Made by a program: the position numbers and the translations under genes. From contig NZ_KB905370.1 in assembly GCF_000378985.1 (NCBI RefSeq), forward strand, positions 5,935,520-5,999,519: a stretch of 64,000 nucleotides of DNA, in the 5' to 3' direction. The DNA is from Ensifer sp. BR816 (GTDB lineage Bacteria > Pseudomonadota > Alphaproteobacteria > Rhizobiales > Rhizobiaceae). Positions 1-64,000 of this stretch are shown here, piece after piece; the first letter of the stretch is position 1; each line of letters begins with the position of its first letter. The notes under the pieces were generated by a model. It did not search any database, had not been told where the DNA came from, and saw only the letters and a list, made by a program, of their open reading frames with translations.

Positions 1-120
1 CGGGCGGCACCGGCGACCAGCAAGCCGCCGAACTTCAACGCCGACCACGGACGTGGCCCCTGCCCTCGTCTGCCATGCGCGCTCGCCTCAACGGCATCCG
101 GGCACGGCGGCAGGCCGAGC

Positions 121-148
121 GACGGCCTCGCGCAGCAGCGAGGCCGTC
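121..148 (-). terminator. Perfect stem-loop downstream of the sugar-binding protein gene
   Basis: An 11-bp perfect inverted repeat (121-131 and 138-148) closes a 6-nt loop 11 bases beyond the stop of the binding-protein gene. There is no U-tract, so it is as likely an mRNA-stabilising processing hairpin, often found between a binding-protein gene and its permease genes, as a true terminator. Bases 1-120 hold no gene I can call; the permease genes expected on the minus strand would lie outside the window. Confidence 0.6.
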
Positions 149-159
149 AGAAGCCGCGA

Positions 160-1395
160 TCAGTCCGCCGCGGCGATGATTTCCGCGAAGCGCTTCTGCG
201 CGTCTGCCGGCGTCATCGACGGGTTTGCAAAGAACTCGGAGAAGAGATCTTCCTTCTGCTTCTGACTGTCGGCCGACAGCAGCTGGTCGGTGCCCTGGAT
301 CACATTGCCCTTGGCGAGGATTTCCAGCCCCTTCTTCATGCAGTCGTTGGCGGTTGCGAGGTCCACGTCGCCGCGCACGGGCAGCGAGCCCTTCTTAAGA
401 TTGAAGGCGACCTGTGTTTTCGGACTGAGGAGCGTCGATGCCAGCACTTCCTGCGCCTTCGACTTTTCCTCGTCCTCGATCAGCGGGAAGTAGAAGGCAT
501 CGCCGCCGGTCGAGATCACTTCGTTCACGCCGAGACCCGGAAGGCACGTATAGTCGACTCCGGCCTTCTGGCCCGCCACCTGGAACTCGCCCTGGGCCCA
601 GTCGCCCATGATCTGGCCGCCGGCCTTGCCGGTGATCACCAGGTTCGTCGCCTGGTTCCAGTCCTGAACATTGGTGCCCTTCGACAGGCGGCGTGCATCG
701 TCGGCCGCCTTGAAGACCTTGGCGATCTCCGCTCCGGCTGCGACTTCCTCATCCTTCTTGGCAAAGACTTGCTCGAACACGTCCTTGCCGGCAATCGCCA
801 CCATCAGCACGTCGAACGCGCCGGCCGCCTGCCACGGCTGACCGCCGACGGCAAGCGGTATGATGCCGGCCTTTTCAAGCGCCGGCCCGGCCGCAACGAA
901 CTCGTCCCAGTTCTTAGGCACCGGCACACCGGCCTGCTTGAAGGCAGCATTCGAAAGCCACAGCCATTGCCAGGAATGGATGTTGACGGGCGCGCAATAG
1001 ATCTTGCCTTCGATGGTGCAGGAGTCGAGCAGGCTGGCCGGCTTGACGATTTCCTTCCAGTTTTCGCGCGTGGCGACATCGGTCAGGTCGCGCATCAAAC
1101 CGGCCTCGACCAGTTCCTCGGCCTGACGGCCATGGTTGAACTGAGTCGCGCCCATCGGGTCGCCGCCGGTGATGCGGCTGATCATGATCGGCCGCGCCGT
1201 GCCGCCGGAGCCGGCGATCGCACCGTCAACCCATTTGTTGCCGGTCGCGTCGAATGCCTTCGCCAGTTCAGCTACCGCGGCAGCTTCGCCGCCGGACGTC
1301 CACCAATGCGTGACCTCCAGATCGGTGGCGTGAGCCAGGCCGAACGGCAGGACCACGGTTGCGGCCAAAGCGCCGGCCAAAGAACGTAATTTCAT
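160..1395 (-). CDS. Sugar ABC transporter periplasmic binding protein
   Basis: This 411-residue protein is a family 1 extracellular solute-binding protein that captures a sugar in the periplasm for an ABC importer. A signal peptide is visible: a basic start, a hydrophobic stretch and a probable cut after AHA near residue 23. The mature start LEVTHWWTSGGE is typical of glucose/mannose-type binding proteins, and the length fits the family. Four cysteines (in DSCTI, IYCAP, DYTCLP and NDCMK) may form disulfides. The gene is divergent from a LacI regulator, and its leader carries a palindromic operator 16 bases from the start codon, so repression by that regulator is inferred. Permease and ATPase genes should follow on the minus strand beyond the window. 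The actual sugar cannot be read from sequence. Confidence 0.9.
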   Translation of the reverse strand: MKLRSLAGALAATVVLPFGLAHATDLEVTHWWTSGGEAAAVAELAKAFDATGNKWVDGAIAGSGGTARPIMISRITGGDPMGATQFNHGRQAEELVEAGLMRDLTDVATRENWKEIVKPASLLDSCTIEGKIYCAPVNIHSWQWLWLSNAAFKQAGVPVPKNWDEFVAAGPALEKAGIIPLAVGGQPWQAAGAFDVLMVAIAGKDVFEQVFAKKDEEVAAGAEIAKVFKAADDARRLSKGTNVQDWNQATNLVITGKAGGQIMGDWAQGEFQVAGQKAGVDYTCLPGLGVNEVISTGGDAFYFPLIEDEEKSKAQEVLASTLLSPKTQVAFNLKKGSLPVRGDVDLATANDCMKKGLEILAKGNVIQGTDQLLSADSQKQKEDLFSEFFANPSMTPADAQKRFAEIIAAAD

Positions 1396-1410
1396 GAGTC
1401 TCCTCCCTCA

Positions 1411-1424
1411 CTGTAACGTTACCG
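1411..1424. promoter_or_regulatory. LacI-type operator 1, before the binding-protein gene
   Basis: The site CTGTAACGTTACCG contains the perfect palindrome GTAACGTTAC (1413-1422) with the central CG typical of LacI-family operators. It lies 16 bases upstream of the binding-protein start codon, where binding would block transcription. It closely resembles the site at 1732-1745. The rest of the divergent gap 1396-1834 is AT-richer and I see no gene in it. Confidence 0.75.
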
Positions 1425-1731
1425 TAAAAAACTTAGTTCAATCCAATTGCCGACGCAACACCCACAACGGATAATTCAAACTAATTATTCTGACACATTC
1501 TATGATTGCATTCCGAGACCTTCGACACGGCTCCGTTCTGCCCCACCGAGCCGCCGCATCGCTTCAGAAAAATTCGCTTATTACACTGTTTTTGAATAGA
1601 TAATTGAAACGGCTGCGAACGGCACGGTCGATTGAACCTTCGCCAACGCAGCATGATACTGCACTCACTCCTAATTCAACCCACCGTTTACGGTCTTCGC
1701 GGCGCAGTAACAAAAGGGCTCGACATTTCTA

Positions 1732-1745
1732 CTGTATCGTTACAG
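1732..1745. promoter_or_regulatory. LacI-type operator 2, before the LacI gene
   Basis: CTGTATCGTTACAG is a near-perfect 14-bp palindrome with central CG and one mismatched pair. It shares its core with the site at 1411-1424. It sits about 90 bases before the LacI-family regulator gene, which suggests autoregulation, or a loop between the two sites about 320 bp apart. Confidence 0.75.
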
Positions 1746-1834
1746 ATTTCCCAGGGCGATTTCACGTCGCCCCAATATGGTGCGTTCGGGCAAATCGTAT
1801 ATAACGCCCCGATGGGCTAAGAGACGGGCTTTGC

Positions 1835-2905
1835 GTGACGGGCATGGAAGACAGGACAAGAAACAGGCCAGCGGCAGCGCCGCCAACAGAGGGCGGCAGG
1901 CCGACATTGAAGACGATTGCCTTCATGACTGGACTCGGCATCACCACCGTTTCCCGCGCGCTGAAGGACGCGCCCGATATCGGCGCCGAGACCAAGGAGC
2001 GTGTGCGCCTGGTCGCCAAGCAGATTGGCTATCAACCGAACCGTGCGGGCGTACGCCTCAGGACAGGCAAGACGAATGTCATCAGCCTCGTCCTGACTCT
2101 CGAGGAAGAGATCATGGGCATCACGAGCCCGATGGTCATCGGGATCACCGAGATCCTCGCCGGCACGCCGTATCACTTGGTCGTCACGCCCTATAGTTCT
2201 TCCAAGGATCCGCTCGGGCCGATCCGCTACATTCTCGATACCGGTGCTGCCGATGGCGTGATCATCTCTCGAATGGAGCCGAACGATCCACGCGTGACGC
2301 TGCTCACCGAGCGTCAATTTCCCTTCGCCACGCATGGCCGGACCGAAATGGGGATAGTCCATCCCTATCACGACTTCGACAACGGACGATTCGCCTATGA
2401 GGCGGTGCGCAAGCTCGTCGAGCGCGGCAGGCGCCGGCTGGTGCTCCTGGAGCCACCGCCGCACCTCACCTTCCATTCGCACATGCGCACCGGCTTCGAG
2501 CACGGTCTCAAGGATTTCGGCGCGGAGTCGGTCAGCTTCCATCAGGTCAACATCGACTACAGCCTCGTCGCCATCCGCGACGCTTTCGAAAAGCTGATGG
2601 GCTCTTCGGACGCCCCCGACGGGATCGTCTCCGGCAGCGGCTCGGGTGCGATTGCACTGATTGCCGGCATCGAGTCGGCGCGCAAGAAGCTCGGCGAGGA
2701 CGCTGACATGGTCTCCAAGGTCCCGAGCGACTTCCTGCGCTGGCTGCGTCCGGAGGTGATGACCATGTACGAGGATATCCGCGTCGCCGGGCGTGAACTC
2801 GCCAAGGCGGTGATCGGCCGGATCGAGGGCAAGCCCCCCGAAACGCTACAAAGTCTCAGCCAGCCCGAGTTCCAGCCGCCGATGGCGCGGTCGCCGGAAG
2901 CCTAG
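1835..2905 (+). CDS. LacI-family transcriptional regulator
   Basis: This is a 356-residue sugar-responsive repressor. The N-terminal helix-turn-helix with hinge (about residues 24-70) shows the family signature TLKTIAFMTGLGITTVSRAL followed by the IGYQPN hinge motif. The rest is a periplasmic-binding-protein-like effector domain of normal length. The gene starts with GTG at 1835; an ATG at 1844 is an equally reasonable start. It diverges from a sugar-binding protein gene and both are flanked by matching LacI-type palindromes, so it most likely controls that transporter and itself. It resembles AglR-type regulators, but I would not assign the inducer. Confidence 0.9.
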   Translation: MTGMEDRTRNRPAAAPPTEGGRPTLKTIAFMTGLGITTVSRALKDAPDIGAETKERVRLVAKQIGYQPNRAGVRLRTGKTNVISLVLTLEEEIMGITSPMVIGITEILAGTPYHLVVTPYSSSKDPLGPIRYILDTGAADGVIISRMEPNDPRVTLLTERQFPFATHGRTEMGIVHPYHDFDNGRFAYEAVRKLVERGRRRLVLLEPPPHLTFHSHMRTGFEHGLKDFGAESVSFHQVNIDYSLVAIRDAFEKLMGSSDAPDGIVSGSGSGAIALIAGIESARKKLGEDADMVSKVPSDFLRWLRPEVMTMYEDIRVAGRELAKAVIGRIEGKPPETLQSLSQPEFQPPMARSPEA

Positions 2906-2927
2906 ACTAGGTCGGTCGATCCGCGGG

Positions 2928-4707
2928 CTACCAGTTGCCCTGCCAGCCCGCTTTGCGGAGACTAGTGCGTATTTGTTCGCGTTGCTCGGGATTGACGAAG
3001 CGCGATACGAACTCGCCGAGTTCCTCCTGTCCTTCAGACGAGTTCCGTTGCATTTCGGCGGCTGCCTGTTCGGCCTCACGCTGGCGCCCCAGTTCCACGA
3101 GACAACAGGCGAGTGCGCAGTGCGTGGAGGGTAGATCCGGCCGCTTGGCCGCGGCATTGAGCGCCGGTTGAAGCGATTCTTCGTACTCCCCTGTGAGGAA
3201 ATGCGCGAAGGCCAGGAAATGCAGCCATAGGAATGCAAGCGGATCGTGCGGACTGAGGCGCAGGCCTCTCTGAAATGGCTCAATCGCCTGGCCGGCCCGG
3301 CCGAGGAAGAGGCGCGACATGCCGAGGAGCATATAGCCGAGCGCAAAGCTGGGACTGAGGTCAATCGATCTTTGGGCGGCCTCCATTGCCCGATGGAGCC
3401 TGCCCATGACGACGCTCATAATTCCCACCGCATAATGCGCATAGGGGTCGGTTTCGGCAAGTTGCGCGGCACGCAGCGCCGCCTGCCATCCCTCCGCCAT
3501 GTCCCCCGCGGGGTTCTCGCTCCACCGGAAGAACAGCGTCCCCGCGTTGCACCTGCCAAGCCACGTGTATCCTTCGGCGATATCGGGTGCCGCCACGATC
3601 GCCTTGCGAAACAGCTCGCGCGCACAGCGATGCTCGGCCGGCGTGAACTGATAGAAGTGCCACATGCCGCGAAAGATCAGTTCCCAGGCGGTCAGGTTCT
3701 CCGGCGCTTTGCGCCGCACCCGTAGGGTCTCCATTCTCAGCATTTCCGGCTCGATCGCGCCGGCAACGCGGTCGACGATCTTCGTCCTGCAGCGCGAAGA
3801 GCTCCGCCAGGTCACGGTCGTACCGTTCGGCCCAGACATGATGGCCGGTTTCCGCTTCCACCAACTGCGCCGTGACGCGAACCCTGTCGCTCGATTTGCG
3901 CGTGCTCCCCTCCAACACATAACGCACGCCGAGTTCACCGCCGATCTGCTGCACCGTGGCGGCACGGTTCTTGTAGGTGAAGCTCGAATTGCGGGCGATG
4001 ACGAAAAACCACCGGAACTTTGCGAGGGCCGTAATAAGATCCTCCGTCAGGCCGTCAGCAAAGTAATCCTGCTCGGCATCTCCGCTCATATTGACGAATG
4101 GCATCACCGCGATCGACGGCTTGTCCGGCAAGGCCAAAGAGCCGCTCTGGAGCTCGGTTATCGGCACAGGCGGCTCCATGCTGGAGCGGACGCGATAGGC
4201 GCGCACCGGTCGCGCGATATTTTTCAAGGTTTTTTCGCCGAGGCACTCACACGCAAAGCTTAGCTTTCCAACGATTTGATCATGCACGGAAGCAGAGATA
4301 CAGATGTCGCCCGGTTCGTCGAGCGTCTGCAGCCGCGCCGCTATGTTGACCCCGTCTCCGAAGAGATCGCCGCCGCGGGCGATTACGTCGCCAAGATTGA
4401 TGCCGATGCGGAACATCATGCGGCGGCGTTCGGGGAGATCGATATTGCGGCGGCCGAGGGCGCGCTGAATAGCGACGGCGCAACGCACCGCCTGCACGGC
4501 ACTTGCGAACTCGACCATGACGCCATCGCCAGCCATGTTGAACACCCGACCGCGGTGTTCCGCGACAAGACCCGCAATGATCTCCTGATACTTAGTAAGT
4601 AGGCTGAGCGTCGCCTCTTCGTCTTCCGACATGAGACGGCTGTACCCAGCGACGTCGGCAGCCAGGACAACGGCCAGATGGCGTCCCTTTGCTTCATTCG
4701 TCGGCAC
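2928..4707 (-). pseudogene. Adenylate/guanylate cyclase with TPR region, broken by a frameshift
   Basis: The N-terminal half is a class III nucleotide cyclase domain (AVVLAADVAGYSRLMSEDEE, then GDGVMVEF and GDVIARGGDLFGDGVN). A TolB/OmpR-linked segment follows (PSIAVMPFVNMSGD, DYFADGLTEDLI) and then TPR-like helices. The reading frame changes at about 3780: the upstream frame runs into nonsense after LFALQDE, while the continuation (DRVAGAIEPEML onward) is in another frame to the stop at 2928. One extra base at 3780 explains it exactly; the corrected gene would encode about 592 residues. The GTG start at 4707 has a strong purine-rich Shine-Dalgarno. It could be a real mutation or a sequencing error. 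Class III cyclases of this architecture are abundant in Sinorhizobium. Confidence 0.85.
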
Positions 4708-4823
4708 TAGCCCCTCCCTCGCCCCTCCATGGAGCAAGTCTACACCTTGCCGGACGCCTTCATCCAGAGGCGACACCGATGAGATGCACCGCCGCGGACG
4801 AACATTTCAGATTTCACAATGTT

Positions 4824-5498
4824 TCAAAGGACGCAGCCGCACCTCGCGGATCGGGCATAGGAAACGATCTCGGCCCGCTTGCTGCGCCCGTCGCCGAGGA
4901 ATTCGTCGACGGCGGCGGCGACGTCGCTCGGCCGGTACCGTGCCCAATGGCCGAGACCATGGAGGGCTGCTTCCTGGCAAGCGATCGAGCCGAGCCCTAG
5001 CGTTCGACGCATGACATCGATCGCCGCCTTCTGGATGCGGTCGCAAGCAGGATCGTCCGGGAGCGCCAGGGACGGGAACTCGTCCCACCACATGTAACAG
5101 ACTGTGTTCAGGGGAGCCGCGCCGGGCTCGTCTATGTGACCCAACACAGCAGCACAGCGAGGGGCGAACAGATCGGTGAAGACGTTCTCAATGGCTTCAA
5201 TGCAGGAGAGCCGCGCCGCCGTCGGCGTAGAGGTGTTGTAGAACCACCCGTTGTCACCCGAGGCGCTGGTGCTCAGGAGATAGGTGAGGCCCTGGGCAAT
5301 CTGCGTATCGGAGAAGCTGGCAAGCGAACGCTCAGCTGTCGAAAAGAGCCTCGTGAAGTACTCGATGGCGACCGGCGGCTCCGGACTCCACCAAGGAGGG
5401 TCTTCATCGAAGAACCAAGGGTAGCCATGCGGCCGGATCGAGTGGCCAAAGGCGTGCTCGAGCCAGGAATCGTAGCTCAGGTTCGAAACCGCGGGCAT
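4824..5498 (-). CDS. Conserved hypothetical protein, 224 residues
   Basis: I do not recognise a family. The protein has no signal peptide or membrane segment. It is rich in Trp and acidic residues near the start (PWFFDEDPPWW), and its helical C-terminal half ends in a Cys-containing tail (ARCGCVL). The sequence around HGLGHWARY and VAAAVDEFL reads like HEAT-type helical repeats, which would suggest a scaffold. The frame is clean over its full length and codon use is like that of its neighbours. It follows the broken cyclase gene on the same strand but is separated from it, with the cyclase located downstream. Confidence 0.6.
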   Translation of the reverse strand: MPAVSNLSYDSWLEHAFGHSIRPHGYPWFFDEDPPWWSPEPPVAIEYFTRLFSTAERSLASFSDTQIAQGLTYLLSTSASGDNGWFYNTSTPTAARLSCIEAIENVFTDLFAPRCAAVLGHIDEPGAAPLNTVCYMWWDEFPSLALPDDPACDRIQKAAIDVMRRTLGLGSIACQEAALHGLGHWARYRPSDVAAAVDEFLGDGRSKRAEIVSYARSARCGCVL

Positions 5499-5729
5499 GC
5501 GAGCCTCTTTCCGTTGGAGGTCACGTTATCCGGAACGCGCAGGCATGCCGGGGCCAATCATCCACGTAGCTTAACCATCTCACGAGCCCGTCGCGCACGC
5601 CAGTTGCGTTTACCGCGCCCCGCTTGTCGGTTCGCGTCCTAGGGTGAGGGCTGGAAGGCGACAGCGGCGCCTTGTAGGCTGCACGCCGATTCAGGTGCGA
5701 GGATGCCACCGCGAGGAGGAAACTGACCG

Positions 5730-6329
5730 ATGCCGCCCGTCAAGGTCGATCCCGACAAAGTGCATGAGTTCGAGGACGCCGCAGCCTTTTATGCCTGGCT
5801 CGGCAAGCACCACGACAAGCAGGACGAGGTCTGGATCAAGGTCCACAAAGTGGGGTCCGGGCTCAAGTCGATCACGCCCAAGGAGGCCATAGACGTGGTG
5901 CTCTGCTGGGGCTGGATTGACGGGGTGCGCAAGGGGCTCGATGAGAAGAGCTTTCTCCAGCGCTACACACCGCGTGGCAGGAAGAGCACCTGGAGCCAGA
6001 TCAATGTCGACAATGTCGCCCGGCTGATCGAGGAAGGCCGGATGACAGGGCACGGCCTCAGGCAAGTTGACATGGCCAAGGCCGATGGGCGTTGGGACCG
6101 TGCCTACAGGAGCGGCAAGGACATGAAGATCCCCGACGACCTCCAGGCCGCGATCGATGCGGAACCCAAGGCGCGGGAGATGCTCGGCAAGCTCAGCGAG
6201 CAGAACCGCTTCGCTCTCGCCTTCCGCACCCACAACATGAAGACGGAAGCCGGCCGGAAGAAGAAGATCGAGACCTTTGTCGAAATGCTGAAGCGCGGCG
6301 AGACGATCTATCCGCAGGGGAAGACGTGA
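5730..6329 (+). CDS. YdeI/OmpD-associated family protein
   Basis: This 199-residue cytoplasmic protein matches the YdeI (OmpD-associated) family. Family marks are the N-terminal AAAFYAWLGKHH, the EVWIKVHKVGSG strand, the WGWIDG motif near residue 70, the RYTPRGRKSTWS motif and the basic C-terminal helix AGRKKKIETFVEML. Members have been linked to bacteriocin or peptide resistance in enterobacteria, but the biochemical role is unknown. An AGGAGG-like Shine-Dalgarno precedes the ATG. It stands alone, convergent with the small gene at 6354. Confidence 0.85.
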   Translation: MPPVKVDPDKVHEFEDAAAFYAWLGKHHDKQDEVWIKVHKVGSGLKSITPKEAIDVVLCWGWIDGVRKGLDEKSFLQRYTPRGRKSTWSQINVDNVARLIEEGRMTGHGLRQVDMAKADGRWDRAYRSGKDMKIPDDLQAAIDAEPKAREMLGKLSEQNRFALAFRTHNMKTEAGRKKKIETFVEMLKRGETIYPQGKT

Positions 6330-6353
6330 GGCGCCCGAAAGCGCCCCTACGCT

Positions 6354-6623
6354 TCATATGCTCACGGCCGGCCAATATTTGTCGTCGGTAAAATCCGTCG
6401 GGATCGGATTGAGCCGTTCGAGTTTCTCGGCAACGAAATCGATCTGCATCTTCAGATAGCGGATCGAATGCGGGATCGGCGCACCCGTAGCGAGGCTGCG
6501 TACCCGCCATTGCTCGTAGCCTGACGACCTTATGCGTCGCTCCGCCTCGCCGCGGATGCCTACCGGCCCGGTCCCGGACCTGGTCTCGATCGCCTTGCCC
6601 CCTTCGATCACCCTGAATTTCAT
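6354..6623 (-). CDS. Small conserved hypothetical protein, 89 residues
   Basis: No domain is recognised. It has a basic N-terminal half (IEGGKAIETR, GEAERRIRSSGYEQWRVRSLATG) and a C-terminal amphipathic helix (HSIRYLKMQIDFVAEKLERL). No signal peptide or membrane segment is seen. It is convergent with the YdeI-family gene and lies between it and gnd. The sequence looks like a true protein (codon bias, clean ATG), but no function can be given. Confidence 0.55.
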   Translation of the reverse strand: MKFRVIEGGKAIETRSGTGPVGIRGEAERRIRSSGYEQWRVRSLATGAPIPHSIRYLKMQIDFVAEKLERLNPIPTDFTDDKYWPAVSI

Positions 6624-6735
6624 GCTGCCTTCCCGACGCTCCCCTTATTTGAGATGTCGTCAGCTTGCCGTGGAAGGGCGACCGGCGCCACCCTTCCTTT
6701 CGTAGAAGCGATCTAAACTGATCCTAAAGCGCATA

Positions 6736-6778
6736 CATGTCGTTACCCCAAAACCGCTGCGCCCTTTTGGGCGACATG
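6736..6778. repeat. Rhizobial palindromic intergenic repeat
   Basis: Nested inverted repeats pair CATGTCG (6736-6742) with CGACATG (6772-6778), and CCCAAAA (6747-6753) with TTTTGGG (6765-6771). I recall this type of motif as common between genes in Rhizobium, Agrobacterium and Sinorhizobium. It lies just beyond the gnd stop and could also end or stabilise the gnd transcript. Confidence 0.6.
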
Positions 6779-6780
6779 CA

Positions 6781-8211
6781 TCAAGCGGTCAATCCGCTGC
6801 CCCAAGGCCCATGATGGCTGTCGGCGCCATCGATGCGGTCGAAGCCGTGGGCGCCGAAGAAGTCGCGCTGCGCCTGGATGACGTTCGCCGTACCGCGGCC
6901 GCGGCGGTAGCTGTCGAAATAGCCGAGCGCGGAGGCGAGCGCGGGCACCGGCAGACCGCCGAGCACAGCTGCCGAGACGACGCGGCGGAGCGCCCCGTCG
7001 GTTTCCTTCACCATCGCCGCGAAAGCGGGCGTGACGATCAGGTTGGCCGCGTCCGGTGCCTTGGTGAAGGCGGTGGTGATCTCATCGAGGAATTGCGAGC
7101 GGATGATGCAACCGGCCCGCCAGATCCTGGCGATCGTCGGCATCGGCAGGTTCCAGTTGAATTCCTTCGAGGCGGCCGACATCACCGCGAAGCCCTGCGC
7201 ATAGGCGCCGATCTTGGCGGCGAGCAGCGCGTTTTCGAGATCCTTGATGAAGGCGTTCCTGTCGGTGACCTTGAACTCGCCGACCGCCGGCAGGCCGAGG
7301 ACCTTCTCGGCCGCCTCGCGCTCCTCCTTCATCGAGGAAATGCTGCGGGCGGCAACGGCGGCTTCGATGCCGGTTGCCGGCACGCCCATGTTCTGCGCCT
7401 CGATCACCGACCATTTGCCGGTGCCCTTCTGGCCGGCCTTGTCGAGGATCAGGTCGACGATCGGCCTGCCGGTCAGCGGATCGGCGGCCTTCAGCACCTT
7501 TTCGGTGATCTCGATCAGGTAGGAATTGAGCCGGCCCCTGTTCCAGGCACCGAACACCTCGCCGATCTCCTGCGCCGTCATCTTCAGCCCGTCGCGCAGG
7601 ATGCCGTAGATTTCGGCGATCATTTGCATGTCGGCATATTCGATGCCGTTATGGATCGTCTTGACGAAGTGGCCGGCACCGTTTTCGCCGAGCCAGGCAA
7701 CGCAGGGATCATTGTCGTATTTCGCGGCGATGGAGGTCAGCACCTTCTCGACTCGGGCGTAGGACTCCTCGGTGCCGCCGACCATGATCGACGGTCCATG
7801 GCGCGCCCCCTCCTCGCCACCGGAAACGCCCATGCCGATGAAGGTGAGGCCGCTGTCCTTCAGCGCATCGAAGCGGCGCATCGTGTCGCGGAAATTGGCA
7901 TTGCCCGCGTCGATCATGATGTCGCCCTTGGCGAGATGGGCCTTCAGCGCCGCCATCTGCTGGTCGACGGGCTCGCCGGCCTTGATCATGATGATGATCG
8001 GCCGCGGCGGACGGATCGCCGCGACGAATTCCTCGATCGTCTCGCAGGGTACGATCTGTTCCTTGAGCGCGCCGGCTTCTGCGTAGAATTTCCGCGTCGC
8101 ATCTACCGTGCGGTTGAAAACGGCGATCTTGTTGCCTTTTTCAGCGATGTTGAGCGCCAGGTTCGATCCCATGACGCCGAGACCGATGAGGCCGATTTCC
8201 GCCTGTGACAC
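6781..8211 (-). CDS. gnd: 6-phosphogluconate dehydrogenase, decarboxylating
   Basis: This enzyme oxidises and decarboxylates 6-phosphogluconate to ribulose 5-phosphate with NADP+ in the pentose phosphate pathway. The N-terminal Rossmann motif GLGVMGSNLA (residues 10-19), the signature GVSGGEEGARHGP (128-140), the catalytic region HFVKTIHNGIEY and the C-terminal motif ALGYFDSYR are all present. I choose the GTG start at 8211, giving 476 residues, because GGAGGA lies five bases upstream and the domain begins at once; the frame extends further upstream without homology. It is transcribed alone, downstream of but separate from fixS. Confidence 0.97.
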   Translation of the reverse strand: MSQAEIGLIGLGVMGSNLALNIAEKGNKIAVFNRTVDATRKFYAEAGALKEQIVPCETIEEFVAAIRPPRPIIIMIKAGEPVDQQMAALKAHLAKGDIMIDAGNANFRDTMRRFDALKDSGLTFIGMGVSGGEEGARHGPSIMVGGTEESYARVEKVLTSIAAKYDNDPCVAWLGENGAGHFVKTIHNGIEYADMQMIAEIYGILRDGLKMTAQEIGEVFGAWNRGRLNSYLIEITEKVLKAADPLTGRPIVDLILDKAGQKGTGKWSVIEAQNMGVPATGIEAAVAARSISSMKEEREAAEKVLGLPAVGEFKVTDRNAFIKDLENALLAAKIGAYAQGFAVMSAASKEFNWNLPMPTIARIWRAGCIIRSQFLDEITTAFTKAPDAANLIVTPAFAAMVKETDGALRRVVSAAVLGGLPVPALASALGYFDSYRRGRGTANVIQAQRDFFGAHGFDRIDGADSHHGPWGSGLTA

Positions 8212-8387
8212 GTGCTTCCTCCATTGGGCAGGAGAGCCATGCACGGGCCGCGAAGTCGCGTCGGTGCCGGCTCCTTCGAATTGAACTGCGCATCTCCGGT
8301 GGCCCGCGAAGGGGGCGCCGGAGACATGCGGCGGAGGAGGCTGTTTTGGCACTCAAATCGATTTACGACAAGCCACTCCTGACAAAA

Positions 8388-8546
8388 TCACTGCTTCTCC
8401 GGCTTGCCATCGCCGTCGTCGAGCACACGCCACGACGCGCCGTCGAGATCCTCGTACTGTCCGCTCTTCAGCGCCCAGAGAAAGGCAGCGAGGCTGAGAC
8501 CGCCAAGCAGCAAAGCAATCGGGATGAGATAGACGAGCGTGTTCAT
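8388..8546 (-). CDS. fixS: Cbb3 oxidase maturation protein FixS (CcoS)
   Basis: This is a 52-residue inner-membrane protein with one N-terminal transmembrane helix (LVYLIPIALLLGGLSLAAFL) and the conserved tail beginning FLWALKSGQYEDLDG. FixS/CcoS proteins are needed to insert cofactors into cbb3-type cytochrome oxidase. The start ATG overlaps the fixI stop (ATGA), so it is translationally coupled. It is the last gene of fixGHIS. Confidence 0.93.
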   Translation of the reverse strand: MNTLVYLIPIALLLGGLSLAAFLWALKSGQYEDLDGASWRVLDDGDGKPEKQ

Positions 8547-10819
8547 CGGACGCTCCCTGCCGGCTGCAAAACCGAGCGAGTGGCCGGTGTCCCAGCAGTC
8601 CGAGCAGCCGCAAGGCTTCGCAATCTCAAGGCATTCGCGACGACGATCACCGACGAGGTGGACATCGCGATCGCCGCCACCAGCGGCGTCGCATAGCCGA
8701 GAATCGCGATGGGAACGGCGATGACGTTGTAGCCGACGGCCAGAGCGAAATTCTGCCGGATCAGCCGGCCGGCGCGGCGCGAGACCTCGATGGCGAAGGG
8801 CACTGCCGTCAATGGCTGGTGCATGAAGACGAAATCCGCCGCCTGGCGCCCGACGTCGGCGGCGGTCGCCGGCGCCATCGAGACATGTGCGGCGCGAAGG
8901 GCCGGCGCATCGTTGATGCCGTCGCCGACCATCAACACCCGGTGGCTGCCTGCCGCGGCTGCAAACGCCTCGACCTTGTGGCGCGGCGAGAGCTCGGACC
9001 ACCAGTTTGCAATTCCGAGCCTGCGGCCGACTTCCGCCACGACCGGTTCCCGGTCGCCGGAAAGAATGCCGGTCGCAAGCCCCAGCTCGTGCAGCGCCTC
9101 GATGCTCTCACGTGCGGCCGGGCGCAGGCGATCCTCGAAGCGGAAGAAGGCAAGTTCCTGCCCGTCGAGCGCAAGGATCGCTTCGGGCAACCCGCTTGAG
9201 ACGCCGCGACCGCCACAGGCGAAGCTGCGGCTGCCAAGCCGATACACACCCCGCATCGTCCTGGCTTCGATGCCCGCGCCCGGAACTTCGCTGATATCGC
9301 CTTCCAGATGGGAATTCTGCGCCGCATGGTGCAATGCGACCGCGATCGGATGGCGCGAATGCGCGGCGAGTGCGGCGGCGGTCGCCAAGGCTTCAGGCGC
9401 GATCTCGTTCGCGTTGACGAGCCGCAGCTCGCCGACGGTCAGCGTTCCCGTCTTGTCGAGAAGCACAGTGTCGATCTCGGCAAGGCGCTCCATGGCCGAG
9501 CCGTCCTTGACCATGACACCGCCCTGGAAGAGCCGCCCGGCGGCAACGACCTGCACGACCGGCACCGCTAGCCCAAGTGCGCAGGGGCACGTGATGATCA
9601 GGACGGCAACGGCGACCAGCATCGCATGGCGGACGTCGCCCTCCACCAACATCCAGCCGATAAAGGTCAGGAGCGCGAGCAGATGGACGATCGGCGAATA
9701 GTACCGCGCCGCCCGGTCGGCGATCCGGCGATAGCGGGCCCTGCCCCCTTCGGCCGCCTCCATCAGCCCCATGATCTCGGCGAGAAACGAGTCGCGCGCT
9801 GCTGCGGTCGCCTCGATGTTCAGCGGCCCCGTGAGGTTGAGCGTGCCGGCCTGGACGAGATCGCCAGCCGCGACCGCAATTGGCGCGTTCTCGCCGTTGA
9901 CGACGGAACGATCGAGATCGCTGCTGCCGGAAAGCACGCGCCCGTCGACCGGGATTCGCTCGCCGGCCGCGATCATCAGGCGTTCGCCCGGCTTGATCTC
10001 GTCGACAGGACGGTATTCCCGCGCGCCATCGGCATGGATAACCGTCGCACCGCGCGGCGACAGCCGTGCGATACCGCTGATCGCCGAGCGTGCCCGCCCC
10101 CGCATCATGTGGTCGAGCGTGCGGCCGATCAACAGGAAGAACAGCAAAGTGACCGACGCATCGAACCAGGCATGTTCACCATGGCCAATCGTCTCATAGA
10201 GCGACATGGCATAGGACAGGGTGACGGCCAGAGCGATCGGTACATCCATGTTGGTGCGCCCGTGGCGAAGCGCGTTCCAGGCCGACTGGTAGAAGAAGCG
10301 GCCGGCATAAACCAGAGTGGGTGCGGCGATCATCGCCGAGATCCAGTGGAAGAGATCGCGGGTGGCGGCATCTGCGCCAGACCAGACGGAAACGGAGAGC
10401 AGCATGATATTCGTTGCCGCGAAACCGGAAACCGCAACGGCGCGGATCAATTGCTTGAGAAGCTCATCGCCTTCGTCCTCGCCGGGCGAAAAGAGATGCG
10501 TCTCATAACCGCAACCCGCGATCGCACGCATGAATTCGCCAGGGTCGCTGCGGCGGCCACCCATCTCCTCCTTCCAGACGATCGTGACGCGGCGCGAGGA
10601 GAGATTGACGCGGGCGCGCTCGATCTCGGGTCTCGCGCGCAGCGTGCCTTCGACCGTGGTGATGCAGGCGCCGCAATAGACGCCCGGCACGCTGAGGTCG
10701 GTCTGGCGCAGCCCGCCTCCGAGGCTCCGGCTCGCAAGCCAGAGCTCTTCGGAGACGGGCAGCACCTGCCCCCCTTCGGCAACCATCGCGATCTCGACGC
10801 CAGGTGCGCAGCAGCTCAT
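8543..10819 (-). CDS. fixI: Copper-transporting P-type ATPase FixI (CcoI)
   Basis: This 758-residue P1B-type ATPase exports Cu(I) across the inner membrane for assembly of cbb3 oxidase. It has an N-terminal metal-binding domain (CGAC, residues 49-52), the intramembrane CPC motif (411-413), the phosphorylation site DKTGT (455-459), the HP motif in SRHP (488-491) and the hinge GDGIND (632-637). An extra MSCC start adds two cysteines. The ATG at 10819 overlaps the fixH stop, and the stop overlaps fixS. The frame opens further upstream but that part lies in fixH. Confidence 0.96.
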   Translation of the reverse strand: MSCCAPGVEIAMVAEGGQVLPVSEELWLASRSLGGGLRQTDLSVPGVYCGACITTVEGTLRARPEIERARVNLSSRRVTIVWKEEMGGRRSDPGEFMRAIAGCGYETHLFSPGEDEGDELLKQLIRAVAVSGFAATNIMLLSVSVWSGADAATRDLFHWISAMIAAPTLVYAGRFFYQSAWNALRHGRTNMDVPIALAVTLSYAMSLYETIGHGEHAWFDASVTLLFFLLIGRTLDHMMRGRARSAISGIARLSPRGATVIHADGAREYRPVDEIKPGERLMIAAGERIPVDGRVLSGSSDLDRSVVNGENAPIAVAAGDLVQAGTLNLTGPLNIEATAAARDSFLAEIMGLMEAAEGGRARYRRIADRAARYYSPIVHLLALLTFIGWMLVEGDVRHAMLVAVAVLIITCPCALGLAVPVVQVVAAGRLFQGGVMVKDGSAMERLAEIDTVLLDKTGTLTVGELRLVNANEIAPEALATAAALAAHSRHPIAVALHHAAQNSHLEGDISEVPGAGIEARTMRGVYRLGSRSFACGGRGVSSGLPEAILALDGQELAFFRFEDRLRPAARESIEALHELGLATGILSGDREPVVAEVGRRLGIANWWSELSPRHKVEAFAAAAGSHRVLMVGDGINDAPALRAAHVSMAPATAADVGRQAADFVFMHQPLTAVPFAIEVSRRAGRLIRQNFALAVGYNVIAVPIAILGYATPLVAAIAMSTSSVIVVANALRLRSLAAARTAGTPATRSVLQPAGSVR

Positions 10820-11310
10820 TTGTCTTCTCCCGGCGCCATGAAGCGGATGGCCTGGCGGTAGACGACGGCTTCGCCTGAAATCGCCGTCACGTCGGCGATC
10901 CATTGGCCGGGCTTGAGTGTATCCGTCGCCAGGAAGGCGCCCTCGCCCTCGCGATCGAGCTCGACGCGGAGATCCTCATGTTCCTCGACCGGCCGCTTGA
11001 AGACAGCGAGGACCCTGTCGATCTGTTTGGCCGGTTCACCGCTGTGCGTGACGACGTAGCGGATGGCGCCGGGCTCGGCCGTCAGCCGGCCGGTGATACC
11101 GCTTGCCTGGAAGGCGCGGGTCTCTGCCACCTTGCCGTTGAACTGCTGGCTGGCGACATAGGTGTTCTCGACGACGAGACCGCTCCAGCTGCGGCTGGCA
11201 TTCCATGCCATGACGACGTTGACGGAGATAATCGTTCCGAAGAACAGGGCCATCACCGCGATCATGTGCCAACCGGTGAATTGCCGCTGTTTGCTGCGTT
11301 CGCCAATCAT
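10816..11310 (-). CDS. fixH: Cbb3 oxidase assembly protein FixH (CcoH)
   Basis: This 164-residue protein has an N-terminal membrane anchor (WHMIAVMALFFGTIISVNVV) followed by a periplasmic beta domain with VVENTYVASQQFN, the typical FixH core. FixH/CcoH stabilises the CcoNOP complex during assembly. The ATG at 11310 follows fixG by seven bases, and the stop overlaps the fixI start. The longer open frame upstream lies inside fixG and is ignored. Confidence 0.94.
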   Translation of the reverse strand: MIGERSKQRQFTGWHMIAVMALFFGTIISVNVVMAWNASRSWSGLVVENTYVASQQFNGKVAETRAFQASGITGRLTAEPGAIRYVVTHSGEPAKQIDRVLAVFKRPVEEHEDLRVELDREGEGAFLATDTLKPGQWIADVTAISGEAVVYRQAIRFMAPGEDK

Positions 11311-11317
11311 GTGCGCC

Positions 11318-12892
11318 TCATCTTGCTGGTGCGGGCCGGTTGAAATTCGCCTGGTACACGTCCTGCTCGTGGCTCGACGGATCGTCGGCAATCAATGTGA
11401 AGCCGGTATCCGCCTCGGCGAATTTGTCCCTGGGTAAGGTCACGAAGACCTTGAGCGCCGTGACCTTGTCCGGATCGACGTTGACCGCAAAGCTCCGACC
11501 GTCGCCGGGCGCGTGGCCGGCAATGCGCATCCGCGCCGACGGCATGCCCTCGATCGTAAGCCGGATGGTGCGCTGCTCGGGGATCATGTTGAGCAGCTTG
11601 ACCATGTAGCCATTGCGCACCGAACCGTCGGACTCCACGACATATTGAGGATTTCGATCGTGCAGCACGTTGAGCTCGAGCCGGTCACGCGACAGGAGTC
11701 CAAAGACCAGGCCGAGGCCCATCAGGGCCCAGACGGCGAAGTAGAGGAGAACGCGGGTCCGAAAGATGATGCGCCAGTTGAAGTGCCTGACCTCATCCAC
11801 GAAGGCGCCGGTGGTGTCGCGCACGCGTTTCGGATCGATCGCAGCCGCCCCATTGTTCGTCGCCAGCGCCATATTGGCGGCATAGTCACTCAGTGTCGCG
11901 TAGGAAATCAGCCCGCGCTCGCGGCCGAGCTTGTCCATCACGCCGTCGCAGGCATCGATGCAGAGCGCGCAGGTAATGCATTCGAGCTGCTGGCCGTCGC
12001 GTATGTCGATGCCCATCGGGCAGACCGCGACGCAGGCATTGCAATCAACGCAATCGCCGACGACCTCGCCGGTCGCAGCCGCCTTCTTGGCATGGCGCGA
12101 GCGCGGTTCGCCACGCCAGTCATTATAGGTGACGACGAGCGAATTCTCGTCCAGCATCGTCGCCTGAATGCGCGGCCAGGGGCACATATAGGTGCAGACC
12201 TGCTCACGCATAAGCCCGCCGAAGACATAGGTCGTGGCCGTCAGGGTCGCCACCGTGAAATAGGCGACGGGCGGCGCCTCGAGGGTGACGAAACTTTCGA
12301 GCAGCGATGGAGCGTCGGCGAAGTAGAAGATCCAGGCGCCGCCGGTCGCAATGCCGATCAGCAGCCAGATCGCATGCTTGGCAAGGCGCTTGCGGATCTT
12401 GTCGAGCGTCCACGGCCCCGAATCGAGGCGCATCCGCGCATTGCGGTCGCCCTCGATGAACCGCTCGACCACCAAAAAGAGATCGACCCAGACGGTCTGC
12501 GGACAGGCATAGCCACACCAGGCGCGGCCCACGGCCGAAGTCACGAGGAAAAGGCCGAAGCCTGCCATCACAAGCAGACCGGCAACGAAGAAGAACTCCT
12601 GCGGCCAGATCTCGATGAAGAAGAAATAGAAGCGCCTGGCCGCCAGATCGACGAGGACGGCCTGATCCGGCGCATGTGCCCCTCGATCCCAACGGATCCA
12701 AGGCATCAGGTAGTAGATGCCAAGCGTCACCAGCATGACAAGCCACTTGAAGCGGCGAAAGCGCCCCTCGGCGCGCTTCGGGAAGATCTTCCTGCGCTTC
12801 TCGTAAAGGGGTTTACGAACGCGCGCGGCATTGAGCGGCTCGGCTTCCAGCCTTTCGATCGACTGAGCTTTGGCGAGAGATCGGGGATGCAT
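11318..12892 (-). CDS. fixG: FixG (CcoG) iron-sulfur membrane protein
   Basis: This 524-residue polyferredoxin membrane protein is the first gene of fixGHIS. Members of the CcoG family act in cbb3 oxidase biogenesis and have been shown to reduce Cu(II) to Cu(I). It shows several transmembrane helices in the first 230 residues with conserved cysteines (GRAWCGYACPQTVW, VCTYMCPWPR), two 4Fe-4S motifs (CVDCNACVAVCP 281-292, CITCALCIDAC 305-315) and a C-terminal Ig-like domain. An anaerobox 62 bases upstream indicates FixK/FnrN control. Confidence 0.96.
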   Translation of the reverse strand: MHPRSLAKAQSIERLEAEPLNAARVRKPLYEKRRKIFPKRAEGRFRRFKWLVMLVTLGIYYLMPWIRWDRGAHAPDQAVLVDLAARRFYFFFIEIWPQEFFFVAGLLVMAGFGLFLVTSAVGRAWCGYACPQTVWVDLFLVVERFIEGDRNARMRLDSGPWTLDKIRKRLAKHAIWLLIGIATGGAWIFYFADAPSLLESFVTLEAPPVAYFTVATLTATTYVFGGLMREQVCTYMCPWPRIQATMLDENSLVVTYNDWRGEPRSRHAKKAAATGEVVGDCVDCNACVAVCPMGIDIRDGQQLECITCALCIDACDGVMDKLGRERGLISYATLSDYAANMALATNNGAAAIDPKRVRDTTGAFVDEVRHFNWRIIFRTRVLLYFAVWALMGLGLVFGLLSRDRLELNVLHDRNPQYVVESDGSVRNGYMVKLLNMIPEQRTIRLTIEGMPSARMRIAGHAPGDGRSFAVNVDPDKVTALKVFVTLPRDKFAEADTGFTLIADDPSSHEQDVYQANFNRPAPAR

Positions 12893-12953
12893 CCATGGAA
12901 TCCGGATTGTTTCCTGAGTGCCCCGTCATTGCCGATTTCGCTGGCCTCAAGCC

Positions 12954-12967
12954 TTGATCTGCGTCAA
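12954..12967. promoter_or_regulatory. Anaerobox (FixK/FnrN site) upstream of fixG
   Basis: TTGATCTGCGTCAA fits the TTGAT-N4-(A/G)TCAA consensus for FixK/FNR proteins. It lies 62 bases before the fixG start codon in the gap between fixG and the divergent AraC gene, so fixGHIS has its own oxygen-regulated promoter. Confidence 0.88.
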
Positions 12968-13088
12968 GTCTCAGGCCGAATGCCAACGGTGCGTCGAAAA
13001 GTCCAAGCGCAAGCCTCGCCGACAATCGGCCCCTTTCGGCCCACTTTTCGCGATAGGATGGCTTGAGCTTTAAGCTCGAGGAGCCGGC

Positions 13089-13988
13089 ATGCAGACAACG
13101 ATCCTGCCCAGACTTGCGCAAAGTGCAGGCATCTACCGAGAGCACCCCGCGGCCGGCGCACTCGCCGCCCATCTCAAATGCCTGTGGCTGCATCAACTGC
13201 CCGACGGCGCGGCCCTGCCCATTGCGGTGGTGCCGGACGGCTGCGCCGACATCATCTGGACGTCCCGCGGCTTGGCAGTGGTGGGGCCGGACAGGGTAGC
13301 TGCCTTTCCTCGGCTTGCGCCGGGCGAAACCATTGTCGGCGCCCGCTTCCGGATCGGTGCAGCGGCAATCTTTCTGCGCACGCCGCTTAGCGAACTGACC
13401 GGCCAAATGCTGCCACTTGATCTCCTCTGGGGGCGAGTGGCCGGCGAAGTGGACGAGCGATTGGCTTCGGCGCGCGACGCTTCGGAGCGTTTCACTGTGC
13501 TCGCCAGCGCATTGGGAGGCCGCCTGTCGACGGTGCGGGCACCATCACCGAACGTCGTTTCGCTGGTGAAGCATTTGCACGAACGACGTCCGACGGCGGC
13601 GGACCCGATCCGGGCACTGGCGCGAACCACCGGCCTCAGCGAGCGAAGCCTGCGCCGTCTCTGTCTCGAACATTTCGGCTATGGCGCCAAGACGCTCGAT
13701 CGCATCCTCCGCCTGCAACGTTTCCTGGCGGCCTGCCGTGGCCGGCCACGGAAAAATCTGGCAATCCTTGCCCTTGATGCCGGCTATGCCGACCAGGCGC
13801 ACCTCTCCCGGGAGGCGCGGGAACTCACCACGCTGACGCCCCGCGAAATCCGGCTGCAACTCGCCGCAGACCCGACACGATCCGAGAAGACCGACCCGGT
13901 GAAGCACGAGATTGGCCGTTTCGTTCAAGACCGTTGCGCAACCGATTGCTATCAAAGCGAGAAACGGAGACACGCATGGCCACGATGA
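13089..13988 (+). CDS. AraC-family transcriptional regulator
   Basis: This is a 299-residue regulator. The N-terminal part (HPAAGALAAHLKCLWLHQ, VVPDGCADIIW) is the DUF6597-like sensor seen with many AraC proteins. The C-terminal part has a double helix-turn-helix (ALARTTGLSERSLRRLCLEH, then ILALDAGYADQAHLSREARE near residues 225-245). A GAGGAG Shine-Dalgarno precedes the ATG. It overlaps the SRPBCC gene by 13 bases and heads a three-gene operon that sits on the opposite strand between fixP and fixG. The effector is unknown. Confidence 0.88.
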   Translation: MQTTILPRLAQSAGIYREHPAAGALAAHLKCLWLHQLPDGAALPIAVVPDGCADIIWTSRGLAVVGPDRVAAFPRLAPGETIVGARFRIGAAAIFLRTPLSELTGQMLPLDLLWGRVAGEVDERLASARDASERFTVLASALGGRLSTVRAPSPNVVSLVKHLHERRPTAADPIRALARTTGLSERSLRRLCLEHFGYGAKTLDRILRLQRFLAACRGRPRKNLAILALDAGYADQAHLSREARELTTLTPREIRLQLAADPTRSEKTDPVKHEIGRFVQDRCATDCYQSEKRRHAWPR

Positions 13989-14410
13989 CAGCCAGAATCA
14001 TTCATATATCGATCGAGCGCGACTGGCGCGATGTCTACGCCTTCATGTCCGATCACGGGAAAATGCCGCTCTGGGCATCGGGGCTCTCCTCGGGGCTCAA
14101 GCGTGACGGCGACGAGTGGCTCGCCCCAGGCCCCCTCGGCAATGCCCGCGTCCGCTTCGCTCCCGACAATGCACTCGGGGTCGTCGACCATCTCGTGACG
14201 CTCGAGAATGGCGCAAAGGTCCACAACGCCCTCCGGGTCGTCCCGAATGGCGACGGAGCGGAAGTGATGTTCACCCTTTTGAGGCAGCCCGGCATGAGCG
14301 ACGCGCAGTTCGCGGCCGACGCCGCCACAGTGGAAGAGGATCTCGCTGCCTTGAAGGGTTTTCTGGAACGAGAAACAAGAGCCGGGAGAGGACATTACCA
14401 TGACCGGTAA
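13976..14410 (+). CDS. SRPBCC (START-like) domain protein
   Basis: This 144-residue protein starts with a strand typical of SRPBCC/polyketide cyclase-like folds (ARIIHISIERDWRDVYAFM), followed by hydrophobic-cavity strands (NARVRFAPDNALGVVDHLV). The ATG at 13976 has a Shine-Dalgarno (CGGAGA). Such proteins bind small hydrophobic ligands; no ligand can be assigned. It overlaps the AraC gene upstream and the VOC gene downstream, so the three are co-transcribed and likely respond to or modify a common compound. Confidence 0.8.
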   Translation: MATMTARIIHISIERDWRDVYAFMSDHGKMPLWASGLSSGLKRDGDEWLAPGPLGNARVRFAPDNALGVVDHLVTLENGAKVHNALRVVPNGDGAEVMFTLLRQPGMSDAQFAADAATVEEDLAALKGFLERETRAGRGHYHDR

Positions 14411-14747
14411 CGACCGACGCATCGACTATATCGAATTCAACGTTGCCGACATTGCAGCGAGCAAGGCCTTTTACGGCAGCGCTTTCGGCTGGACCTTCAC
14501 GGACTACGGTCCGGAATACTGCGAATTCGCCGACGGCCGGCTGACCGGCGGCTTCACGACGCTCGGACCGGTGCGCAGCGGCGGGCCGCTGGTTATCATC
14601 TATGCCGACGATCTGGAGGGCACTCAAACCCGCGTGGAGGCGGCCGGCGGCACGATCCTCAAGCCGATCTTCTCCTTCCCCGGGGGCAGGCGCTTTCACT
14701 TTGCCGATCCGGACGGCTATGAATTGGCGGCGTGGTCAAAACAATAA
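14400..14747 (+). CDS. VOC-family (glyoxalase/bleomycin resistance) protein
   Basis: A 115-residue single vicinal-oxygen-chelate domain. DYIEFNVADIAASKAFY and GWTFTDYGPEYCEF form the first half, and FHFADPDGYELAAW is the typical end. The metal ligands expected of an enzyme are only partly evident, so it could be an enzyme or a binding protein. It overlaps the SRPBCC gene by 11 bases and closes the AraC-SRPBCC-VOC operon, ending about 210 bases from the convergent fixP end. Confidence 0.85.
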   Translation: MTGNDRRIDYIEFNVADIAASKAFYGSAFGWTFTDYGPEYCEFADGRLTGGFTTLGPVRSGGPLVIIYADDLEGTQTRVEAAGGTILKPIFSFPGGRRFHFADPDGYELAAWSKQ

Positions 14748-14958
14748 CGGCGAAGCGCGCGAGATCATTTGCCAAAGCGGATGAAAAGTACGCTGACAAG
14801 GCCGAAGACGACGATGCGCTGATGAACTGCGGCGACCCTTGCAGGTTTGAAAAAACATACTCCGCTGCAAGGCAAAGTTTAGCATCTCCTATTGGATTGC
14901 GCACAGAAAAGCCGCGCGGCGAATCAACTTTGGGTCCGATGCTTGTCGGTTCGCTTTG

Positions 14959-15822
14959 CTACTCGCCGCCGCCAAGCGAGTGAACGAAGACCGCCAGCTG
15001 CTTGACTGTCGTATCGCCTATGCGGGGCAGCCAGGCGGGCATGACGCCATGCTTCGGCGCCTTCATCTGGTTGACGATCGCCTGCTCGCCCTCTCCGTTC
15101 AGCCAGATCGCATCGGCCAGATTGGGTGCCCCCATCTCGCGATTGCCCTTTGCATCCGCGCCGTGACATGCGGAGCAGTTGTCGGCGAAGAGCTGTTTTC
15201 CGTCCTCGGCGAGTTCGGGGCTGGAGGACGCACCACCAAGACTGAGCACGTAGGCGGCGCTCGCGCGCATCTCGTCGGGTGTCAGCATCTCCGCGAAGGA
15301 CGACATCTCGGATACGCGCGTTTCCGCGTCGCCGCTGTGACGTATGCCATGTGCGATGGTCTGATAGATCTCCTCCGGCTTGCCGCCCCAAAGCCACTCG
15401 TCGTCGTTGAGGTTCGGAAAGCCCTTGGCGCCTGCGGCGCCGGAACCGTGGCACTGGGCACAGTTTACCTTGAAGGCAGAGGCACCGCCGGCGACCGCGA
15501 ATTGCTGGAGTTGCGGGTCGGCGATGATCTCGTCGAGCGAACTCGACGCGATCCGCTCAAGGCTGCCTGCCTGCGCCACCTTGGCATTGGCGAGTTCCAT
15601 GCTGACGTCGGCACGGCTGGAGAAGCCAAGGTATCCCTTGGTCGCATCGGTCAGCATCGGGATCGATGGATAGGCCACCGCATAGCCGATCCCCCAGAGG
15701 ATCGTGGCGTAGAAGGTATAGACCCACCAGCGCGGCATCGGATTGTTGAGTTCGCGGATGCCATCCCACTCGTGGCCGGTGGTTTCGACGCCGCTGACCT
15801 CATCGATATGCTTGTTCGCCAT
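14959..15822 (-). CDS. fixP: Cbb3 oxidase diheme cytochrome c subunit FixP (CcoP)
   Basis: This 287-residue subunit is anchored by one N-terminal transmembrane helix (WWVYTFYATILWGIGYAVAY) and has two periplasmic heme c sites, CAQCH (121-125) and CSACH (216-220), that pass electrons toward FixO and FixN. I place the start at the ATG at 15822, preceded by GGAGGA at the end of fixQ; an upstream TTG in the same frame is unlikely. It is the last gene of fixNOQP. Confidence 0.96.
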   Translation of the reverse strand: MANKHIDEVSGVETTGHEWDGIRELNNPMPRWWVYTFYATILWGIGYAVAYPSIPMLTDATKGYLGFSSRADVSMELANAKVAQAGSLERIASSSLDEIIADPQLQQFAVAGGASAFKVNCAQCHGSGAAGAKGFPNLNDDEWLWGGKPEEIYQTIAHGIRHSGDAETRVSEMSSFAEMLTPDEMRASAAYVLSLGGASSSPELAEDGKQLFADNCSACHGADAKGNREMGAPNLADAIWLNGEGEQAIVNQMKAPKHGVMPAWLPRIGDTTVKQLAVFVHSLGGGE

Positions 15823-15824
15823 GA

Positions 15825-15977
15825 TCAATCCTCCTTCAGAGGTATGGAAGCGGCCTGGTTGGCGGCCGTCTTGGCGCCAGGCCGGAAGATGAAAGCGACG
15901 ACGCCGAGAAAGAACAGCGTCATCGCCAGGAGGGCCCAGCTGTCGGCGAAATGGCGCATGGCGGTATAGGTTTCCAT
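15825..15977 (-). CDS. fixQ: Cbb3 oxidase subunit FixQ (CcoQ)
   Basis: This small gene encodes 50 residues: METYTAMRHFADSW, then one transmembrane helix (ALLAMTLFFLGVVAFIF), then RPGAKTAAN, which is the standard FixQ layout. FixQ/CcoQ stabilises the oxidase complex. It lies 14 bases after fixO and two bases before fixP, exactly where expected. Confidence 0.94.
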   Translation of the reverse strand: METYTAMRHFADSWALLAMTLFFLGVVAFIFRPGAKTAANQAASIPLKED

Positions 15978-15991
15978 GTCAGCTCCCCTTC

Positions 15992-16723
15992 TCAGCGATA
16001 GCCGGTCGTATCGTCATAGGTGGAGAAGTCGACGAGCGTGCCGAGCATCTGCAGATAGGCGACAAGCGCATCCATCTCCGTCAGCTTTTGCGGATCGCCG
16101 TCGAAATCGCCGAGCTTCGCCTTGGGGTAGCGCGCCTCGAGGCCGGAGGTGTCGGCATTCGGATCGGCCTGCGCCTTGACGTCCGCAAGCGCGCTGTCGA
16201 TCATCTCGTCCGTGTAGGGGACGCCGACCGCCCGGTTGGCCTTGAGGCTCATGGCAACGTTCTTCACGTCGAGTGGCGTTTCCTTGAGGAAGGCGTAGCT
16301 CGGCATGACCGATTCCGGCACGACGGAGCGCGGTTCGATCATGTGCTGGACGTGCCATTCGTTGGAATAGCGCTCGCCGACACGGGCGAGATCCGGGCCG
16401 GTGCGCTTCGAGCCCCACTGGAACGGATGGTCGTACATCGACTCCGCCGCCAGCGAATAATGCCCGTAGCGCTCCACCTCGTCGCGGAACGGCCGGATCA
16501 TCTGGCTGTGGCAGACATAGCAGCCCTCACGGACGTAGATGTCACGGCCGGCAAGCTCCAGCGGCGAATAGGGCCGCATTCCCTCGACCTTTTCGATCGT
16601 GTTTTCGAGATAGAAGAGCGGCGCGATTTCGACGATGCCGCCGATCGAGACGACCAGCAGGGAGCCGACGAGAAGCAGCGTGGCGTTGCGTTCGAGTAGA
16701 GAGTGTTTGTCGAGAATGGACAT
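15992..16723 (-). CDS. fixO: Cbb3 oxidase monoheme cytochrome c subunit FixO (CcoO)
   Basis: This 243-residue membrane-anchored cytochrome c has an N-terminal helix ([20 protein letters not shown]), a heme c site CYVCH (68-72) followed by [15 protein letters not shown], and a distal Met ligand region typical of CcoO. It accepts electrons from FixP. It starts 11 bases after fixN. Confidence 0.97.
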
Positions 16724-16734
16724 CGTCTGCCCTC

Positions 16735-18354
16735 CTATTCCGCGGCCGCGGGCAGCGCCGCAGCATCGAGGATCGAGGCCTCGTCGCGGACCCGACCAAG
16801 GATCGTCATTGTTACGTTGAAGGCCATCAGAAGCGCGCCGGCGAGGAACAGGGCGCCGCCGGCGGCACGCATGACGTAGTAGGGGAACATCGCTGCGACC
16901 GATTCCGCGAAGGAATAGACGAGGAAGCCCTGGTCATCATACTCGCGCCACATCAGACCCTGCTGGATGCCGGCGACCCACATGGTCGCGGCATAGACGA
17001 CGATACCGAGCGTGGCGAGCCAGAAGTGCCAGTTGACCATGCGCAGGCTGTAGAGCCGCTCACGATTCCACAGCTTCGGCACCAGATAGTAGACGGCACC
17101 GAAGGTGATCAGGCCGTTCCAGCCGAGCGCGCCCGAATGCACGTGGCCGATGGTCCAGTCGGTATAGTGGCTGAGCGAATTGACCGCCTTGATCGACATC
17201 ATCGGCCCTTCGAAGGTCGCCATGCCGTAGAAGGCGACGGCCATGACCATCATGCGCACGACCGGATCGGTGCGGATCTTGTCCCAGGCTCCCGACAGCG
17301 TCATCAGACCGTTGATCATGCCGCCCCAGGAGGGCATCCAGAGCATCACGGAAAAGACCATGCCGAGCGTTTGCGCCCAGTCGGGGAGCGCCGTGTAATG
17401 GAGGTGATGCGGACCGGCCCAGATATACATGAAGATCAGCGACCAGAAGTGGATGATCGACAGCCGGTAGGAATAGACCGGGCGGTTCACCTGCTTGGGA
17501 ATGAAGTAGTACATCATCGCCAGGAAGCCGGCGGTCAGGAAGAAGCCCACCGCATTGTGTCCGTACCACCATTGCGTCAGCGCATCCTGCACGCCCGCGA
17601 AGGCCGAGTAGCTCTTGGATCCGAGGAATGAGACCGGCACCGCCAGATTGTTGACGATGTGGAGCATCGCGATCGTGACGATGAAGGCGAGATAGAACCA
17701 GTTCGCCACGTAGATATGCGGCTCCTTGCGCACCAGGATCGTGCCCAGGAAGACAATGAGGTAGGCGACCCAGACGATCGTCAGCCACAGGTCGACATAC
17801 CATTCCGGTTCCGCATATTCGCGCCCCTGGGTGATCCCGAGCAGATAGCCGGTGGCGGCGAGCACGATGAAGAGCTGGTAGCCCCAGAAGACGAACCAGC
17901 CGAGATTGCCGCCGAAGAGCCGGGCACGACTGGTGCGCTGCACGACATAGAGCGACGTGGCAATCAGGGCGTTACCGCCGAACGCGAAGATGACGGCTGA
18001 GGTGTGCAGCGGCCGCACGCGCCCGAAATTGAACCACGGCTCGATGTTGAGGTCGGGAAAGGCGAGTTGCAGCGCCACGACGACGCCGACGAGGAACCCG
18101 ACCACACCCCAAAAAACCGTGGCAATCACGCCGTACTTGACCACCTCATCGAAGTATTCCCCAGGCGGCGGCGCGCGCCCTTCCAAGGCGGGCCGAAATT
18201 CGACCCGCCGCATGAGCACGATCGTGCCGCCGAAAAGCACGAAGAACAGCACCCACATATGCGCTGCGAAAAGGCGGTCCTCGGCGAATCCGGCTCCCAC
18301 CAGCGCCAGGAAGGCGCCGATACCGAGCAGGATCGTCTCGACTGTGTATTTCAT
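16735..18354 (-). CDS. fixN: Cbb3-type cytochrome c oxidase catalytic subunit FixN (CcoN)
   Basis: This is the 539-residue heme-copper oxidase subunit I of the high-affinity cbb3 terminal oxidase used in microaerobic respiration and in bacteroids. It has twelve or so transmembrane helices and the heme-ligand histidines in [25 protein letters not shown] and [20 protein letters not shown], together with the [16 protein letters not shown] segment. The start at 18354 ([11 protein letters not shown]) fits the family; the frame extends further up without homology. A perfect anaerobox lies about 100 bases upstream. Confidence 0.97.
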
Positions 18355-18456
18355 TGTTGGGCCCCCAACTTTTCCCGATCTGCCGGCAAATCGCGCGGAT
18401 TGCGACGCGATCCGCCAGCTTGGCTGGAGATGTGTCGGAATCACCCCTTGCCCGCC

Positions 18457-18470
18457 TTGATTCAGATCAA
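18457..18470. promoter_or_regulatory. Perfect anaerobox shared by fixN and the hemerythrin-like gene
   Basis: TTGATTCAGATCAA is a perfect match to TTGAT-N4-ATCAA. It is centred about 109 bases from the fixN start codon and about 57 bases from the divergent gene at 18521. Being symmetrical, one site could activate both genes under low oxygen. Confidence 0.92.
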
Positions 18471-18520
18471 GGTGAAGCACCGTCCATTTGCCGCATCCTC
18501 CCGACATGGAGGACGGTGAC

Positions 18521-19075
18521 GTGAAGAGAAGCTGGACGGGATCTGAACGCATGATGGCGAGGATTAAGGGGCTCGCGCTTTCGCGCGACGCGCGGGCTCC
18601 GCGGTCAACGGAGGCAGTCGTCGAGCCGTTCGCTTGGCTTGCCGGAGCCCACAAGGATCAATTGGCGCTCTGCGACAGCCTGGAGGCTATCGCCGACAAC
18701 CTTCCGGACATCGACCGGGAGATCTGTGCCTACGCGGCAAGGATGCTCGGCCCCCTGCTTCGGGAACTGCATGCCGGCGAGGAAGGCCTCGTCTTTGCCT
18801 GGATCGAACGGTGGCACAGTGCCGACGCTTCTCTGGCGGCAATGCTCGAACAGCTCAAATACGAGCATTGCGAAGACGAATGTTACGCAGAGGAACTGAC
18901 TGAGATGCTGGCGCGGCTCGGCGCAGCCGACGCGAGCGTCAACGCCGAAACCGCCGGCTACATGCTGCGCGGATTCTTCACAAATGTGCGCCGGCACATT
19001 GTTTTCGAACGGGAATGCCTGAGGGGCCTTCTTTCTCGGCACGGAAGCGAGCGGCCCGGAACCCTCCCGGCCTAA
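18521..19075 (+). CDS. Hemerythrin-like (HHE) domain protein
   Basis: This is an all-helical protein of about 184 residues with histidine and acidic residues spaced as in hemerythrin-like four-helix bundles ([50 protein letters not shown]). Such proteins bind a di-iron centre and sense or handle oxygen, nitric oxide or iron. The domain call is from motif spacing only. I choose GTG at 18521 because GGAGGACGG precedes it; ATGs at 18488 and 18509 are alternatives. It is divergent from fixN across a shared anaerobox. Confidence 0.72.
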
Positions 19076-19117
19076 AGCGCGTCGCATTTAAAGGGAGCCG
19101 TGCAAAATCGAGGGCGA

Positions 19118-19828
19118 TCAAGCGGCGACCGCCCTCCGCCTGTCGGCATGTTCCTGGATGACCAGGATCGCCCCGAGGAGCTTGCCCGCACAAGATCGGC
19201 ACGGGGTCATGCGACAGCGGACGACGACGGTTCGGCTATCGACTGTCTTGGCGAAGGTGTAATCGATTACCTCGCCGGCGAAACAGCGGTCGAGATGGGA
19301 TCTGACGCGCTCTTCGAAGCGCTGAAGGCCGATGAACTCGACGACGTGCCGGCCGATCAGGTCCATCGGCCGACGCTCGAGATGGCTCGCATGCGCGGAA
19401 TTGGTATAGAGATACCGGTAGTCCGTCGTAATGACCGCGACGCGGTCCGGAAAACAGTCGAGGATCGCCTCATTCAGCAATCCCTCGTCGGCCCGCCCTT
19501 TGGTCGGCAGCTTGGGGGCCCGGTCGAGATCGAGCCCGGAGAGATCAACCGTCCCCGTCGCCGCGAGATAGCGATCGATCAGCGATTTAAGCAGTCGCGA
19601 GTGGCGCAGCACGCAGGCGATGTCGTCCGCCTCGGCTCGCAACAGGTCCAGAACGAACTGGAACTGGAGGCGGGCATCCTCGACACTCGAAGCCTTCTCG
19701 TCATAGACGGCCCTCAGAATTGGATCGAGTTCACGATCAAGGATGTCGATCAGGTGTTCGTCTGCGACCTTTACCGCATACTGAAGCTGCGAATACTTGA
19801 ACCAAAACAGCTCAATCAATTCGTTCAA
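19118..19828 (-). CDS. PAS-domain protein
   Basis: A 236-residue cytoplasmic protein. The N-terminal half is helical (FWFKYSQLQYAVKVADEHLID, residues 9-29). The C-terminal half carries a PAS fold (AILDCFPDRVAVITTDYRYLYTN, then DLIGRHVVEFIG and FEERVRSHLDRCFAGEVIDY). It has no histidine kinase or output domain, so it may be a sensor partner for another protein. CysxxCys-like residues (CRMTPCRSC) near the C-terminus could bind a metal. It is convergent with the hemerythrin-like gene and 188 bases from the ISAs1 insertion. Confidence 0.8.
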   Translation of the reverse strand: MNELIELFWFKYSQLQYAVKVADEHLIDILDRELDPILRAVYDEKASSVEDARLQFQFVLDLLRAEADDIACVLRHSRLLKSLIDRYLAATGTVDLSGLDLDRAPKLPTKGRADEGLLNEAILDCFPDRVAVITTDYRYLYTNSAHASHLERRPMDLIGRHVVEFIGLQRFEERVRSHLDRCFAGEVIDYTFAKTVDSRTVVVRCRMTPCRSCAGKLLGAILVIQEHADRRRAVAA

Positions 19829-19969
19829 TTTGAAAACCTCATTCCCGCGGAAAAGCCCGCGCCAATGCGTTCAAAAGCGAGTTAGTGCAGCTGAAAATTT
19901 CTTGGTTTTGACCGAACCCTGACGCCACGCGACACCGCGTTGCCTCTTCCACGCCCCGAGCACCACGAC

Positions 19970-19981
19970 GAGTGTACACTC
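19970..19981. promoter_or_regulatory. Perfect 12-bp palindrome upstream of the PAS gene
   Basis: GAGTGTACACTC is a perfect palindrome and extends as CGA-C/T-GAGTGTACACTC-A/G-TCG to 20 bp with one mismatched pair. It lies about 140 bases upstream of the PAS gene and 25 bases before the IS target duplication. It could be an operator, but no protein can be named. Confidence 0.4.
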
Positions 19982-20006
19982 ATCGCTTGCTCGTTCAACT
20001 GCAGAA

Positions 20007-20016
20007 GGAAGCGCCG
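20007..20016. repeat. Target-site duplication, left copy (ISAs1-family element)
   Basis: GGAAGCGCCG directly precedes the left terminal inverted repeat and is repeated exactly at 21289-21298 after the right one. A 10-bp duplication is in the range used by ISAs1-family elements and marks a recent insertion. Confidence 0.9.
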
Positions 20017-21288
20017 CAGGGCTTCGAACTCGGGTTAACGCGATTTCCCGCTTGCCAGAAGTCTGATTCCCTATGTGCTCGATGATTCGGGAGCATGGTG
20101 ATGAGCGTTGTGGCCTTGGAAGGGTTTGAGAAGTCGCGATTGAAGCTGTTGCTCGATCATCTCGGTGAGATCGAGGACGTTCGCGATCCCTGGCGTGTCG
20201 CCTACCGGTTGCGGGAAGTCCTGTTTTTGGTGGTTTGCGGCACGATCTGCGACTGTGACGATTATGATTTGATTTCGGAATGGGGCGAGCAGCATCTGGA
20301 TTTTCTCCGCCGCTTTCTGCCTTACGATCACGGGGTCCCGGGCGGGCGTTGGCTGACGATCCTGATGAACCGGATCGATCCGGCCCTGTTTTCGGCCGCC
20401 TTCACCGACTGGGTGCGCGAAAGCTGGCCCGACAAGCCGGATTTCATTGCCATCGACGGCAAAACCTCCCGCCGCAGCCATGACCGCGGCGCCGGCAAGG
20501 CGGCGCTGCATCTGGTTTCGGCCTACGCCACGACCCGCCGGCTGGTTCTGGCGCAGGAGGCGGTCGATGCCAAGAGCAATGAGACGGCGGCAATTCCGGT
20601 TATTCTGGAAAGGCTTGGCGCAAACGGCGGACTTGCCGGCGCCATCGTCTCGATCGATGCGATCGCCACCAACCCGACCATCGCCACCGCCATTGCCGAT
20701 CAGGGGGCCGATTACCTGCTGGCGGTCAAGGCCAACCAGCCGACGTTGCGCGCCGAAATCCAACGCTATTTCGAGGATGCACCGGACGGCGCGCTCAAGA
20801 GCGATATCGATGTCGACAAGGGCCATGGCCGCATCGAGCAGCGCATCGTCACCGTCTCGAGCGAGACCGACTGGCTGACGGGTGGCCGGCGCTTTCCCGG
20901 CGAATTGCGCCTGCCCGGCGCAAGGACGCTGATCCGCGTCCAGTCCCGCACCGAGTTGAAGGATCGCTGCCGCTTCGATACCCGCTACTTCATCTCCTCG
21001 GCCACTCTCGACGCAAACACCGCCGCCCAGGCCGTCCGAGGCCACTGGCTTATCGAAAACGCGCTGCACTGGACGCTCGACGTCGTCTTCCGCGACGACC
21101 AATCGCGCCTGCGCAAGGGTCATGGTGCCCAAAACATGGCCATCGTCAGACACTTCGCCATCAATCTCGTGCGCGCCGTCGCCGACAAGAAATCCATCAA
21201 GCTCCGCAGAAAACGCGCCGGCTGGAATACCGAGTATCTGCAAACGATCCTCGGGCCGCTCACCCGTTAACCCGGATTCGAAGCCCTG
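20017..21288 (+). mobile_element. Intact ISAs1-family insertion sequence (1272 bp)
   Basis: The element is bounded by 24-bp inverted repeats: left CAGGGCTTCGAACTCGGG.. at 20017-20040 and right at 21265-21288, identical at 22 of 24 positions when reverse-complemented. It is flanked by a perfect 10-bp direct duplication. It holds one transposase gene on the plus strand. It separates the PAS gene from the region behind lpxXL. All parts needed for transposition seem present. Confidence 0.93.
20095..21270 (+). CDS. ISAs1-family transposase (DDE type)
   Basis: This 391-residue transposase has the N-terminal DUF/H-repeat-associated helical part (HLGEIEDVRDPWRVAYRL) and the DDE domain with catalytic acids in FIAIDGKTSRRS, AIVSIDAIATN and HWLIENALHWTLDVVF. 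The stop lies just inside the right inverted repeat, as is usual. The frame is unbroken, so it is probably active. A second ATG at 20101 is possible as start. Confidence 0.93.
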   Translation: MVMSVVALEGFEKSRLKLLLDHLGEIEDVRDPWRVAYRLREVLFLVVCGTICDCDDYDLISEWGEQHLDFLRRFLPYDHGVPGGRWLTILMNRIDPALFSAAFTDWVRESWPDKPDFIAIDGKTSRRSHDRGAGKAALHLVSAYATTRRLVLAQEAVDAKSNETAAIPVILERLGANGGLAGAIVSIDAIATNPTIATAIADQGADYLLAVKANQPTLRAEIQRYFEDAPDGALKSDIDVDKGHGRIEQRIVTVSSETDWLTGGRRFPGELRLPGARTLIRVQSRTELKDRCRFDTRYFISSATLDANTAAQAVRGHWLIENALHWTLDVVFRDDQSRLRKGHGAQNMAIVRHFAINLVRAVADKKSIKLRRKRAGWNTEYLQTILGPLTR

Positions 21289-21298
21289 GGAAGCGCCG
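21289..21298. repeat. Target-site duplication, right copy (ISAs1-family element)
   Basis: GGAAGCGCCG is identical to 20007-20016 and abuts the right terminal inverted repeat. Joining the two flanks restores the pre-insertion sequence. Confidence 0.9.
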
Positions 21299-21380
21299 AC
21301 AGGTCGCAAACGTTTCCGACGCCGGATATTTGCGGCATCATTCGAGATTGCGCCTTGGAAAATCCGGCAGCGCTGGTCTA

Positions 21381-22427
21381 GAGCAACGTGCATTCATGTG
21401 TGTTCATAGCCTGCTGCTTTGAAGTAGTTTCTGCACTCGGCTGTTGAGAAGAGGGAGCAGATGTCGCCGATTGCTTGCCAGAGGCCGTCGATGGTGCGGA
21501 CGGCGCGGGCTCGCAGGTGTGCCTTGAGCTTTGCGAATGCCATTTCGATCGGGTTGAGATCGGGGCTGTAGGGCGGCAGGAACAGCATCCATGCACCCCG
21601 CGCCCGGATGGTCGCTTCTGCCCTTGGGCTCTCGTGGGCGGCGAGATTGTCGAGGATGACGACATCGCCCGGTGACAGCGTCGGGGCGAGCTGGGTCTCG
21701 ACATAGGTCTCGAAGATGCGCCGGTTCATCGGCCGATCGACGACGAAGGGGGCGGTCAGCCCATAACACCTGAGCCCGGCGATGAAGGTCTGTGTCTTCC
21801 AGTGCCCGAACGGCGCCTTGGAGCGCAGACGTTGGCCCTTCAGGCAGCGGCCCCGCAGACGGATCATCTTTGTCGTTGTGCCGGTTTCATCGAGGAAGAC
21901 GAGCCTGTGCGGTTCAAGCCGCATCCTTGGCTGGCGCTTCGCCACCCATTCTTCGCGCGCCTTTGCGATGTCCGGTCGATCCTGTTCGCTGGCCAGCAGC
22001 GTTTTTTTTGAAGCGATAGCCGTTGCGGATCAGCCAGCGCGAGATCGACGAGGGCGCCACCACCGTGCCGCGCTCGGCCAGTTCAGCGGCAAGCTCGGGC
22101 ATGGTGATGTCGTCCTTCTCGCGCACGCGTCGCATCAGGAAATCCCGGTGCGGATCAAGCTTGGAATAGCGCCAGCCGCCTTCCGGCTTCGGGGCCAGGC
22201 TGCCGGTTGCACGCCAGACCGCCACCAGCTTCACCACGAAGGAAACCGAGACACCGAACTGGGCGGCCGCCGCATGGCGCGACCGACCACCATCAACAAA
22301 TCGCGCTATCCGCTCGCGCAGATCAAGGGAATAGGCCTTGGTCATCGCAAATCGCCTCCACCCGAAGTGAATCACGAAATCGCAGAAACCGGAATCCCCG
22401 GCGATTCAGTCAGAACATCCGCCGCTC
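21381..22427 (-). mobile_element. IS630-family insertion sequence (about 1047 bp)
   Basis: The ends read GAGC inward from both sides, are only weakly inverted beyond that, and are flanked by TA (21379-21380 and 22428-22429), the target used by the IS630/mariner group. It carries a transposase gene in two overlapping frames. The right boundary falls within the stop codon of lpxXL. The exact inner limits of the inverted repeats are uncertain. Confidence 0.78.
21394..22345 (-). CDS. IS630-family transposase in two frames
   Basis: The first frame starts at 22345 (MTKAYSLDLRERIARFVDGG) and holds the helix-turn-helix and linker regions. The catalytic part, with DDE acids in VFLDETGTTT, VVILDNLAAHES and PDLNPIEMAFAKLK, lies in the second frame and ends at 21394. 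The frames meet at a run of eight A on the coding strand (complement of 22002-22009), where RYRFKK continues into the second frame as TLLASEQDRPD. Loss of one A or a +1 slip joins them. Two-frame transposases of this kind are usual in IS630 elements, so this need not be a dead gene. Confidence 0.82.
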
Positions 22428-23350
22428 TAGAGATTTCGCTTGATACGCCAGCGGTCGTGATACCAGAGCCACTGGCCAGGATATTCACGGACCCAGCTCT
22501 CGACCTTGTCGTTGAGCATCTGTGCCGTTGCGTTGACGTCGACGCTGCCGTCGGTCCTGCGGGGAATCTCGACTGCCGGCTCGAGCTCCAGGCGGAATCG
22601 GCCGCCAGGGAGACGAATGCAACGGGCCGGGTAGACCTCGCAATTGAACTGGCGAACCAGTTTCGCAAGCAGCGGATTGGTCTGGACGTCCTGCCCGAAA
22701 AACTTGGTCTTCAGCCCCTTGCGAAACTTCTGGTCGACCAGCACGCCGACGGCGCCGCCCCGTTCGAGCTGGCGGGCAAGTGCGAATGAAGAGCCCGCAT
22801 GAGACGGCACGAGGTTGCCCATCCGCTCCTTGCGGAACTCGAAGACCTTGTCCGCCATGTAAGGATTGTTCGGCGGGCGGAAGAGGACCGTCACGTCCAG
22901 CCCAAAGGCGGACCCCGCCACAGGCAGCATCTCGAAATTGCCGCTGTGCGCCGTGAAGACGATGAAGGGCCGCGGATTGTCGCGCAGTTCCAGGAACAGC
23001 GGAATGCCCGAGACCTCCACCCTGCCCGGCTGCGCACTGGTTGGATCGAAGTCGAAGAGCCGGTCGAGGAAGACATATTCGGCCGCGAGCCGGCCCATAT
23101 TGCCCCAGCTTTCGAGCGCAGTCTCCTCTATCCAGGCGTCGCTCTTCTCGGGAAAGGCATTGCGCAAGTTGGTGAGCGTCAGCTTGTGACGGCTGGTCTT
23201 CGGACCGATCCAGCGTGCGACGCGATCCATGAAATTGATCGCGGCATCCGCCGGAAAGAGCTTCAACACGTTGAGGAGCAGGAACACGAACTGCGCGATC
23301 AACCATTGCCGGAAGCGATCGGCAGCGAGCACCAGCCGTGTGATCAGCAT
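22427..23350 (-). CDS. lpxXL: Lipid A very-long-chain acyltransferase LpxXL
   Basis: This 307-residue enzyme of the LpxL/HtrB lauroyl acyltransferase family is placed last in the acpXL cluster, so it should transfer the 27-hydroxyoctacosanoyl chain to lipid A. It shows an N-terminal membrane helix (WLIAQFVFLLLNVLKLF), the acyltransferase motif FTAHSGNFEMLP (catalytic H in HSGNFE) and GAVGVLVDQKF. I prefer ATG at 23350; the frame opens from TTG at 23365, overlapping the adh stop. The stop codon TAG spans the IS630 junction and is restored on either side, so the protein appears unaltered. Confidence 0.92.
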   Translation of the reverse strand: MLITRLVLAADRFRQWLIAQFVFLLLNVLKLFPADAAINFMDRVARWIGPKTSRHKLTLTNLRNAFPEKSDAWIEETALESWGNMGRLAAEYVFLDRLFDFDPTSAQPGRVEVSGIPLFLELRDNPRPFIVFTAHSGNFEMLPVAGSAFGLDVTVLFRPPNNPYMADKVFEFRKERMGNLVPSHAGSSFALARQLERGGAVGVLVDQKFRKGLKTKFFGQDVQTNPLLAKLVRQFNCEVYPARCIRLPGGRFRLELEPAVEIPRRTDGSVDVNATAQMLNDKVESWVREYPGQWLWYHDRWRIKRNL

Positions 23351-23361
23351 CCGCACCGGGA

Positions 23362-24390
23362 TCAATCCATCCGCAGAATGATCTTGCCGAAGATCTGGCG
23401 CGACTCCATCCGCTCGAGCGCCCGGTCGATATCGGAAAGGCCGACCTCCGTATCGATCACCGGATGAACGAGGCCGCGCGCCATCTTCTGCATGGCATTC
23501 GCCATGTTCTCCATGCGGCAGCCGAAGGAACCGAGCAACTTCAACTGCTGCTGGAAGAGCATCATCAGGTTCATGTCGGTCGAGACGCCCGAGGTCGAAC
23601 CGCAGGTGACGAGCCGGCCGCCGCGCTTCATCGACAGCATCGAGCCCGCCCAGGTATCTTTGCCGACATGCTCGAACACGACGTCGACGCCCTTCTTCCT
23701 GGTGAGCTTGCGCACCACGCCCTCGAAACGGTCGGTGCGATAGTTGATCACGTGATCCGCGCCGAGCGCCTTTGCCTTCTCGATCTTGTCGTCGGAACCG
23801 ACCGTGGTGATGACGGTGCAGCCGATCTTCTTGGCGAGCTGGATCGCCGCCGAGCCAATGCCGGAGCCGCCGGCATGGACAAGGATCGTTTCGCCCGGCT
23901 CCAGCCTGGCATTGTCGAACAGCATGTGTTCCACGGTTCCGAAGGTGACCGGCGCGAGCGCCGCCCCGACCGCGTCGACACCGGGCGGCGCCGGCACCAG
24001 CAGGCGGGCCGGAAGGTTGATCTTCTCCTGGGCGAAGCCGTCGAGATGGAAGCCGTGCACGCCGCCGACATGTTCGCAGAGATTGTCTCGCCCTTCCTTG
24101 CAGGGACGGCAGAGGCCGCAGGTGCGCGCGCCATAGATCGAAACGAGCTGGCCCGGCAGGACATTTGCCACACCCGGTCCGATGCTCTCGACGACGCCGG
24201 ACGCTTCCGCGCCGATGACCAGCGGCATCTTGCGCTTGGCAAAGGCCATGCCGCGCCAGCCCCAGACGTCGATATGGTTGAGCGCGACGGCCTTCACCCG
24301 CAGCGTCACCTCGCCCGGACCGGGCGCCTCCGGCTCCGGCAGGTCGGTGATTTCAAGCTTGCGGTCATCGAGCAGTTGCAGGGCGCGCAT
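23362..24390 (-). CDS. Zinc-type alcohol dehydrogenase of the lipid A VLCFA cluster
   Basis: This 342-residue medium-chain dehydrogenase/reductase has a GroES-like domain with the catalytic-site NHIDVWGWRG, structural zinc cysteines (CGLCRPCKEGRDNLC) and the nucleotide fold GGSGIGSAAIQLAKKIG. It lies between fabF1XL and lpxXL in the operon for the long-chain fatty acid of lipid A, a conserved position in rhizobia. Its reaction there is not established; a redox step on the acyl chain is likely. The stop overlaps the lpxXL start region. A 278-bp gap with a palindromic repeat separates it from fabF1XL. Confidence 0.88.
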   Translation of the reverse strand: MRALQLLDDRKLEITDLPEPEAPGPGEVTLRVKAVALNHIDVWGWRGMAFAKRKMPLVIGAEASGVVESIGPGVANVLPGQLVSIYGARTCGLCRPCKEGRDNLCEHVGGVHGFHLDGFAQEKINLPARLLVPAPPGVDAVGAALAPVTFGTVEHMLFDNARLEPGETILVHAGGSGIGSAAIQLAKKIGCTVITTVGSDDKIEKAKALGADHVINYRTDRFEGVVRKLTRKKGVDVVFEHVGKDTWAGSMLSMKRGGRLVTCGSTSGVSTDMNLMMLFQQQLKLLGSFGCRMENMANAMQKMARGLVHPVIDTEVGLSDIDRALERMESRQIFGKIILRMD

Positions 24391-24473
24391 GGTCTTTCCT
24401 TTAAATGTTCAATCAGTCAAGCGGCTAGGCCGTGCTGACTAGGCATATATACACATTGGGAGATCGGCGCTGC

Positions 24474-24640
24474 ACCCCCCTCTGGCCTGCCGGCCATCTC
24501 CCCCGCAAGGGGGGAGATCGACCCGCGGCGAGCCAATCGCTTTAAGGTGCCCCGCGCTCAGAGTGCCTTGATGAGCAAGACGTCGCCACATCCAATCTCC
24601 CCCCTTGCGGGGGAGATGCCCGGCAGGGCAGAGGGGGGTA
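24474..24640. repeat. RIME-like composite palindromic repeat, intergenic copy
   Basis: Two arms (about 24475-24519 and 24595-24639) built from the same C-run/G-run palindrome CTGCCGGCCATCTCCCCCGC..GGGGGGAGAT are placed head to head with about 75 bases between. It lies between fabF1XL and adh within their operon. The same composite occurs twice inside cobN. It matches the look of RIME-type elements of rhizobia. Confidence 0.8.
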
Positions 24641-24668
24641 ACGCACGTGACCATCGCCCTCGCCAGAC

Positions 24669-25952
24669 TCAGGCCGGCTCGGCGGTCATGACGAGGCTGG
24701 CGTTCTGGCCGCCGAAACCGAAGGAATTCGACAGCACGGCAGTGACCTGCTGGCTGCGCTTCGCATTCGGCACGACATCGAGAACGATCGCCGGATCCGG
24801 GTTCTGGTAGTTGATGGTCGGCGGCAGCGTGCCGGTGAGCATCGTCTGAATCGAGAACACCGCCTCGACCGCACCGGCGGCGGTCAGCGTATGACCGATC
24901 ATCGACTTGTTGGACGAAACCGGGATCGACGGCAGCCGCTCGCCGAAGACGGCCGACATCGACAGATACTCCATCTTGTCGTTCTCCGGCGTCGATGTGC
25001 CATGCGCATTGATGTAGCCGATGCCGGTTTCATCGATGCCGGCGTCTGCGAGCGCCGCGCGGATCGTCGCGATCGCGGGGCCGCCGTCGGGCGACGAGCG
25101 CGTGCGGTGGAAGAGATCCGCCTTTTCGCCGCAGCCCTTGAGAATGCCGTAGACACGGGCGCCGCGGGCGATTGCCGCTTCGAGCGATTCCAGCACCAGG
25201 GTGGCCGCGCCTTCGGCGATGACGAAGCCGTCGCGATCCTTGGTGAAGGGCTTCGACGCCTTCTGCGGCGGATCGTTCTGGGTCGACAGCGCCGACAGCA
25301 GCGAGAAGCGGATCAGCGCCTCGGCGCTGACCGAACCATCGGTCGCAACCGTCAGCGCCCGGTCAGTGCGGCCCTGGCGGATCGCCTCGACGCCGAGTTG
25401 GATGGCCGTGGCGCCCGAGGCGCAGGCGGTCGATAGCGTCACCGGCAAGCCGCGCGTCCCGAAACGATCGGCAAGGCGCTCGGAAATCGAGCCGAACAGG
25501 ACCGCCTCATGGAAGACCGGGTCGGCCTTCTGGCGCATGGCGGCGAGAAACCGGTTATAGGCGTCGCCCGGCCGTTCCGAGGCCGGCGCCCGGTCCGCAA
25601 GCTCAAAGCGCGCGTTCCACTCCGGTTCGATCGGCGGCGCTGCGAGGAAGAGCGGGCCGTTGAAGTCGCCGGAAAGACCTGCCTGGGCGAGCGCTTCCAG
25701 AGTCGTCTCGCGGGCCATCGCGTAGGAACGTTCGACGGCGTTATCGGCCGGAATCTCGATGAAGTCGACGGTGCCGCTGATGCGGGTCGAAAGGCCTTCG
25801 GTCGGGAAACGGGTGATCTTGTGAATGCCGGAAACGCCGCCGCTGAGCGCCGCCCAGTTGTCCTCCAGCCCTTGTCCGAGCGAGGTGATGACACCCATGC
25901 CGGTAACGGCGACGATCGGGCGGCCGAAGTGATCCGTGTAAGCCTTGCTCAT
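24669..25952 (-). CDS. 3-oxoacyl-ACP synthase II, FabF1XL
   Basis: This 427-residue condensing enzyme of the KAS II family extends acyl chains on AcpXL for the very-long-chain fatty acid of lipid A. The active-site cysteine is C177 in STACASGA; the two histidines are in NAHGTSTP and MIGHTLTAAGA. It is the catalytically complete one of two synthases in the cluster, the other being at 25964. Both are translated from the same operon with an 11-base gap. Confidence 0.94.
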   Translation of the reverse strand: MSKAYTDHFGRPIVAVTGMGVITSLGQGLEDNWAALSGGVSGIHKITRFPTEGLSTRISGTVDFIEIPADNAVERSYAMARETTLEALAQAGLSGDFNGPLFLAAPPIEPEWNARFELADRAPASERPGDAYNRFLAAMRQKADPVFHEAVLFGSISERLADRFGTRGLPVTLSTACASGATAIQLGVEAIRQGRTDRALTVATDGSVSAEALIRFSLLSALSTQNDPPQKASKPFTKDRDGFVIAEGAATLVLESLEAAIARGARVYGILKGCGEKADLFHRTRSSPDGGPAIATIRAALADAGIDETGIGYINAHGTSTPENDKMEYLSMSAVFGERLPSIPVSSNKSMIGHTLTAAGAVEAVFSIQTMLTGTLPPTINYQNPDPAIVLDVVPNAKRSQQVTAVLSNSFGFGGQNASLVMTAEPA

Positions 25953-25963
25953 GCCTGGGCTCC

Positions 25964-27163
25964 TTATTCCGCGGAAAGCACGGCGACGCCTTCGCCGCGG
26001 GAATGGCCGATGGTGGTGACGATCGCCGCCTTGGCCGGCTCCGTCATCGGCGCTTCGGCAGGATCGAAGGGCGGCACCTTGGCCGCATGCCCGAGCGAGA
26101 GCGCCGCAAGGGCCATGCCGACCGGGAACTGTGCCTCGATGCCGTGGCCGACGAGACCGCCATAGGCGCGGACCGGCCGTCCGGCAAGCTCTGTCTCGAG
26201 GAAAGCCTTCTCGCGCCGCGCCAGGTCATGGAAGCCGCTGGTGCCGGAAAAGACCACGGTCGACTGCGGCTCCAACTCTGCGCCAGGTCGTGCCAGATCC
26301 CTGAGCCGAGCTTCGAGCCGGCCGTCCTCGCGGCTGCCCCGATCGCCTTCAATCGCATCGATCGTGGCATAGATGCGGGCGCCGCGCGCTTCGGCGTACT
26401 CGCGCGACTCCAGAACGAGGAAGGCGCCGACGGACCCAAGGATCATGCCGCCGCCATTATCGGGATTGCGCGACCAGATCGGGTGCCATTCACCAAGCGC
26501 ATGCCCCTGGATGGCTTCGACCAGCAGGATGATGTCGAGCCGCTCGGCCGAAAAAGCGCCGCCGACCAGCGTATGCGTCGACTGCCCGGCCTTGATACGG
26601 GCGAAAGCGGTTTCGATCGCCGAAATGCCTGCAGCCTCCTCGCCCATGAAGGTGCGCGACGATCCCGTCACCTTGTGGACGATCGAGATATTGCCGGCGA
26701 GAAGATTGGAGAGCTGGGCCAGAAAAAGCGTCGGGCGGAGCTCGGTCGTCAGCTTCTCGTTCAGGAGCTGTTCGCGATCGTTGCGCTTCAGCCCCTCGTC
26801 GACGATCAAGGAGTCGACATTGATATCGCGCTCTCCGCCGCCGGCGGCGACGATCATGTCCATGCTGCCGCAGGCTTCGAGGTTGTCCTTGAGCCCGGCG
26901 TCGTCGAGCGCGAGCCCGGCTGCGAAGACGCCGAGGCGCTGCCAATTCTCCATCTGCCGCTGATCGCCGCGCTTGGCGATCTGCTGCGACCAGTCGATTT
27001 CCGGCAGCGGATGGACCGGATAGGGCGCGAAGCGCTCCGTCTCGACCCGGGCCCTCGGCGGTGAGACGGCATTCAGCAGGGCCACATGCGGTTCGGCACC
27101 GACGCCCTGGCTCGTCACAATGCCGACGCCGGTGATTACAACGTCGTTTGCGGATTTGGTCAT
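25964..27163 (-). CDS. 3-oxoacyl-ACP synthase-like protein, FabF2XL, lacking the active-site Cys
   Basis: A 399-residue KAS II-like protein from the lipid A VLCFA cluster. The fold motifs are present (VVITGVGIVTS, GGGMILGSVGAFLVLESRE, LVGHGIEAQFPVGMAL), but the TACASG site is replaced by GEEAAG, with Glu176 where the nucleophile belongs, and NAHGT is replaced by GTSGFHDLA. This resembles the chain-length factor partner in type II polyketide synthases, and it probably forms a heterodimer with FabF1XL. The start at 27163 (MTKSAND) begins one base after the fabZXL stop. Confidence 0.88.
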   Translation of the reverse strand: MTKSANDVVITGVGIVTSQGVGAEPHVALLNAVSPPRARVETERFAPYPVHPLPEIDWSQQIAKRGDQRQMENWQRLGVFAAGLALDDAGLKDNLEACGSMDMIVAAGGGERDINVDSLIVDEGLKRNDREQLLNEKLTTELRPTLFLAQLSNLLAGNISIVHKVTGSSRTFMGEEAAGISAIETAFARIKAGQSTHTLVGGAFSAERLDIILLVEAIQGHALGEWHPIWSRNPDNGGGMILGSVGAFLVLESREYAEARGARIYATIDAIEGDRGSREDGRLEARLRDLARPGAELEPQSTVVFSGTSGFHDLARREKAFLETELAGRPVRAYGGLVGHGIEAQFPVGMALAALSLGHAAKVPPFDPAEAPMTEPAKAAIVTTIGHSRGEGVAVLSAE

Positions 27164-27164
27164 G

Positions 27165-27641
27165 TTACTTCTCCGAAGCGGCCATCGCAGCCACCAATCC
27201 CACTTCCTCAGCACGCTTGCGGACGATCGCGCCGAGCGGCACCTGATCGAATGGCATCGTCCTCAACTTGAGCTGGGCGTCGCAGATCTTCTTGCCGCCC
27301 GAGGCGATCTTGGCCTTCGTGACCGCGAAGCCCGATCCCTCGTGCTCCAGGTATGCCTCGATTTCGAGCTCGGCCGACGGTTCCACGAATGTGCGCATCT
27401 TGGCGCCGTCGACCGACATCAGGAAGGGCATCGCCACGAAATTGGTTGCAGCAAGCACGAGAAAGCCAGAGGCCTGCGCCATCGTTTCGATCAGCAGCAC
27501 GCCGGGAACCAGCGGATAGCCGGGAAAATGCCCCTCGAAGACCGGGCTTTTCTCCGGCACGACGGACCGCGCCGTCAGCCGGCCCGCCGCGAGATCGACG
27601 GTTTCGATCCGATCGATCATCTGGAAATATTCAAGGAGCAT
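27165..27641 (-). CDS. 3-hydroxyacyl-ACP dehydratase, FabZXL
   Basis: A 158-residue hotdog-fold dehydratase. The catalytic His38 and Glu52 stand in HFPGYPLVPGVLLIETM, which is the FabA/FabZ signature. It would dehydrate 3-hydroxyacyl-AcpXL during elongation of the lipid A long-chain acid. I choose the ATG at 27641 because the hotdog fold begins there. It lies about 115 bases after acpXL. Confidence 0.92.
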   Translation of the reverse strand: MLLEYFQMIDRIETVDLAAGRLTARSVVPEKSPVFEGHFPGYPLVPGVLLIETMAQASGFLVLAATNFVAMPFLMSVDGAKMRTFVEPSAELEIEAYLEHEGSGFAVTKAKIASGGKKICDAQLKLRTMPFDQVPLGAIVRKRAEEVGLVAAMAASEK

Positions 27642-27757
27642 GCAGGCCCATCCAATTCGTTTGGGGCTCAAGTAAAAATGCCGATGCCGCCTGTCAAGCG
27701 AAGGACGCTGCAGGCGGCATCGGGAAACGGATGAAACCGTGTCGGCGGAGAGTCAAA

Positions 27758-28036
27758 TCAGGCCTTGGCGGCCCGCAGCTCATCGATCTTCGCACAGAGG
27801 TTCTTCAGCACGAAGTATTCCTCGGTAGACACCTTGCCTTCGTTGACTTCCTGGGTCCACTGCTCGAGCGGAATCTTGATGCCGAATTCCTTGTCGATCG
27901 CAAATACGATGTCGAGGAAGTCCAGGCTGTCGATGCCCAGATCATCGATCGTGTGGCTTTCCGGCTTGATCGTCTCGCGATCGATCTCGCTCGTTTCCGC
28001 AATGATGTCGGCAACCTTATCGAATGTAGCTGTCAC
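27758..28036 (-). CDS. acpXL: Acyl carrier protein AcpXL
   Basis: A 92-residue special acyl carrier protein that carries the very-long-chain acid for lipid A. The phosphopantetheine site is Ser37 in [14 protein letters not shown]. The start is GTG at 28036 ([13 protein letters not shown]), with AAGAGG seven bases ahead; the longer frame upstream is not coding. It is first in the operon acpXL-fabZXL-fabF2XL-fabF1XL-adh-lpxXL and divergent from fnrN. Confidence 0.95.
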
Positions 28037-28263
28037 GCGCTTACCTCTTGAAAATCGAGTCTTGGCGATCCCTATAGAAAAATGCACCGCAAAAGCCAAT
28101 GCCTCCCGGACTTTTGCGACCGAGATTCGGGAAAAGGTGTTGCCAAACGGCGACCGCTACTTTGAGGCGCAGATATGCGCCGGCAATTCGATGACAGAAA
28201 TCCCGACACCCACGACCGCCTTGGCAGCGCGACCGTTGTCGCTGCCACAAAGGATGCTGCTTT

Positions 28264-28277
28264 TTGATCTTGATCAA
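28264..28277. promoter_or_regulatory. Anaerobox 1 upstream of fnrN
   Basis: TTGATCTTGATCAA is a perfect TTGAT-N4-ATCAA site centred about 151 bases before fnrN. With the second site at 28303-28316 it matches the two-anaerobox arrangement known for fnrN of Rhizobium leguminosarum. The rest of the acpXL-fnrN gap (28037-28421) shows no gene. Confidence 0.88.
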
Positions 28278-28302
28278 GTCGCCGCCAGTTAAAGCCGCTA
28301 GA

Positions 28303-28316
28303 TTGACATTCGTCAA
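28303..28316. promoter_or_regulatory. Anaerobox-like site 2 upstream of fnrN
   Basis: TTGACATTCGTCAA is a symmetric TTGAC-N4-GTCAA variant, 39 bases centre to centre from anaerobox 1. In R. leguminosarum a proximal anaerobox gives negative autoregulation of fnrN; the same role is inferred here. Confidence 0.72.
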
Positions 28317-28421
28317 ATCCGCCTGAGACATAGTTTCGCGCTTCGCCAATTGGCGCATGTTGATGCTTGATTTGACCGGAACGTTCCTTTTTGCTCGTGA
28401 CAAACGACAAGGCAGCAAGAG

Positions 28422-29162
28422 ATGCAGATCGTGACCAATTATAGCCGCAAGGACATCCACAATTCGGACATTCCGGTCGTATGCGCCGCCTGTGAAGCGC
28501 GCCATGGCGGCGTCTGCGGAACCTTGACTCCGAGCCAGCTGACCGAACTCAGCCGCCACGCGGCGCGTCGGCGTGTCGAACCGGGCAGCGAGATGATCGG
28601 CCAGGGCGAAGCGGCGAACAATTATGCGAACATCATTCGCGGCGTGGTGAAGCTGAGCAAGATGCTTTCCGACGGCCGCCAGCAGATCGTCGGGCTGCAA
28701 TTCGCCCCCGACTTCATGGGCCGGCCCTTCATGCGCGAGAGCGCTTTGAGCGCGGAAGCGGCGACCGATACCGATGTCTGCGCCTTCCCACGCACCGTCA
28801 TCGAGCGCCTCGTCTCGGAAGCCCCCGGTCTCGAGCACCGGCTGCACGAACAGGCGCTGAAGGAACTGGACGACGCGCGTGACTGGATGCTGACTCTCGG
28901 CCGGAAGACGGCACAGGAGAAGGTCGCAAGCTTCCTCTATCTCATCGCCAGCCATGTCGATCCCGAAAACGGCCCGGCGAAGGAATTCGACCTCCCCTTG
29001 TCGCGCGCCGATATCGCCGACTATCTCGGCCTCACCATCGAAACGGTGAGCCGCCAGATCACCAAGCTGCGCAAGGACGGCGTGATCCGCGTCGAGAACA
29101 GCCGCCGTGTGACCGTGCCGGATAGCCACCGGCTGATGCGCCATGCCGGCATTGATGTCTGA
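28422..29162 (+). CDS. fnrN: FnrN-type oxygen-sensing transcriptional regulator
   Basis: This is a 246-residue CRP/FNR-family regulator. It has the N-terminal cysteines C21, C24 and C32 plus C120, the set that holds the oxygen-labile 4Fe-4S cluster in FNR, so it senses oxygen directly, unlike FixK of S. meliloti. The helix-turn-helix (about 193-216) carries E207, S210 and R211 of the FNR recognition helix, which predicts binding to TTGAT-N4-ATCAA. Such sites lie upstream of fixN, fixG and fnrN itself in this window. The ATG at 28422 is supported by AAGAG just ahead. It is convergent with the GDPD gene. Confidence 0.93.
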   Translation: MQIVTNYSRKDIHNSDIPVVCAACEARHGGVCGTLTPSQLTELSRHAARRRVEPGSEMIGQGEAANNYANIIRGVVKLSKMLSDGRQQIVGLQFAPDFMGRPFMRESALSAEAATDTDVCAFPRTVIERLVSEAPGLEHRLHEQALKELDDARDWMLTLGRKTAQEKVASFLYLIASHVDPENGPAKEFDLPLSRADIADYLGLTIETVSRQITKLRKDGVIRVENSRRVTVPDSHRLMRHAGIDV

Positions 29163-29169
29163 CCGGCTT

Positions 29170-29928
29170 TCAGGACGATCCGAAATGTTTCGCTGCGAGA
29201 CGCGGATCGTCCAGGAGGATGGCGTCAGGTCCTATCCGGTGCAGGTGCTCAAGGCCCTCTTCGTCGATAATGCCAACCGGATACGGCGGGTATTCTGGCA
29301 GCGGAACTGAGCGCGGCTGACCGGCCATGACTGCGAGATGCAGGCCGACGTGGCGAACGATCGCCGCGCTTTCAAGGCTCGCTGCGCCCTGCCATAGCCT
29401 GAACCAGTCGGCACCGGCATCCCGCGCCTGAGCGGAGGACTCCGGCTCCTCCAGGAAAGCAAGGATCGCGATATCCTTTCTGACAGCGCGTGCTGCAGCT
29501 ATGAGGCCTAAGCTGCGCAGCCCCAGCATGATCCGCCCGGTCGCATGCGCGGCGACGACCTCGTCGATGATGCGCACGAGCTGCGCGGGGTCGGCAATTT
29601 TTATATCCAGGAGCACGCCCAACGAACCGGAGGTGGCCAGCGCCTCGTGGAGCGTCATCGTCGCCGGCAGAACCTGCCGCAGCGTTGCGAATTCGATATC
29701 CGAAACGCGGCGTGAATCACCGCAGAGCCGTCGAAGGTCCTCATCGTGTATGCAAACGAGGGCACCGTCCTTCGTAAGGCGAATGTCCGTCTCGATGGCA
29801 TCTGCCCCGGCGCCGGCGGCGGCACGTAGTGCCTCGACGCTGTTCTCGCCAGCAAGGGCAGCGCCGCCGCGGTGCGCGATGATGAGGGGCTTGCGCCCGA
29901 AGCGACCGATCCAGAAATCAGAGGGCAT
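29170..29928 (-). CDS. Glycerophosphodiester phosphodiesterase
   Basis: This 252-residue GDPD-family enzyme hydrolyses glycerophosphodiesters to glycerol 3-phosphate and an alcohol. The catalytic HRGG (residues 19-22), GENS, AIETDIRLTKDGALVCIHD and the later LLDIKI metal ligands are all present. There is no signal peptide, so it acts in the cytoplasm. It follows cobD by 22 bases on the same strand and may be read from the cob operon, although it has no known role in B12 synthesis. Confidence 0.92.
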   Translation of the reverse strand: MPSDFWIGRFGRKPLIIAHRGGAALAGENSVEALRAAAGAGADAIETDIRLTKDGALVCIHDEDLRRLCGDSRRVSDIEFATLRQVLPATMTLHEALATSGSLGVLLDIKIADPAQLVRIIDEVVAAHATGRIMLGLRSLGLIAAARAVRKDIAILAFLEEPESSAQARDAGADWFRLWQGAASLESAAIVRHVGLHLAVMAGQPRSVPLPEYPPYPVGIIDEEGLEHLHRIGPDAILLDDPRLAAKHFGSS

Positions 29929-29950
29929 CGTCTTCTTCGGCAGTTGGTTC

Positions 29951-30934
29951 CTAGAAAAGCAGGAATGGCAGGATCAGAACGGCGGAGGCCAGAGCGAGCG
30001 CGGTGCAGGCGCGATAGAAGACGGCGACGGCCGCGTCGATGTCGTCTGCCGTCGCGACGGACCGACCGGAGCCGTTGATCATCGGCTCCTCCACCGTGAC
30101 GCCGCCATAGACGCGCGGCCCGGCAAGTTGGATATCGAGCGCACCCGCCATCGCGGCCTCGGGCCAGCCGGAATTGGGCGAACGGTGGAAGCCATGGTCG
30201 CGCTTTGCCACCTCGACGGCAGCCTTCGCCGCCTCGGCGCCGCGCTTGAAATGGGCCCCGGCGGCAATGAGGAAAACCGAAAGCCGCGCGGCTGGAAGGT
30301 TGGTAAGGTCGTCGAGCCGCGCCGAGGCCCAGCCGAAATGGAGATACTTCGGGCTCTTATGGCCGATCATCGAATCGGCCGTGTTCAGCATCTTGTAGGC
30401 AAAGAGGCCCGGAAGCCCGGCAATCGCATACCAGAGCGCGGGCGCGACGACGCCATCGGAAAAGTTCTCGGCTAGGCTCTCGATCGCCGCGCGGCAGACG
30501 CCGGGCTCATCAAGCGTTTTCGGATCGCGGCCGACGATCATCGACACGGCCTCGCGGCCACCCGCAAGGCCATCGCTGCGCAATCCGTCCGCGACCCGGA
30601 GAACGTGATCGCCGAGGCTCTTCTGCGCGAGGAAGACGGCAACGGTCATTGCCTCGAGGATAAAGCCAATTGCGCCGAGAACATCGAACAGGCGATTGAG
30701 CACCACACCGAGCAGGATGCTCGCCGCGAGAAGGATGAGGATGGTCGCAACGCCGCGCATCTTCAACCAACCGCCGCCGCTCCCGCCGCGATTGAGTGCC
30801 TCGTCGAAGACGCCGATCGCCTTGCCGAAGAGCACCACCGGGTGCGTGAGCCGATCCCAGAGCCAGTCGGGATCGCCGACGAGGCGATCGATGAGCAGGG
30901 CGACAACGAGGATGAGGAATATTTCGGCCGACAT
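29951..30934 (-). CDS. cobD: Adenosylcobinamide-phosphate synthase CobD (CbiB)
   Basis: This 327-residue inner-membrane protein condenses adenosylcobyric acid with aminopropanol or its phosphate to make adenosylcobinamide. Family marks are an N-terminal helix and DRLVGDPDWLWDRLTHPVV, then ESLAENFSDGVVAPALWY and the AYKMLNTADSMIGHK motif; several transmembrane helices are evident. The start codon abuts the cobC stop. It is the last cob gene of this block. Confidence 0.95.
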   Translation of the reverse strand: MSAEIFLILVVALLIDRLVGDPDWLWDRLTHPVVLFGKAIGVFDEALNRGGSGGGWLKMRGVATILILLAASILLGVVLNRLFDVLGAIGFILEAMTVAVFLAQKSLGDHVLRVADGLRSDGLAGGREAVSMIVGRDPKTLDEPGVCRAAIESLAENFSDGVVAPALWYAIAGLPGLFAYKMLNTADSMIGHKSPKYLHFGWASARLDDLTNLPAARLSVFLIAAGAHFKRGAEAAKAAVEVAKRDHGFHRSPNSGWPEAAMAGALDIQLAGPRVYGGVTVEEPMINGSGRSVATADDIDAAVAVFYRACTALALASAVLILPFLLF

Positions 30935-31936
30935 CTACACTCCTGCTCTGCGCAAGGCTTCGGCAAGGCGGCGGTCGCCGGCGGCGTCCGCCGCCAGCCC
31001 GATCCGCAGCCAGCGCCGATCATAGTCGAACTTGCGCGTCAGAATGCGCTCCCGGCAGAGCGCCGTATGGAAATCGTATGCTCGTTCGTGTTCGACGAGC
31101 GCGAAAAGGCCGGTCCCGCCGACAACACTGAGCCCGGCACCGCGAAGGACCACATCAAGCGCCGTCTTCCGTTCCTGGATGAGACCCCTGATCGCGTTCG
31201 TGTCGCTTTCCATCAGCTTCGCCGAAACGGCGAGCGCCGGGCCCGACACCGCCCAAGGGCCGAGCCATTCGCGGAGAGATTCCGTGACCGCCCCGCTTGC
31301 AACCACGAAGCCAAGCCTCAGGCCCGCAAGGCCGAAGTATTTGCCGAAGGAGCGAAAGACGACAAGGTTGTCCTGCGCAGCGACGTGCGGGGCAACGCTT
31401 GCCTCCGGCTCGAGATCACCGAAGGCTTCGTCGACGACGAGCAGGCCGCCATGCGCCTTCATCGCCGCGGCCATGGCCAGGACTTCGTCCGGCGCGAAAA
31501 GCCGGCCGGTCGGGTTGTTGGGATTTACGACAACCGCAATGCCATGCGCCGCCGCCAGATCATCGGCACGCGCGACGGGATCGACGTCGAAACCTGCCGC
31601 CTTCAGGACGCGCGCATATTCGCCATAGGTCGGTCCGAATATGGCAGCGCGCCGTTTCGCGTCGGCAAGCCGCGGCAGCAACTGAATCGCGGCCTGGGTT
31701 CCGGGCACCGGCAATGGCATGATTTCGCCGCTCCTGTAGTAACCACATGCCGCCGCCCGCACTGCGTCCTCCAAGTGCCGATCCGGCAAGCGATGCCAGG
31801 CCCGCGCGTCGATTTCCGGCAGCGCGACCGGGCACGGGTTGATGCCAGTCGAAAGATCGAGCCAATCATCGGGCGCACCGCCGAAACGGGCCGCAGCCTC
31901 GGTGATTCCGCCGCCATGGATGATCGGCGCGGTCAT
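30935..31936 (-). CDS. cobC: CobC, PLP-dependent aminotransferase-fold protein of cobinamide synthesis
   Basis: This 333-residue class I/II aminotransferase-fold protein is the CobC/CobD type that works with CobD in making or attaching the aminopropanol arm of cobinamide. It shows VNPNNPTGR, VVDEAFGDLEPE and FRSFGKYFGLAGLRLGFV, with the PLP lysine in SFGKYF. I place the start at ATG 31936 (MTAPIIHGGG), two bases after the cobB stop; the long frame upstream is inside cobB. Confidence 0.93.
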   Translation of the reverse strand: MTAPIIHGGGITEAAARFGGAPDDWLDLSTGINPCPVALPEIDARAWHRLPDRHLEDAVRAAACGYYRSGEIMPLPVPGTQAAIQLLPRLADAKRRAAIFGPTYGEYARVLKAAGFDVDPVARADDLAAAHGIAVVVNPNNPTGRLFAPDEVLAMAAAMKAHGGLLVVDEAFGDLEPEASVAPHVAAQDNLVVFRSFGKYFGLAGLRLGFVVASGAVTESLREWLGPWAVSGPALAVSAKLMESDTNAIRGLIQERKTALDVVLRGAGLSVVGGTGLFALVEHERAYDFHTALCRERILTRKFDYDRRWLRIGLAADAAGDRRLAEALRRAGV

Positions 31937-31938
31937 CG

Positions 31939-33234
31939 TCACGCCGAAAGGTCGATGAGATGCATGAAGGAGCCGGCAACATTCCGTCGGCGGAGACCGG
32001 CGCGGCCGAGGTCGACGCCAGCCGCATCCTCTACGGCGAAGAGCGGCTCGGCCGCCCCTTCGGAAACGATGGTCGAATAATGAAATTCGTGCGCGGTCAT
32101 CGATCCCTCGAAAAACCCGTTGTCGATCGGCGTAACGCGCCGGTAACCGAGATGCCGCTTGCGCTCCGCGAAACTGGTGACGAGCGGCAAAAGGCCAAGC
32201 ATCTCGTAACGTCTGCCGTCCGCCGCGACAAGCCCTTCGCCGAGCGCCATGTAGCCGCCGCACTCCCCGAAGATGCGTACGGCCCGCCCGGCCGCGGCCT
32301 GCATTGCAGCCCGGAAATTTGAAGCGCTGGCGAGCAGTTCGGCATGCAACTCCGGATAACCGCCCGGCAGATAGATCGCATCGGAGGCGGCATCGGGCAC
32401 CTGGTCATCCAGCGGTGAAAAGAACGAAATCTCCGCTCCCTGCCCGCGCCAACCGGACAGCAGATGCTCGTAGCTGAAGGCGAAGGCGACGTCGCGAGCC
32501 ACCGCGATTCGCTGTCCGAGCGGCCTCAGCGCCCTGGCTTCCGACGGCGAACCCGTAAGCAACGGAGATGCCATGGCGACGATGGCATCGACATCACAGC
32601 CCGATGCGACGCGCATTGCCGCGTGGTCGATGAAGGCTTCGAGCGTGCCGTGCTCGCCGGCCTGGACGAGACCCAGATGCCGTTCCGGCAGTTTTAAAGC
32701 GCCATCCTGGCGCAGCACGCCGAAAATCGGGACGGCCGCCCGGTCGAGCGCGTCGCGCAGCATCGCCTCATGGCGGTCGCTGCCCACACGGTTCAGTATG
32801 ACGCCGGCGACGCGCACATCGTCGCGATGATCCATATAGCCGCGGACGAGTGCCGCGACCGAATGCGACAGTCGGGCGCAATCGACGACCAGGACGACCG
32901 CGAGCCCGAGCGTCGCGGCCAGATCCGCCGGCGATCCCGTGCCATCCGCTGCGCCGTCATAGAGACCCATCATCGCCTCGATGATGAGCGTGGAGCCGTC
33001 TTTCGTCACGGCCGCGGCGTTGGCGAGCAACAATTCCGGCCGCATCGCCCAGGGATCATAGTTGAGACAGGGCTTGCCGCTCGCGGCCGTGTGGAAAGCC
33101 GGATCGATATAGTCCGGGCCAGCCTTTCCTGGCGCAATGGAGAAGCCGCGCCGCGCCAGCGCCCGCAGAAGGCCGAGCGTCACCGTCGTCTTGCCCGAGC
33201 CGGAACTCGGGGCGGCAATCATCAGACCACTCAT
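31939..33234 (-). CDS. cobB: Hydrogenobyrinic acid a,c-diamide synthase CobB
   Basis: This 431-residue glutamine amidotransferase amidates the a and c side chains of hydrogenobyrinic acid with ATP. The P-loop PSSGSGKTT is near the start, followed by GPDYIDPAFH, and the C-terminal triad-type glutaminase domain has GECGGYMALGEGL. The ATG at 33234 overlaps the cobA stop (ATGA); an upstream ATG at 33249 is also open. The first cob amidation is thus coupled to CobA synthesis. Confidence 0.95.
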   Translation of the reverse strand: MSGLMIAAPSSGSGKTTVTLGLLRALARRGFSIAPGKAGPDYIDPAFHTAASGKPCLNYDPWAMRPELLLANAAAVTKDGSTLIIEAMMGLYDGAADGTGSPADLAATLGLAVVLVVDCARLSHSVAALVRGYMDHRDDVRVAGVILNRVGSDRHEAMLRDALDRAAVPIFGVLRQDGALKLPERHLGLVQAGEHGTLEAFIDHAAMRVASGCDVDAIVAMASPLLTGSPSEARALRPLGQRIAVARDVAFAFSYEHLLSGWRGQGAEISFFSPLDDQVPDAASDAIYLPGGYPELHAELLASASNFRAAMQAAAGRAVRIFGECGGYMALGEGLVAADGRRYEMLGLLPLVTSFAERKRHLGYRRVTPIDNGFFEGSMTAHEFHYSTIVSEGAAEPLFAVEDAAGVDLGRAGLRRRNVAGSFMHLIDLSA

Positions 33235-34073
33235 GCCGGGTTCCGGCATATGCGGCTCGAGAACGGGTCGGCGGCAAGTACACGGCCATTGAGCGCGCCC
33301 AGCCAGTCGAGCGACGGACGCAGCCGGACCACTTCCCCGACGACGACGATTGCCGGCGGCTCCAGCCCCGAAGCCGTCACGTCGGCCTCGGCGCGGGAAA
33401 GCGTGGTCTCGAGGACCACCTGCTCCGGCGTCGCCGCGTTGCAGACGAAGGCGACCGGCTCGTCAGCCGAACGGCCGGCGGCGATGAGGTTCGCCGAAAT
33501 CTGAGCGATATGCTTCATCGCCATATACATGACGATGACCGGCGACCCCTTGGCGATGCCTTCCCAGTTGATCCGGTCCGGCACGACGCCCGAGGAATCG
33601 TGGCCGGTGAGGAAGGTGACCGCGTGATTGACCTCACGGTGCGTCACCGGAATGCCGGCATAGGCAAGCCCGCCAATGCCCGCCGTGATGCCAGGAACGA
33701 TACGGAACGGGATACCGTGCTCGACGAGTGTCAAGGCTTCCTCGCCGCCGCGGCCGAAGACAAAGGGATCGCCGCCCTTGAGGCGTAGTACCCTGAGCCC
33801 GGCGCGTGCGTGTTCCACGAGGCGGAGCGAGATGTCGCGCTGTTTCGGCGACGGCTTGCCGCCGCGTTTGCCGGCAAATTCGAGCGTCGCGCCCGGCTTG
33901 GCGAGCTTCAGGCAATCGGCATTCACCAACGCATCATGGACGATCACATCTGCCTGGCGGAGCGCATTGGCGGCATGAAGCGTCAACAGACCCGGATCGC
34001 CCGGGCCGGCACCAACGAGCCAGACGGATCCGGGATTGAGTTCGGGCAGGCCCGCGAAAAGCGTGTCCGTCAT
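33231..34073 (-). CDS. cobA: Uroporphyrinogen-III C-methyltransferase CobA
   Basis: This 280-residue SAM-dependent enzyme makes precorrin-2 from uroporphyrinogen III, the branch point to B12 and siroheme. The SUMT marks are VGAGPGDPGLLTL near the N-terminus, the RLKGGDPFVFGRGGEEA motif, VPGITAGIGG and VIVMYMAMKH. It lacks the CysG oxidase/chelatase part, as is normal for CobA. It lies downstream of cobE with a 112-base gap. Confidence 0.96.
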   Translation of the reverse strand: MTDTLFAGLPELNPGSVWLVGAGPGDPGLLTLHAANALRQADVIVHDALVNADCLKLAKPGATLEFAGKRGGKPSPKQRDISLRLVEHARAGLRVLRLKGGDPFVFGRGGEEALTLVEHGIPFRIVPGITAGIGGLAYAGIPVTHREVNHAVTFLTGHDSSGVVPDRINWEGIAKGSPVIVMYMAMKHIAQISANLIAAGRSADEPVAFVCNAATPEQVVLETTLSRAEADVTASGLEPPAIVVVGEVVRLRPSLDWLGALNGRVLAADPFSSRICRNPA

Positions 34074-34185
34074 GGCGTGTTACTCCGGGCCCTGCAAAAT
34101 ATCCGAGATGATTCTCTATTGTAGGAAACGATGGCAGAACATTGAATCTGCTGAAAAGATACGTCGCTGGCCGGCGCCCAAGACA

Positions 34186-34638
34186 TCAGAAGGCCTCCGA
34201 CGCGCCTGGAACCTGGGCGTCGCCATCGGGCCGCGGTCCCGCGATCGCGGCTGTAGCATGGGCCGAGCGGATTTTCGGAACGAGCAGGATCGCTTCCGGT
34301 CCCGCCCCTGCCAGTGCCGCGCCCTCGGCGACGCCATGGCAGCCCGTATGGGCAAAGACGATGTCCGACGGATTTTGCAGTCGCGCGGATTCCGCCGCGA
34401 GGGTTGCCGCGTCAAAGAAGCGCACGGGTACGGAAAAATGCCGGCCGGCCGCATGAATTGCGAGCTCCTCGGCGCGCACGTCGAGCGAAGCGACGAAGTT
34501 GACATCGCTCGCGGATGCGCCGGCATCGGCGAGCGCCCGCTCGGCCAGCGCGATCACTTCCTCTGGCGCGGTGTTTCGCTCGCAGCCGAGGCCGAGAACA
34601 AGTTTGGCGATTGGATCTGGCCCTTGGACCGAAGGCAT
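34186..34638 (-). CDS. cobE: CobE/CbiG C-terminal family protein
   Basis: A 150-residue protein of the CobE (CbiG C-terminal) family. It shows LVLGLGCERNTAPEEVIALA at the start, a VNFVASLDVRAEE middle and HTGCHGVAEGAALAGAG. It takes part in B12 ring synthesis, but its exact role is not settled. The start is ATG at 34638. It seems to be the first gene of the cobE-cobA-cobB-cobC-cobD block. Confidence 0.88.
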   Translation of the reverse strand: MPSVQGPDPIAKLVLGLGCERNTAPEEVIALAERALADAGASASDVNFVASLDVRAEELAIHAAGRHFSVPVRFFDAATLAAESARLQNPSDIVFAHTGCHGVAEGAALAGAGPEAILLVPKIRSAHATAAIAGPRPDGDAQVPGASEAF

Positions 34639-35151
34639 CTGCAGTGCGGCTCCCCTGCAGCAGGCCCCCATCCCCCTGGACGCACAGGCTGCTGCTCATT
34701 GACATCTGCGTGGTGGCCCAAACCTGCAAGTGTTGGGTCCGCGCAGCGGTCGGCGTTCCATACGAAGCGCCGGCCCGGGCGTGCAGCCGTACCGGTTCGG
34801 ACAGCACCGGGTCTGGCCCCCTGAAGGGGTCGGCCGCACCGGACGCTCTTTCGATCCGCTCGCACGGACGCCGTCGCATGATCGTCATTTCTACCGAAGG
34901 GCATCCGGGCGGTCAAACCGGATTGCGCCATCGCCACGTCGTAAACGGCGCAGTCGGCATGGCGCAAAAGGGAGGCTTCACCCGTCCCTCACGCTACGTT
35001 CATGAAAAAGCGGGCGCCGCAGCGGACGACGGCAACGCGCTTGCCGGGCAAGAACAGCATTTTCTGCGGAAGTTGCCGGCGACAAGCCTTTGCTTTTCGT
35101 GCTCGGCTCTGACACAAGGCAGCAGCAATTCCATTCCGCCTCGAGCCTACC
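34639..35151. other. 513-bp gap between cobE and the TSUP permease gene, no gene called
   Basis: Open frames here are fragmentary on both strands and resemble no family. I looked on the minus strand for a cobalamin riboswitch (AGGAGACC box, CCGCAACTGT-like core) and did not find it. The stretch must hold the promoter for the cobE block and that for the permease gene; some decayed coding sequence is possible. Confidence 0.5.
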
Positions 35152-35937
35152 GTGATCGACCTCGCCCTCCATCTATTGCTCTTTCTGTTCGTGGCCGCCT
35201 TCATCGCCGGCTTCATCGATTCGATCGCCGGCGGTGGTGGGATGATCACCATCCCCGCCATGCTGATCGCCGGCATTCCGCCGCTCGAAACGCTCGGGAC
35301 CAACAAGCTGCAATCGCTCTTCGGCTCCGGTTCCGCCAGCATCGCCTATGCGCGACACGGGCACGTGAATCTGAAGGAGCAGTTGCCGATGGCGCTGATG
35401 TCGGCCGCGGGCTCGGTGCTCGGCGCCTTGATCGCGACGGTCGTTCCCGCCGATGCACTCAAGGGCGTGCTGCCCTTCCTGCTGATCGCGATCGCCGTCT
35501 ATTTCGGCTGCAAGCCGAATATCGGCGACGTCGAAAAGCATCGCCGCATGTCGGCATTCCTCTTCACCCTCACCTTCGTGCCGCTGATCGGCCTCTACGA
35601 CGGCGTTTTCGGACCAGGAACGGGCTCCTTCTTCATGCTCGGCTTCGTCTCGCTCGCCGGCTACGGAATCCTCAAGGCGACCGCCCACACGAAGTTCCTG
35701 AACTTCGGCTCCAATCTCGGTGCCTTCATCGTCTTCGTTCTCTACGGTGTCGTGCTCTGGAAGGTGGGGCTGATAATGGGTGCCGGTCAATTTCTCGGTG
35801 CGCAGGTCGGCTCCCGCTACGCCATGGCGAAGGGCGCGAAGATCATCAAGCCGTTGCTCGTCATCGTCTCGATCGCGTTGGCGATCCGGCTGCTGGCGGA
35901 CCCGACGCATCCTCTGAGGGTCTGGCTCGCGATGTGA
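35152..35937 (+). CDS. TSUP-family (TauE/SafE) membrane permease
   Basis: This 261-residue inner-membrane protein has about eight hydrophobic helices. The TSUP marks are FIAGFIDSIAGGGGMITIPA near the N-terminus, ETLGTNKLQSLFGS, and the repeat of the same design later (GLYDGVFGPGTGSFFMLGF, TAHTKFLNFGSNLGAF). The family moves sulfur-containing anions, but some members are linked to cobalt uptake near B12 genes, so an ion for cobalamin synthesis is possible from context only. The start is GTG. Confidence 0.9.
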   Translation: MIDLALHLLLFLFVAAFIAGFIDSIAGGGGMITIPAMLIAGIPPLETLGTNKLQSLFGSGSASIAYARHGHVNLKEQLPMALMSAAGSVLGALIATVVPADALKGVLPFLLIAIAVYFGCKPNIGDVEKHRRMSAFLFTLTFVPLIGLYDGVFGPGTGSFFMLGFVSLAGYGILKATAHTKFLNFGSNLGAFIVFVLYGVVLWKVGLIMGAGQFLGAQVGSRYAMAKGAKIIKPLLVIVSIALAIRLLADPTHPLRVWLAM

Positions 35938-36114
35938 GACCCGGTGCTCGCGCCTCGTCGTGATGCCACCGGCTTGCAAGTGCGGATATGCAACAAGCAA
36001 CCGTACAGTCCGTCCGTCCCCCTGCTAGTCTATCCGCACCGATCCGTCGGTCGACGCTGGCGTGTTTACCAATCCGGCAACAAAAATCGGCAGGCTCGTA
36101 ATAGGCCCTTGAAC

Positions 36115-36129
36115 CTCTAGTTACTAGAG
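36115..36129. promoter_or_regulatory. MerR-type palindrome upstream of the ICMT-like gene
   Basis: CTCTAG-TTA-CTAGAG is a perfect 6+6 palindrome with a 3-base centre. A TTGAAC hexamer ends directly before it. This geometry is like promoters of MerR-family metal regulators, which sit between -35 and -10, but no clear -10 is visible and no merR gene lies here. Confidence 0.45.
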
Positions 36130-36211
36130 ATTGCAACTTGGCTCCGCTGTCCCACATGCGGCGTTTGAAGAAGCGCCGCCAACCCGTGTCGTCCGACGAC
36201 GAGGAGCCCTG

Positions 36212-36805
36212 ATGTTCACGACGATTCCCGCAATCCTGATGCTGGTTGTCGGCGCCTTCACACTGGCGCTGTCGGTCCATCGCCGCCTTCAGACGGGGCG
36301 GTCCCCTGTTGTCCTGACCTACGGCGACGATGCCGAAGGCTTCGGCGGCCGCCTTTTTCGCATCATCGTCGCCGCACTCGTCGCGCATCTGCTCGCCGCG
36401 GCGATCGTTCCCGCCGGCGTCGATGCCGTCGTCGGGCGGATTCCGGCGCTCGATCGGCCGCCGCTCGCCTGGCTCGGGCTCGCTTTGATGGCGCTCGGCG
36501 GCGTGCTGACGATGCTGTCGCAGTGGTCGATGCGCGATTCCTGGAAGATCGGCATACCGGAGGCGCAGGATGCCCCGCTCGTCACCTCCGGCCTTTATGC
36601 CTTTTCCCGCAACCCGATCTATGTCGGCATGGTGGCGGCGCTGATCGGCACGATGCTTGCTGTCCCGAACGTCGTTTCGGCGGCGCTGGCCCTCTCCGCC
36701 TGGATCTCGATTTCCTACCAGATCCGCATGGAGGAAAGCCATCTCTTCGGCGCCTTCGGCGAGACCTACCGCGCCTATTGCCAACGTGTGAGGCGCTGGA
36801 TTTGA
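36212..36805 (+). CDS. Isoprenylcysteine carboxyl methyltransferase-family membrane protein
   Basis: This 197-residue integral membrane protein has four or five helices. The conserved C-terminal block of the ICMT/PEMT family is seen in [14 protein letters not shown] and [23 protein letters not shown], the SAM-binding part. The substrate in bacteria is unknown. I choose the ATG at 36212 with GAGGAG eight bases ahead; the frame upstream is not coding. It stands alone, convergent with cobO, and is preceded by a MerR-like palindrome. Confidence 0.85.
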
Positions 36806-36861
36806 CGCACTCGCCAGAGAAAACGGGTGCGCAGTCAAGCCCAATCACCGCCGAAGGCTCG

Positions 36862-37506
36862 TCAAAACTCGACGCCCTTCTGCCCCTTGATGCCGGAGCG
36901 GAACGGGTGCTTGATGAGTTCCATCTCGGTCACCAGATCGGCAATCTCTATGAGATCTTCCTTGGCATTGCGACCGGTCAGGACCACATGCGTCATGTGC
37001 GGCTTCTCTTCCTTGAGGAAGCGCACGACCTCGGCGATGTCGATATAGTCGTAGCGCAGCGCGATGTTGATCTCGTCGAGCAGCACCATGGAATTGCGCT
37101 CGTCGCGGATCAGTTCCTTGGCCTTCTCCCAGGCCTTCTCGGCCATCGCCACGTCGCGGGCGCGGTCCTGGGTCTCCCAGGTGAAGCCTTCGCCAAGCGT
37201 GTAGAACTGGCAGAGGTCGCCGAAATGCTTGTCGATCAGATCGCGCTCGCCGGTCTGCATGGCCCCCTTGATGAACTGCACGACGGCACAGGGCATGCCA
37301 TGGGCGATGTGGCGGAAGATCATCCCGAAGCCGGCGGTCGACTTGCCCTTGCCCTTGCCCGTATGGACGATGATCAGACCCTTCTCGTCGGTCTTCGTCG
37401 CCATGATCTTGTCGCGCGCCGTCTTCTTTTTCGCCATCTTCATGGCGTGACGGGCTTCGTCCTTTTCGGGTACCGGTTCGCCGGTGTTGGCGGTTTCGTC
37501 GCTCAT
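36862..37506 (-). CDS. cobO: Cob(I)yrinic acid a,c-diamide adenosyltransferase CobO
   Basis: This 214-residue CobA/CobO/BtuR-family ATP:corrinoid adenosyltransferase attaches the upper adenosyl ligand. It has a P-loop HTGKGKGKSTAGFG near residue 48, FIKGAMQTGERDLI and MVLLDEINIALRYDYI. The N-terminal 35 residues are a lysine-rich extension. It follows cobN by 11 bases and ends the cobP-cobW-cobN-cobO operon. Confidence 0.96.
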   Translation of the reverse strand: MSDETANTGEPVPEKDEARHAMKMAKKKTARDKIMATKTDEKGLIIVHTGKGKGKSTAGFGMIFRHIAHGMPCAVVQFIKGAMQTGERDLIDKHFGDLCQFYTLGEGFTWETQDRARDVAMAEKAWEKAKELIRDERNSMVLLDEINIALRYDYIDIAEVVRFLKEEKPHMTHVVLTGRNAKEDLIEIADLVTEMELIKHPFRSGIKGQKGVEF

Positions 37507-37517
37507 CGCATTCCTCC

Positions 37518-40500
37518 CTATTCGTTCCCGGCGTACAGGCGTTCGCGCGCCGCACGGCCGGACAGGCTGTTCAGTTCAAATCGCGCCGAATTGGAGCGCG
37601 GGTTCCAGAGACCTCGGTCAATCGCCTCGAGGAAGCGCTCGGACAGTTCCGCCAGGGCCGCCGGGTTCTTGTCGCGCAGGAAATCGAGGACTTTCTCGTC
37701 GGCGATAAAGGCTTGGTAGGCCGCCTCGAAATGATGGTCGCGCACGGCACCGGTCGTCGCGGCGAAGGCGAACATGTAATCGACAGTCGCGGCAATCTCG
37801 AAGGCGCCCTTGTAACCGTGGCGCATCACGCCATCGATCCATTTCGGATTGACGACGCGGGCGCGCACCACGCGGCCGATCTCCTCCTCCAGCGAGCGGA
37901 TCACCGGCTTCTCAGGGCGGGAGTGATCATTGTGGTAGATCGCCGGGCGTTTCCCTCCGATGTGCTCTGCGGCGGCGCTCATACCACCTTCGAACTGGTA
38001 ATAGTCGTCGCTGTCGAGCAGGTCGTGCTCGCGGTTGTCCTGGTTCTGGACGACGGCTTCAATCGTCCGCAGGCGTTCCTCGAAAAGTCCGCGCTCCGCC
38101 CTGACGTCTTCACCGGCGCCATAGGCATAGCCGCCCCAGGTGAGATAGGCTTCGGCGAGATCGCCGCGCTTTTCCCAGCCTTTTTCGTCGATCAGCGCCT
38201 GCAGGCCCGCGCCATAGGCGCCCGGCTTGGCACCGAACACGCGATAGGAGGCGCGTCTTGCCGCTTCCTTCGCCTCGACGCCCTTTTCCTCGAGGCGTCG
38301 CGCTTCGGCATGCATCCGGGCGGCGATCATGTTGTCGGCATCGTCCTCCTCCAGCGCGCCCATCGCGCGGACAGCCTTGTCGAAGAGGGCGATCTGCTCC
38401 GGGAAGGCGTCGCGGAAGAAGCCGGAAATCCTGAGCGTGACATCGACGCGCGGGCGACCGAGCACGGCGAGCGGCACGATCTCGTAGCCGGTCACCCGCC
38501 GCGACGCCATGTCCCAGATCGGCTTGGCACCGATCAGCGCCAGCGCCTGTGCAATGTCGTCGCCGCCGGTGCGCATGTTGGAGGTGCCCCAGGCGGTGAG
38601 CCCGAAAGAGGACGGCCATTCGCCATGGTCCTGCAGGTAGCGCCGGATCAGCAACTCGGCCGATTTCTTGCCGAGCTCGTAGGCCGCCGGCGTCGGTACG
38701 GCGCGGCTGTCGACGGAATAGAAATTGCGCCCCGTCGGCAGCACGTCCGGACGGCCGCGCGTCGGCGCGCCGGAAGGACCGGGCGCGACGAAGCGGCCAT
38801 CGAGACCGGTGAGCAGGCCGGTGATTTCGGCTGCGCCGGAGTTCTGGATCGAGGGCTTCAGCCGGGCATCGATCTCGTCGAGGACGGCTTGCGTGTTGGA
38901 CCAGCCGTCTGGGCAAGCGATCTCGCCCGACACCAGTTTGGTGGCGAGAAGTTCGATGCGCTCGACCGTATCGCCCGCAGTGCGCCAGGGGGCATCCGAG
39001 AGCTTGGTGAGGAGATCGGGCTTCTGACCGCCCCAGGGCGCGGAGAAAACGCAGTCGAGGGGGTCGAAGGGTGGCGGGTGCGGAAGCGTACCCCCCTCTG
39101 CCCTGCCGGGCATCTTCCCCACAAGGGGGGAGATTGGCGAGTGGCCACGGCTTCCCTCCGAGGTTCCGTTGCCCCCATCATCGGCCAAAAGGCTCGCCCC
39201 GAGCTCGCCAGCCTCTGTAGAGCGAGCGGCCGCATCCCTGATCTCCCCCCTTGTGGGGGAGATGTCCGGCAGGACAGAGGGGGGTATTGGCGACCCACCA
39301 AGCCCCAGGTCCACCGCGATCGCGCGCTGCAAACTCTGATCGCCGCCCTCGCCCAAGCCACGCGGCACCCGGGCGAGCGCCACCGTTAGGTCGGTCAGCA
39401 GCCGCCCCTCCGGCGCCACGCCGAAGATGTGCAGCCCGTCGCGGATCTGCATTTCTTTGAGGTCGCAGAGATAGGCGTCGAGCTTTTCGAGCGCCTTGTC
39501 GTCGCTGTCGCCCTTTTCGATGCCGGCGTCTCGGTCGAGCCCGATATCGCGCACGAGGTCGAGGATCTGACGACTGAGCAGCCGCAGCCGCCGCGGATCG
39601 CCGCCGGCTGCCTCATAATATTCGTCGACCAGCGCTTCAAGGTCCTTGAGCGGCCCGTAGGACTCGGCCCGCGTCAAGGGCGGCGTCAGGTGGTCGATGA
39701 TCACGGCGCTGGTGCGACGCTTGGCCTGCGTCCCCTCGCCCGGGTCGTTGACGATAAAGGGATAAAGATGCGGCGTCGGGCCGAAGATCGCCTCGGGATA
39801 GCAGGTTTCGGAAAGCGCCAGCGCCTTGCCGGGCAGCCATTCGAGATTGCCGTGCTTGCCCATATGGATGATCGCGTCAGCGCCGAAGATTTGGCGCAGA
39901 TAGGCATAGAAGGCGAGATAGCCGTGCGGCGGGACGAGATCCGGCGCGTGATAGGTTTCCTTCGGATCGATGTTGTAGCCGCGCGCCGGCTGGATGCCGA
40001 CGATGACCTCGCCGAACCGGGCAAGCGGCAGCGCGAAGGCGCCGTCGAGGAAGAAGGGATCGGACTCCGGCGCACCCCAGCGCGCGCCCACCTCCTCCTG
40101 AATCTTTCCAGGAAGAGAGGCGAAGAAGTCCTTGTAGTGATTCAAGGAAATGGTTTCGCGGATTTCCCGGTCGCGGCTTGCGGCATTCGTCGGTCCGGCG
40201 ATCAGGAAGCGGATCAGCGCATCGCCGTCCGCGGGCAGATCGCCAACCGGATAACCTTCCGCCGCCATCGCCTTCAGCACCTCGATGGTGCCGGCGGGTG
40301 TATCGAGGCCGACGCCGTTGCCGAGACGCCCGTCGCGGTTCGGGTAGTTCGCCATGACGATGGCGATGCGGCGCGCCTCCGGCCTCGCCCGGCGCAGCCT
40401 TGCCCAATTGGCGGCGAGCCGGGCGGCAAAGCGAACGCGGTCGGAGAGGGGCTCATGGCCGACGATGTTTGCCTCCACGAGCGGGTCGTAGACGGATGCC

Positions 40501-41738
40501 GCCTTGAAGGAGACGGCGCGCGAAAGGATGCGTCCGTCCACCTCCGGCAAAGCGACATTCATGCCGAGGTCGCGCGCCATCAGCCCTTGCGGCGAGGCCT
40601 GCCATGCTTCGCGCGAAGAACCTGAAAAGATGACCTGAAGCACCGGCGCATCGGTCGATTCCAGCACTGTCGGCTGCCGGTCGGCGCCGGGTGCCGAGAC
40701 GGCAAAACCGGTGGCGTTCATCACCACGTCCGGCGCGGCCTCGGCGAAGATCGCCTCGAGCGTTCCGATCGAAACCTGATCCTTGAGGCTCGAAACGAAG
40801 ACGGGAAGCGCGCGGATCCCTTCTTCGGCGAGCGCCTCGATCAGGGCTTCGACGGGCTTGGTCTCGCCGCTCTGGACGAGGGCCCGGTAGAAGCAGATGG
40901 CGACGGTCGGGGTCTGGTGCACGTCAGGGTGGCTACCCCCCTCTGCCCTGCCGGGCATCTCCCCCGCAAGGGGGGAGATCGGCAAGCTGATGCTGTTTCC
41001 CGCCAAATTCGCACCGGCATCGGCGCGAGCGCCCGTCCCGGTCGGATTCGCCTCCATCTCTGCCGTCGGCGAGGAGCGAACGCTCGCCTCCCTATTCTCC
41101 CCCCTTGTGGGGGAGATGCCCGGCAGGGCAGAGGGGGGTGTTTCCTCGCTGCCTCCGGCGATACGCACCCACTCGTCAACCCCGATCACGCCCCTGCCCG
41201 GCCACCATAGGCCGGCCTTGAGCAGCGGCCGCGCCGGTTGCGGCTTTTCGGCGCCATCGATCAGCGCCTCGGCATAGTCGAGGAACAAGCCGGCATTGTC
41301 CGCGCCGCCCTCGGTGAAATAGGCCCAGAGACGCCGCCGGTCTTCCGGCGCAACGGTCGAGAAAGGCTCGAGGCCGGGGTCGGGCTTGTCGTCCCCCGGC
41401 AGCACCGCGATCCGGAACTTGCCCGCAACGGCGGCGGCATAGAGCGCCTCCAGCACGTAGCGAAAATAGCTGGCGCCGCCGAGCGGCCGGACGACGATCA
41501 GCTTCGCATGCCGCGCCGTGCGTTCGACATAGGTGTCGACAGACATCGGGTGCATGAGGCTCATCAGGCTGGCAATGCGCAGGCTTTTCCCACCGACGCG
41601 CGACCGATTGGCGGCGGCGATCGAGGCAAGCTCCGTATCGGCGGCCGACAGGAACAGGATATCGGCCGGGCTTTGGCCGAGATCGATCGCCTCGTTGCCG
41701 TCGGCGATTGTGCCTTTCTGGGCTAGGAGGAGATGCAT
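37518..41738 (-). CDS. cobN: Cobaltochelatase subunit CobN, with two repeat insertions
   Basis: CobN is the large subunit that inserts cobalt into hydrogenobyrinic acid a,c-diamide with ATP, together with CobS and CobT. The whole CobN/BchH-type protein is present, with GRLGNGVGLDTPAG, HMGKHGNLEWLPGK, LTAWGTSNMRTGGDD and a normal C-terminus. At 1406 residues from the ATG at 41738 (GAGGAG upstream) it is longer than the roughly 1275 usual. The excess is two in-frame RIME-like palindromic repeats at about residues 200-269 and 818-884, both translated as PSALPGISPTRGE-like and ISPLAGEMPGRAEGG-like peptides. They appear to fall in loops between conserved blocks. Confidence 0.95.
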   Translation of the reverse strand: MHLLLAQKGTIADGNEAIDLGQSPADILFLSAADTELASIAAANRSRVGGKSLRIASLMSLMHPMSVDTYVERTARHAKLIVVRPLGGASYFRYVLEALYAAAVAGKFRIAVLPGDDKPDPGLEPFSTVAPEDRRRLWAYFTEGGADNAGLFLDYAEALIDGAEKPQPARPLLKAGLWWPGRGVIGVDEWVRIAGGSEETPPSALPGISPTRGENREASVRSSPTAEMEANPTGTGARADAGANLAGNSISLPISPLAGEMPGRAEGGSHPDVHQTPTVAICFYRALVQSGETKPVEALIEALAEEGIRALPVFVSSLKDQVSIGTLEAIFAEAAPDVVMNATGFAVSAPGADRQPTVLESTDAPVLQVIFSGSSREAWQASPQGLMARDLGMNVALPEVDGRILSRAVSFKAASVYDPLVEANIVGHEPLSDRVRFAARLAANWARLRRARPEARRIAIVMANYPNRDGRLGNGVGLDTPAGTIEVLKAMAAEGYPVGDLPADGDALIRFLIAGPTNAASRDREIRETISLNHYKDFFASLPGKIQEEVGARWGAPESDPFFLDGAFALPLARFGEVIVGIQPARGYNIDPKETYHAPDLVPPHGYLAFYAYLRQIFGADAIIHMGKHGNLEWLPGKALALSETCYPEAIFGPTPHLYPFIVNDPGEGTQAKRRTSAVIIDHLTPPLTRAESYGPLKDLEALVDEYYEAAGGDPRRLRLLSRQILDLVRDIGLDRDAGIEKGDSDDKALEKLDAYLCDLKEMQIRDGLHIFGVAPEGRLLTDLTVALARVPRGLGEGGDQSLQRAIAVDLGLGGSPIPPSVLPDISPTRGEIRDAAARSTEAGELGASLLADDGGNGTSEGSRGHSPISPLVGKMPGRAEGGTLPHPPPFDPLDCVFSAPWGGQKPDLLTKLSDAPWRTAGDTVERIELLATKLVSGEIACPDGWSNTQAVLDEIDARLKPSIQNSGAAEITGLLTGLDGRFVAPGPSGAPTRGRPDVLPTGRNFYSVDSRAVPTPAAYELGKKSAELLIRRYLQDHGEWPSSFGLTAWGTSNMRTGGDDIAQALALIGAKPIWDMASRRVTGYEIVPLAVLGRPRVDVTLRISGFFRDAFPEQIALFDKAVRAMGALEEDDADNMIAARMHAEARRLEEKGVEAKEAARRASYRVFGAKPGAYGAGLQALIDEKGWEKRGDLAEAYLTWGGYAYGAGEDVRAERGLFEERLRTIEAVVQNQDNREHDLLDSDDYYQFEGGMSAAAEHIGGKRPAIYHNDHSRPEKPVIRSLEEEIGRVVRARVVNPKWIDGVMRHGYKGAFEIAATVDYMFAFAATTGAVRDHHFEAAYQAFIADEKVLDFLRDKNPAALAELSERFLEAIDRGLWNPRSNSARFELNSLSGRAARERLYAGNE
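39089..39286. repeat. RIME-like composite palindrome inside cobN, copy B
   Basis: Two head-to-head arms (about 39090-39134 and 39241-39285), each CCCCCTCTGnCCTGCCGGnC..-type with a G-run/C-run hairpin, enclose about 105 bases. The total of 198 bp is a multiple of three and is open in the cobN frame. It lies between AVDLGLGG and FDPLDCVFSAPW, which are adjacent in normal CobN as I know it. Confidence 0.9.
40934..41140. repeat. RIME-like composite palindrome inside cobN, copy A
   Basis: A head-to-head arm pair (about 40936-40980 and 41095-41139), highly similar to the copies at 24474-24640 and 39089-39286. It is 207 bp, a multiple of three, and open in the cobN frame. It sits just before PTVAICFYRALVQSGETKP, where a CobN domain begins. 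Confidence 0.9.
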
Positions 41739-41766
41739 GGTTGCTCCTCGTGGCGCTTGCGAAAAG

Positions 41767-41938
41767 ACCCCTCCCCAGCCCCTCCCCACACGGGGGAGGG
41801 GTTAGGTCGTGCCACACGCACTCTTTCCCCGAGTATCAGCCGTTCGTGCCATAACACCGCGCCCCTTTGGGAACGGAAGCGTCGCGGCAAACGCGAGAGA
41901 AGCCCCTCCCGCTGGTGGGGAGGGGTTGGGGAGGGGTA
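41767..41938. repeat. Second family of inverted C-rich/G-rich repeats between cobW and cobN
   Basis: Arms ACCCCTCCCCAGCCCCTCCC.. (from 41767) and its close inverted copy ending at 41938 flank about 95 bases. Each arm is itself palindromic (CCCCTCCC..GGGAGGGG). It resembles common rhizobial intergenic repeats and differs from the CTGCCGG-type repeats in cobN. It lies within the cobP-W-N-O transcript. Confidence 0.75.
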
Positions 41939-41963
41939 ACTCTCGTACGGCTTCACATTCACC

Positions 41964-43028
41964 TCACGCCAGCGCCGAAATCGCCGCGCGCACGGCCGCC
42001 TCGTCCATGTCGTGCAGCCCGATGACGACGAGCCGCGTGCCGCGCGTCTCGCCGGGGGCCCAGGCGCGGTCGTAATATTGATCGACCCGGCTGCCTACCG
42101 CCTGGATCAGGAGACGCATCGGCTTGCCGGGTACGTCGGCGAAGCCCTTCAGCCGCAGCACGTCATGCTCGGCGATGACAGCCTTGAGGCGGTCGACGAA
42201 GACGGCCGGCTCGGCGATCGGGCCGAGTTCGACGACGAAGCTGTCGAACTCGTCGTGATCATGTTCCTCGCCGGCCTCATGCTCCATCTCGTGATGCGAT
42301 TTGCGGTCGCCGATCTCGTCCTCTGTGCCGACGCCGAGCCCGAGCAGGATTGCGGCGGCCACCTCGCCGTTCTTCGCCTCGATCATCGCCGGCTTGCGGC
42401 TGATGCGCGAGGCGACCTCTTCGCGCACGGACTTGAGGCCGGCGGCATCGATGAGATCGGTCTTGTTGAGAACGATGAGGTCGGCGGCCGTGAGCTGGTC
42501 CTCGAAGAGCTCTTCGAGCGGGCTCTCATGGTCGAGGTTGTCGTCATTGACGCGCAGCGCATCGACCTTGTCGTGATCGTCGGCAAAGCGGCCGGCGGCA
42601 ACGGCGGCGCTGTCGACGACGGTGACGACGCCATCGACAGTCACTTCGCTGCGAATGTCCGGCCAGTTGAACGCGGCGACCAGCGGCTGCGGCAGGGCAA
42701 GGCCGGAGGTCTCGATAACGATATGGTCCGGACGGTTCTCGCGTTCGAGCAGCTTCGTCATGGTCGGAATGAAGTCGTCAGCGACGGTGCAGCAGATGCA
42801 ACCGTTGGTAAGCTCGATGATGTCCTCCTCCGAGCAGGCCTCAGCGCCGCAGCCCTTCAGCACGTCGCCATCGACGCCGAGATCGCCGAATTCGTTGATG
42901 ATCAGCGCGATCCGCTTGCCGTCGGCATTCTGCAGCAGGTTGCGGATCATCGTCGTCTTGCCGGCGCCGAGGAAGCCGGTGATGACAGTGGCGGGGATCT
43001 TGCCCGGATGGGCCTTTGCAAGCGTCAT
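41964..43028 (-). CDS. cobW: CobW GTPase, cobalamin biosynthesis
   Basis: A 354-residue G3E-family P-loop GTPase and metallochaperone, thought to supply cobalt to CobN. It has the P-loop GFLGAGKTT near residue 18, the metal-binding CICC motif in NGCICCTV, the base-recognition NKTD, and a histidine-rich acidic stretch (HHEMEHEAGEEHDHDE) for metal binding. It lies three bases downstream of cobP and upstream of cobN behind the B12 riboswitch. Confidence 0.95.
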   Translation of the reverse strand: MTLAKAHPGKIPATVITGFLGAGKTTMIRNLLQNADGKRIALIINEFGDLGVDGDVLKGCGAEACSEEDIIELTNGCICCTVADDFIPTMTKLLERENRPDHIVIETSGLALPQPLVAAFNWPDIRSEVTVDGVVTVVDSAAVAAGRFADDHDKVDALRVNDDNLDHESPLEELFEDQLTAADLIVLNKTDLIDAAGLKSVREEVASRISRKPAMIEAKNGEVAAAILLGLGVGTEDEIGDRKSHHEMEHEAGEEHDHDEFDSFVVELGPIAEPAVFVDRLKAVIAEHDVLRLKGFADVPGKPMRLLIQAVGSRVDQYYDRAWAPGETRGTRLVVIGLHDMDEAAVRAAISALA

Positions 43029-43031
43029 GAA

Positions 43032-43559
43032 TCAACCCTTCATTTTCAGCGGCAACCCGGCCGCGACGAAATAGACTTCGGCGGATTTCTCCGCGACGAT
43101 TTGGTGGAGGCGGCCGGCATGGTCGCGGAAGTCGCGCGCCATGCGGTTCTCCGGAACGATGCCTAGACCGACCTCGTTCGAAACGAAGACGAGCCGCGCC
43201 CGCGTCTCCGGCAGCAAGGCGGCGAGATCCGCGAATTCGACGGCAAGGTCGCGCCCTTCCATCATCAGGTTCGTCACCCACAGCGTGAGGCAATCGACGA
43301 GGATGGCGCATCCCGGATCAGCCAGGCGGCGAAGCAGACCGGAAAGATCGGTCGGCTCCTCATGCGTCGTCCAGCCCTTACCTTGTCGCGCGGCCTGGTG
43401 ATGATGAATGCGATCACGCATCTCGTCGTCGTAGGCGCGACCAGTTGCGACATAATGCATCGGCAGCCCCGAGGCTTCGACGAGCTTTTCGGCGAAAGTG
43501 GATTTTCCGGAACGAGCGCCGCCGAGGACGAGGATCGGACCGGCATGAGAGATCATCAT
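43032..43559 (-). CDS. cobP: Adenosylcobinamide kinase/guanylyltransferase CobP (CobU)
   Basis: This 175-residue bifunctional enzyme phosphorylates adenosylcobinamide and then links GMP to it. The P-loop [16 protein letters not shown] is at the start, [14 protein letters not shown] follows with the HHHQ motif, and [11 protein letters not shown] and [12 protein letters not shown] complete it. Start at 43559; ATG at 43556 is equally possible. It is the first gene behind the cobalamin riboswitch, and the long upstream frame is the riboswitch itself. Confidence 0.95.
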
Positions 43560-43704
43560 CCGACCATGCCTCGCGCAAGGAGACCTGCGGGGCCGAAGCG
43601 GCGATAGAAAGCGGACACGTGACCGGCACGCGCAGAAGACAATGTATGAGCCACGACAACCTCCGTGCTGGCATTGGGGAAAACTCCCCGGGCGAATGCC
43701 CTGA

Positions 43705-44075
43705 TGGAAGGCAGGTCTCCTGGCTCTCGGCGTCACGGGCAGCGGTCGCGCGCATGCGGCTGCGCATCGATGCTGAAACCCGAACGGGTCCGCCTCGCCT
43801 TCCCGGCGCGTTTGCTGGCTCGTGAAGGCGGACGATTCGTAGAAGAAGAGGCGTCCAGCCCGGCTGTTCACGATGCCACGCCAGTGGCTTCTCCGACGTG
43901 CCCTCCGACCCCGCGAAAACTGCCCCATGCAGTTTCGTCGGAAGAGGAGCGGCATGCCCGATGGCGAACCCTGACCGTTCTACAGTCGCGGGGTCGGCTG
44001 CGATAAGGGCGCCCGGCGTGGGTCCGCCCGTCACATTCCCATTTACTCCCCCGCACCGCTTCGGCGCCGGGGAAC
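43705..44075 (-). ncRNA. Cobalamin (AdoCbl) riboswitch upstream of cobPWNO
   Basis: Read on the minus strand, the leader shows the ordered conserved parts of a B12 riboswitch: AAATGGGAATG near 44045, then GCAGCCGACCCCGCGACTGT, a GCCACTGG block, GGGAAGGC, and the B12 box GAGAGCCAGGAGACCTGCC (43710-43729). The boundaries are approximate. Coenzyme B12 binding should lower expression of cobP, cobW, cobN and cobO. Confidence 0.92.
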
Positions 44076-44350
44076 CATCCATCGTCGTTAATTATGAAGC
44101 GGATGCGGCAAAGTCAATCGACGGTCTGCGACGCGAAGGCGACCTTTGTGCGTCTTCTCGGGGGCCGCTCCGGCACGCCTGTGCTTTTCATACTCCAAAC
44201 GGGTGAGCAGACACCCATCCCCACCACGTGATAGAACGAGGCTTTCCAAGCCCGACGCGACTTTCGAGCTACGTATGGCTGCGTTTGCTTCAGAACGATC
44301 GCGCTGACGATCTCGGTCCGTTTCGAACCGGGATCCTTGTGGAGGGTGCG

Positions 44351-45241
44351 ATGGCGCAGTTGCGTCGTACCGCAATCGCAGCGCTGAGCGCCGCGCTTTA
44401 CGGTTTCATGCCGACAATGGCCGCCGAACCAATTGGTCAGGCGACGCTGATCAAGACCGAGGTTTCCGGAGCGACTGGACCGCTTGCGGTCAGGGATCCC
44501 GTCCACCGGGACGAACGAATCCGCACATCCAGGTCGGGGCTGGGCCAGTTCATATTCCGCGACGGCAGCAAGTTGGCCGTCGGAGCCGGCTCGTCCGTCG
44601 TCATCGACAAGTTCGTCTACGACGACTCGCAATCGGTGCAGCAGCTCACGGTTACGGCCGCCAAGGGAACGTTTCGCTGGATCAGCGGTAACTCGAAGCA
44701 TTCCGCCTACAACATCCTGACGCCGTCCGGTACGATCGGCGTCCGCGGAACGGTTTTCGATTTCTATGTCGGCGATGACGGAACGACCGCGATCGTTCTG
44801 TTGAGCGGTGCAGCCCAATTCTGCGGCCGCGGAGGTTGCCAGCCGCTGACGCGGCGCTGCGATTGTGTGGTCGCCAGGCCCGGCGGCGCGGTGACGAAAA
44901 CCCAGCGGGTCGATCGCAGCATACTGACGAGACTCGGCAACAGGAAAGCGCTGCCTTTCCTCTCGGGCGATCAGAAACTCTCGGTGGGTTTTGGGGGAAT
45001 GAGCGGGAGCTGCGGTCTTTCGGCGGCCTTGGAGATAAAGCCGACCTCCCCCACGGATATCCGCCCCCCGGAGAAAGCCACACCTCGCAAAGCCATAAGT
45101 ACTGAACCTGGTCGGGGAGGACAGGATACAGGCAAGGGAGGGCAAGATACCGGCAAGGGTGGCCAGGACAGGGGAAAGGGAGGACAAGACAGGGGAAAGG
45201 GAGGACAAGACAAGGGCACGCAAGGCCAGGATCCGTCATAA
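44351..45241 (+). CDS. FecR-domain protein with heptad Gly-rich C-terminal repeats
   Basis: This exported protein of about 296 residues has a signal peptide (basic start, then AIAALSAALYGFMPTMAA). The FecR domain is seen in GQFIFRDGSKLAVGAGSSVV, KGTFRWISG and TPSGTIGVRGTVFDF. Its C-terminus has five heptads of the GKGGQDT/R type. FecR-domain proteins next to CHASE2-cyclase genes are a recurrent pair. I choose the ATG at 44351 for the signal peptide. The gene is convergent with, and overlaps by six bases, the cyclase gene. Confidence 0.85.
   Translation: MAQLRRTAIAALSAALYGFMPTMAAEPIGQATLIKTEVSGATGPLAVRDPVHRDERIRTSRSGLGQFIFRDGSKLAVGAGSSVVIDKFVYDDSQSVQQLTVTAAKGTFRWISGNSKHSAYNILTPSGTIGVRGTVFDFYVGDDGTTAIVLLSGAAQFCGRGGCQPLTRRCDCVVARPGGAVTKTQRVDRSILTRLGNRKALPFLSGDQKLSVGFGGMSGSCGLSAALEIKPTSPTDIRPPEKATPRKAISTEPGRGGQDTGKGGQDTGKGGQDRGKGGQDRGKGGQDKGTQGQDPS
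45110..45214 (+). repeat. Five 21-bp tandem repeats at the FecR gene end
   Basis: Five units encoding GRGGQDT, GKGGQDT, GKGGQDR, GKGGQDR and GKGGQDK follow in phase. The unit of 21 bases keeps the frame on copy change, so the length may vary between strains. Confidence 0.85.
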
Positions 45242-47443
45242 GAAGCGTGGCGGAGGCGGCCGTCGCCTTCCCTCTTTGGCAGACCGGGCGCCCTTCGCCA
45301 GCGGTTCGCTTGAAAAATGGTCAACCCTGCGGGTGATCCGCCTGTAGAAATCCGACAATCCGGGACACAAGGGTGCTGCCTTGAACCTTGCGGCGCCGGC
45401 AAACTCGCGGCCCGCCGGCGAACGCAAACGCAGCGCATCGACCAATTCCCCATGGACGTGCTGCAATTCGGCGAAGTCGGGAGACGCGGCAACGTGGCCG
45501 TCGCCGACGACGGCGAAGAGGCGGGTGCGGGTGCTCTTGCCCTTCAGTCCCAACGCGCCCGCCTCGAGCAAGGCAAAGTCGGCGAGCGACTTCGCCGTGT
45601 TCTCCGACACGAGAATGTCGAAGCTGATCTCCTTGCAGGCGGCTTCGATACGCGCAGCGACGTTCACGGCATCGCCGACGGCCGAATAGTTGAAATGGGT
45701 CTCGGCGCCCATGTTGCCGACGCAAGCGAGGCCGGTATGGATGCCGACGCCGATCCCCACCTTGCCCTTGCTGCCGAAACCGAATGCGTCGCTGTCGTTG
45801 AGGCGGGAAAGTGTCTCGCGCATGGCGAGCGCGGTGCGGACGGCCTTGCCGGCATGATCGGTCACATCGACCGGGGCGTTCCAGAAAGCCATGATCGAGT
45901 CGCCGATGAACTTGTCGAGCGTGCCTTCGTTGGCAATGACATGGCGGCTCAACGCATCGAGAAGCGTGTTCAGGAAACCAACCAGCTCCCTCGGCGCCAG
46001 CCGCTCGCTGATCTCGGTGAAATTGCGGACATCGACGAACATGATCGTCAGTTCGCGGTCGTCTCCGCCAAGACGAAGGGCATTGTGCGTGTGCTCGATG
46101 CGGTAGAGCAGCGATGGCGACAGATATTGGCCGAAGGCACGCCGAACGACACGGCGTTCGCGGTCGGTGACGAGGAAGCGGTAAGCTGTCGCGGCGAAAT
46201 GGGTGACCAATCCGGAAAGGATCGGGGCAAGCGGATCGAAGAGCAGTCCGGCATAGAGGAAGGCAACCCAGGACGCAGCGAGCGCCAGGCCGGTGATCAA
46301 TAGCCCGCAAGCAAGCGCCACGCCGGGGCTGACAAAGGTTGTCAGCATCACGAGCAGGCCGCCCGCAACGGCGATGGACAGGATTTCAAGCCCGTCGGCC
46401 CAGTCCGGACGCGCGAGAAACCGACCGGACAGGATCTGCTCGACGGCCTGGGCGTGGAGCGAAACGCCGGGGACGTTGTGCCCGAGAGCGGTCGTGCGGA
46501 TGTCCAGCAAGCCGGCGGCCGACGTGCCGACGAAGACGATGCTGCCTTCGACCGCGTTCCTGATGTCCCCGGAGGCGCCGGATGCGGCAAGCACTTGGCC
46601 GGCCGACACATATCTCTCGGCCCGGTCCTCGCTCACATACAGCCAGAGCTCGCCCGCCGCCGTGACCGGCACGGTGAACTCGCCGATCTTGATCCGGGTG
46701 ATCGTATCGGCCACATCCGTTGCGCCCGCCAGCAGATAGGTGGAGGCGCCCTGGGCGACCCGCAGCGCCTCAAGCGCCAAATTCGGATAGAGTTGCTCGC
46801 CATCGCTGAGCAAAAGCGGGATCGCGCGCACCACCGCCGACGGGCTGCCGGGATTGAGGCTGATATGGCCGATGCCCGCGGCATTGGCCTCGAGCTCCGG
46901 CCGAAGCGGCGTCGCCGCCGTGAAGCGCGGCGGCGCATCGAACGGGCTCTCGCCGGTGAAGGCGAAGCCCGCCTTGACCTGCGGTCGATACTTTCCCACG
47001 TTCGACAGGCCGAAGCCGAGCACCACCGGCTTGCCGGCAATCGCGCCGGCGAAGATCTCGTCATTGTCCGGCAGCCTTTCCAGCAAGGCGGGATCGATAC
47101 CGGTCACGTCACGCACAACGGTGCGCGGCGACAGCCGGTCAGGCTCGGCGAACAGGATGTCGAAGGCAATCACTGCGGCGCCCATTTCGGAGAGCCTGTT
47201 GACCAGATTGGCCAATCGATCCCTCGGCCAAGGCCATTGGCCGAACTCCCGGAGCGACGCCTCGTCGATGTCGACGACCCGAACCGGCAGGTCTTCGAAG
47301 GGCCTCGGCGCCAGGCGCTGGTATTCGTCGAAGGTGATTTCGCGGGCAAATCTCAGCAGTTGCGGATCATTTGCCCGCAACACCGTCAGCGCCGCGACAA
47401 TTGCCAATCCGATAAGGACGCCGACCAGCTGGGCGCGTGTCAT
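45236..47443 (-). CDS. CHASE2-domain adenylate/guanylate cyclase
   Basis: A 735-residue membrane cyclase. An N-terminal anchor helix is followed by a periplasmic CHASE2 sensor (about 35-335, with VRVVDIDEASLREFGQWPWPR and VFVGTSAAGLLDIRTT), three transmembrane helices (about 350-425) and a class III catalytic domain (TIMFVDVRNFTEISE, GTLDKFIGDSIMAFWNAP, AVGDAVNVAARIEAACKE). It makes a cyclic nucleotide in response to a periplasmic signal, perhaps from the partner FecR protein. The final 90 residues are basic. Confidence 0.93.
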   Translation of the reverse strand: MTRAQLVGVLIGLAIVAALTVLRANDPQLLRFAREITFDEYQRLAPRPFEDLPVRVVDIDEASLREFGQWPWPRDRLANLVNRLSEMGAAVIAFDILFAEPDRLSPRTVVRDVTGIDPALLERLPDNDEIFAGAIAGKPVVLGFGLSNVGKYRPQVKAGFAFTGESPFDAPPRFTAATPLRPELEANAAGIGHISLNPGSPSAVVRAIPLLLSDGEQLYPNLALEALRVAQGASTYLLAGATDVADTITRIKIGEFTVPVTAAGELWLYVSEDRAERYVSAGQVLAASGASGDIRNAVEGSIVFVGTSAAGLLDIRTTALGHNVPGVSLHAQAVEQILSGRFLARPDWADGLEILSIAVAGGLLVMLTTFVSPGVALACGLLITGLALAASWVAFLYAGLLFDPLAPILSGLVTHFAATAYRFLVTDRERRVVRRAFGQYLSPSLLYRIEHTHNALRLGGDDRELTIMFVDVRNFTEISERLAPRELVGFLNTLLDALSRHVIANEGTLDKFIGDSIMAFWNAPVDVTDHAGKAVRTALAMRETLSRLNDSDAFGFGSKGKVGIGVGIHTGLACVGNMGAETHFNYSAVGDAVNVAARIEAACKEISFDILVSENTAKSLADFALLEAGALGLKGKSTRTRLFAVVGDGHVAASPDFAELQHVHGELVDALRLRSPAGREFAGAARFKAAPLCPGLSDFYRRITRRVDHFSSEPLAKGARSAKEGRRRPPPPRFL

Positions 47444-47598
47444 AACCGCCGACCTTCATGCCGGAGGGCGGCAAGACTGGTTTCCTTTGGAAAAGACTGG
47501 CCTGCCGCCTCGCGGGCCATGCTGCATCGTTCGCAGCCGCGTTGCAATATCAACCAAAGAGGGTTTGAGAACGCGGCATGCGAGAGCGCTGCGGCTCG

Positions 47599-49053
47599 CT
47601 ACCCGAGCAGGTGCTCGAGCCACGCGCGATCGAGCACGTCCTCCAGCTCGGCGGCAATCTCATCGAGCGCGCGGTCGACCGACTGACGATAGTTGCTCCC
47701 GCCGCCTTCGATCCCCAGGCTCTTCAGCAGCGCGGCCCGGTAGGCATCGCTGCCGAACAGGCCGTGGAGATAGGTTCCGATCACCCGGCCATCGGGCGAC
47801 ATCGCGCCATCGGGGCGGCCGTCGATCGTCACCGGCGCACGTTCGCAATCCGGCCCGGACGTCTTGCCGAGATGGATTTCATAGCCCTCGAGCGCCACGT
47901 TGTGCTCCAGCGACCAGGCGCGGCTGTTGCGAACGGTCTTTTCCGGCGCCATTTCGGTCTCGACCGAAAGCAGCCCGAGCCCGGCGATCTCGCGTTCGCT
48001 TCCTTCGATGCCGAGCGGATCGGTGACGCGGACGCCCAGCATCTGATAGCCACCACAGACGCCGATTACCCGGCCGCCGCGCCGGACGTGGCGCTCCAGG
48101 TCGCGGTCCCAGCCCTGCGCGCGAAAGTCCTTGAGATCCGAGATCGTCGATTTCGAACCGGGGATGACGACCAGGCCTGCGTCCTCCGGCAGCCGCATGC
48201 CCGGCCGGACGAAGACGAGATCGACCTGCGGCTCTGCCGCGAGCGGATCGAGATCGTCGAAATTGGCAATGCGCGACAGCACGGGCACGGCGACCTTCAG
48301 CGCCCTGCCGCCGCCACGCGCCAGCTTCTCCAGCACGACGGAATCCTCGGCCGGCAGCCGCGCGGCGCTTTTCAGCCAGGGCACCACACCGAAACAGGGC
48401 CAGCCGGTGAACCGTCCGACCGCCGCGATGCCGTCGTCGAAAAGCGTCACGTCACCGCGGAACTTGTTGATCAGATAGCCGGTGACCATCCGCCGGTCTT
48501 CCTCCGGAAGGATTGCGTGGGTGCCGACCAGCGAGGCGATGACGCCGCCGCGATCGATGTCGCCGACGAGGACGACGGGAACGTTGGCCCGTGTGGCAAA
48601 GCCCATATTGGCGATATCGCCGGGCCTGAGGTTGACCTCGGCCGGCGAGCCGGCGCCCTCGACGATGACGAGATCCGCGCCAGCAGAGACATGTTCGAAA
48701 CTCTCCATCACCGCGCCGAGCAACTTCGGCTTCAGCGCCTGATACTCCCTGCCCTTCGCTTGCCCGGCGACCTTGCCCTGCAGAATGATCTGGCTGCCGA
48801 CGTCGGATTGCGGCTTCAGAAGCACGGGATTCATGTGCACCGAAGAGGGCACCCGCGCGGCGAGCGCCTGCAGCCATTGCGCCCGGCCGATCTCGCCACC
48901 GTCATCGGAGACGGCAGCGTTGTTCGACATGTTCTGCGGCTTGAAGGGCCTCACCTTCAGGCCGCGGTTGGCGGCGAGCCGGCAGAGGCCTGCCACCAAT
49001 ACCGATTTTCCGACATCCGAGCCGGTTCCCTGGAGCATGATCGCGTGTGTCAT
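47599..49053 (-). CDS. cobQ: Cobyric acid synthase CobQ
   Basis: This 484-residue amidase adds four amide groups to adenosylcobyrinic acid a,c-diamide to form cobyric acid. The N-terminal nucleotide-binding part is [20 protein letters not shown] with [12 protein letters not shown], and the glutaminase part has [12 protein letters not shown] and [10 protein letters not shown] choose the ATG at 49053. It is a single gene, set apart from the other cob genes. Confidence 0.96.
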
Positions 49054-49301
49054 ACGGTCTCCCGTAACATCGAAAGCCTCTCCGGCAAAGCACTGTTTTG
49101 ACGCCATTTTGCCGCAATTTTCCCGGCGGCGATCATGGGGTGTATCAGTTGCTCACAAACCTTGTCTGAGGAACCTCGGCGGACTATCGAAAATGCGACA
49201 TTCGCTGGCGACTTTGGCATCGAAAAATCCCCGCCGCACGCCTATATCACGATTATCGAAACAACCCGGTGGAACCCCGGACTTCCCAAGGCAAAAAAAC
49301 C

Positions 49302-49445
49302 ATGCTGTTCATCTTCAGCAAACCCAATTTCGTTCAGATCGCCTGGAACGCACAGGCGCCGCGCAGCCAGTCCCGCGTCCGCAACACGCCTGTCGACGCG
49401 CCCTTCGGGCCGCTCGGCTTCATCCGCACGTCCAACGTCGGATAA
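49302..49445 (+). CDS. Possible small protein, 47 residues
   Basis: An open frame ATG to TAA encodes a peptide beginning MLFIFSKPNFVQIAWNAQ and ending GPLGFIRTSNVG. It has a hydrophobic start and Arg/Pro-rich middle. The Shine-Dalgarno is weak (AAGG, 10 bases ahead). No family is recognised; it could be real, or a chance frame between cobQ and the ABC gene. Confidence 0.35.
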   Translation: MLFIFSKPNFVQIAWNAQAPRSQSRVRNTPVDAPFGPLGFIRTSNVG

Positions 49446-49571
49446 GGGCGGTTTTCCTACACCGATTTTTGCGACATTTCGCGTCCGCGCAAGGCCGGAC
49501 CACGGCAGCGACAAGGGACGTCGCCTGAGTTCGCCTGCGTGCCCTCCAGAATGCGAAAATCGCCAAGGAGG

Positions 49572-49604
49572 CAGGTCCGGTACGCAACACCAGAACCGGA
49601 CCTG
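49572..49604 (+). terminator. 10-bp perfect stem-loop
   Basis: CAGGTCCGGT (49572-49581) pairs perfectly with ACCGGACCTG (49595-49604) around a 13-base loop. No U-run follows, so it may be a structured RNA or a Rho-dependent end rather than an intrinsic terminator. Confidence 0.45.
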
Positions 49605-49824
49605 CGGCAGTCGCCCGCCGCAGGCAAACAATTAGCCTGACATCCTTACCGGATGGTTAGTGAGAGCTTAACCAAAGGTGAATTCGCAATTTTTCCGAAT
49701 CCACCGCACGATCCTCGAATGCAGGCAGGCTCTATAGGCGCAATCAATTGAACAGGTTGATTTCTCATGGGAAACACCTAGGCTAACTCGTCATGGCCAC
49801 GTAGTAGACGGGAGGCCGGGGACC

Positions 49825-50823
49825 GTGACGAAACTCCTCGCAATAATGTTTGCCGCTACCGGCTTTTACGTTCTGGCCGACTCCCCTCGGGCCGCGGAGT
49901 GCGGGCAGGTTAGCATTGCCGAAATGAACTGGGCCTCCGCCGGCATCGCCGCCCATGTCGACAAGATCATCCTTGAGAACGGCTATGGTTGCACGGTCAC
50001 CCTCGTCGCCGGTGACACGATGCCGACGTTTTCCTCGATGAACGCAAAGGCCGAGCCGGACATGGCGCCCGAGCTCTGGATTCACTCGGTGCGCACGCCG
50101 CTCGAAGCGGCGGTCAAGGAAGGCCGTCTTATCCAGGCAGCCCCCATTCTCAGCGAAGGCGGCGTCGAAGGCTGGTGGATCCCGAGATTCCTCGCCAATG
50201 CCAATCCGGACATCAAGACTGTCCAGGACGCGCTGAAGCATCCGGATCTTTTCCCTGCGCCCGACGACACGACCAAGGGGGCGATCCACAATTGCCCCTC
50301 CGGCTGGAACTGCCAGATCTCGACAGCCAACCTTTATAGGGCACTGGAAGCGGAAAAGGCCGGGTTCAAGCTGATCGACCCCGGTTCGGCGGCCGGGCTT
50401 GACGGCTCCATTGCCGAGGCCTTCGAGAAGAAGTCCGGCTGGCTCGGCTACTATTGGGCGCCGACGGCGATCCTCGGCAAATATGAAATGGTCCGCCTGT
50501 CCTTCGGCGTTGACCACGACCGGGCGGAATGGGATTCCTGCTCGGCCGTACCGGATTGTCCAAGCCCGAAGGTCAACTCCTTTCCGGTCTCGGACGTCTT
50601 CACCGTGGTGACGAAATCCTTTGCCGAGAAGGCAAGCGTCGCCATGGATTACGTGAATGCCCGTGGATGGGACAATGCCACAGTCAACAAGGTTCTCGCA
50701 TGGATGGATCAAAACAGGGCAACGAACGAGGATGCTGCGCGCTATTTCCTCGAACGCTTCCCGGAAATATGGGAAAAATGGGTGCCCGCGGATGTTGCAG
50801 AAAAGGTGAAGGCTGCGCTTTGA
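49825..50823 (+). CDS. Glycine-betaine/proline-type ABC substrate-binding protein
   Basis: This 332-residue OpuAC/ProX-family periplasmic protein binds quaternary amines. It has a signal peptide (to about AAECGQ, residue 24). Family marks include SIAEMNWASAGIAAHV, ELWIHSVRTPLE, EGGVEGWWIPRFL and GWLGYYWAPTAIL; aromatic residues (W, Y, F) there build the ligand cage. The start is GTG with GGAGG ahead. An ABC ATPase gene of matching type follows 298 bases on, but no permease gene lies between or after, so the permease must be elsewhere or lost. Confidence 0.92.
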   Translation: MTKLLAIMFAATGFYVLADSPRAAECGQVSIAEMNWASAGIAAHVDKIILENGYGCTVTLVAGDTMPTFSSMNAKAEPDMAPELWIHSVRTPLEAAVKEGRLIQAAPILSEGGVEGWWIPRFLANANPDIKTVQDALKHPDLFPAPDDTTKGAIHNCPSGWNCQISTANLYRALEAEKAGFKLIDPGSAAGLDGSIAEAFEKKSGWLGYYWAPTAILGKYEMVRLSFGVDHDRAEWDSCSAVPDCPSPKVNSFPVSDVFTVVTKSFAEKASVAMDYVNARGWDNATVNKVLAWMDQNRATNEDAARYFLERFPEIWEKWVPADVAEKVKAAL

Positions 50824-51120
50824 TGGAGGCCATGCTGCAGACGGAGGCGAGATCCTGTTGCGTGCTGCGGCAACGCCGGTCGCGTGGTTCGCGACGAAGC
50901 CGCCCCCCTCGCGTCGCAAACAGCATAGCAGCCTGCCAGTTCCGCTGTCACATTGCTCATGGGGAACCTGGAAGCGGTTACGCTTCGTACACGCGCTCCA
51001 AAGACGCGGACGAGCGGAACGCAGCTCCAGCGGTGTTGCAAAGATCGGCAACGCCATCATTTTTCGATCGTGCCAGCCCAGCCTTCGGCAGGCGGCTGCA
51101 GAAGCATTCGGAGGTTGTTC

Positions 51121-52167
51121 ATGGCTAGTCGCGCAATCGAGGTGAAGAACCTCTACAAGATCTTCGGCCCTCGGGGGCACGAATATATCGATCACGTCAA
51201 GAACGGCATGGGCAAGGCCGAACTCAACGAAAAATACGGTCATGTCCTCGGCCTGCAGGACATCAACATCCCGATGCCCGGCGGCTGCATTACGGTCGTG
51301 ATGGGCCTTTCCGGCTCCGGAAAATCGACGCTCATCCGCCACATCAACCGGCTGATCGACCCGACCGCCGGCGAAGTGCTCTACGACGGCGTCGACGTCT
51401 GCAAGATGAACCAGAACGACCTTCGCCAGTTCCGCCGCCACAAGACGGCGATGGTGTTCCAGAAATTCGCGCTGCTCCCGCACCGCACGGTTCTCGAAAA
51501 CACCGTTTACGGCCTGGAGATCCAGGGAATTGACCAGCGCGAGAGCGAAAAGCGCGCGCGTGGCTGGATCGAACGCGTCGGGCTCCAGGGCTTCGAGAAG
51601 CACTATCCGAACCAGCTTTCGGGCGGCATGCAGCAACGCGTCGGTCTCGCCCGGGCGCTTACCAATGACGCCGAGATCCTGCTGATGGACGAGGCCTATT
51701 CGGCGCTTGACCCGCTCATCCGGATGGACATGCAGACGGTGCTGCTCGAATTGCAGAAGGAACTGAAGAAGACGGTGGTCTTCATCACCCACGATCTCGA
51801 TGAGGCGCTGAGACTCGGCGACAAGATTGCCATCCTGCGCGACGGTCGCGTCGTGCAACAGGGAACGGGTCAGGAAATCGTGCTTGCGCCGGCGGACGAC
51901 TACATCACCGCCTTCGTCAAGGAGGTGAACCGCGGCCGGGTCGTGAATGTCGAGACGATCATGCGGCCGCTGTCCGGTAATCCGGAGGGTCTCGCGATCA
52001 CCGCGGGTACCGTCCTCGAGGCGGCCGCCCGCACGATGACGAGTGCGCATATCAACACGGCCCACGTCGTCGACACCAACGGCCGCCCAATCGGCGCCAT
52101 CGACCTGCACACGATCATCGGCGCGATGGTGACCCCGACAAGTCACAGCGACCGCAAGGCAGCATAG
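51121..52167 (+). CDS. Glycine-betaine-type ABC transporter ATP-binding protein
   Basis: This 348-residue ProV/OpuAA-family ATPase has Walker A GLSGSGKST, signature LSGGMQQRVGLARAL, Walker B ILLMDEAYSALDP and switch ITHDLDEAL. A CBS-like region lies at the C-terminus (TSAHINTAHVVDTNGRPIGAI), as in osmoregulated quaternary amine importers. GGAGG before the ATG at 51121 sets the start. The normal permease partner is not in the window. It pairs with the binding protein just upstream. Confidence 0.95.
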   Translation: MASRAIEVKNLYKIFGPRGHEYIDHVKNGMGKAELNEKYGHVLGLQDINIPMPGGCITVVMGLSGSGKSTLIRHINRLIDPTAGEVLYDGVDVCKMNQNDLRQFRRHKTAMVFQKFALLPHRTVLENTVYGLEIQGIDQRESEKRARGWIERVGLQGFEKHYPNQLSGGMQQRVGLARALTNDAEILLMDEAYSALDPLIRMDMQTVLLELQKELKKTVVFITHDLDEALRLGDKIAILRDGRVVQQGTGQEIVLAPADDYITAFVKEVNRGRVVNVETIMRPLSGNPEGLAITAGTVLEAAARTMTSAHINTAHVVDTNGRPIGAIDLHTIIGAMVTPTSHSDRKAA

Positions 52168-52219
52168 GAGCCGTTCGCCGAATTGAGAGGGACGCCCGAT
52201 GAGGCGCCCCTCTCCCATT

Positions 52220-52630
52220 CTACGCGGCCCCCTGCAATTTGCCGCTGATGAACCGGAACTCCTGCGTCTTGCCGCCGAAGCCATAGGCTGCAGCCGAGAC
52301 CTCATGAACCAGCACGTAGCTTTCGGGGTGGACCGTTCCGAGCAAGCCTTCGAACCCGGCAAAGATCGCCTCGATGTAACTGGCCAGTTCCTGTTTCGTA
52401 TTGGTGCCGTCGACAACCTTGATGTCGAGCCAGAAACTGGTCGTCTGCTGTGATGCGATCGACTTTCCGCCGGCAAACCAATGCCGCGGGTCGATATAGC
52501 TGATCGTGACGGCCGTGACGGTCGGATCCTTGCGCAGGTGCAGGCGCGTCAACTCGCTGACGGACGCCGCGATCTGCGCGGAAAGATCGGGGCTCGCCGG
52601 AGCCGCAACGGCGATATTTATGATCGGCAT
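52220..52630 (-). CDS. Tautomerase-superfamily protein
   Basis: A 136-residue protein starting MPIINIAVAAPASPDLSAQI, so that Pro is exposed at the N-terminus after Met removal, as in 4-oxalocrotonate tautomerase and MIF-like enzymes. It has a duplicated beta-alpha-beta shape (KVVDGTNTKQELASYIEAIF is the second half). The substrate is unknown. It is divergent from the LysR gene at 52736, which probably regulates it. The longer upstream ATG at 52672 would bury the catalytic Pro and is rejected. Confidence 0.85.
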   Translation of the reverse strand: MPIINIAVAAPASPDLSAQIAASVSELTRLHLRKDPTVTAVTISYIDPRHWFAGGKSIASQQTTSFWLDIKVVDGTNTKQELASYIEAIFAGFEGLLGTVHPESYVLVHEVSAAAYGFGGKTQEFRFISGKLQGAA

Positions 52631-52735
52631 AAGAATTCCTTCCTCGGATAAATGAGACGACGAGGGAAGCATGGCACCATCTTCGCATCAGAAAAATCGA
52701 ATTGTTTGGCAGAAATAATTCTGCATTATTGAAGT

Positions 52736-53599
52736 ATGCGGACAATCGACCCGGAACTCCTGCGCACTTTCCTTGCCTTTGCCGATGGCGGCTCGCTCGC
52801 CCGTGCGGCCGAGGCGGTCCACCGCTCGCCGTCTGCCGTGACGGCGCAGATGCAGCGTCTTGAAGGCTTGGTCGGCGAGCCTCTCCTCGCACCGGCCGGG
52901 CGCGGCCGATCTTTGACACCTGTCGGCGAGGAGTTCGTCGTCCATGCCCGGCGCATCCTCGACGCCCAACGCGACGCGTGGCTCAACCTCAAGGGCGCCC
53001 GCGCGGATGGCCGGGTGGCGCTTGGCAGCACCCAGGATTTCGCAGACACGACGCTTCCGGCAATGCTTCGTCGCTTCGCTCGATCGCATCCGCGGGTTCG
53101 CCTCGATCTCCGGATCGGCCGGACGAAGGAACTGACGGCGGCTTACGACCAAGGCCAGATCGACATACTGCTGGCCATGCGGCAAGAACCTGCGGTTGAC
53201 GAATTGCTCGTTCTGCGAGATCCGATGGTCTGGCTTTGCTCTGAGACCGGCCTGAACCTCCCGGACACCGATCTCCCACTGGCCGTGCTCGACCCGCCCT
53301 GCGGCTTTCGAACCGCCGCGATTTCCGCGCTCGAGGCAGCCGACCGTCCCTTCCGGATTGCCGCGACCAGCCCAAGCCTCTCGGGCCTGCGCGCCGCGGT
53401 CCTCGGCGGCATCGCGATCACCGCACGCACAAATCGGTTTCTGGGTGCCGGCATCGCGGCCGCGCCAAAGCACCTCGATCTGCCGCCCTTGCCGGTGGCG
53501 GAGTTCAGCCTGCGGCTGCGCCCAAAGGCGGAGCACGCCGCGGCCGGACTTGCTGCCCTTCTGGCGGATGAATTGCCGCGGCTATCCACTGGCGTTTGA
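52736..53599 (+). CDS. LysR-family transcriptional regulator
   Basis: This 287-residue regulator has the LysR N-terminal helix-turn-helix (LLRTFLAFADGGSLARAAEA, HRSPSAVTAQMQRLE) and the substrate-binding domain from about residue 90 with the usual WLCSETG and LGGIAITA parts. It is divergent from the tautomerase gene, the common LysR arrangement. The effector is not evident. Confidence 0.93.
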   Translation: MRTIDPELLRTFLAFADGGSLARAAEAVHRSPSAVTAQMQRLEGLVGEPLLAPAGRGRSLTPVGEEFVVHARRILDAQRDAWLNLKGARADGRVALGSTQDFADTTLPAMLRRFARSHPRVRLDLRIGRTKELTAAYDQGQIDILLAMRQEPAVDELLVLRDPMVWLCSETGLNLPDTDLPLAVLDPPCGFRTAAISALEAADRPFRIAATSPSLSGLRAAVLGGIAITARTNRFLGAGIAAAPKHLDLPPLPVAEFSLRLRPKAEHAAAGLAALLADELPRLSTGV

Positions 53600-53657
53600 T
53601 TTCCGCAAGCGTCGAAGCTCGACACATTTAGCTTGCGTCCTCACGCGCAAAGACATA

Positions 53658-53675
53658 AAGATATGTTTATATCTT
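53658..53675. promoter_or_regulatory. Operator-like palindrome before bmt
   Basis: AAGATAT-GTTT-ATATCTT is a perfect 7+7 inverted repeat lying 30 bases before the bmt start, in an AT-rich stretch quite unlike its surroundings. It is similar in style to the ATAAAGATAT-type sites of ArsR-family SahR regulators of methionine-cycle genes in Rhizobiales; that identity is from memory and not checked. Confidence 0.6.
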
Positions 53676-53704
53676 GCTACACTTTGTTCAGCCGGGAAAA
53701 GCCG

Positions 53705-54721
53705 ATGTCCGTTGCAGCCAACGCTCTCTCCGATCTCCTTGCCCAGAAGGGCGTCTTGCTTGCCGACGGAGCGACCGGGACGTCGCTCTTCGCCATGGGC
53801 CTCGAAGCGGGCGAAGCGCCGGAACTCTGGAACGAGACGAAGCCGGAAAACATCACGAAGCTGCATCAGGATTTCGTCGACGCCGGCGCCGACATCATCC
53901 TGACCAATTCCTTTGGCGGCACACGCCATCGGCTGAAGCTCCATCAGGCGGAAGATCGGGTGCATGCGCTCAACAAGCGTGCCGCCGAGATCGCCCGCGC
54001 CGTCGCCGACAAGGCGCCGCGCAAGGTCATCACCGCCGGCTCCGTCGGCCCGACCGGCGAACTGCTGGTGCCGCTTGGCGCGCTCTCCTACGAGGACGCG
54101 GTTTCGGCCTTCGTCGAGCAGATCGAGGGGCTCAAGGCCGGCGGCGCGGAAGTTGCCTGGATCGAGACGATGTCTTCGCCGGACGAAATCCGGGCAGCGG
54201 CCGAAGCCGCGACGAAGGTCGGCATCCCCTTCGTCTACACGGGCTCCTTCGATACGGCAGGCAAGACGATGATGGGCCTGCATCCAAAGGATCTCCATAC
54301 GGTTGCCGCAGGTATCGGTGAAGGCCCCGTCGCGGTCGGCGCCAATTGCGGCGTCGGCGCGTCCGATATTCTTTCCTCGCTCCTCGACATGACCGCCGCC
54401 AATCCGGAGGGAACCGTCGTCGTCAAGGGCAATTGCGGCATCCCGGAGTTCCGTGGATCGGAGATCCACTATTCCGGCACGCCGCCGCTGATGGCGGAAT
54501 ATGCGCGCCTGGCGGTCGACGCCGGCGCCAGGATCATCGGCGGCTGCTGCGGCACGTCGTGCAATCACCTGGCGGCCATGCGGCTTGCGCTCGACAACCA
54601 CACGAAGGGCGAGCGCCCCACCATCGAGGCGATCATCGAAAAGATCGGCCCCTTGCGCAACAAGACGGCCAATGAGGGCGCCGCTGCCCCGGCACGCGAA
54701 AGACGAAGCCGCCGCGCTTGA
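53705..54721 (+). CDS. bmt: Betaine-homocysteine S-methyltransferase
   Basis: This 338-residue zinc enzyme transfers a methyl group from glycine betaine to homocysteine, making methionine and dimethylglycine. The S-methyltransferase marks are LLADGATGTSLFAMGL at the start, the ILTNSFGGTRHRL motif, VGANCGVGASD and GGCCGTSCNH, with the zinc-binding cysteines in NCG and GGCCGT. The start at 53705 is preceded by a palindromic operator candidate. It links the betaine import genes upstream with methyl metabolism downstream. Bmt of this type is known in S. meliloti. Confidence 0.95.
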   Translation: MSVAANALSDLLAQKGVLLADGATGTSLFAMGLEAGEAPELWNETKPENITKLHQDFVDAGADIILTNSFGGTRHRLKLHQAEDRVHALNKRAAEIARAVADKAPRKVITAGSVGPTGELLVPLGALSYEDAVSAFVEQIEGLKAGGAEVAWIETMSSPDEIRAAAEAATKVGIPFVYTGSFDTAGKTMMGLHPKDLHTVAAGIGEGPVAVGANCGVGASDILSSLLDMTAANPEGTVVVKGNCGIPEFRGSEIHYSGTPPLMAEYARLAVDAGARIIGGCCGTSCNHLAAMRLALDNHTKGERPTIEAIIEKIGPLRNKTANEGAAAPARERRSRRA

Positions 54722-54749
54722 AGCTCGTTCGATTCGAGGGAGCGATTCA

Positions 54750-55094
54750 ATGAGCATGCTAGCCGCCTTTCCGGACCGGGACACGACCGCCGCGAAGCTT
54801 TCGAGCTTCGGAGAAGCGGAGCAGGCTTTCATCAAGCTGCTGATGGAAAATCCGGAACAGGACGAGAATTTGATCGAAGGGCTCCATCGCCATCTCGACC
54901 TCGCCGCCGAAGCGCGCTTCCTGAATTCCCTGAAGCTCGAAAAGCTCGGCGAATGGCTCGGCAACGAAGCGCCCGCGCGGCTGCAGATGCGGCTCATGGA
55001 AGCGGCGCGCTCCAGCCAACACCCGGCTTACCAGGCATTCAAGAACGGTCTGAGTAAATCCGGTGGCTTGGAAAGAGCTTTTACAAAGGCCTGA
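54750..55094 (+). CDS. Small conserved hypothetical protein downstream of bmt
   Basis: This 114-residue helical protein starts at ATG 54750 with GAGGGA ahead. It is mostly amphipathic helices (GEAEQAFIKLLMENPEQDEN, LDLAAEARFLNSLKLEKLGEW) and has no signal peptide. No family is recognised. It follows bmt by 28 bases and is probably co-transcribed, so it may act in the same methyl or betaine pathway. Confidence 0.65.
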   Translation: MSMLAAFPDRDTTAAKLSSFGEAEQAFIKLLMENPEQDENLIEGLHRHLDLAAEARFLNSLKLEKLGEWLGNEAPARLQMRLMEAARSSQHPAYQAFKNGLSKSGGLERAFTKA

Positions 55095-55205
55095 GCCCCA
55101 CCGAATATGCGCGCACTGTGCCCCCTCCCCATGCTACGTCACAGGGAGGGCTTGATTGGCGTTCCACGAATACCGCCTGCGAAGCGCAGCCGGAAAGAGC
55201 TGAAC

Positions 55206-57203
55206 TTATCGGTCGCCCGCAAGCCCCTTCGCCAGCCGCACCAGATTGACGAACTCGCCGCGATATCCGAATGGGTCCGCCCCCTTGGCGCCGGCTGCGA
55301 GTTCGGCGATGGCGGGATAGGAATAATCCCAAACCGCCGAATTCCCGGCAAGCTTTTGGCCGAAGGCGGCGACGGCGACCGAGAAGCGGACGTCCTGCGA
55401 CGCTTCGGCAAGCGACGGCACCGCATTCGCTTCCGTCACCGGCGTGGTGATCAACTCGCTCTTGTCGCCATCCGGCTTCTTGTAGCGAATCTTGAGATAG
55501 GCGAGCTCACCATTTTGGGTCACCGCTTCGCCCGCCGGCTTTTCGGCCGCCGCATAGCGAAGGTCGTCGTTGAGGACGGCTGGGCTGCCCTTGGGCGTCA
55601 CCTCGTAGAGCGCCGTCACGCTGTGGCCGGAGCCGATATCGCCGGCATCTATCCTGTCGTTGTTGAAGTCCTCGCGCTTCAATGCGCGGGTCTCGTAGCC
55701 GATCAGCCGATATTCGGCAATTGCCGCCGGATTGAACTCGACCTGCAGCTTCACATCCTTGGCGATCGGGAAGAGCGAAGAGCCTGCCTCCTCGACCAGT
55801 GTCTTCTGCGCCTCCGCCAGCGTATCGATATAGGCAGCAACGCCGTTGCCGTTCTGGGCAATTGTCTGCATTAGCGCGTCGTTGTAGTTGCCGCGGCCGA
55901 AACCGAGGACCGAGAGGAAGATGCCGCTCTTGCGCTTTTGCTCGATCAGCCGTTTCAGATCTTCGTCGCTCGACGGGCCGACATTGAAATCGCCGTCGGT
56001 CGCCAGCATGATGCGATTGACGCCACCCTCGACGAAGGCCTTTTCCGCAAGCGCATAGGCCGCATCGATGCCCGCCGCGCCGGCCGTCGAGCCGCCCGGC
56101 TGCAGCGTGTCGATTGCCGCGAGGATCTTCGTCTTGTCCTTGATCGAAGTCGGCTCCAGCACCGTCCCGGCATTGCCGGCATAGGTGACGATCGAGACTG
56201 TATCATCGGGCTTCAGCCGGTCGACGAGCAGCCGAAAGGCGTTCTTCAACAGCGGCAGCTTGTCGGGTTCGTCCATGGAGCCGGAGACGTCGATCAGGAA
56301 GACAAGGTTGGCTTTCGGTGCCTCGGTGGGCACGACCTCATAGCCCTTGATCGCCACATGCATCAGCCGTGTTCCCGCGTTCCAGGGCGTCGGCGTGATT
56401 GTGACGGTCGTCTTGAAAGGCTCTGCCGCCGAAGCCGGCCGCGACCAATCATAGGGGAAGTAATTGATCATCTCCTCGACGCGTACGGCATCGCGGTTCG
56501 GCATCTCGCCCGCCATCAACGAGCGGCGCACGAAGGCGTAGGAAGCCGTATCGACGTCAACGGAGAAGGTCGAGACGGGCTCGGCCGCCACGCTCTTGAC
56601 CGGATTGGCATCGGCGTTGCCGAAGCGCTCACGATTTTCGGTCGGCGGCGGAAGCATGTCCGGCGCAGGTGCAATTTCCGCACGGCCGCGTGCAGCGAAG
56701 CCAACCGCCCCGCCGAGCGCGCTCGGCGCCGCGGCAGTATCGGCGGCCTGTCTCGGCGCCTCATTTTCGGCTGCCGCGGGAGGCACCTGGCGGATCAAGA
56801 GTCCGGACGTCTCTCCCTTCGCGTCGGCGACAGCCCTTTCCTCTATGGTCGCGGGCGAGGCCGGTTTCGCCAGCGGGCGCGGCGCTGGCTTGGTCGCTAC
56901 CTGCACCTCAGCTTCGCCCGAGGGATCGTTGCGGACGATCTCCAGTGTCAGAAAAGCGGCGGCAGGTACGACGATCAGCGTCGCCAAGGCCGATCCGGCA
57001 AGCAATTTCCTGTTCATGATGGGGCTCCAAATCCGGTTGAAGATGGAGCTTTGACGACCGGGGATCGCCGATCCTTGGGCAGCGGGCAAATTTTCTTCGG
57101 CAGCGTCGTAGGCCTGCATCGCGGCGGCGAGCGCGCGTGCCCGCGCCTCGCTCGAAGGCGTCGGCGGCATCCGCCCGGAAAGACTGGTGAAGTCGTCGGT
57201 CAT
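55206..57203 (-). CDS. VWA-domain membrane protein (YfbK-like)
   Basis: A 665-residue protein with an unusual N-terminal cytoplasmic part (about 1-60), one transmembrane helix (about 68-88: LAGSALATLIVVPAAAFLTL), a low-complexity linker, a von Willebrand factor domain with a MIDAS site (DVSGSM, residues 305-310) and a C-terminal DUF3520-like domain. It starts two bases after the stop of an ECF sigma gene and carries a short cytoplasmic region placed like an anti-sigma factor, so it may tie extracytoplasmic metal or protein binding to sigma factor control. The long frame upstream lies inside the sigma gene. Confidence 0.85.
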   Translation of the reverse strand: MTDDFTSLSGRMPPTPSSEARARALAAAMQAYDAAEENLPAAQGSAIPGRQSSIFNRIWSPIMNRKLLAGSALATLIVVPAAAFLTLEIVRNDPSGEAEVQVATKPAPRPLAKPASPATIEERAVADAKGETSGLLIRQVPPAAAENEAPRQAADTAAAPSALGGAVGFAARGRAEIAPAPDMLPPPTENRERFGNADANPVKSVAAEPVSTFSVDVDTASYAFVRRSLMAGEMPNRDAVRVEEMINYFPYDWSRPASAAEPFKTTVTITPTPWNAGTRLMHVAIKGYEVVPTEAPKANLVFLIDVSGSMDEPDKLPLLKNAFRLLVDRLKPDDTVSIVTYAGNAGTVLEPTSIKDKTKILAAIDTLQPGGSTAGAAGIDAAYALAEKAFVEGGVNRIMLATDGDFNVGPSSDEDLKRLIEQKRKSGIFLSVLGFGRGNYNDALMQTIAQNGNGVAAYIDTLAEAQKTLVEEAGSSLFPIAKDVKLQVEFNPAAIAEYRLIGYETRALKREDFNNDRIDAGDIGSGHSVTALYEVTPKGSPAVLNDDLRYAAAEKPAGEAVTQNGELAYLKIRYKKPDGDKSELITTPVTEANAVPSLAEASQDVRFSVAVAAFGQKLAGNSAVWDYSYPAIAELAAGAKGADPFGYRGEFVNLVRLAKGLAGDR

Positions 57204-57205
57204 GA

Positions 57206-57733
57206 TCACACTGCCTCCTTGCCGAGCAATGTTTTCAGGCGCTTGCGCGCTTCGTGGACATGCCAGGAAACGGTCGCCTCGGAGCAGCCGAGCACGTCGG
57301 CCGCCGCCGCATGGCTCAGGCCCTCGGCATAAACGAGCAATACGGCGTCGCATTGCTTTCCCGGCAGCGCCCGTACCGCCGCCCACAGCGCCTCCTGGCG
57401 GTCCTGCTCTTCTGCCGCCGCCCCGGCAAGCGCCGCCGGGTCGGCGGCATAGGCGTGCAGATTGCGCGCGTCGCGCGCCTGCCGCCGGCGGTGGTCGCGC
57501 GCGGCATTCAGCGTCAGCGTATAGAGCCAGGTGCGGAACCGGCTGGTGCCGCGAAAGCCGCGGATCGCCGAGCCGAGCCGGACGCAGACGTCCTGTGCGA
57601 TGTCCTCGGCGTCGGAAATATTGCCCGACCAGCGCCACGCCACCGCATGGACGAAATCATAGTGCCGCTCGACCAGCAGCCCGAAGGCCCCCCGATCGCC
57701 CCTCACCGCCCTTTCAACGAGTTCCGCGTCCAA
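57206..57733 (-). CDS. ECF-type RNA polymerase sigma factor
   Basis: This 175-residue sigma factor has region 2 (LVERHYDFVHAVAWRWSGNI, AEDIAQDVCVR, FRTWLYTLTLNAARD) and region 4 (LLVYAEGLSHAAAADVLG with the helix EATVSWHVHEARKRLK). The start appears to be TTG. It lies directly upstream of the VWA protein gene. The promoters it reads are not evident. Confidence 0.9.
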   Translation of the reverse strand: MDAELVERAVRGDRGAFGLLVERHYDFVHAVAWRWSGNISDAEDIAQDVCVRLGSAIRGFRGTSRFRTWLYTLTLNAARDHRRRQARDARNLHAYAADPAALAGAAAEEQDRQEALWAAVRALPGKQCDAVLLVYAEGLSHAAAADVLGCSEATVSWHVHEARKRLKTLLGKEAV

Positions 57734-57824
57734 ATCCGTGCCCGCTTTGGTCCAGTTTCAAGATTAGACGTTCCCCGATGGCCATTCCTTGGGTCGAAAG
57801 TGAAAATATTTCTGCTTCATGATT

Positions 57825-58592
57825 TCATCGCGGAAACCGGGCGACGACGGCGATGATCGGCCCGAGCGGAAACAGCCGATCGTGGCGGTTGATCTCCGGC
57901 GCATAGAGGCTCGATATTGTGCCATCGAGAAACAACGCGTTGGGGCAACCGAGCTCGTCGCGAAACAGCGTCGCGAAGTCGTGGAAGCGCACCGGTCGCT
58001 TCGAGACGGCGAAGACCACCTGGCCCTGCCTCGTCACGCCGACGCCATTGCGGGTTTTCAGGCTGTCGCTGTCCGGCAGGAAGCGCGGGTGCAGCGCGCC
58101 GTCAATCACCAGCATCGGCCCGGACTGCGTCGCGAAGCGCGGCTTGATGCCGGCGTCGCGGTACGCCTCCGCCGCCATGACGCCGGCCTTGCCATCGCCG
58201 GCATAGAAGACGCCGTTCGGCAACAGGTGGAAATTGCCCCAGCCGGAATACGTATTGAGTGGTGCCTGCTCCCTGCCCTCTTCGATATGCAGGCCCACCG
58301 GAGAAAGGTCCTCGTGATACATCCCGCCGTTCATGGCGAAGACGAGATATTCGTCGCGGTGGCGCAATTCGAGCGACAGCGCCTTGAAGGATTTGAACGG
58401 GAAGCCCGCTTGGTCCTTGTTGTAGAGGCGAATGTCGCTTGCCGCGGGGTCGAAGCTGCAGGCGATGTAGTCTTCGCCGCGGTGGCTCACGTTGCGGCAG
58501 GTAGCGCCTGCAGCGTCGGCCGGCGGGGATTTGGCAAAGCCGCCCGTGAGAAGTGCGGCGCCGATGAGAAGGCTTTTGGGAAACAGTGGCAT
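57825..58592 (-). CDS. Phosphodiester glycosidase-family (DUF2233) exported protein
   Basis: This 255-residue protein has an N-terminal signal sequence (SLLIGAALLTGGFA). The DUF2233/NAGPA fold is marked by FAMNGGMYHEDLSPVGLHIE, GNFHLLPNGVFYAG, QSGPMLVIDG and the C-terminal CPNALFLDGTISSLYAP. It probably cleaves sugar-phosphodiesters outside the cytoplasm. I place the start at 58592, because the upstream residues are not signal-like. It follows the Fe-S protein gene by 54 bases on the same strand. Confidence 0.85.
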   Translation of the reverse strand: MPLFPKSLLIGAALLTGGFAKSPPADAAGATCRNVSHRGEDYIACSFDPAASDIRLYNKDQAGFPFKSFKALSLELRHRDEYLVFAMNGGMYHEDLSPVGLHIEEGREQAPLNTYSGWGNFHLLPNGVFYAGDGKAGVMAAEAYRDAGIKPRFATQSGPMLVIDGALHPRFLPDSDSLKTRNGVGVTRQGQVVFAVSKRPVRFHDFATLFRDELGCPNALFLDGTISSLYAPEINRHDRLFPLGPIIAVVARFPR

Positions 58593-58646
58593 GGTTCGCG
58601 ACTCGAAGCGGATCGTGACGTAACATCGCATGGATTGCGGCCCAGT

Positions 58647-59351
58647 CTAAAACCTCAGTGCCGCCATATGGAAACGGAGTTGCGCATCCGGGTAGCGATA
58701 GTCTCGCCCCACCGGGCAGACATCGCGCGAAAGGCAGCCGTGCGTGAGACAGCCGCCAACCCCCTCCTTTGACCTCAGATGCGTGCGGCAGCGAGCGACA
58801 TCGAACGCGCGGGCGGCCAAGGCATCAGCCGGACAGGCCGAAATGCACGGTTTTCCCACACACGCATCGCAAGGATGGCCAGTTGAAACTTTGCCCGTCT
58901 GCGGCAGTACCCGATCAAAGCCGAGCGCGCCGCGATAGCCGTGCCAGAGACCATATTTGGGGTGGATGAGGATGCCGAGGGGCGATGGCTTCAGGTCCTC
59001 CGCGGCCATCGCCCATTGCTGGAAGGGCTGCCAGGGCGGATCAGACGGGAAATAGGCCGTGGCGCCGACCGTTTCGGCGACAGGTCGGATCACGTGCTTC
59101 GACCAGTTGTCGAGAGGATCCGCGCCGCCGCTATCCGGCGAGCCTGTACGCCAAAGTTTGAACGGCTCCCAGAGCGAGCCGCCGATATTTCCGATGAGCA
59201 CGACGCTTGCGGCGGGCTCGCCGCAGCCTAGCCGGGGTGTGTCCTTGCCCGGCACAAAATTCACGGTGCCGCGCAAAAAAAGACCGTGCGGCTCAAGAGC
59301 CGCACGGAGCGTTTCGACAAGATCTTCGACTGAAGCAGGGGCAACCGTCAT
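58647..59351 (-). CDS. Iron-sulfur (4Fe-4S ferredoxin-type) protein next to mttB
   Basis: A 234-residue cytoplasmic protein. The N-terminal part (LVETLRAALEPHGLFLRG, VVLIGNIGGSLW) resembles the corrinoid-reductase/QueG-like proteins, and the C-terminal part has cysteine motifs CDACVGKPCISACPADAL and GGCLTHGCLSRDVCP for two 4Fe-4S clusters. It may supply electrons to reactivate the Co(I) state of the corrinoid protein encoded at 61554. It follows mttB by 107 bases on the same strand. I choose ATG 59351 for the domain start. Confidence 0.78.
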   Translation of the reverse strand: MTVAPASVEDLVETLRAALEPHGLFLRGTVNFVPGKDTPRLGCGEPAASVVLIGNIGGSLWEPFKLWRTGSPDSGGADPLDNWSKHVIRPVAETVGATAYFPSDPPWQPFQQWAMAAEDLKPSPLGILIHPKYGLWHGYRGALGFDRVLPQTGKVSTGHPCDACVGKPCISACPADALAARAFDVARCRTHLRSKEGVGGCLTHGCLSRDVCPVGRDYRYPDAQLRFHMAALRF

Positions 59352-59458
59352 TTCGGCTTCGGCCCCTGGGTTTCGTAATGCGGGCGCCAGACCTCCTTCT
59401 GGATCATGTCGGCCACCTGCGCCGCGCCGCCTTGCTCCCTGGCTCGCTCGGGAGCCTT

Positions 59459-61033
59459 TCAGGTGAAGGCGTCCGGCATCGAGTCCTTGCGCTTGGCGAT
59501 AAACTCCTTGAGCGCCTCGTCGATCGCCGGATCGAGATAGGGCGCCTCGTAGTGCTCCAGCCAGGAGCGGGCGAGCGCATTGGCACGCTGCTCGATCCGC
59601 TTTTCGCCCTCGATTTCCCATTGCTCGAACGAATTGTTGTCGGCGAGCGGCGAACGGTAGAAGGCGGTCTGGAAGTTGGCCTGGGTGTGGGCGCAACCGA
59701 GATAGTGGCTGCCGGGGCCGACTTCGCGGATCGCGTCGAGCGCCTGGGCGTTTTCGGAAAGATCGACGCCCTCGGCCATTTTCTGCATCATGCCGAGTTG
59801 GTCCTGGTCAATCATGAACTTCTCGTAGGACGAGACAAGTCCGCCTTCGAGCCAGCCGGCCGCATGCAGCACGAAATTGGTGCCGGCCAGCAGCGTCATA
59901 TTGAGCGTGCTCGACGACTCATGCGCTGCCTGAGCGTCGGGGACCTTGGAGCCGCAGAGCGAACCGCCGGTACGGAACGGCAGGCCGAGACGGCGGGCGA
60001 GCTGAGCGGCACCGTAGGAGACGAGCGACGGCTCCGGCGTGCCGAAGGTCGGCGCGCCCGACTGCATCGAGATCGACGCAGCAAAGGTGCCGAAGAGCAC
60101 CGGCGCGCCCTTGCGGATCAGCTGGGTGAAGGAGGCACCGGCGAGCACTTCGGCGAGAATCTGCGTCAGCGTACCGGCGACCGTCACGGGGCTCATCGCG
60201 CCGGACAGAATGAAGGGCGAAAGCACGCAGGCCTGGTTGTGGCGTGCATAAACCTTGAGCGCGCCCACCATCGTCTCGTCGAAGACCATCGGCGAGTTGG
60301 CGTTGATGAGATTCAGCGTGACCGTATTGTTTTCGACGAAATCGTCGCCGAAGACGATTTTCGCCATGGCGATCGTGTCTTCCGCACGTTCCGGCGCGGT
60401 CACCGAGCCCATGAAGGGTTTGTCGGAATAGCGGATATGGCTGTAGACCATGTCCAGGTGGCGCTTGTTGACCGGGATGTCGACCGGCTCGCAGACCGTG
60501 CCGCCCGACGAGTGGACGGACGGCGCCATATAGGCGAGCTTCACGAAATTGCGGAAATCCTCGATTGTCGCATAGCGGCGGTTGCCGTCGAGGTCGCGCA
60601 CGAAGGGCGGGCCATAGACCGGCGCGAAAACGGTGGCCTTGCCGCCGATCTGAACGTTGCGCTCCGGGTTGCGCGCATGCCAGGTGAACTCCTTCGGCGC
60701 CGTCTTCAGGAGCTCGCGGCAGAGCCCCTTCGGGAAATGAACGCGCTGGCCGCGCACGTCGGCGCCAGCCGCCTTCCAGAGCTCCAGTGCTTCGGCATCG
60801 TCACGAAATTCGATGCCGATCTCCTCGAGAATGAGGTCGGCATTGCGCTCGATAAGCTGTAGGCCCTCCTCGTCAAGCACCTCATATTCGCGAATTTTGC
60901 GCTGGATATAGGGCAGAGACGGTCCCGGACCGCCGCCGGTGCGGGATGCGCGCCGCGCTGCCGCTCCTCGTCCCTCGCCACGCGCACGGCGTCCGCCGCC
61001 TTCGACCGCACCTTGATCTGTAACGTCGCTCAT
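59459..61033 (-). CDS. Non-pyrrolysine MttB-family corrinoid methyltransferase
   Basis: This 524-residue protein is in the trimethylamine methyltransferase (MttB) superfamily, which moves a methyl group from a quaternary or tertiary amine to a corrinoid protein. It has no in-frame amber codon, so it is not pyrrolysine-dependent; the homologous group includes glycine betaine:corrinoid methyltransferase (MtgB). Seen are GKATVFAPVYGPPFVRDLDG, GTVCEPVDIPVNKRHLDMVY and the C-terminal PYLDPAIDEALKEF. I choose ATG 61033. It has an Arg/Gly-rich N-terminal 35 residues. It is divergent from the corrinoid protein gene. Confidence 0.9.
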   Translation of the reverse strand: MSDVTDQGAVEGGGRRARGEGRGAAARRASRTGGGPGPSLPYIQRKIREYEVLDEEGLQLIERNADLILEEIGIEFRDDAEALELWKAAGADVRGQRVHFPKGLCRELLKTAPKEFTWHARNPERNVQIGGKATVFAPVYGPPFVRDLDGNRRYATIEDFRNFVKLAYMAPSVHSSGGTVCEPVDIPVNKRHLDMVYSHIRYSDKPFMGSVTAPERAEDTIAMAKIVFGDDFVENNTVTLNLINANSPMVFDETMVGALKVYARHNQACVLSPFILSGAMSPVTVAGTLTQILAEVLAGASFTQLIRKGAPVLFGTFAASISMQSGAPTFGTPEPSLVSYGAAQLARRLGLPFRTGGSLCGSKVPDAQAAHESSSTLNMTLLAGTNFVLHAAGWLEGGLVSSYEKFMIDQDQLGMMQKMAEGVDLSENAQALDAIREVGPGSHYLGCAHTQANFQTAFYRSPLADNNSFEQWEIEGEKRIEQRANALARSWLEHYEAPYLDPAIDEALKEFIAKRKDSMPDAFT

Positions 61034-61553
61034 TCGTTCATTCCTCTCCCGCCGCGCCCTCGCAAGAGGGACGCTGCAACATTCGGTAGGTGGGCGCATA
61101 ATCCTTTCCGCCGGTCGAATCCAGTGGCGGCACCATGCGCCCGGCATGGATTTGGCCTAATGCTACCAAGCCGCCGGAGCCGTACGGGTCTCAATGCGCC
61201 AACAGGTGGCGCAACTTAGACACTCGCCCCCTCCAGGAGGAAAGGTTATTGGAGAGGCGCAAGTTCACGGGAGGGTTGGGCGCAATTTCTCCAGCGGGTC
61301 GGCCAAGCGCGCTCACTAAGGCGTTGAACTGTTGCAGAATTTTACAGCAGGGCGAATTCCCGGTCGGCGAATTATGCGGTAGGACTGGGAGGCGGCAGCA
61401 TTCGAAGCGGGTCGTGGTCGCTTTTCATCATATGCGACGTCGCTTTCGAAAAGAGATTTTTAGGCGCCACCCGCTAAGGATGGGGCAACGCGTCAGGAGT
61501 GTGCCCCGCCACCCCGCGCGAAATGACCGTGCCAGGAACCGAGGAACCCTACT
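61034..61553. other. Divergent promoter region between mttB and the corrinoid protein gene
   Basis: This 520-bp gap holds no gene. Within it, TGCGCCA-ACAGG-TGGCGCA (61195-61213) is a perfect 7+7 inverted repeat and a likely operator for one or both divergent genes. Confidence 0.55.
61195..61213. promoter_or_regulatory. Inverted repeat between mttB and the corrinoid gene
   Basis: TGCGCCA (61195-61201) and TGGCGCA (61207-61213) form a perfect 7+7 palindrome with five bases between. It is about 160 bases from the mttB start. The regulator is unknown. Confidence 0.5.
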
Positions 61554-62252
61554 ATGGCAGATGATGAAATCATTCTCGCAGACCTTTCCGACGAGGAACT
61601 CGTGCAGCAGATGCATGACGACCTCTACGACGGTCTCAAGGAGGAAATCGAGGATGGTACGCGCATCCTCCTCGAGCGCGGCTGGACGCCCTACGACATC
61701 CTGACCCAGGCGCTCGTCGAAGGCATGCGCATCGTCGGCATCGACTTCCGCGATGGCATTCTCTTCGTGCCGGAGGTGTTGCTCTCGGCCAATGCGATGA
61801 AGGCCGGCATGACGATCCTGCGGCCGCTGCTCGCCGAAACCGGCGCGCCGAAGCTCGGCAAGATGGTGATCGGCACCGTCAAGGGCGACATCCACGACAT
61901 CGGCAAGAATCTCGTCGGCATGATGATGGAAGGCGCCGGCTTCGATGTCGTCGACCTCGGCATCAACAATCCGGTCGAAAACTATCTGGAAGCTATCGAG
62001 CGCGAGCAGCCGGACATCCTCGGCATGTCGGCGCTGCTGACCACGACCATGCCCTACATGAAGGTCGTCATCGACACGATGAAGGAAAAAGGCCTGCGCG
62101 ACGATTACGTCGTCCTCGTCGGTGGTGCACCGCTCAACGAGGAATTCGGCAAGGCTGTCGGGGCCGACGCCTATTGCCGCGATGCCGCCGTTGCCGTCGA
62201 AACCGCCAAGGACTTCATGAAGCGCAAGCACAACCTGCTTGCCGCTGGCTGA
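61554..62252 (+). CDS. Corrinoid (B12-binding) methyl carrier protein
   Basis: A 232-residue MtbC/MtgC-type corrinoid protein. It has an N-terminal helical cap (ELVQQMHDDLYDGLKEEIED) and the B12-binding fold with DxHxxG at residues 112-117 (KGDIHDIGKNLVG), followed by SALLTTTMPYMKVVIDTM and VGGAPLNEEFG. It carries the methyl group taken by MttB to a second methyltransferase. A clear terminator follows the gene. It is divergent from mttB and needs cobalamin, which the neighbouring cob genes make. Confidence 0.94.
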   Translation: MADDEIILADLSDEELVQQMHDDLYDGLKEEIEDGTRILLERGWTPYDILTQALVEGMRIVGIDFRDGILFVPEVLLSANAMKAGMTILRPLLAETGAPKLGKMVIGTVKGDIHDIGKNLVGMMMEGAGFDVVDLGINNPVENYLEAIEREQPDILGMSALLTTTMPYMKVVIDTMKEKGLRDDYVVLVGGAPLNEEFGKAVGADAYCRDAAVAVETAKDFMKRKHNLLAAG

Positions 62253-62277
62253 TCCTGGCGGATCGTTCAAGAGGAAC

Positions 62278-62314
62278 AAAGCCGGCTGCACCCGTGAAAA
62301 CGGCAGCCGGCTTT
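62278..62314 (+). terminator. Rho-independent terminator after the corrinoid protein gene
   Basis: AAAGCCGGCTG (62278-62288) pairs with CAGCCGGCTTT (62304-62314), an 11-bp perfect stem followed by the T-rich TTTCTTATT. It ends the transcript of the corrinoid gene. Confidence 0.88.
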
Positions 62315-62365
62315 CTTATTTAGGGTGAAAGGAAGGGCGCACATGTGGCGCCCGGCCTTTCATCG

Positions 62366-62524
62366 TCAGTTTGCGGCATGGGCGACCCGGCGCCCGGCTG
62401 ACTCTGTCGCGTTGACCGTATTCGCAGTATCCTGTCCTATGCCGCGGATTGTGTTGGCGCAGGAACTCAGGGTTGCGAGCACTATCAAGGCCGCGCCGAT
62501 CGTCGCGATGGATTTTGTTGTCAT
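62366..62524 (-). CDS. Entericidin-family small lipoprotein
   Basis: A 52-residue protein: signal sequence MTTKSIATIGAALIVLA, lipobox LSSC, then CANTIRGIGQDTANT and NATESAGRRVAHAAN, the standard layout of entericidin A/B lipoproteins, small membrane peptides that are toxin or antidote in other bacteria. The gene is below the usual length cut. It lies opposite the DUF1638 gene and between the terminator and it, divergent from DUF1638. Confidence 0.88.
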   Translation of the reverse strand: MTTKSIATIGAALIVLATLSSCANTIRGIGQDTANTVNATESAGRRVAHAAN

Positions 62525-62563
62525 GACCGTGATTCCTTTGTGTTGATGCAGGGCGGACTAAAG

Positions 62564-63184
62564 ATGGAAAACGCACCGTCGGCAAGAGAACGTACACAAC
62601 CAAAGAAAGTTCACGTCATCGGCTGCGGTGCCATCGCGCGCGAAATTCTTGCCGTTTGCGAGGCCAACAAGCTCCAGCACATCGAACTGACCTGTCTGCC
62701 CGCCATCTGGCACAATACGCCGGAAAAGATCGTGCCCGGCCTGCGCGAGGCGATTGCCCGCGCACGCGCCGACGGCTTCGAGCGCATCTTCATCGCCTAT
62801 GCCGATTGTGGCACCGGCGGGCTGATCGACCGGCTTTGCAAAGAGGAAGGCGTCGAGCGGATACCCGGCCCGCATTGCTATTCCTTCTTTGCCGGCAATG
62901 CGGATTTCGCCGCGCGCTGGGACAACGACCTCACGGCCTTCTTCCTCACCGATTTCCTCGCGCGCCAGTTCGAAGCCTTCGTCATCGAGCCGCTCGGCCT
63001 CGACCGCCACCCGGAACTGCGCGACATGTATTTTGGCCACTACCGCAAGCTCGTCTATCTCTCGCAGGTGGAAGACGAGGCGCTGCAAGAGAAGGCCCGG
63101 GGCGCCGCAGCTTATCTCGGTCTCGCCTATGAGTACCGATTTACCGGTTACGGCGATCTCAGCCGGTCGCTTATCGAGGCGTAA
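62564..63184 (+). CDS. DUF1638-domain protein
   Basis: A 206-residue protein of the DUF1638 family. It shows KVHVIGCGAIAREILAVCEA, an IFIAYADCGTGGLIDRLC motif, HCYSFFAG and a C-terminal QEKARGAAAYLGLAYEYRFT. The conserved cysteines (GCG, DCGTGG) and a His suggest a metal or corrinoid role. I recall the family as often linked to MttB-like methyltransferase genes, as here. I choose ATG 62564. Confidence 0.88.
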   Translation: MENAPSARERTQPKKVHVIGCGAIAREILAVCEANKLQHIELTCLPAIWHNTPEKIVPGLREAIARARADGFERIFIAYADCGTGGLIDRLCKEEGVERIPGPHCYSFFAGNADFAARWDNDLTAFFLTDFLARQFEAFVIEPLGLDRHPELRDMYFGHYRKLVYLSQVEDEALQEKARGAAAYLGLAYEYRFTGYGDLSRSLIEA

Positions 63185-63348
63185 GCGCGCCGCCCGTATG
63201 ACACACCCTCGCCGCCATTCCCTTAAGAGGACGGTAAGGCCGTCTTGGCATATTGCCTCCCGGACAATCGAGACTTCGTCGGCATTTTGAGCAGGTGCGC
63301 AGACCGCCACGATACGATTAGCGAACCGTTACGGGATCCAAGACAGAG

Positions 63349-64000
63349 ATGGACGTCCTCTGCCAGACAACCGAGGGGCAGCTGGCCTCCGCAAAATCGG
63401 CCGCGGGCGGACGCATCGTCGTCGTCACCGCCGGCGGCGAAAATCCGAACATCCTTATCAATGCGCTTGCCTCGCATTTCGACGATATAGCAGTCCTGCA
63501 GGAACAGCCGGAATCCAAAGTGCTCTTCGTGCGGCGGCGCGCCCGAAAGCTGGGCTGGGGCACGGCCCTGGGCCAACTCGCGACGATGATCGCCTCGCGT
63601 TTCGGCAAGCGCTTCACGCGCCGGCGGGCAGCCGAGATCCTGCGCTCATACAGTGCATCCGTTGTGACGAACCCCTCGGTCCCGGTGCACCACATTGTCT
63701 CGATCAACGATGCCGAAGGGCGCGCGCGGCTGGCGGCGCTTCAGCCCGCCGTCGTCTTCCTGATCAGCTGCCGCATGCTGAGGCCGGAAACGCTGGCCGC
63801 GATCCCCTGCCCGGTCCTGAATTTCCATGCCGGCATCAACCCGCAATATCGCGGCCTGATGGGCGGCTACTGGGCGCTCCTCAGCAATGATCCGGAGAAT
63901 TTCGGCGCGACCGTCCATCTCGTCGACGAAGGCGTCGATACCGGCGGCACTCTCTACCAGTCGCGGCAGATACCGAGCCGCGCCGATACGATGCACACCT
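63349..64000 (+). CDS. Formyltransferase-family protein (partial, cut by window end)
   Basis: From ATG 63349 the frame stays open to the last base. It encodes a methionyl-tRNA formyltransferase-like (formyl_trans_N) domain with the active-site region LNFHAGINPQYRGLMGGYWA and the acid VHLVDEGVDTGGTLYQ. The N-terminus (RIVVVTAGGENPNILINALA) is a Rossmann-like start. It would move a formyl group from 10-formyl-tetrahydrofolate, perhaps to a sugar or amine. The C-terminus lies beyond the window. Confidence 0.85.
   Translation, partial: MDVLCQTTEGQLASAKSAAGGRIVVVTAGGENPNILINALASHFDDIAVLQEQPESKVLFVRRRARKLGWGTALGQLATMIASRFGKRFTRRRAAEILRSYSASVVTNPSVPVHHIVSINDAEGRARLAALQPAVVFLISCRMLRPETLAAIPCPVLNFHAGINPQYRGLMGGYWALLSNDPENFGATVHLVDEGVDTGGTLYQSRQIPSRADTMHT

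Follow-up and report, generated by a model that had tools for sequence, protein, structure and literature searches.

Palindromic elements that sit within open reading frames are best known from the small, reduced genomes of Rickettsia and Wolbachia and from hairworm mitochondria. Intragenic invertons, the subject of Chanin et al. 2024 (Nature), are reportedly inverted repeats inside a gene whose middle occurs in both orientations, so that the protein is changed. Rhizobia carry Rhizobium-specific intergenic mosaic elements (RIME), which are composite palindromic repeats. A study of R. japonica (PMC3767692) reports Rickettsia palindromic elements (RPEs) within the penicillin-binding protein 1C gene, the gene for a DNA helicase, and those for two aminoacyl-tRNA synthetases, and a 2019 paper describes the reported cases of coding palindromes as few (PMC6649704). 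Three further papers (PMC2229807, PMC10969869, PMC5896051) note that proteins can gain residues through in-frame fusion with small non-autonomous repeats such as ERIC, QMITE, and other bacterial MITEs.

We analyzed a 64,000-nucleotide stretch of the Ensifer sp. BR816 genome (the window), in which two copies of a palindromic element lie in frame within cobN. As with intragenic invertons, the repeats are inside a gene and flank a middle that occurs both ways with an altered predicted protein; here, the orientation differs between species (with a mixed picture among assemblies of few contigs), and the unit is a dispersed repeat. The resemblance to RIME lies in the composite palindromic structure and the rhizobial host. 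Like the Rickettsia and Wolbachia elements, this one is a palindromic repeat dispersed through intergenic DNA and, in frame, through conserved genes, and for cobN we found orthologues from which it is absent. The hosts are also shared in kind, since penicillin-binding protein 1C, a PcrA-like helicase, and GlyS carry the element. It differs from RPEs in occurring in another clade, in being longer, and in having two arms around a middle found inverted in place, a feature that the consulted passages of PMC3767692 do not mention for RPEs. The shared trait with ERIC, QMITE, and other MITEs is that small repeats add residues to proteins, whereas here neither a target-site duplication nor a transposase was found, and the right-arm frame of the gene-internal copies was uniform in our survey.

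Among the matches listed in our search of the open-licence literature, none reports coding palindromes in rhizobia, and none, in the portions available, reports in-place inversion of a coding palindrome. The latter, between sister species, is the new part of this work. We consider it very probable that, taken as a whole, the data reflect a dispersed palindromic element that inserts at many places, is filtered for frame within genes, drifts nearly neutrally, and has a middle that flips in place.

Results and Discussion

The preliminary description of this DNA had reported a CobN of 1406 residues with two in-frame inverted-repeat inserts of 198 and 207 bp and a third, intergenic copy at 24474-24640. 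An inverted-repeat search recovered all three copies, the last with its start at 24473 (Table 1). The cobN product matches the TIGR02257 profile with 1785.9 bits, well over the cut-off. The arms of insert 1 encode PPSALPGISPTRGE (left) and ISPLAGEMPGRAEGG (right), and those of insert 2 encode PPSVLPDISPTRGE and ISPLVGKMPGRAEGG. The element is a dispersed palindromic repeat of the Rhizobiaceae, with two inverted arms of ~45 bp around a variable middle.

Table 1. Features of the window and gene-internal copies of the element in the surveyed genomes
Feature	Position in window	Strand	Basis
cobN, cobaltochelatase subunit CobN, 1406 aa from ATG, host gene of both inserts	37518..41738	minus	HMM match
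Insert 1, CobN residues 200-269, 207 bp	40934..41140	minus	inverted-repeat search
Insert 1, first arm in reading direction	41096..41139	minus	98% complementary to other arm
Insert 1, second arm in reading direction	40935..40978	minus	98% complementary to other arm
Insert 2, CobN residues 818-884, 198 bp	39089..39286	minus	inverted-repeat search
Insert 2, first arm in reading direction	39241..39286	minus	93% complementary to other arm
Insert 2, second arm in reading direction	39089..39134	minus	93% complementary to other arm
Third copy of the same element, intergenic	24473..24640	none	inverted-repeat search
Palindromic repeat of a second family, immediately upstream of cobN	41767..41937	none	inverted-repeat search
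Own-genome gene-internal copies: cobN site 1, cobN site 2, uvrB, ftsY			survey
G104 gene-internal copies: ABC transporter ATPase, glyS, third cobN site, cobG, molybdopterin oxidoreductase			survey
G111 gene-internal copy: cobG			survey
G177 gene-internal copies: PcrA/UvrD-like helicase, third cobN site			survey

A 29-base arm pattern allowing up to 3 mismatches matched the genome 76 times, whereas its reversed control gave 0 matches. When 2 mismatches were allowed in the arm core, 71 of the family's 151 genomes (counting the own genome) contained it, representing 56 of 109 genera, and the control pattern occurred in 0. At up to 1 mismatch, the arm was present in the own genome and in 0 of 384 other genomes sampled from the class. 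Among plasmid annotations, 35 records matched; the one examined has a single annotated feature, and none within the stretches inspected. Rfam at gathering thresholds gave no match in window positions 24000-42500, and no PDB chain matched the inserted peptide.

Insertion into CobN

CobN sequences from 33 genomes of the genus were aligned and then scored by alignment column. An insert was present at site 1 in 16 and absent in 17; at site 2, 16 carried it, 15 did not, and 2 retained a remnant. The scoring counts short scars (G002 at site 1; G003 and G004 at site 2) as absence, and these alleles retain just the arm ends, as would be left by an in-frame deletion. CobN proteins of the genus without a full insert, a few with short scars, measure 1264-1287 aa, which agrees with 1406 minus 135. 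The solved CobN chain 9uk9_A (1263 aa) aligns without either segment; only ~12 residues stand at its site 1, and 2 residues at its site 2. On a tree built from the other columns, presence changed at least 8 times at site 1 and at least 9 times at site 2, gains and losses pooled. The earlier proposal of in-frame insertion between conserved blocks is thus supported by both alignment and column scoring, and the contrary outcome, in which every orthologue carries both segments, was not seen. By this comparison, we interpret the two CobN segments as insertions.

Across the family, 79 of 80 CobN loci were scored (L071, read on the wrong strand, was left out here and counted as lacking inserts in the 113-row column-scoring totals; L080 is partial). 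At least 20 extra residues were present at site 1 in 65 of the 79 loci and at site 2 in 66, and the inverted repeat was stronger than 20 shuffles in 54 of the 65 and 62 of the 66. Such a wide distribution, together with the in-frame scars showing that loss does happen, could mean that the segments are old parts of CobN, already there when the family arose and since lost repeatedly, instead of being inserted again and again. We consider this unlikely, as the insert DNA is a multicopy palindrome present elsewhere in the genome, several other repeat families occupy the same two points, and 9uk9_A has neither segment. There may also have been an old first insertion, with copies exchanged later. 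Repeated insertion remains our preferred reading. The other families, which we named by eye, recur as the peptides PSPTPPHKGEG...LWGGVGEG, RGEGARRADEG, GQMRGA...HLLPAGEKG, and GEMSAKPTEGG...SPPQGGR, and on these by-eye assignments the two CobN sites are shared by several kinds of repeat.

Two individual cases illustrate the histories of single copies. The site 2 inserts of G010 and G026 differ by a pS of 0.064, compared with 0.294 in the other columns, as if this insert were of more recent origin than cobN itself or had passed from one of the two species to the other. The inserts at sites 1 and 2 of L031 encode very similar peptides, as if one site had been copied to the other.

A predicted structure of CobN residues 1-1200, built from 41 sequences, was of mediocre quality (mean pLDDT 61.8, pTM 0.48). 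Both inserts were modeled without secondary structure at pLDDT 26-32, with site 1 between a helix and a strand and site 2 between two helices. The model hints at unstructured loops, weakly, because 433 of its residues in all fall under pLDDT 50.

Codon Phase of Gene-Internal Copies

Frame usage was examined with a frame-independent survey of 185 elements, which a search with the DNA pattern had located in six genomes (G000, 41; G081, 16; G104, 55; G138, 29; G111, 22; G177, 22). Thirty loci each were taken from G081 (302 matches), G138 (52), G111 (65), and G177 (62), and 30 loci plus 20 stretches from the 87 matches of G104. Copies were called gene-internal if both flanks had coding base composition and the frame ran through. 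Fourteen rows qualified, two of which, antisense to ftsY, were dropped to leave 12 (Table 1); G081 and G138 contributed zero among their 16 and 29 surveyed elements. FtsY, UvrB, GlyS, CobN, and CobG passed NCBIfam cut-offs, and the PcrA/UvrD-like helicase and ABC ATPase passed those of Pfam. The molybdopterin oxidoreductase also passed Pfam cut-offs, its likeness to assimilatory nitrate reductase falling below those of NCBIfam. In several of the host genes other than cobN, the HMM match is broken by the insert. These copies and the presence or absence of the CobN inserts bear out the earlier suggestion of a likeness to the Rickettsia coding palindromes. The element appears to work as those elements do, by analogy of behavior and not of compared sequences.

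The right arm was in a single codon phase in all 12 gene-internal copies, giving peptides that resemble ISPLVGEMPGRAEGG with some substitutions. The left arm likewise kept to one phase in 7 of 8, the exception being the molybdopterin oxidoreductase (L285). As a control, we read in both orientations 128 paired elements that do not belong to the gene-internal set (n = 256 readings). Open readings numbered 116, 128, and 117 for the three left-arm phases and 102, 125, and 134 for the right-arm phases, pooled over genomes that differ in their counts. Since the pooled phases are similarly open, stops do not explain the uniform frame, which by our own arithmetic would arise by chance ~5 times in 100,000 (ten sites taken as independent, each with a chance of 134/361). 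The other two arm frames contain Cys, Trp, or His, making a filter on the peptide the likeliest cause, as we infer it.

Across the parsed copies in cobN and pbpC, the arms were phase-compatible in 35 of 35, compared with 16 of 42 other copies. The 35 represent three sites, are in many cases orthologous and hence non-independent, and exclude 3 of 38 coding copies that could not be parsed; the 42 are a mixed set, in which the third copy as found in related genomes and one copy in ftsY stand beside intergenic copies of the own genome. The pbpC insert has the same frame in seven genomes, with the start codon assumed to lie upstream of it. It failed the flank test of the survey and was found by protein search, and for that reason is not an unbiased case.

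Several copies have individual features. In the own genome, the acidic N-terminal region of FtsY (L210) has two occurrences of the right-arm peptide, and the C-terminal tail of UvrB (L199) has one. L272 and L366, from two other genera of the family, share a third CobN insertion site before an FPFRAA stretch. A right-arm-like peptide precedes a left-arm-like one, with a short gap between them, in L265 (glyS) and L359 (PcrA-like helicase), and the same swapped order occurs at CobN site 2 in L072-L074.

Inversion of the Middle

Comparing the middles of orthologous inserts revealed pairs that match as reverse complements. Within the genus, whole elements of G023 and G024 agreed at 187 of 223 positions (83.9%) reversed and 79.8% forward, and those of G007 and G008 at 180 of 219 (82.2%) reversed and 78.4% forward. 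The forward values derive from the arms; the middles alone scored 149 and 131, relative to shuffle maxima of 33 and 28. The best pair, L018 and L032 at site 1 in the Rhizobium leguminosarum group, matched at 141 of 152 positions (92.8%) reversed and 71.2% forward, with the other cobN columns 89.0% identical. L020 and L046, from the same group and site, gave 90.1% reversed and 78.0% forward, and a second group contributed L022/L027 (86.6% and 74.3%) and L075/L076 (85.0% and 74.7%). All eight site 1 inserts of these four between-species pairs are open in the cobN frame. Other-column trees call for a minimum of 3 changes of orientation in each of the two groups, which comprise 9 and 6 species. 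All four resolved sister pairs with both inserts oriented (L020/L024, L053/L077, L022/L027, L075/L076) differ in orientation, and the two orientable inserts (L032, L046) of the unresolved trio L032, L046, and L056 agree. The intergenic third copy is likewise inverted in L395 relative to L396 and L397, which assigns the flipping to the element and not to the gene.

These alignments indicate a middle inverted in place between sister species and open both ways, which would yield two unrelated peptides. Because the arms stay fixed in a flip and just the middle is turned, the reading frame downstream does not shift; computationally flipped, 26 of 35 coding copies stay open and 9 meet a stop. Possibly, a separate insertion in the other orientation, instead of a flip in place, produced some or all of these differences. 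A bolder version of in-place flipping, which strikes us as doubtful, is that the element forms a genome-wide family of invertible coding cassettes that flip in growing Rhizobiaceae populations, such that CobN and other proteins would exist as two isoforms with unrelated peptides. This would amount to recombinase-free phase variation by a selfish repeat, concentrated in hot-spot loops that several repeat families have in common.

Inverted arms could also have misled short-read assemblers, and draft assemblies are common in the set. In 8 of 11 measured inserts, the arms form a perfect inverted repeat over 32-35 bases, and in one more over 23 bases. Nevertheless, we think it improbable that the inversions are artefacts of assembly across the arms, as L022/L027 are still inverted though their arms, which have 13-14 mismatches in 45, match exactly for just 7 bases. 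Opposite orientations also separate some genomes of 3-7 contigs. In genomes of at most 7 contigs, the reversed alignment scored better in 10 of the 31 listed pairs, in some of them narrowly, and at site 2 the signs for G007, G016, and G023 do not fit two simple states.

Drift of the Inserted Peptide

The inserts have a pN/pS of 0.92 at site 1 (15 genomes, 105 pairs) and 0.96 at site 2 (16 genomes, 120 pairs), while the other CobN columns give 0.11; these are uncorrected proportions pooled over pairs with shared ancestry. By this measure, the inserted peptide seems to drift almost neutrally. The arms differ between species by a mean of 2.4 to 3.7 per 42 bases, far below the synonymous sites of the gene (pS ~0.41), suggesting homogenization of the arms at the DNA level.

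The preliminary description had proposed selected open reading in the cobN orientation. The part concerning frame holds, as frame is strongly non-random; the peptide itself is near neutral, and the middle occurs in both orientations. The selection visible in these sequences would filter copies by frame, by stops, and probably by peptide make-up, and would not act on a conserved peptide. That selection instead favored the inserted peptides for some role in CobN, for example in complex assembly or in regulation, has in its favor that a single frame is used for the arm peptide, that many species carry the inserts, and that third-codon-position changes in the arms (42 of 134 in cobN copies, 71 of 270 in others) differ slightly in the direction of constraint. 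We give this idea little credence given the pN/pS across the inserts, the unrelated middle peptides of inverted alleles, and the occurrence of the same arms in unrelated proteins.

Proposed Course of Events

We propose that copies of the element insert at many places by means of some mobilizer. Survival in a gene would require a frame-keeping length, no stop, a permissive loop, and arms in the one frame giving a Cys-, Trp-, and His-free peptide (PPSALPGISPTRGE...ISPLVGEMPGRAEGG). The encoded peptide, presumably translated with its host, is probably unstructured. After insertion, it would drift almost neutrally while the arms stay alike at the DNA level, and copies could shrink to short scars. 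Recombination between the inverted arms would flip the middle in place and, with the arm frame unchanged, the gene could stay open with a different peptide.

Rhizobia are large-genomed, free-living, and tractable, placing the gain of residues by selfish DNA in conserved proteins within engineerable organisms. In-place inversion, if true, provides a simple route from one insertion to two peptides. The sites hit by several repeat families would serve as a natural map of loops tolerating extra residues.

Relation to Other Repeats of Rhizobia

The inserts had initially been called RIME-like. For comparison, we used the chvI-exoS spacer, which we take to be a RIME locus from the title of Osteras 1995, picked by eye by its genes next to hprK. 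In L419 (minus strand), this presumed spacer contains two copies of a different palindromic repeat, perhaps the true RIME, of which by-eye inspection of the corresponding spacer in three other genomes showed no copy. The arm of our element was absent from the 6.5-kb stretches of four genomes around the presumed spacer, and the stretch with the different repeat had no match to it within 6 mismatches of 25. Identity with the repeat of that locus was therefore rejected, and the name is unsupported. That the inserts are known RIME elements of Rhizobium, which share the clade, a similar size, and composite palindromes, is thus very improbable, on a comparison by locus and not with RIME sequences themselves.

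A 901-base query around the third copy aligned as a single piece in 9 of 33 genus genomes, and in an alignment of this site from 30 genomes the boundaries were too diverged to resolve a target-site duplication. The Y1 (RAYT) transposase was rejected as mobilizer, as PF01797 does not track the element: it occurs in 5 of 12 genomes rich in the element and in 2 of 13 that have none. The second palindromic repeat just upstream of cobN resembles, by eye, the PSPTPPHKGEG family found at CobN site 2 in other Rhizobiaceae.
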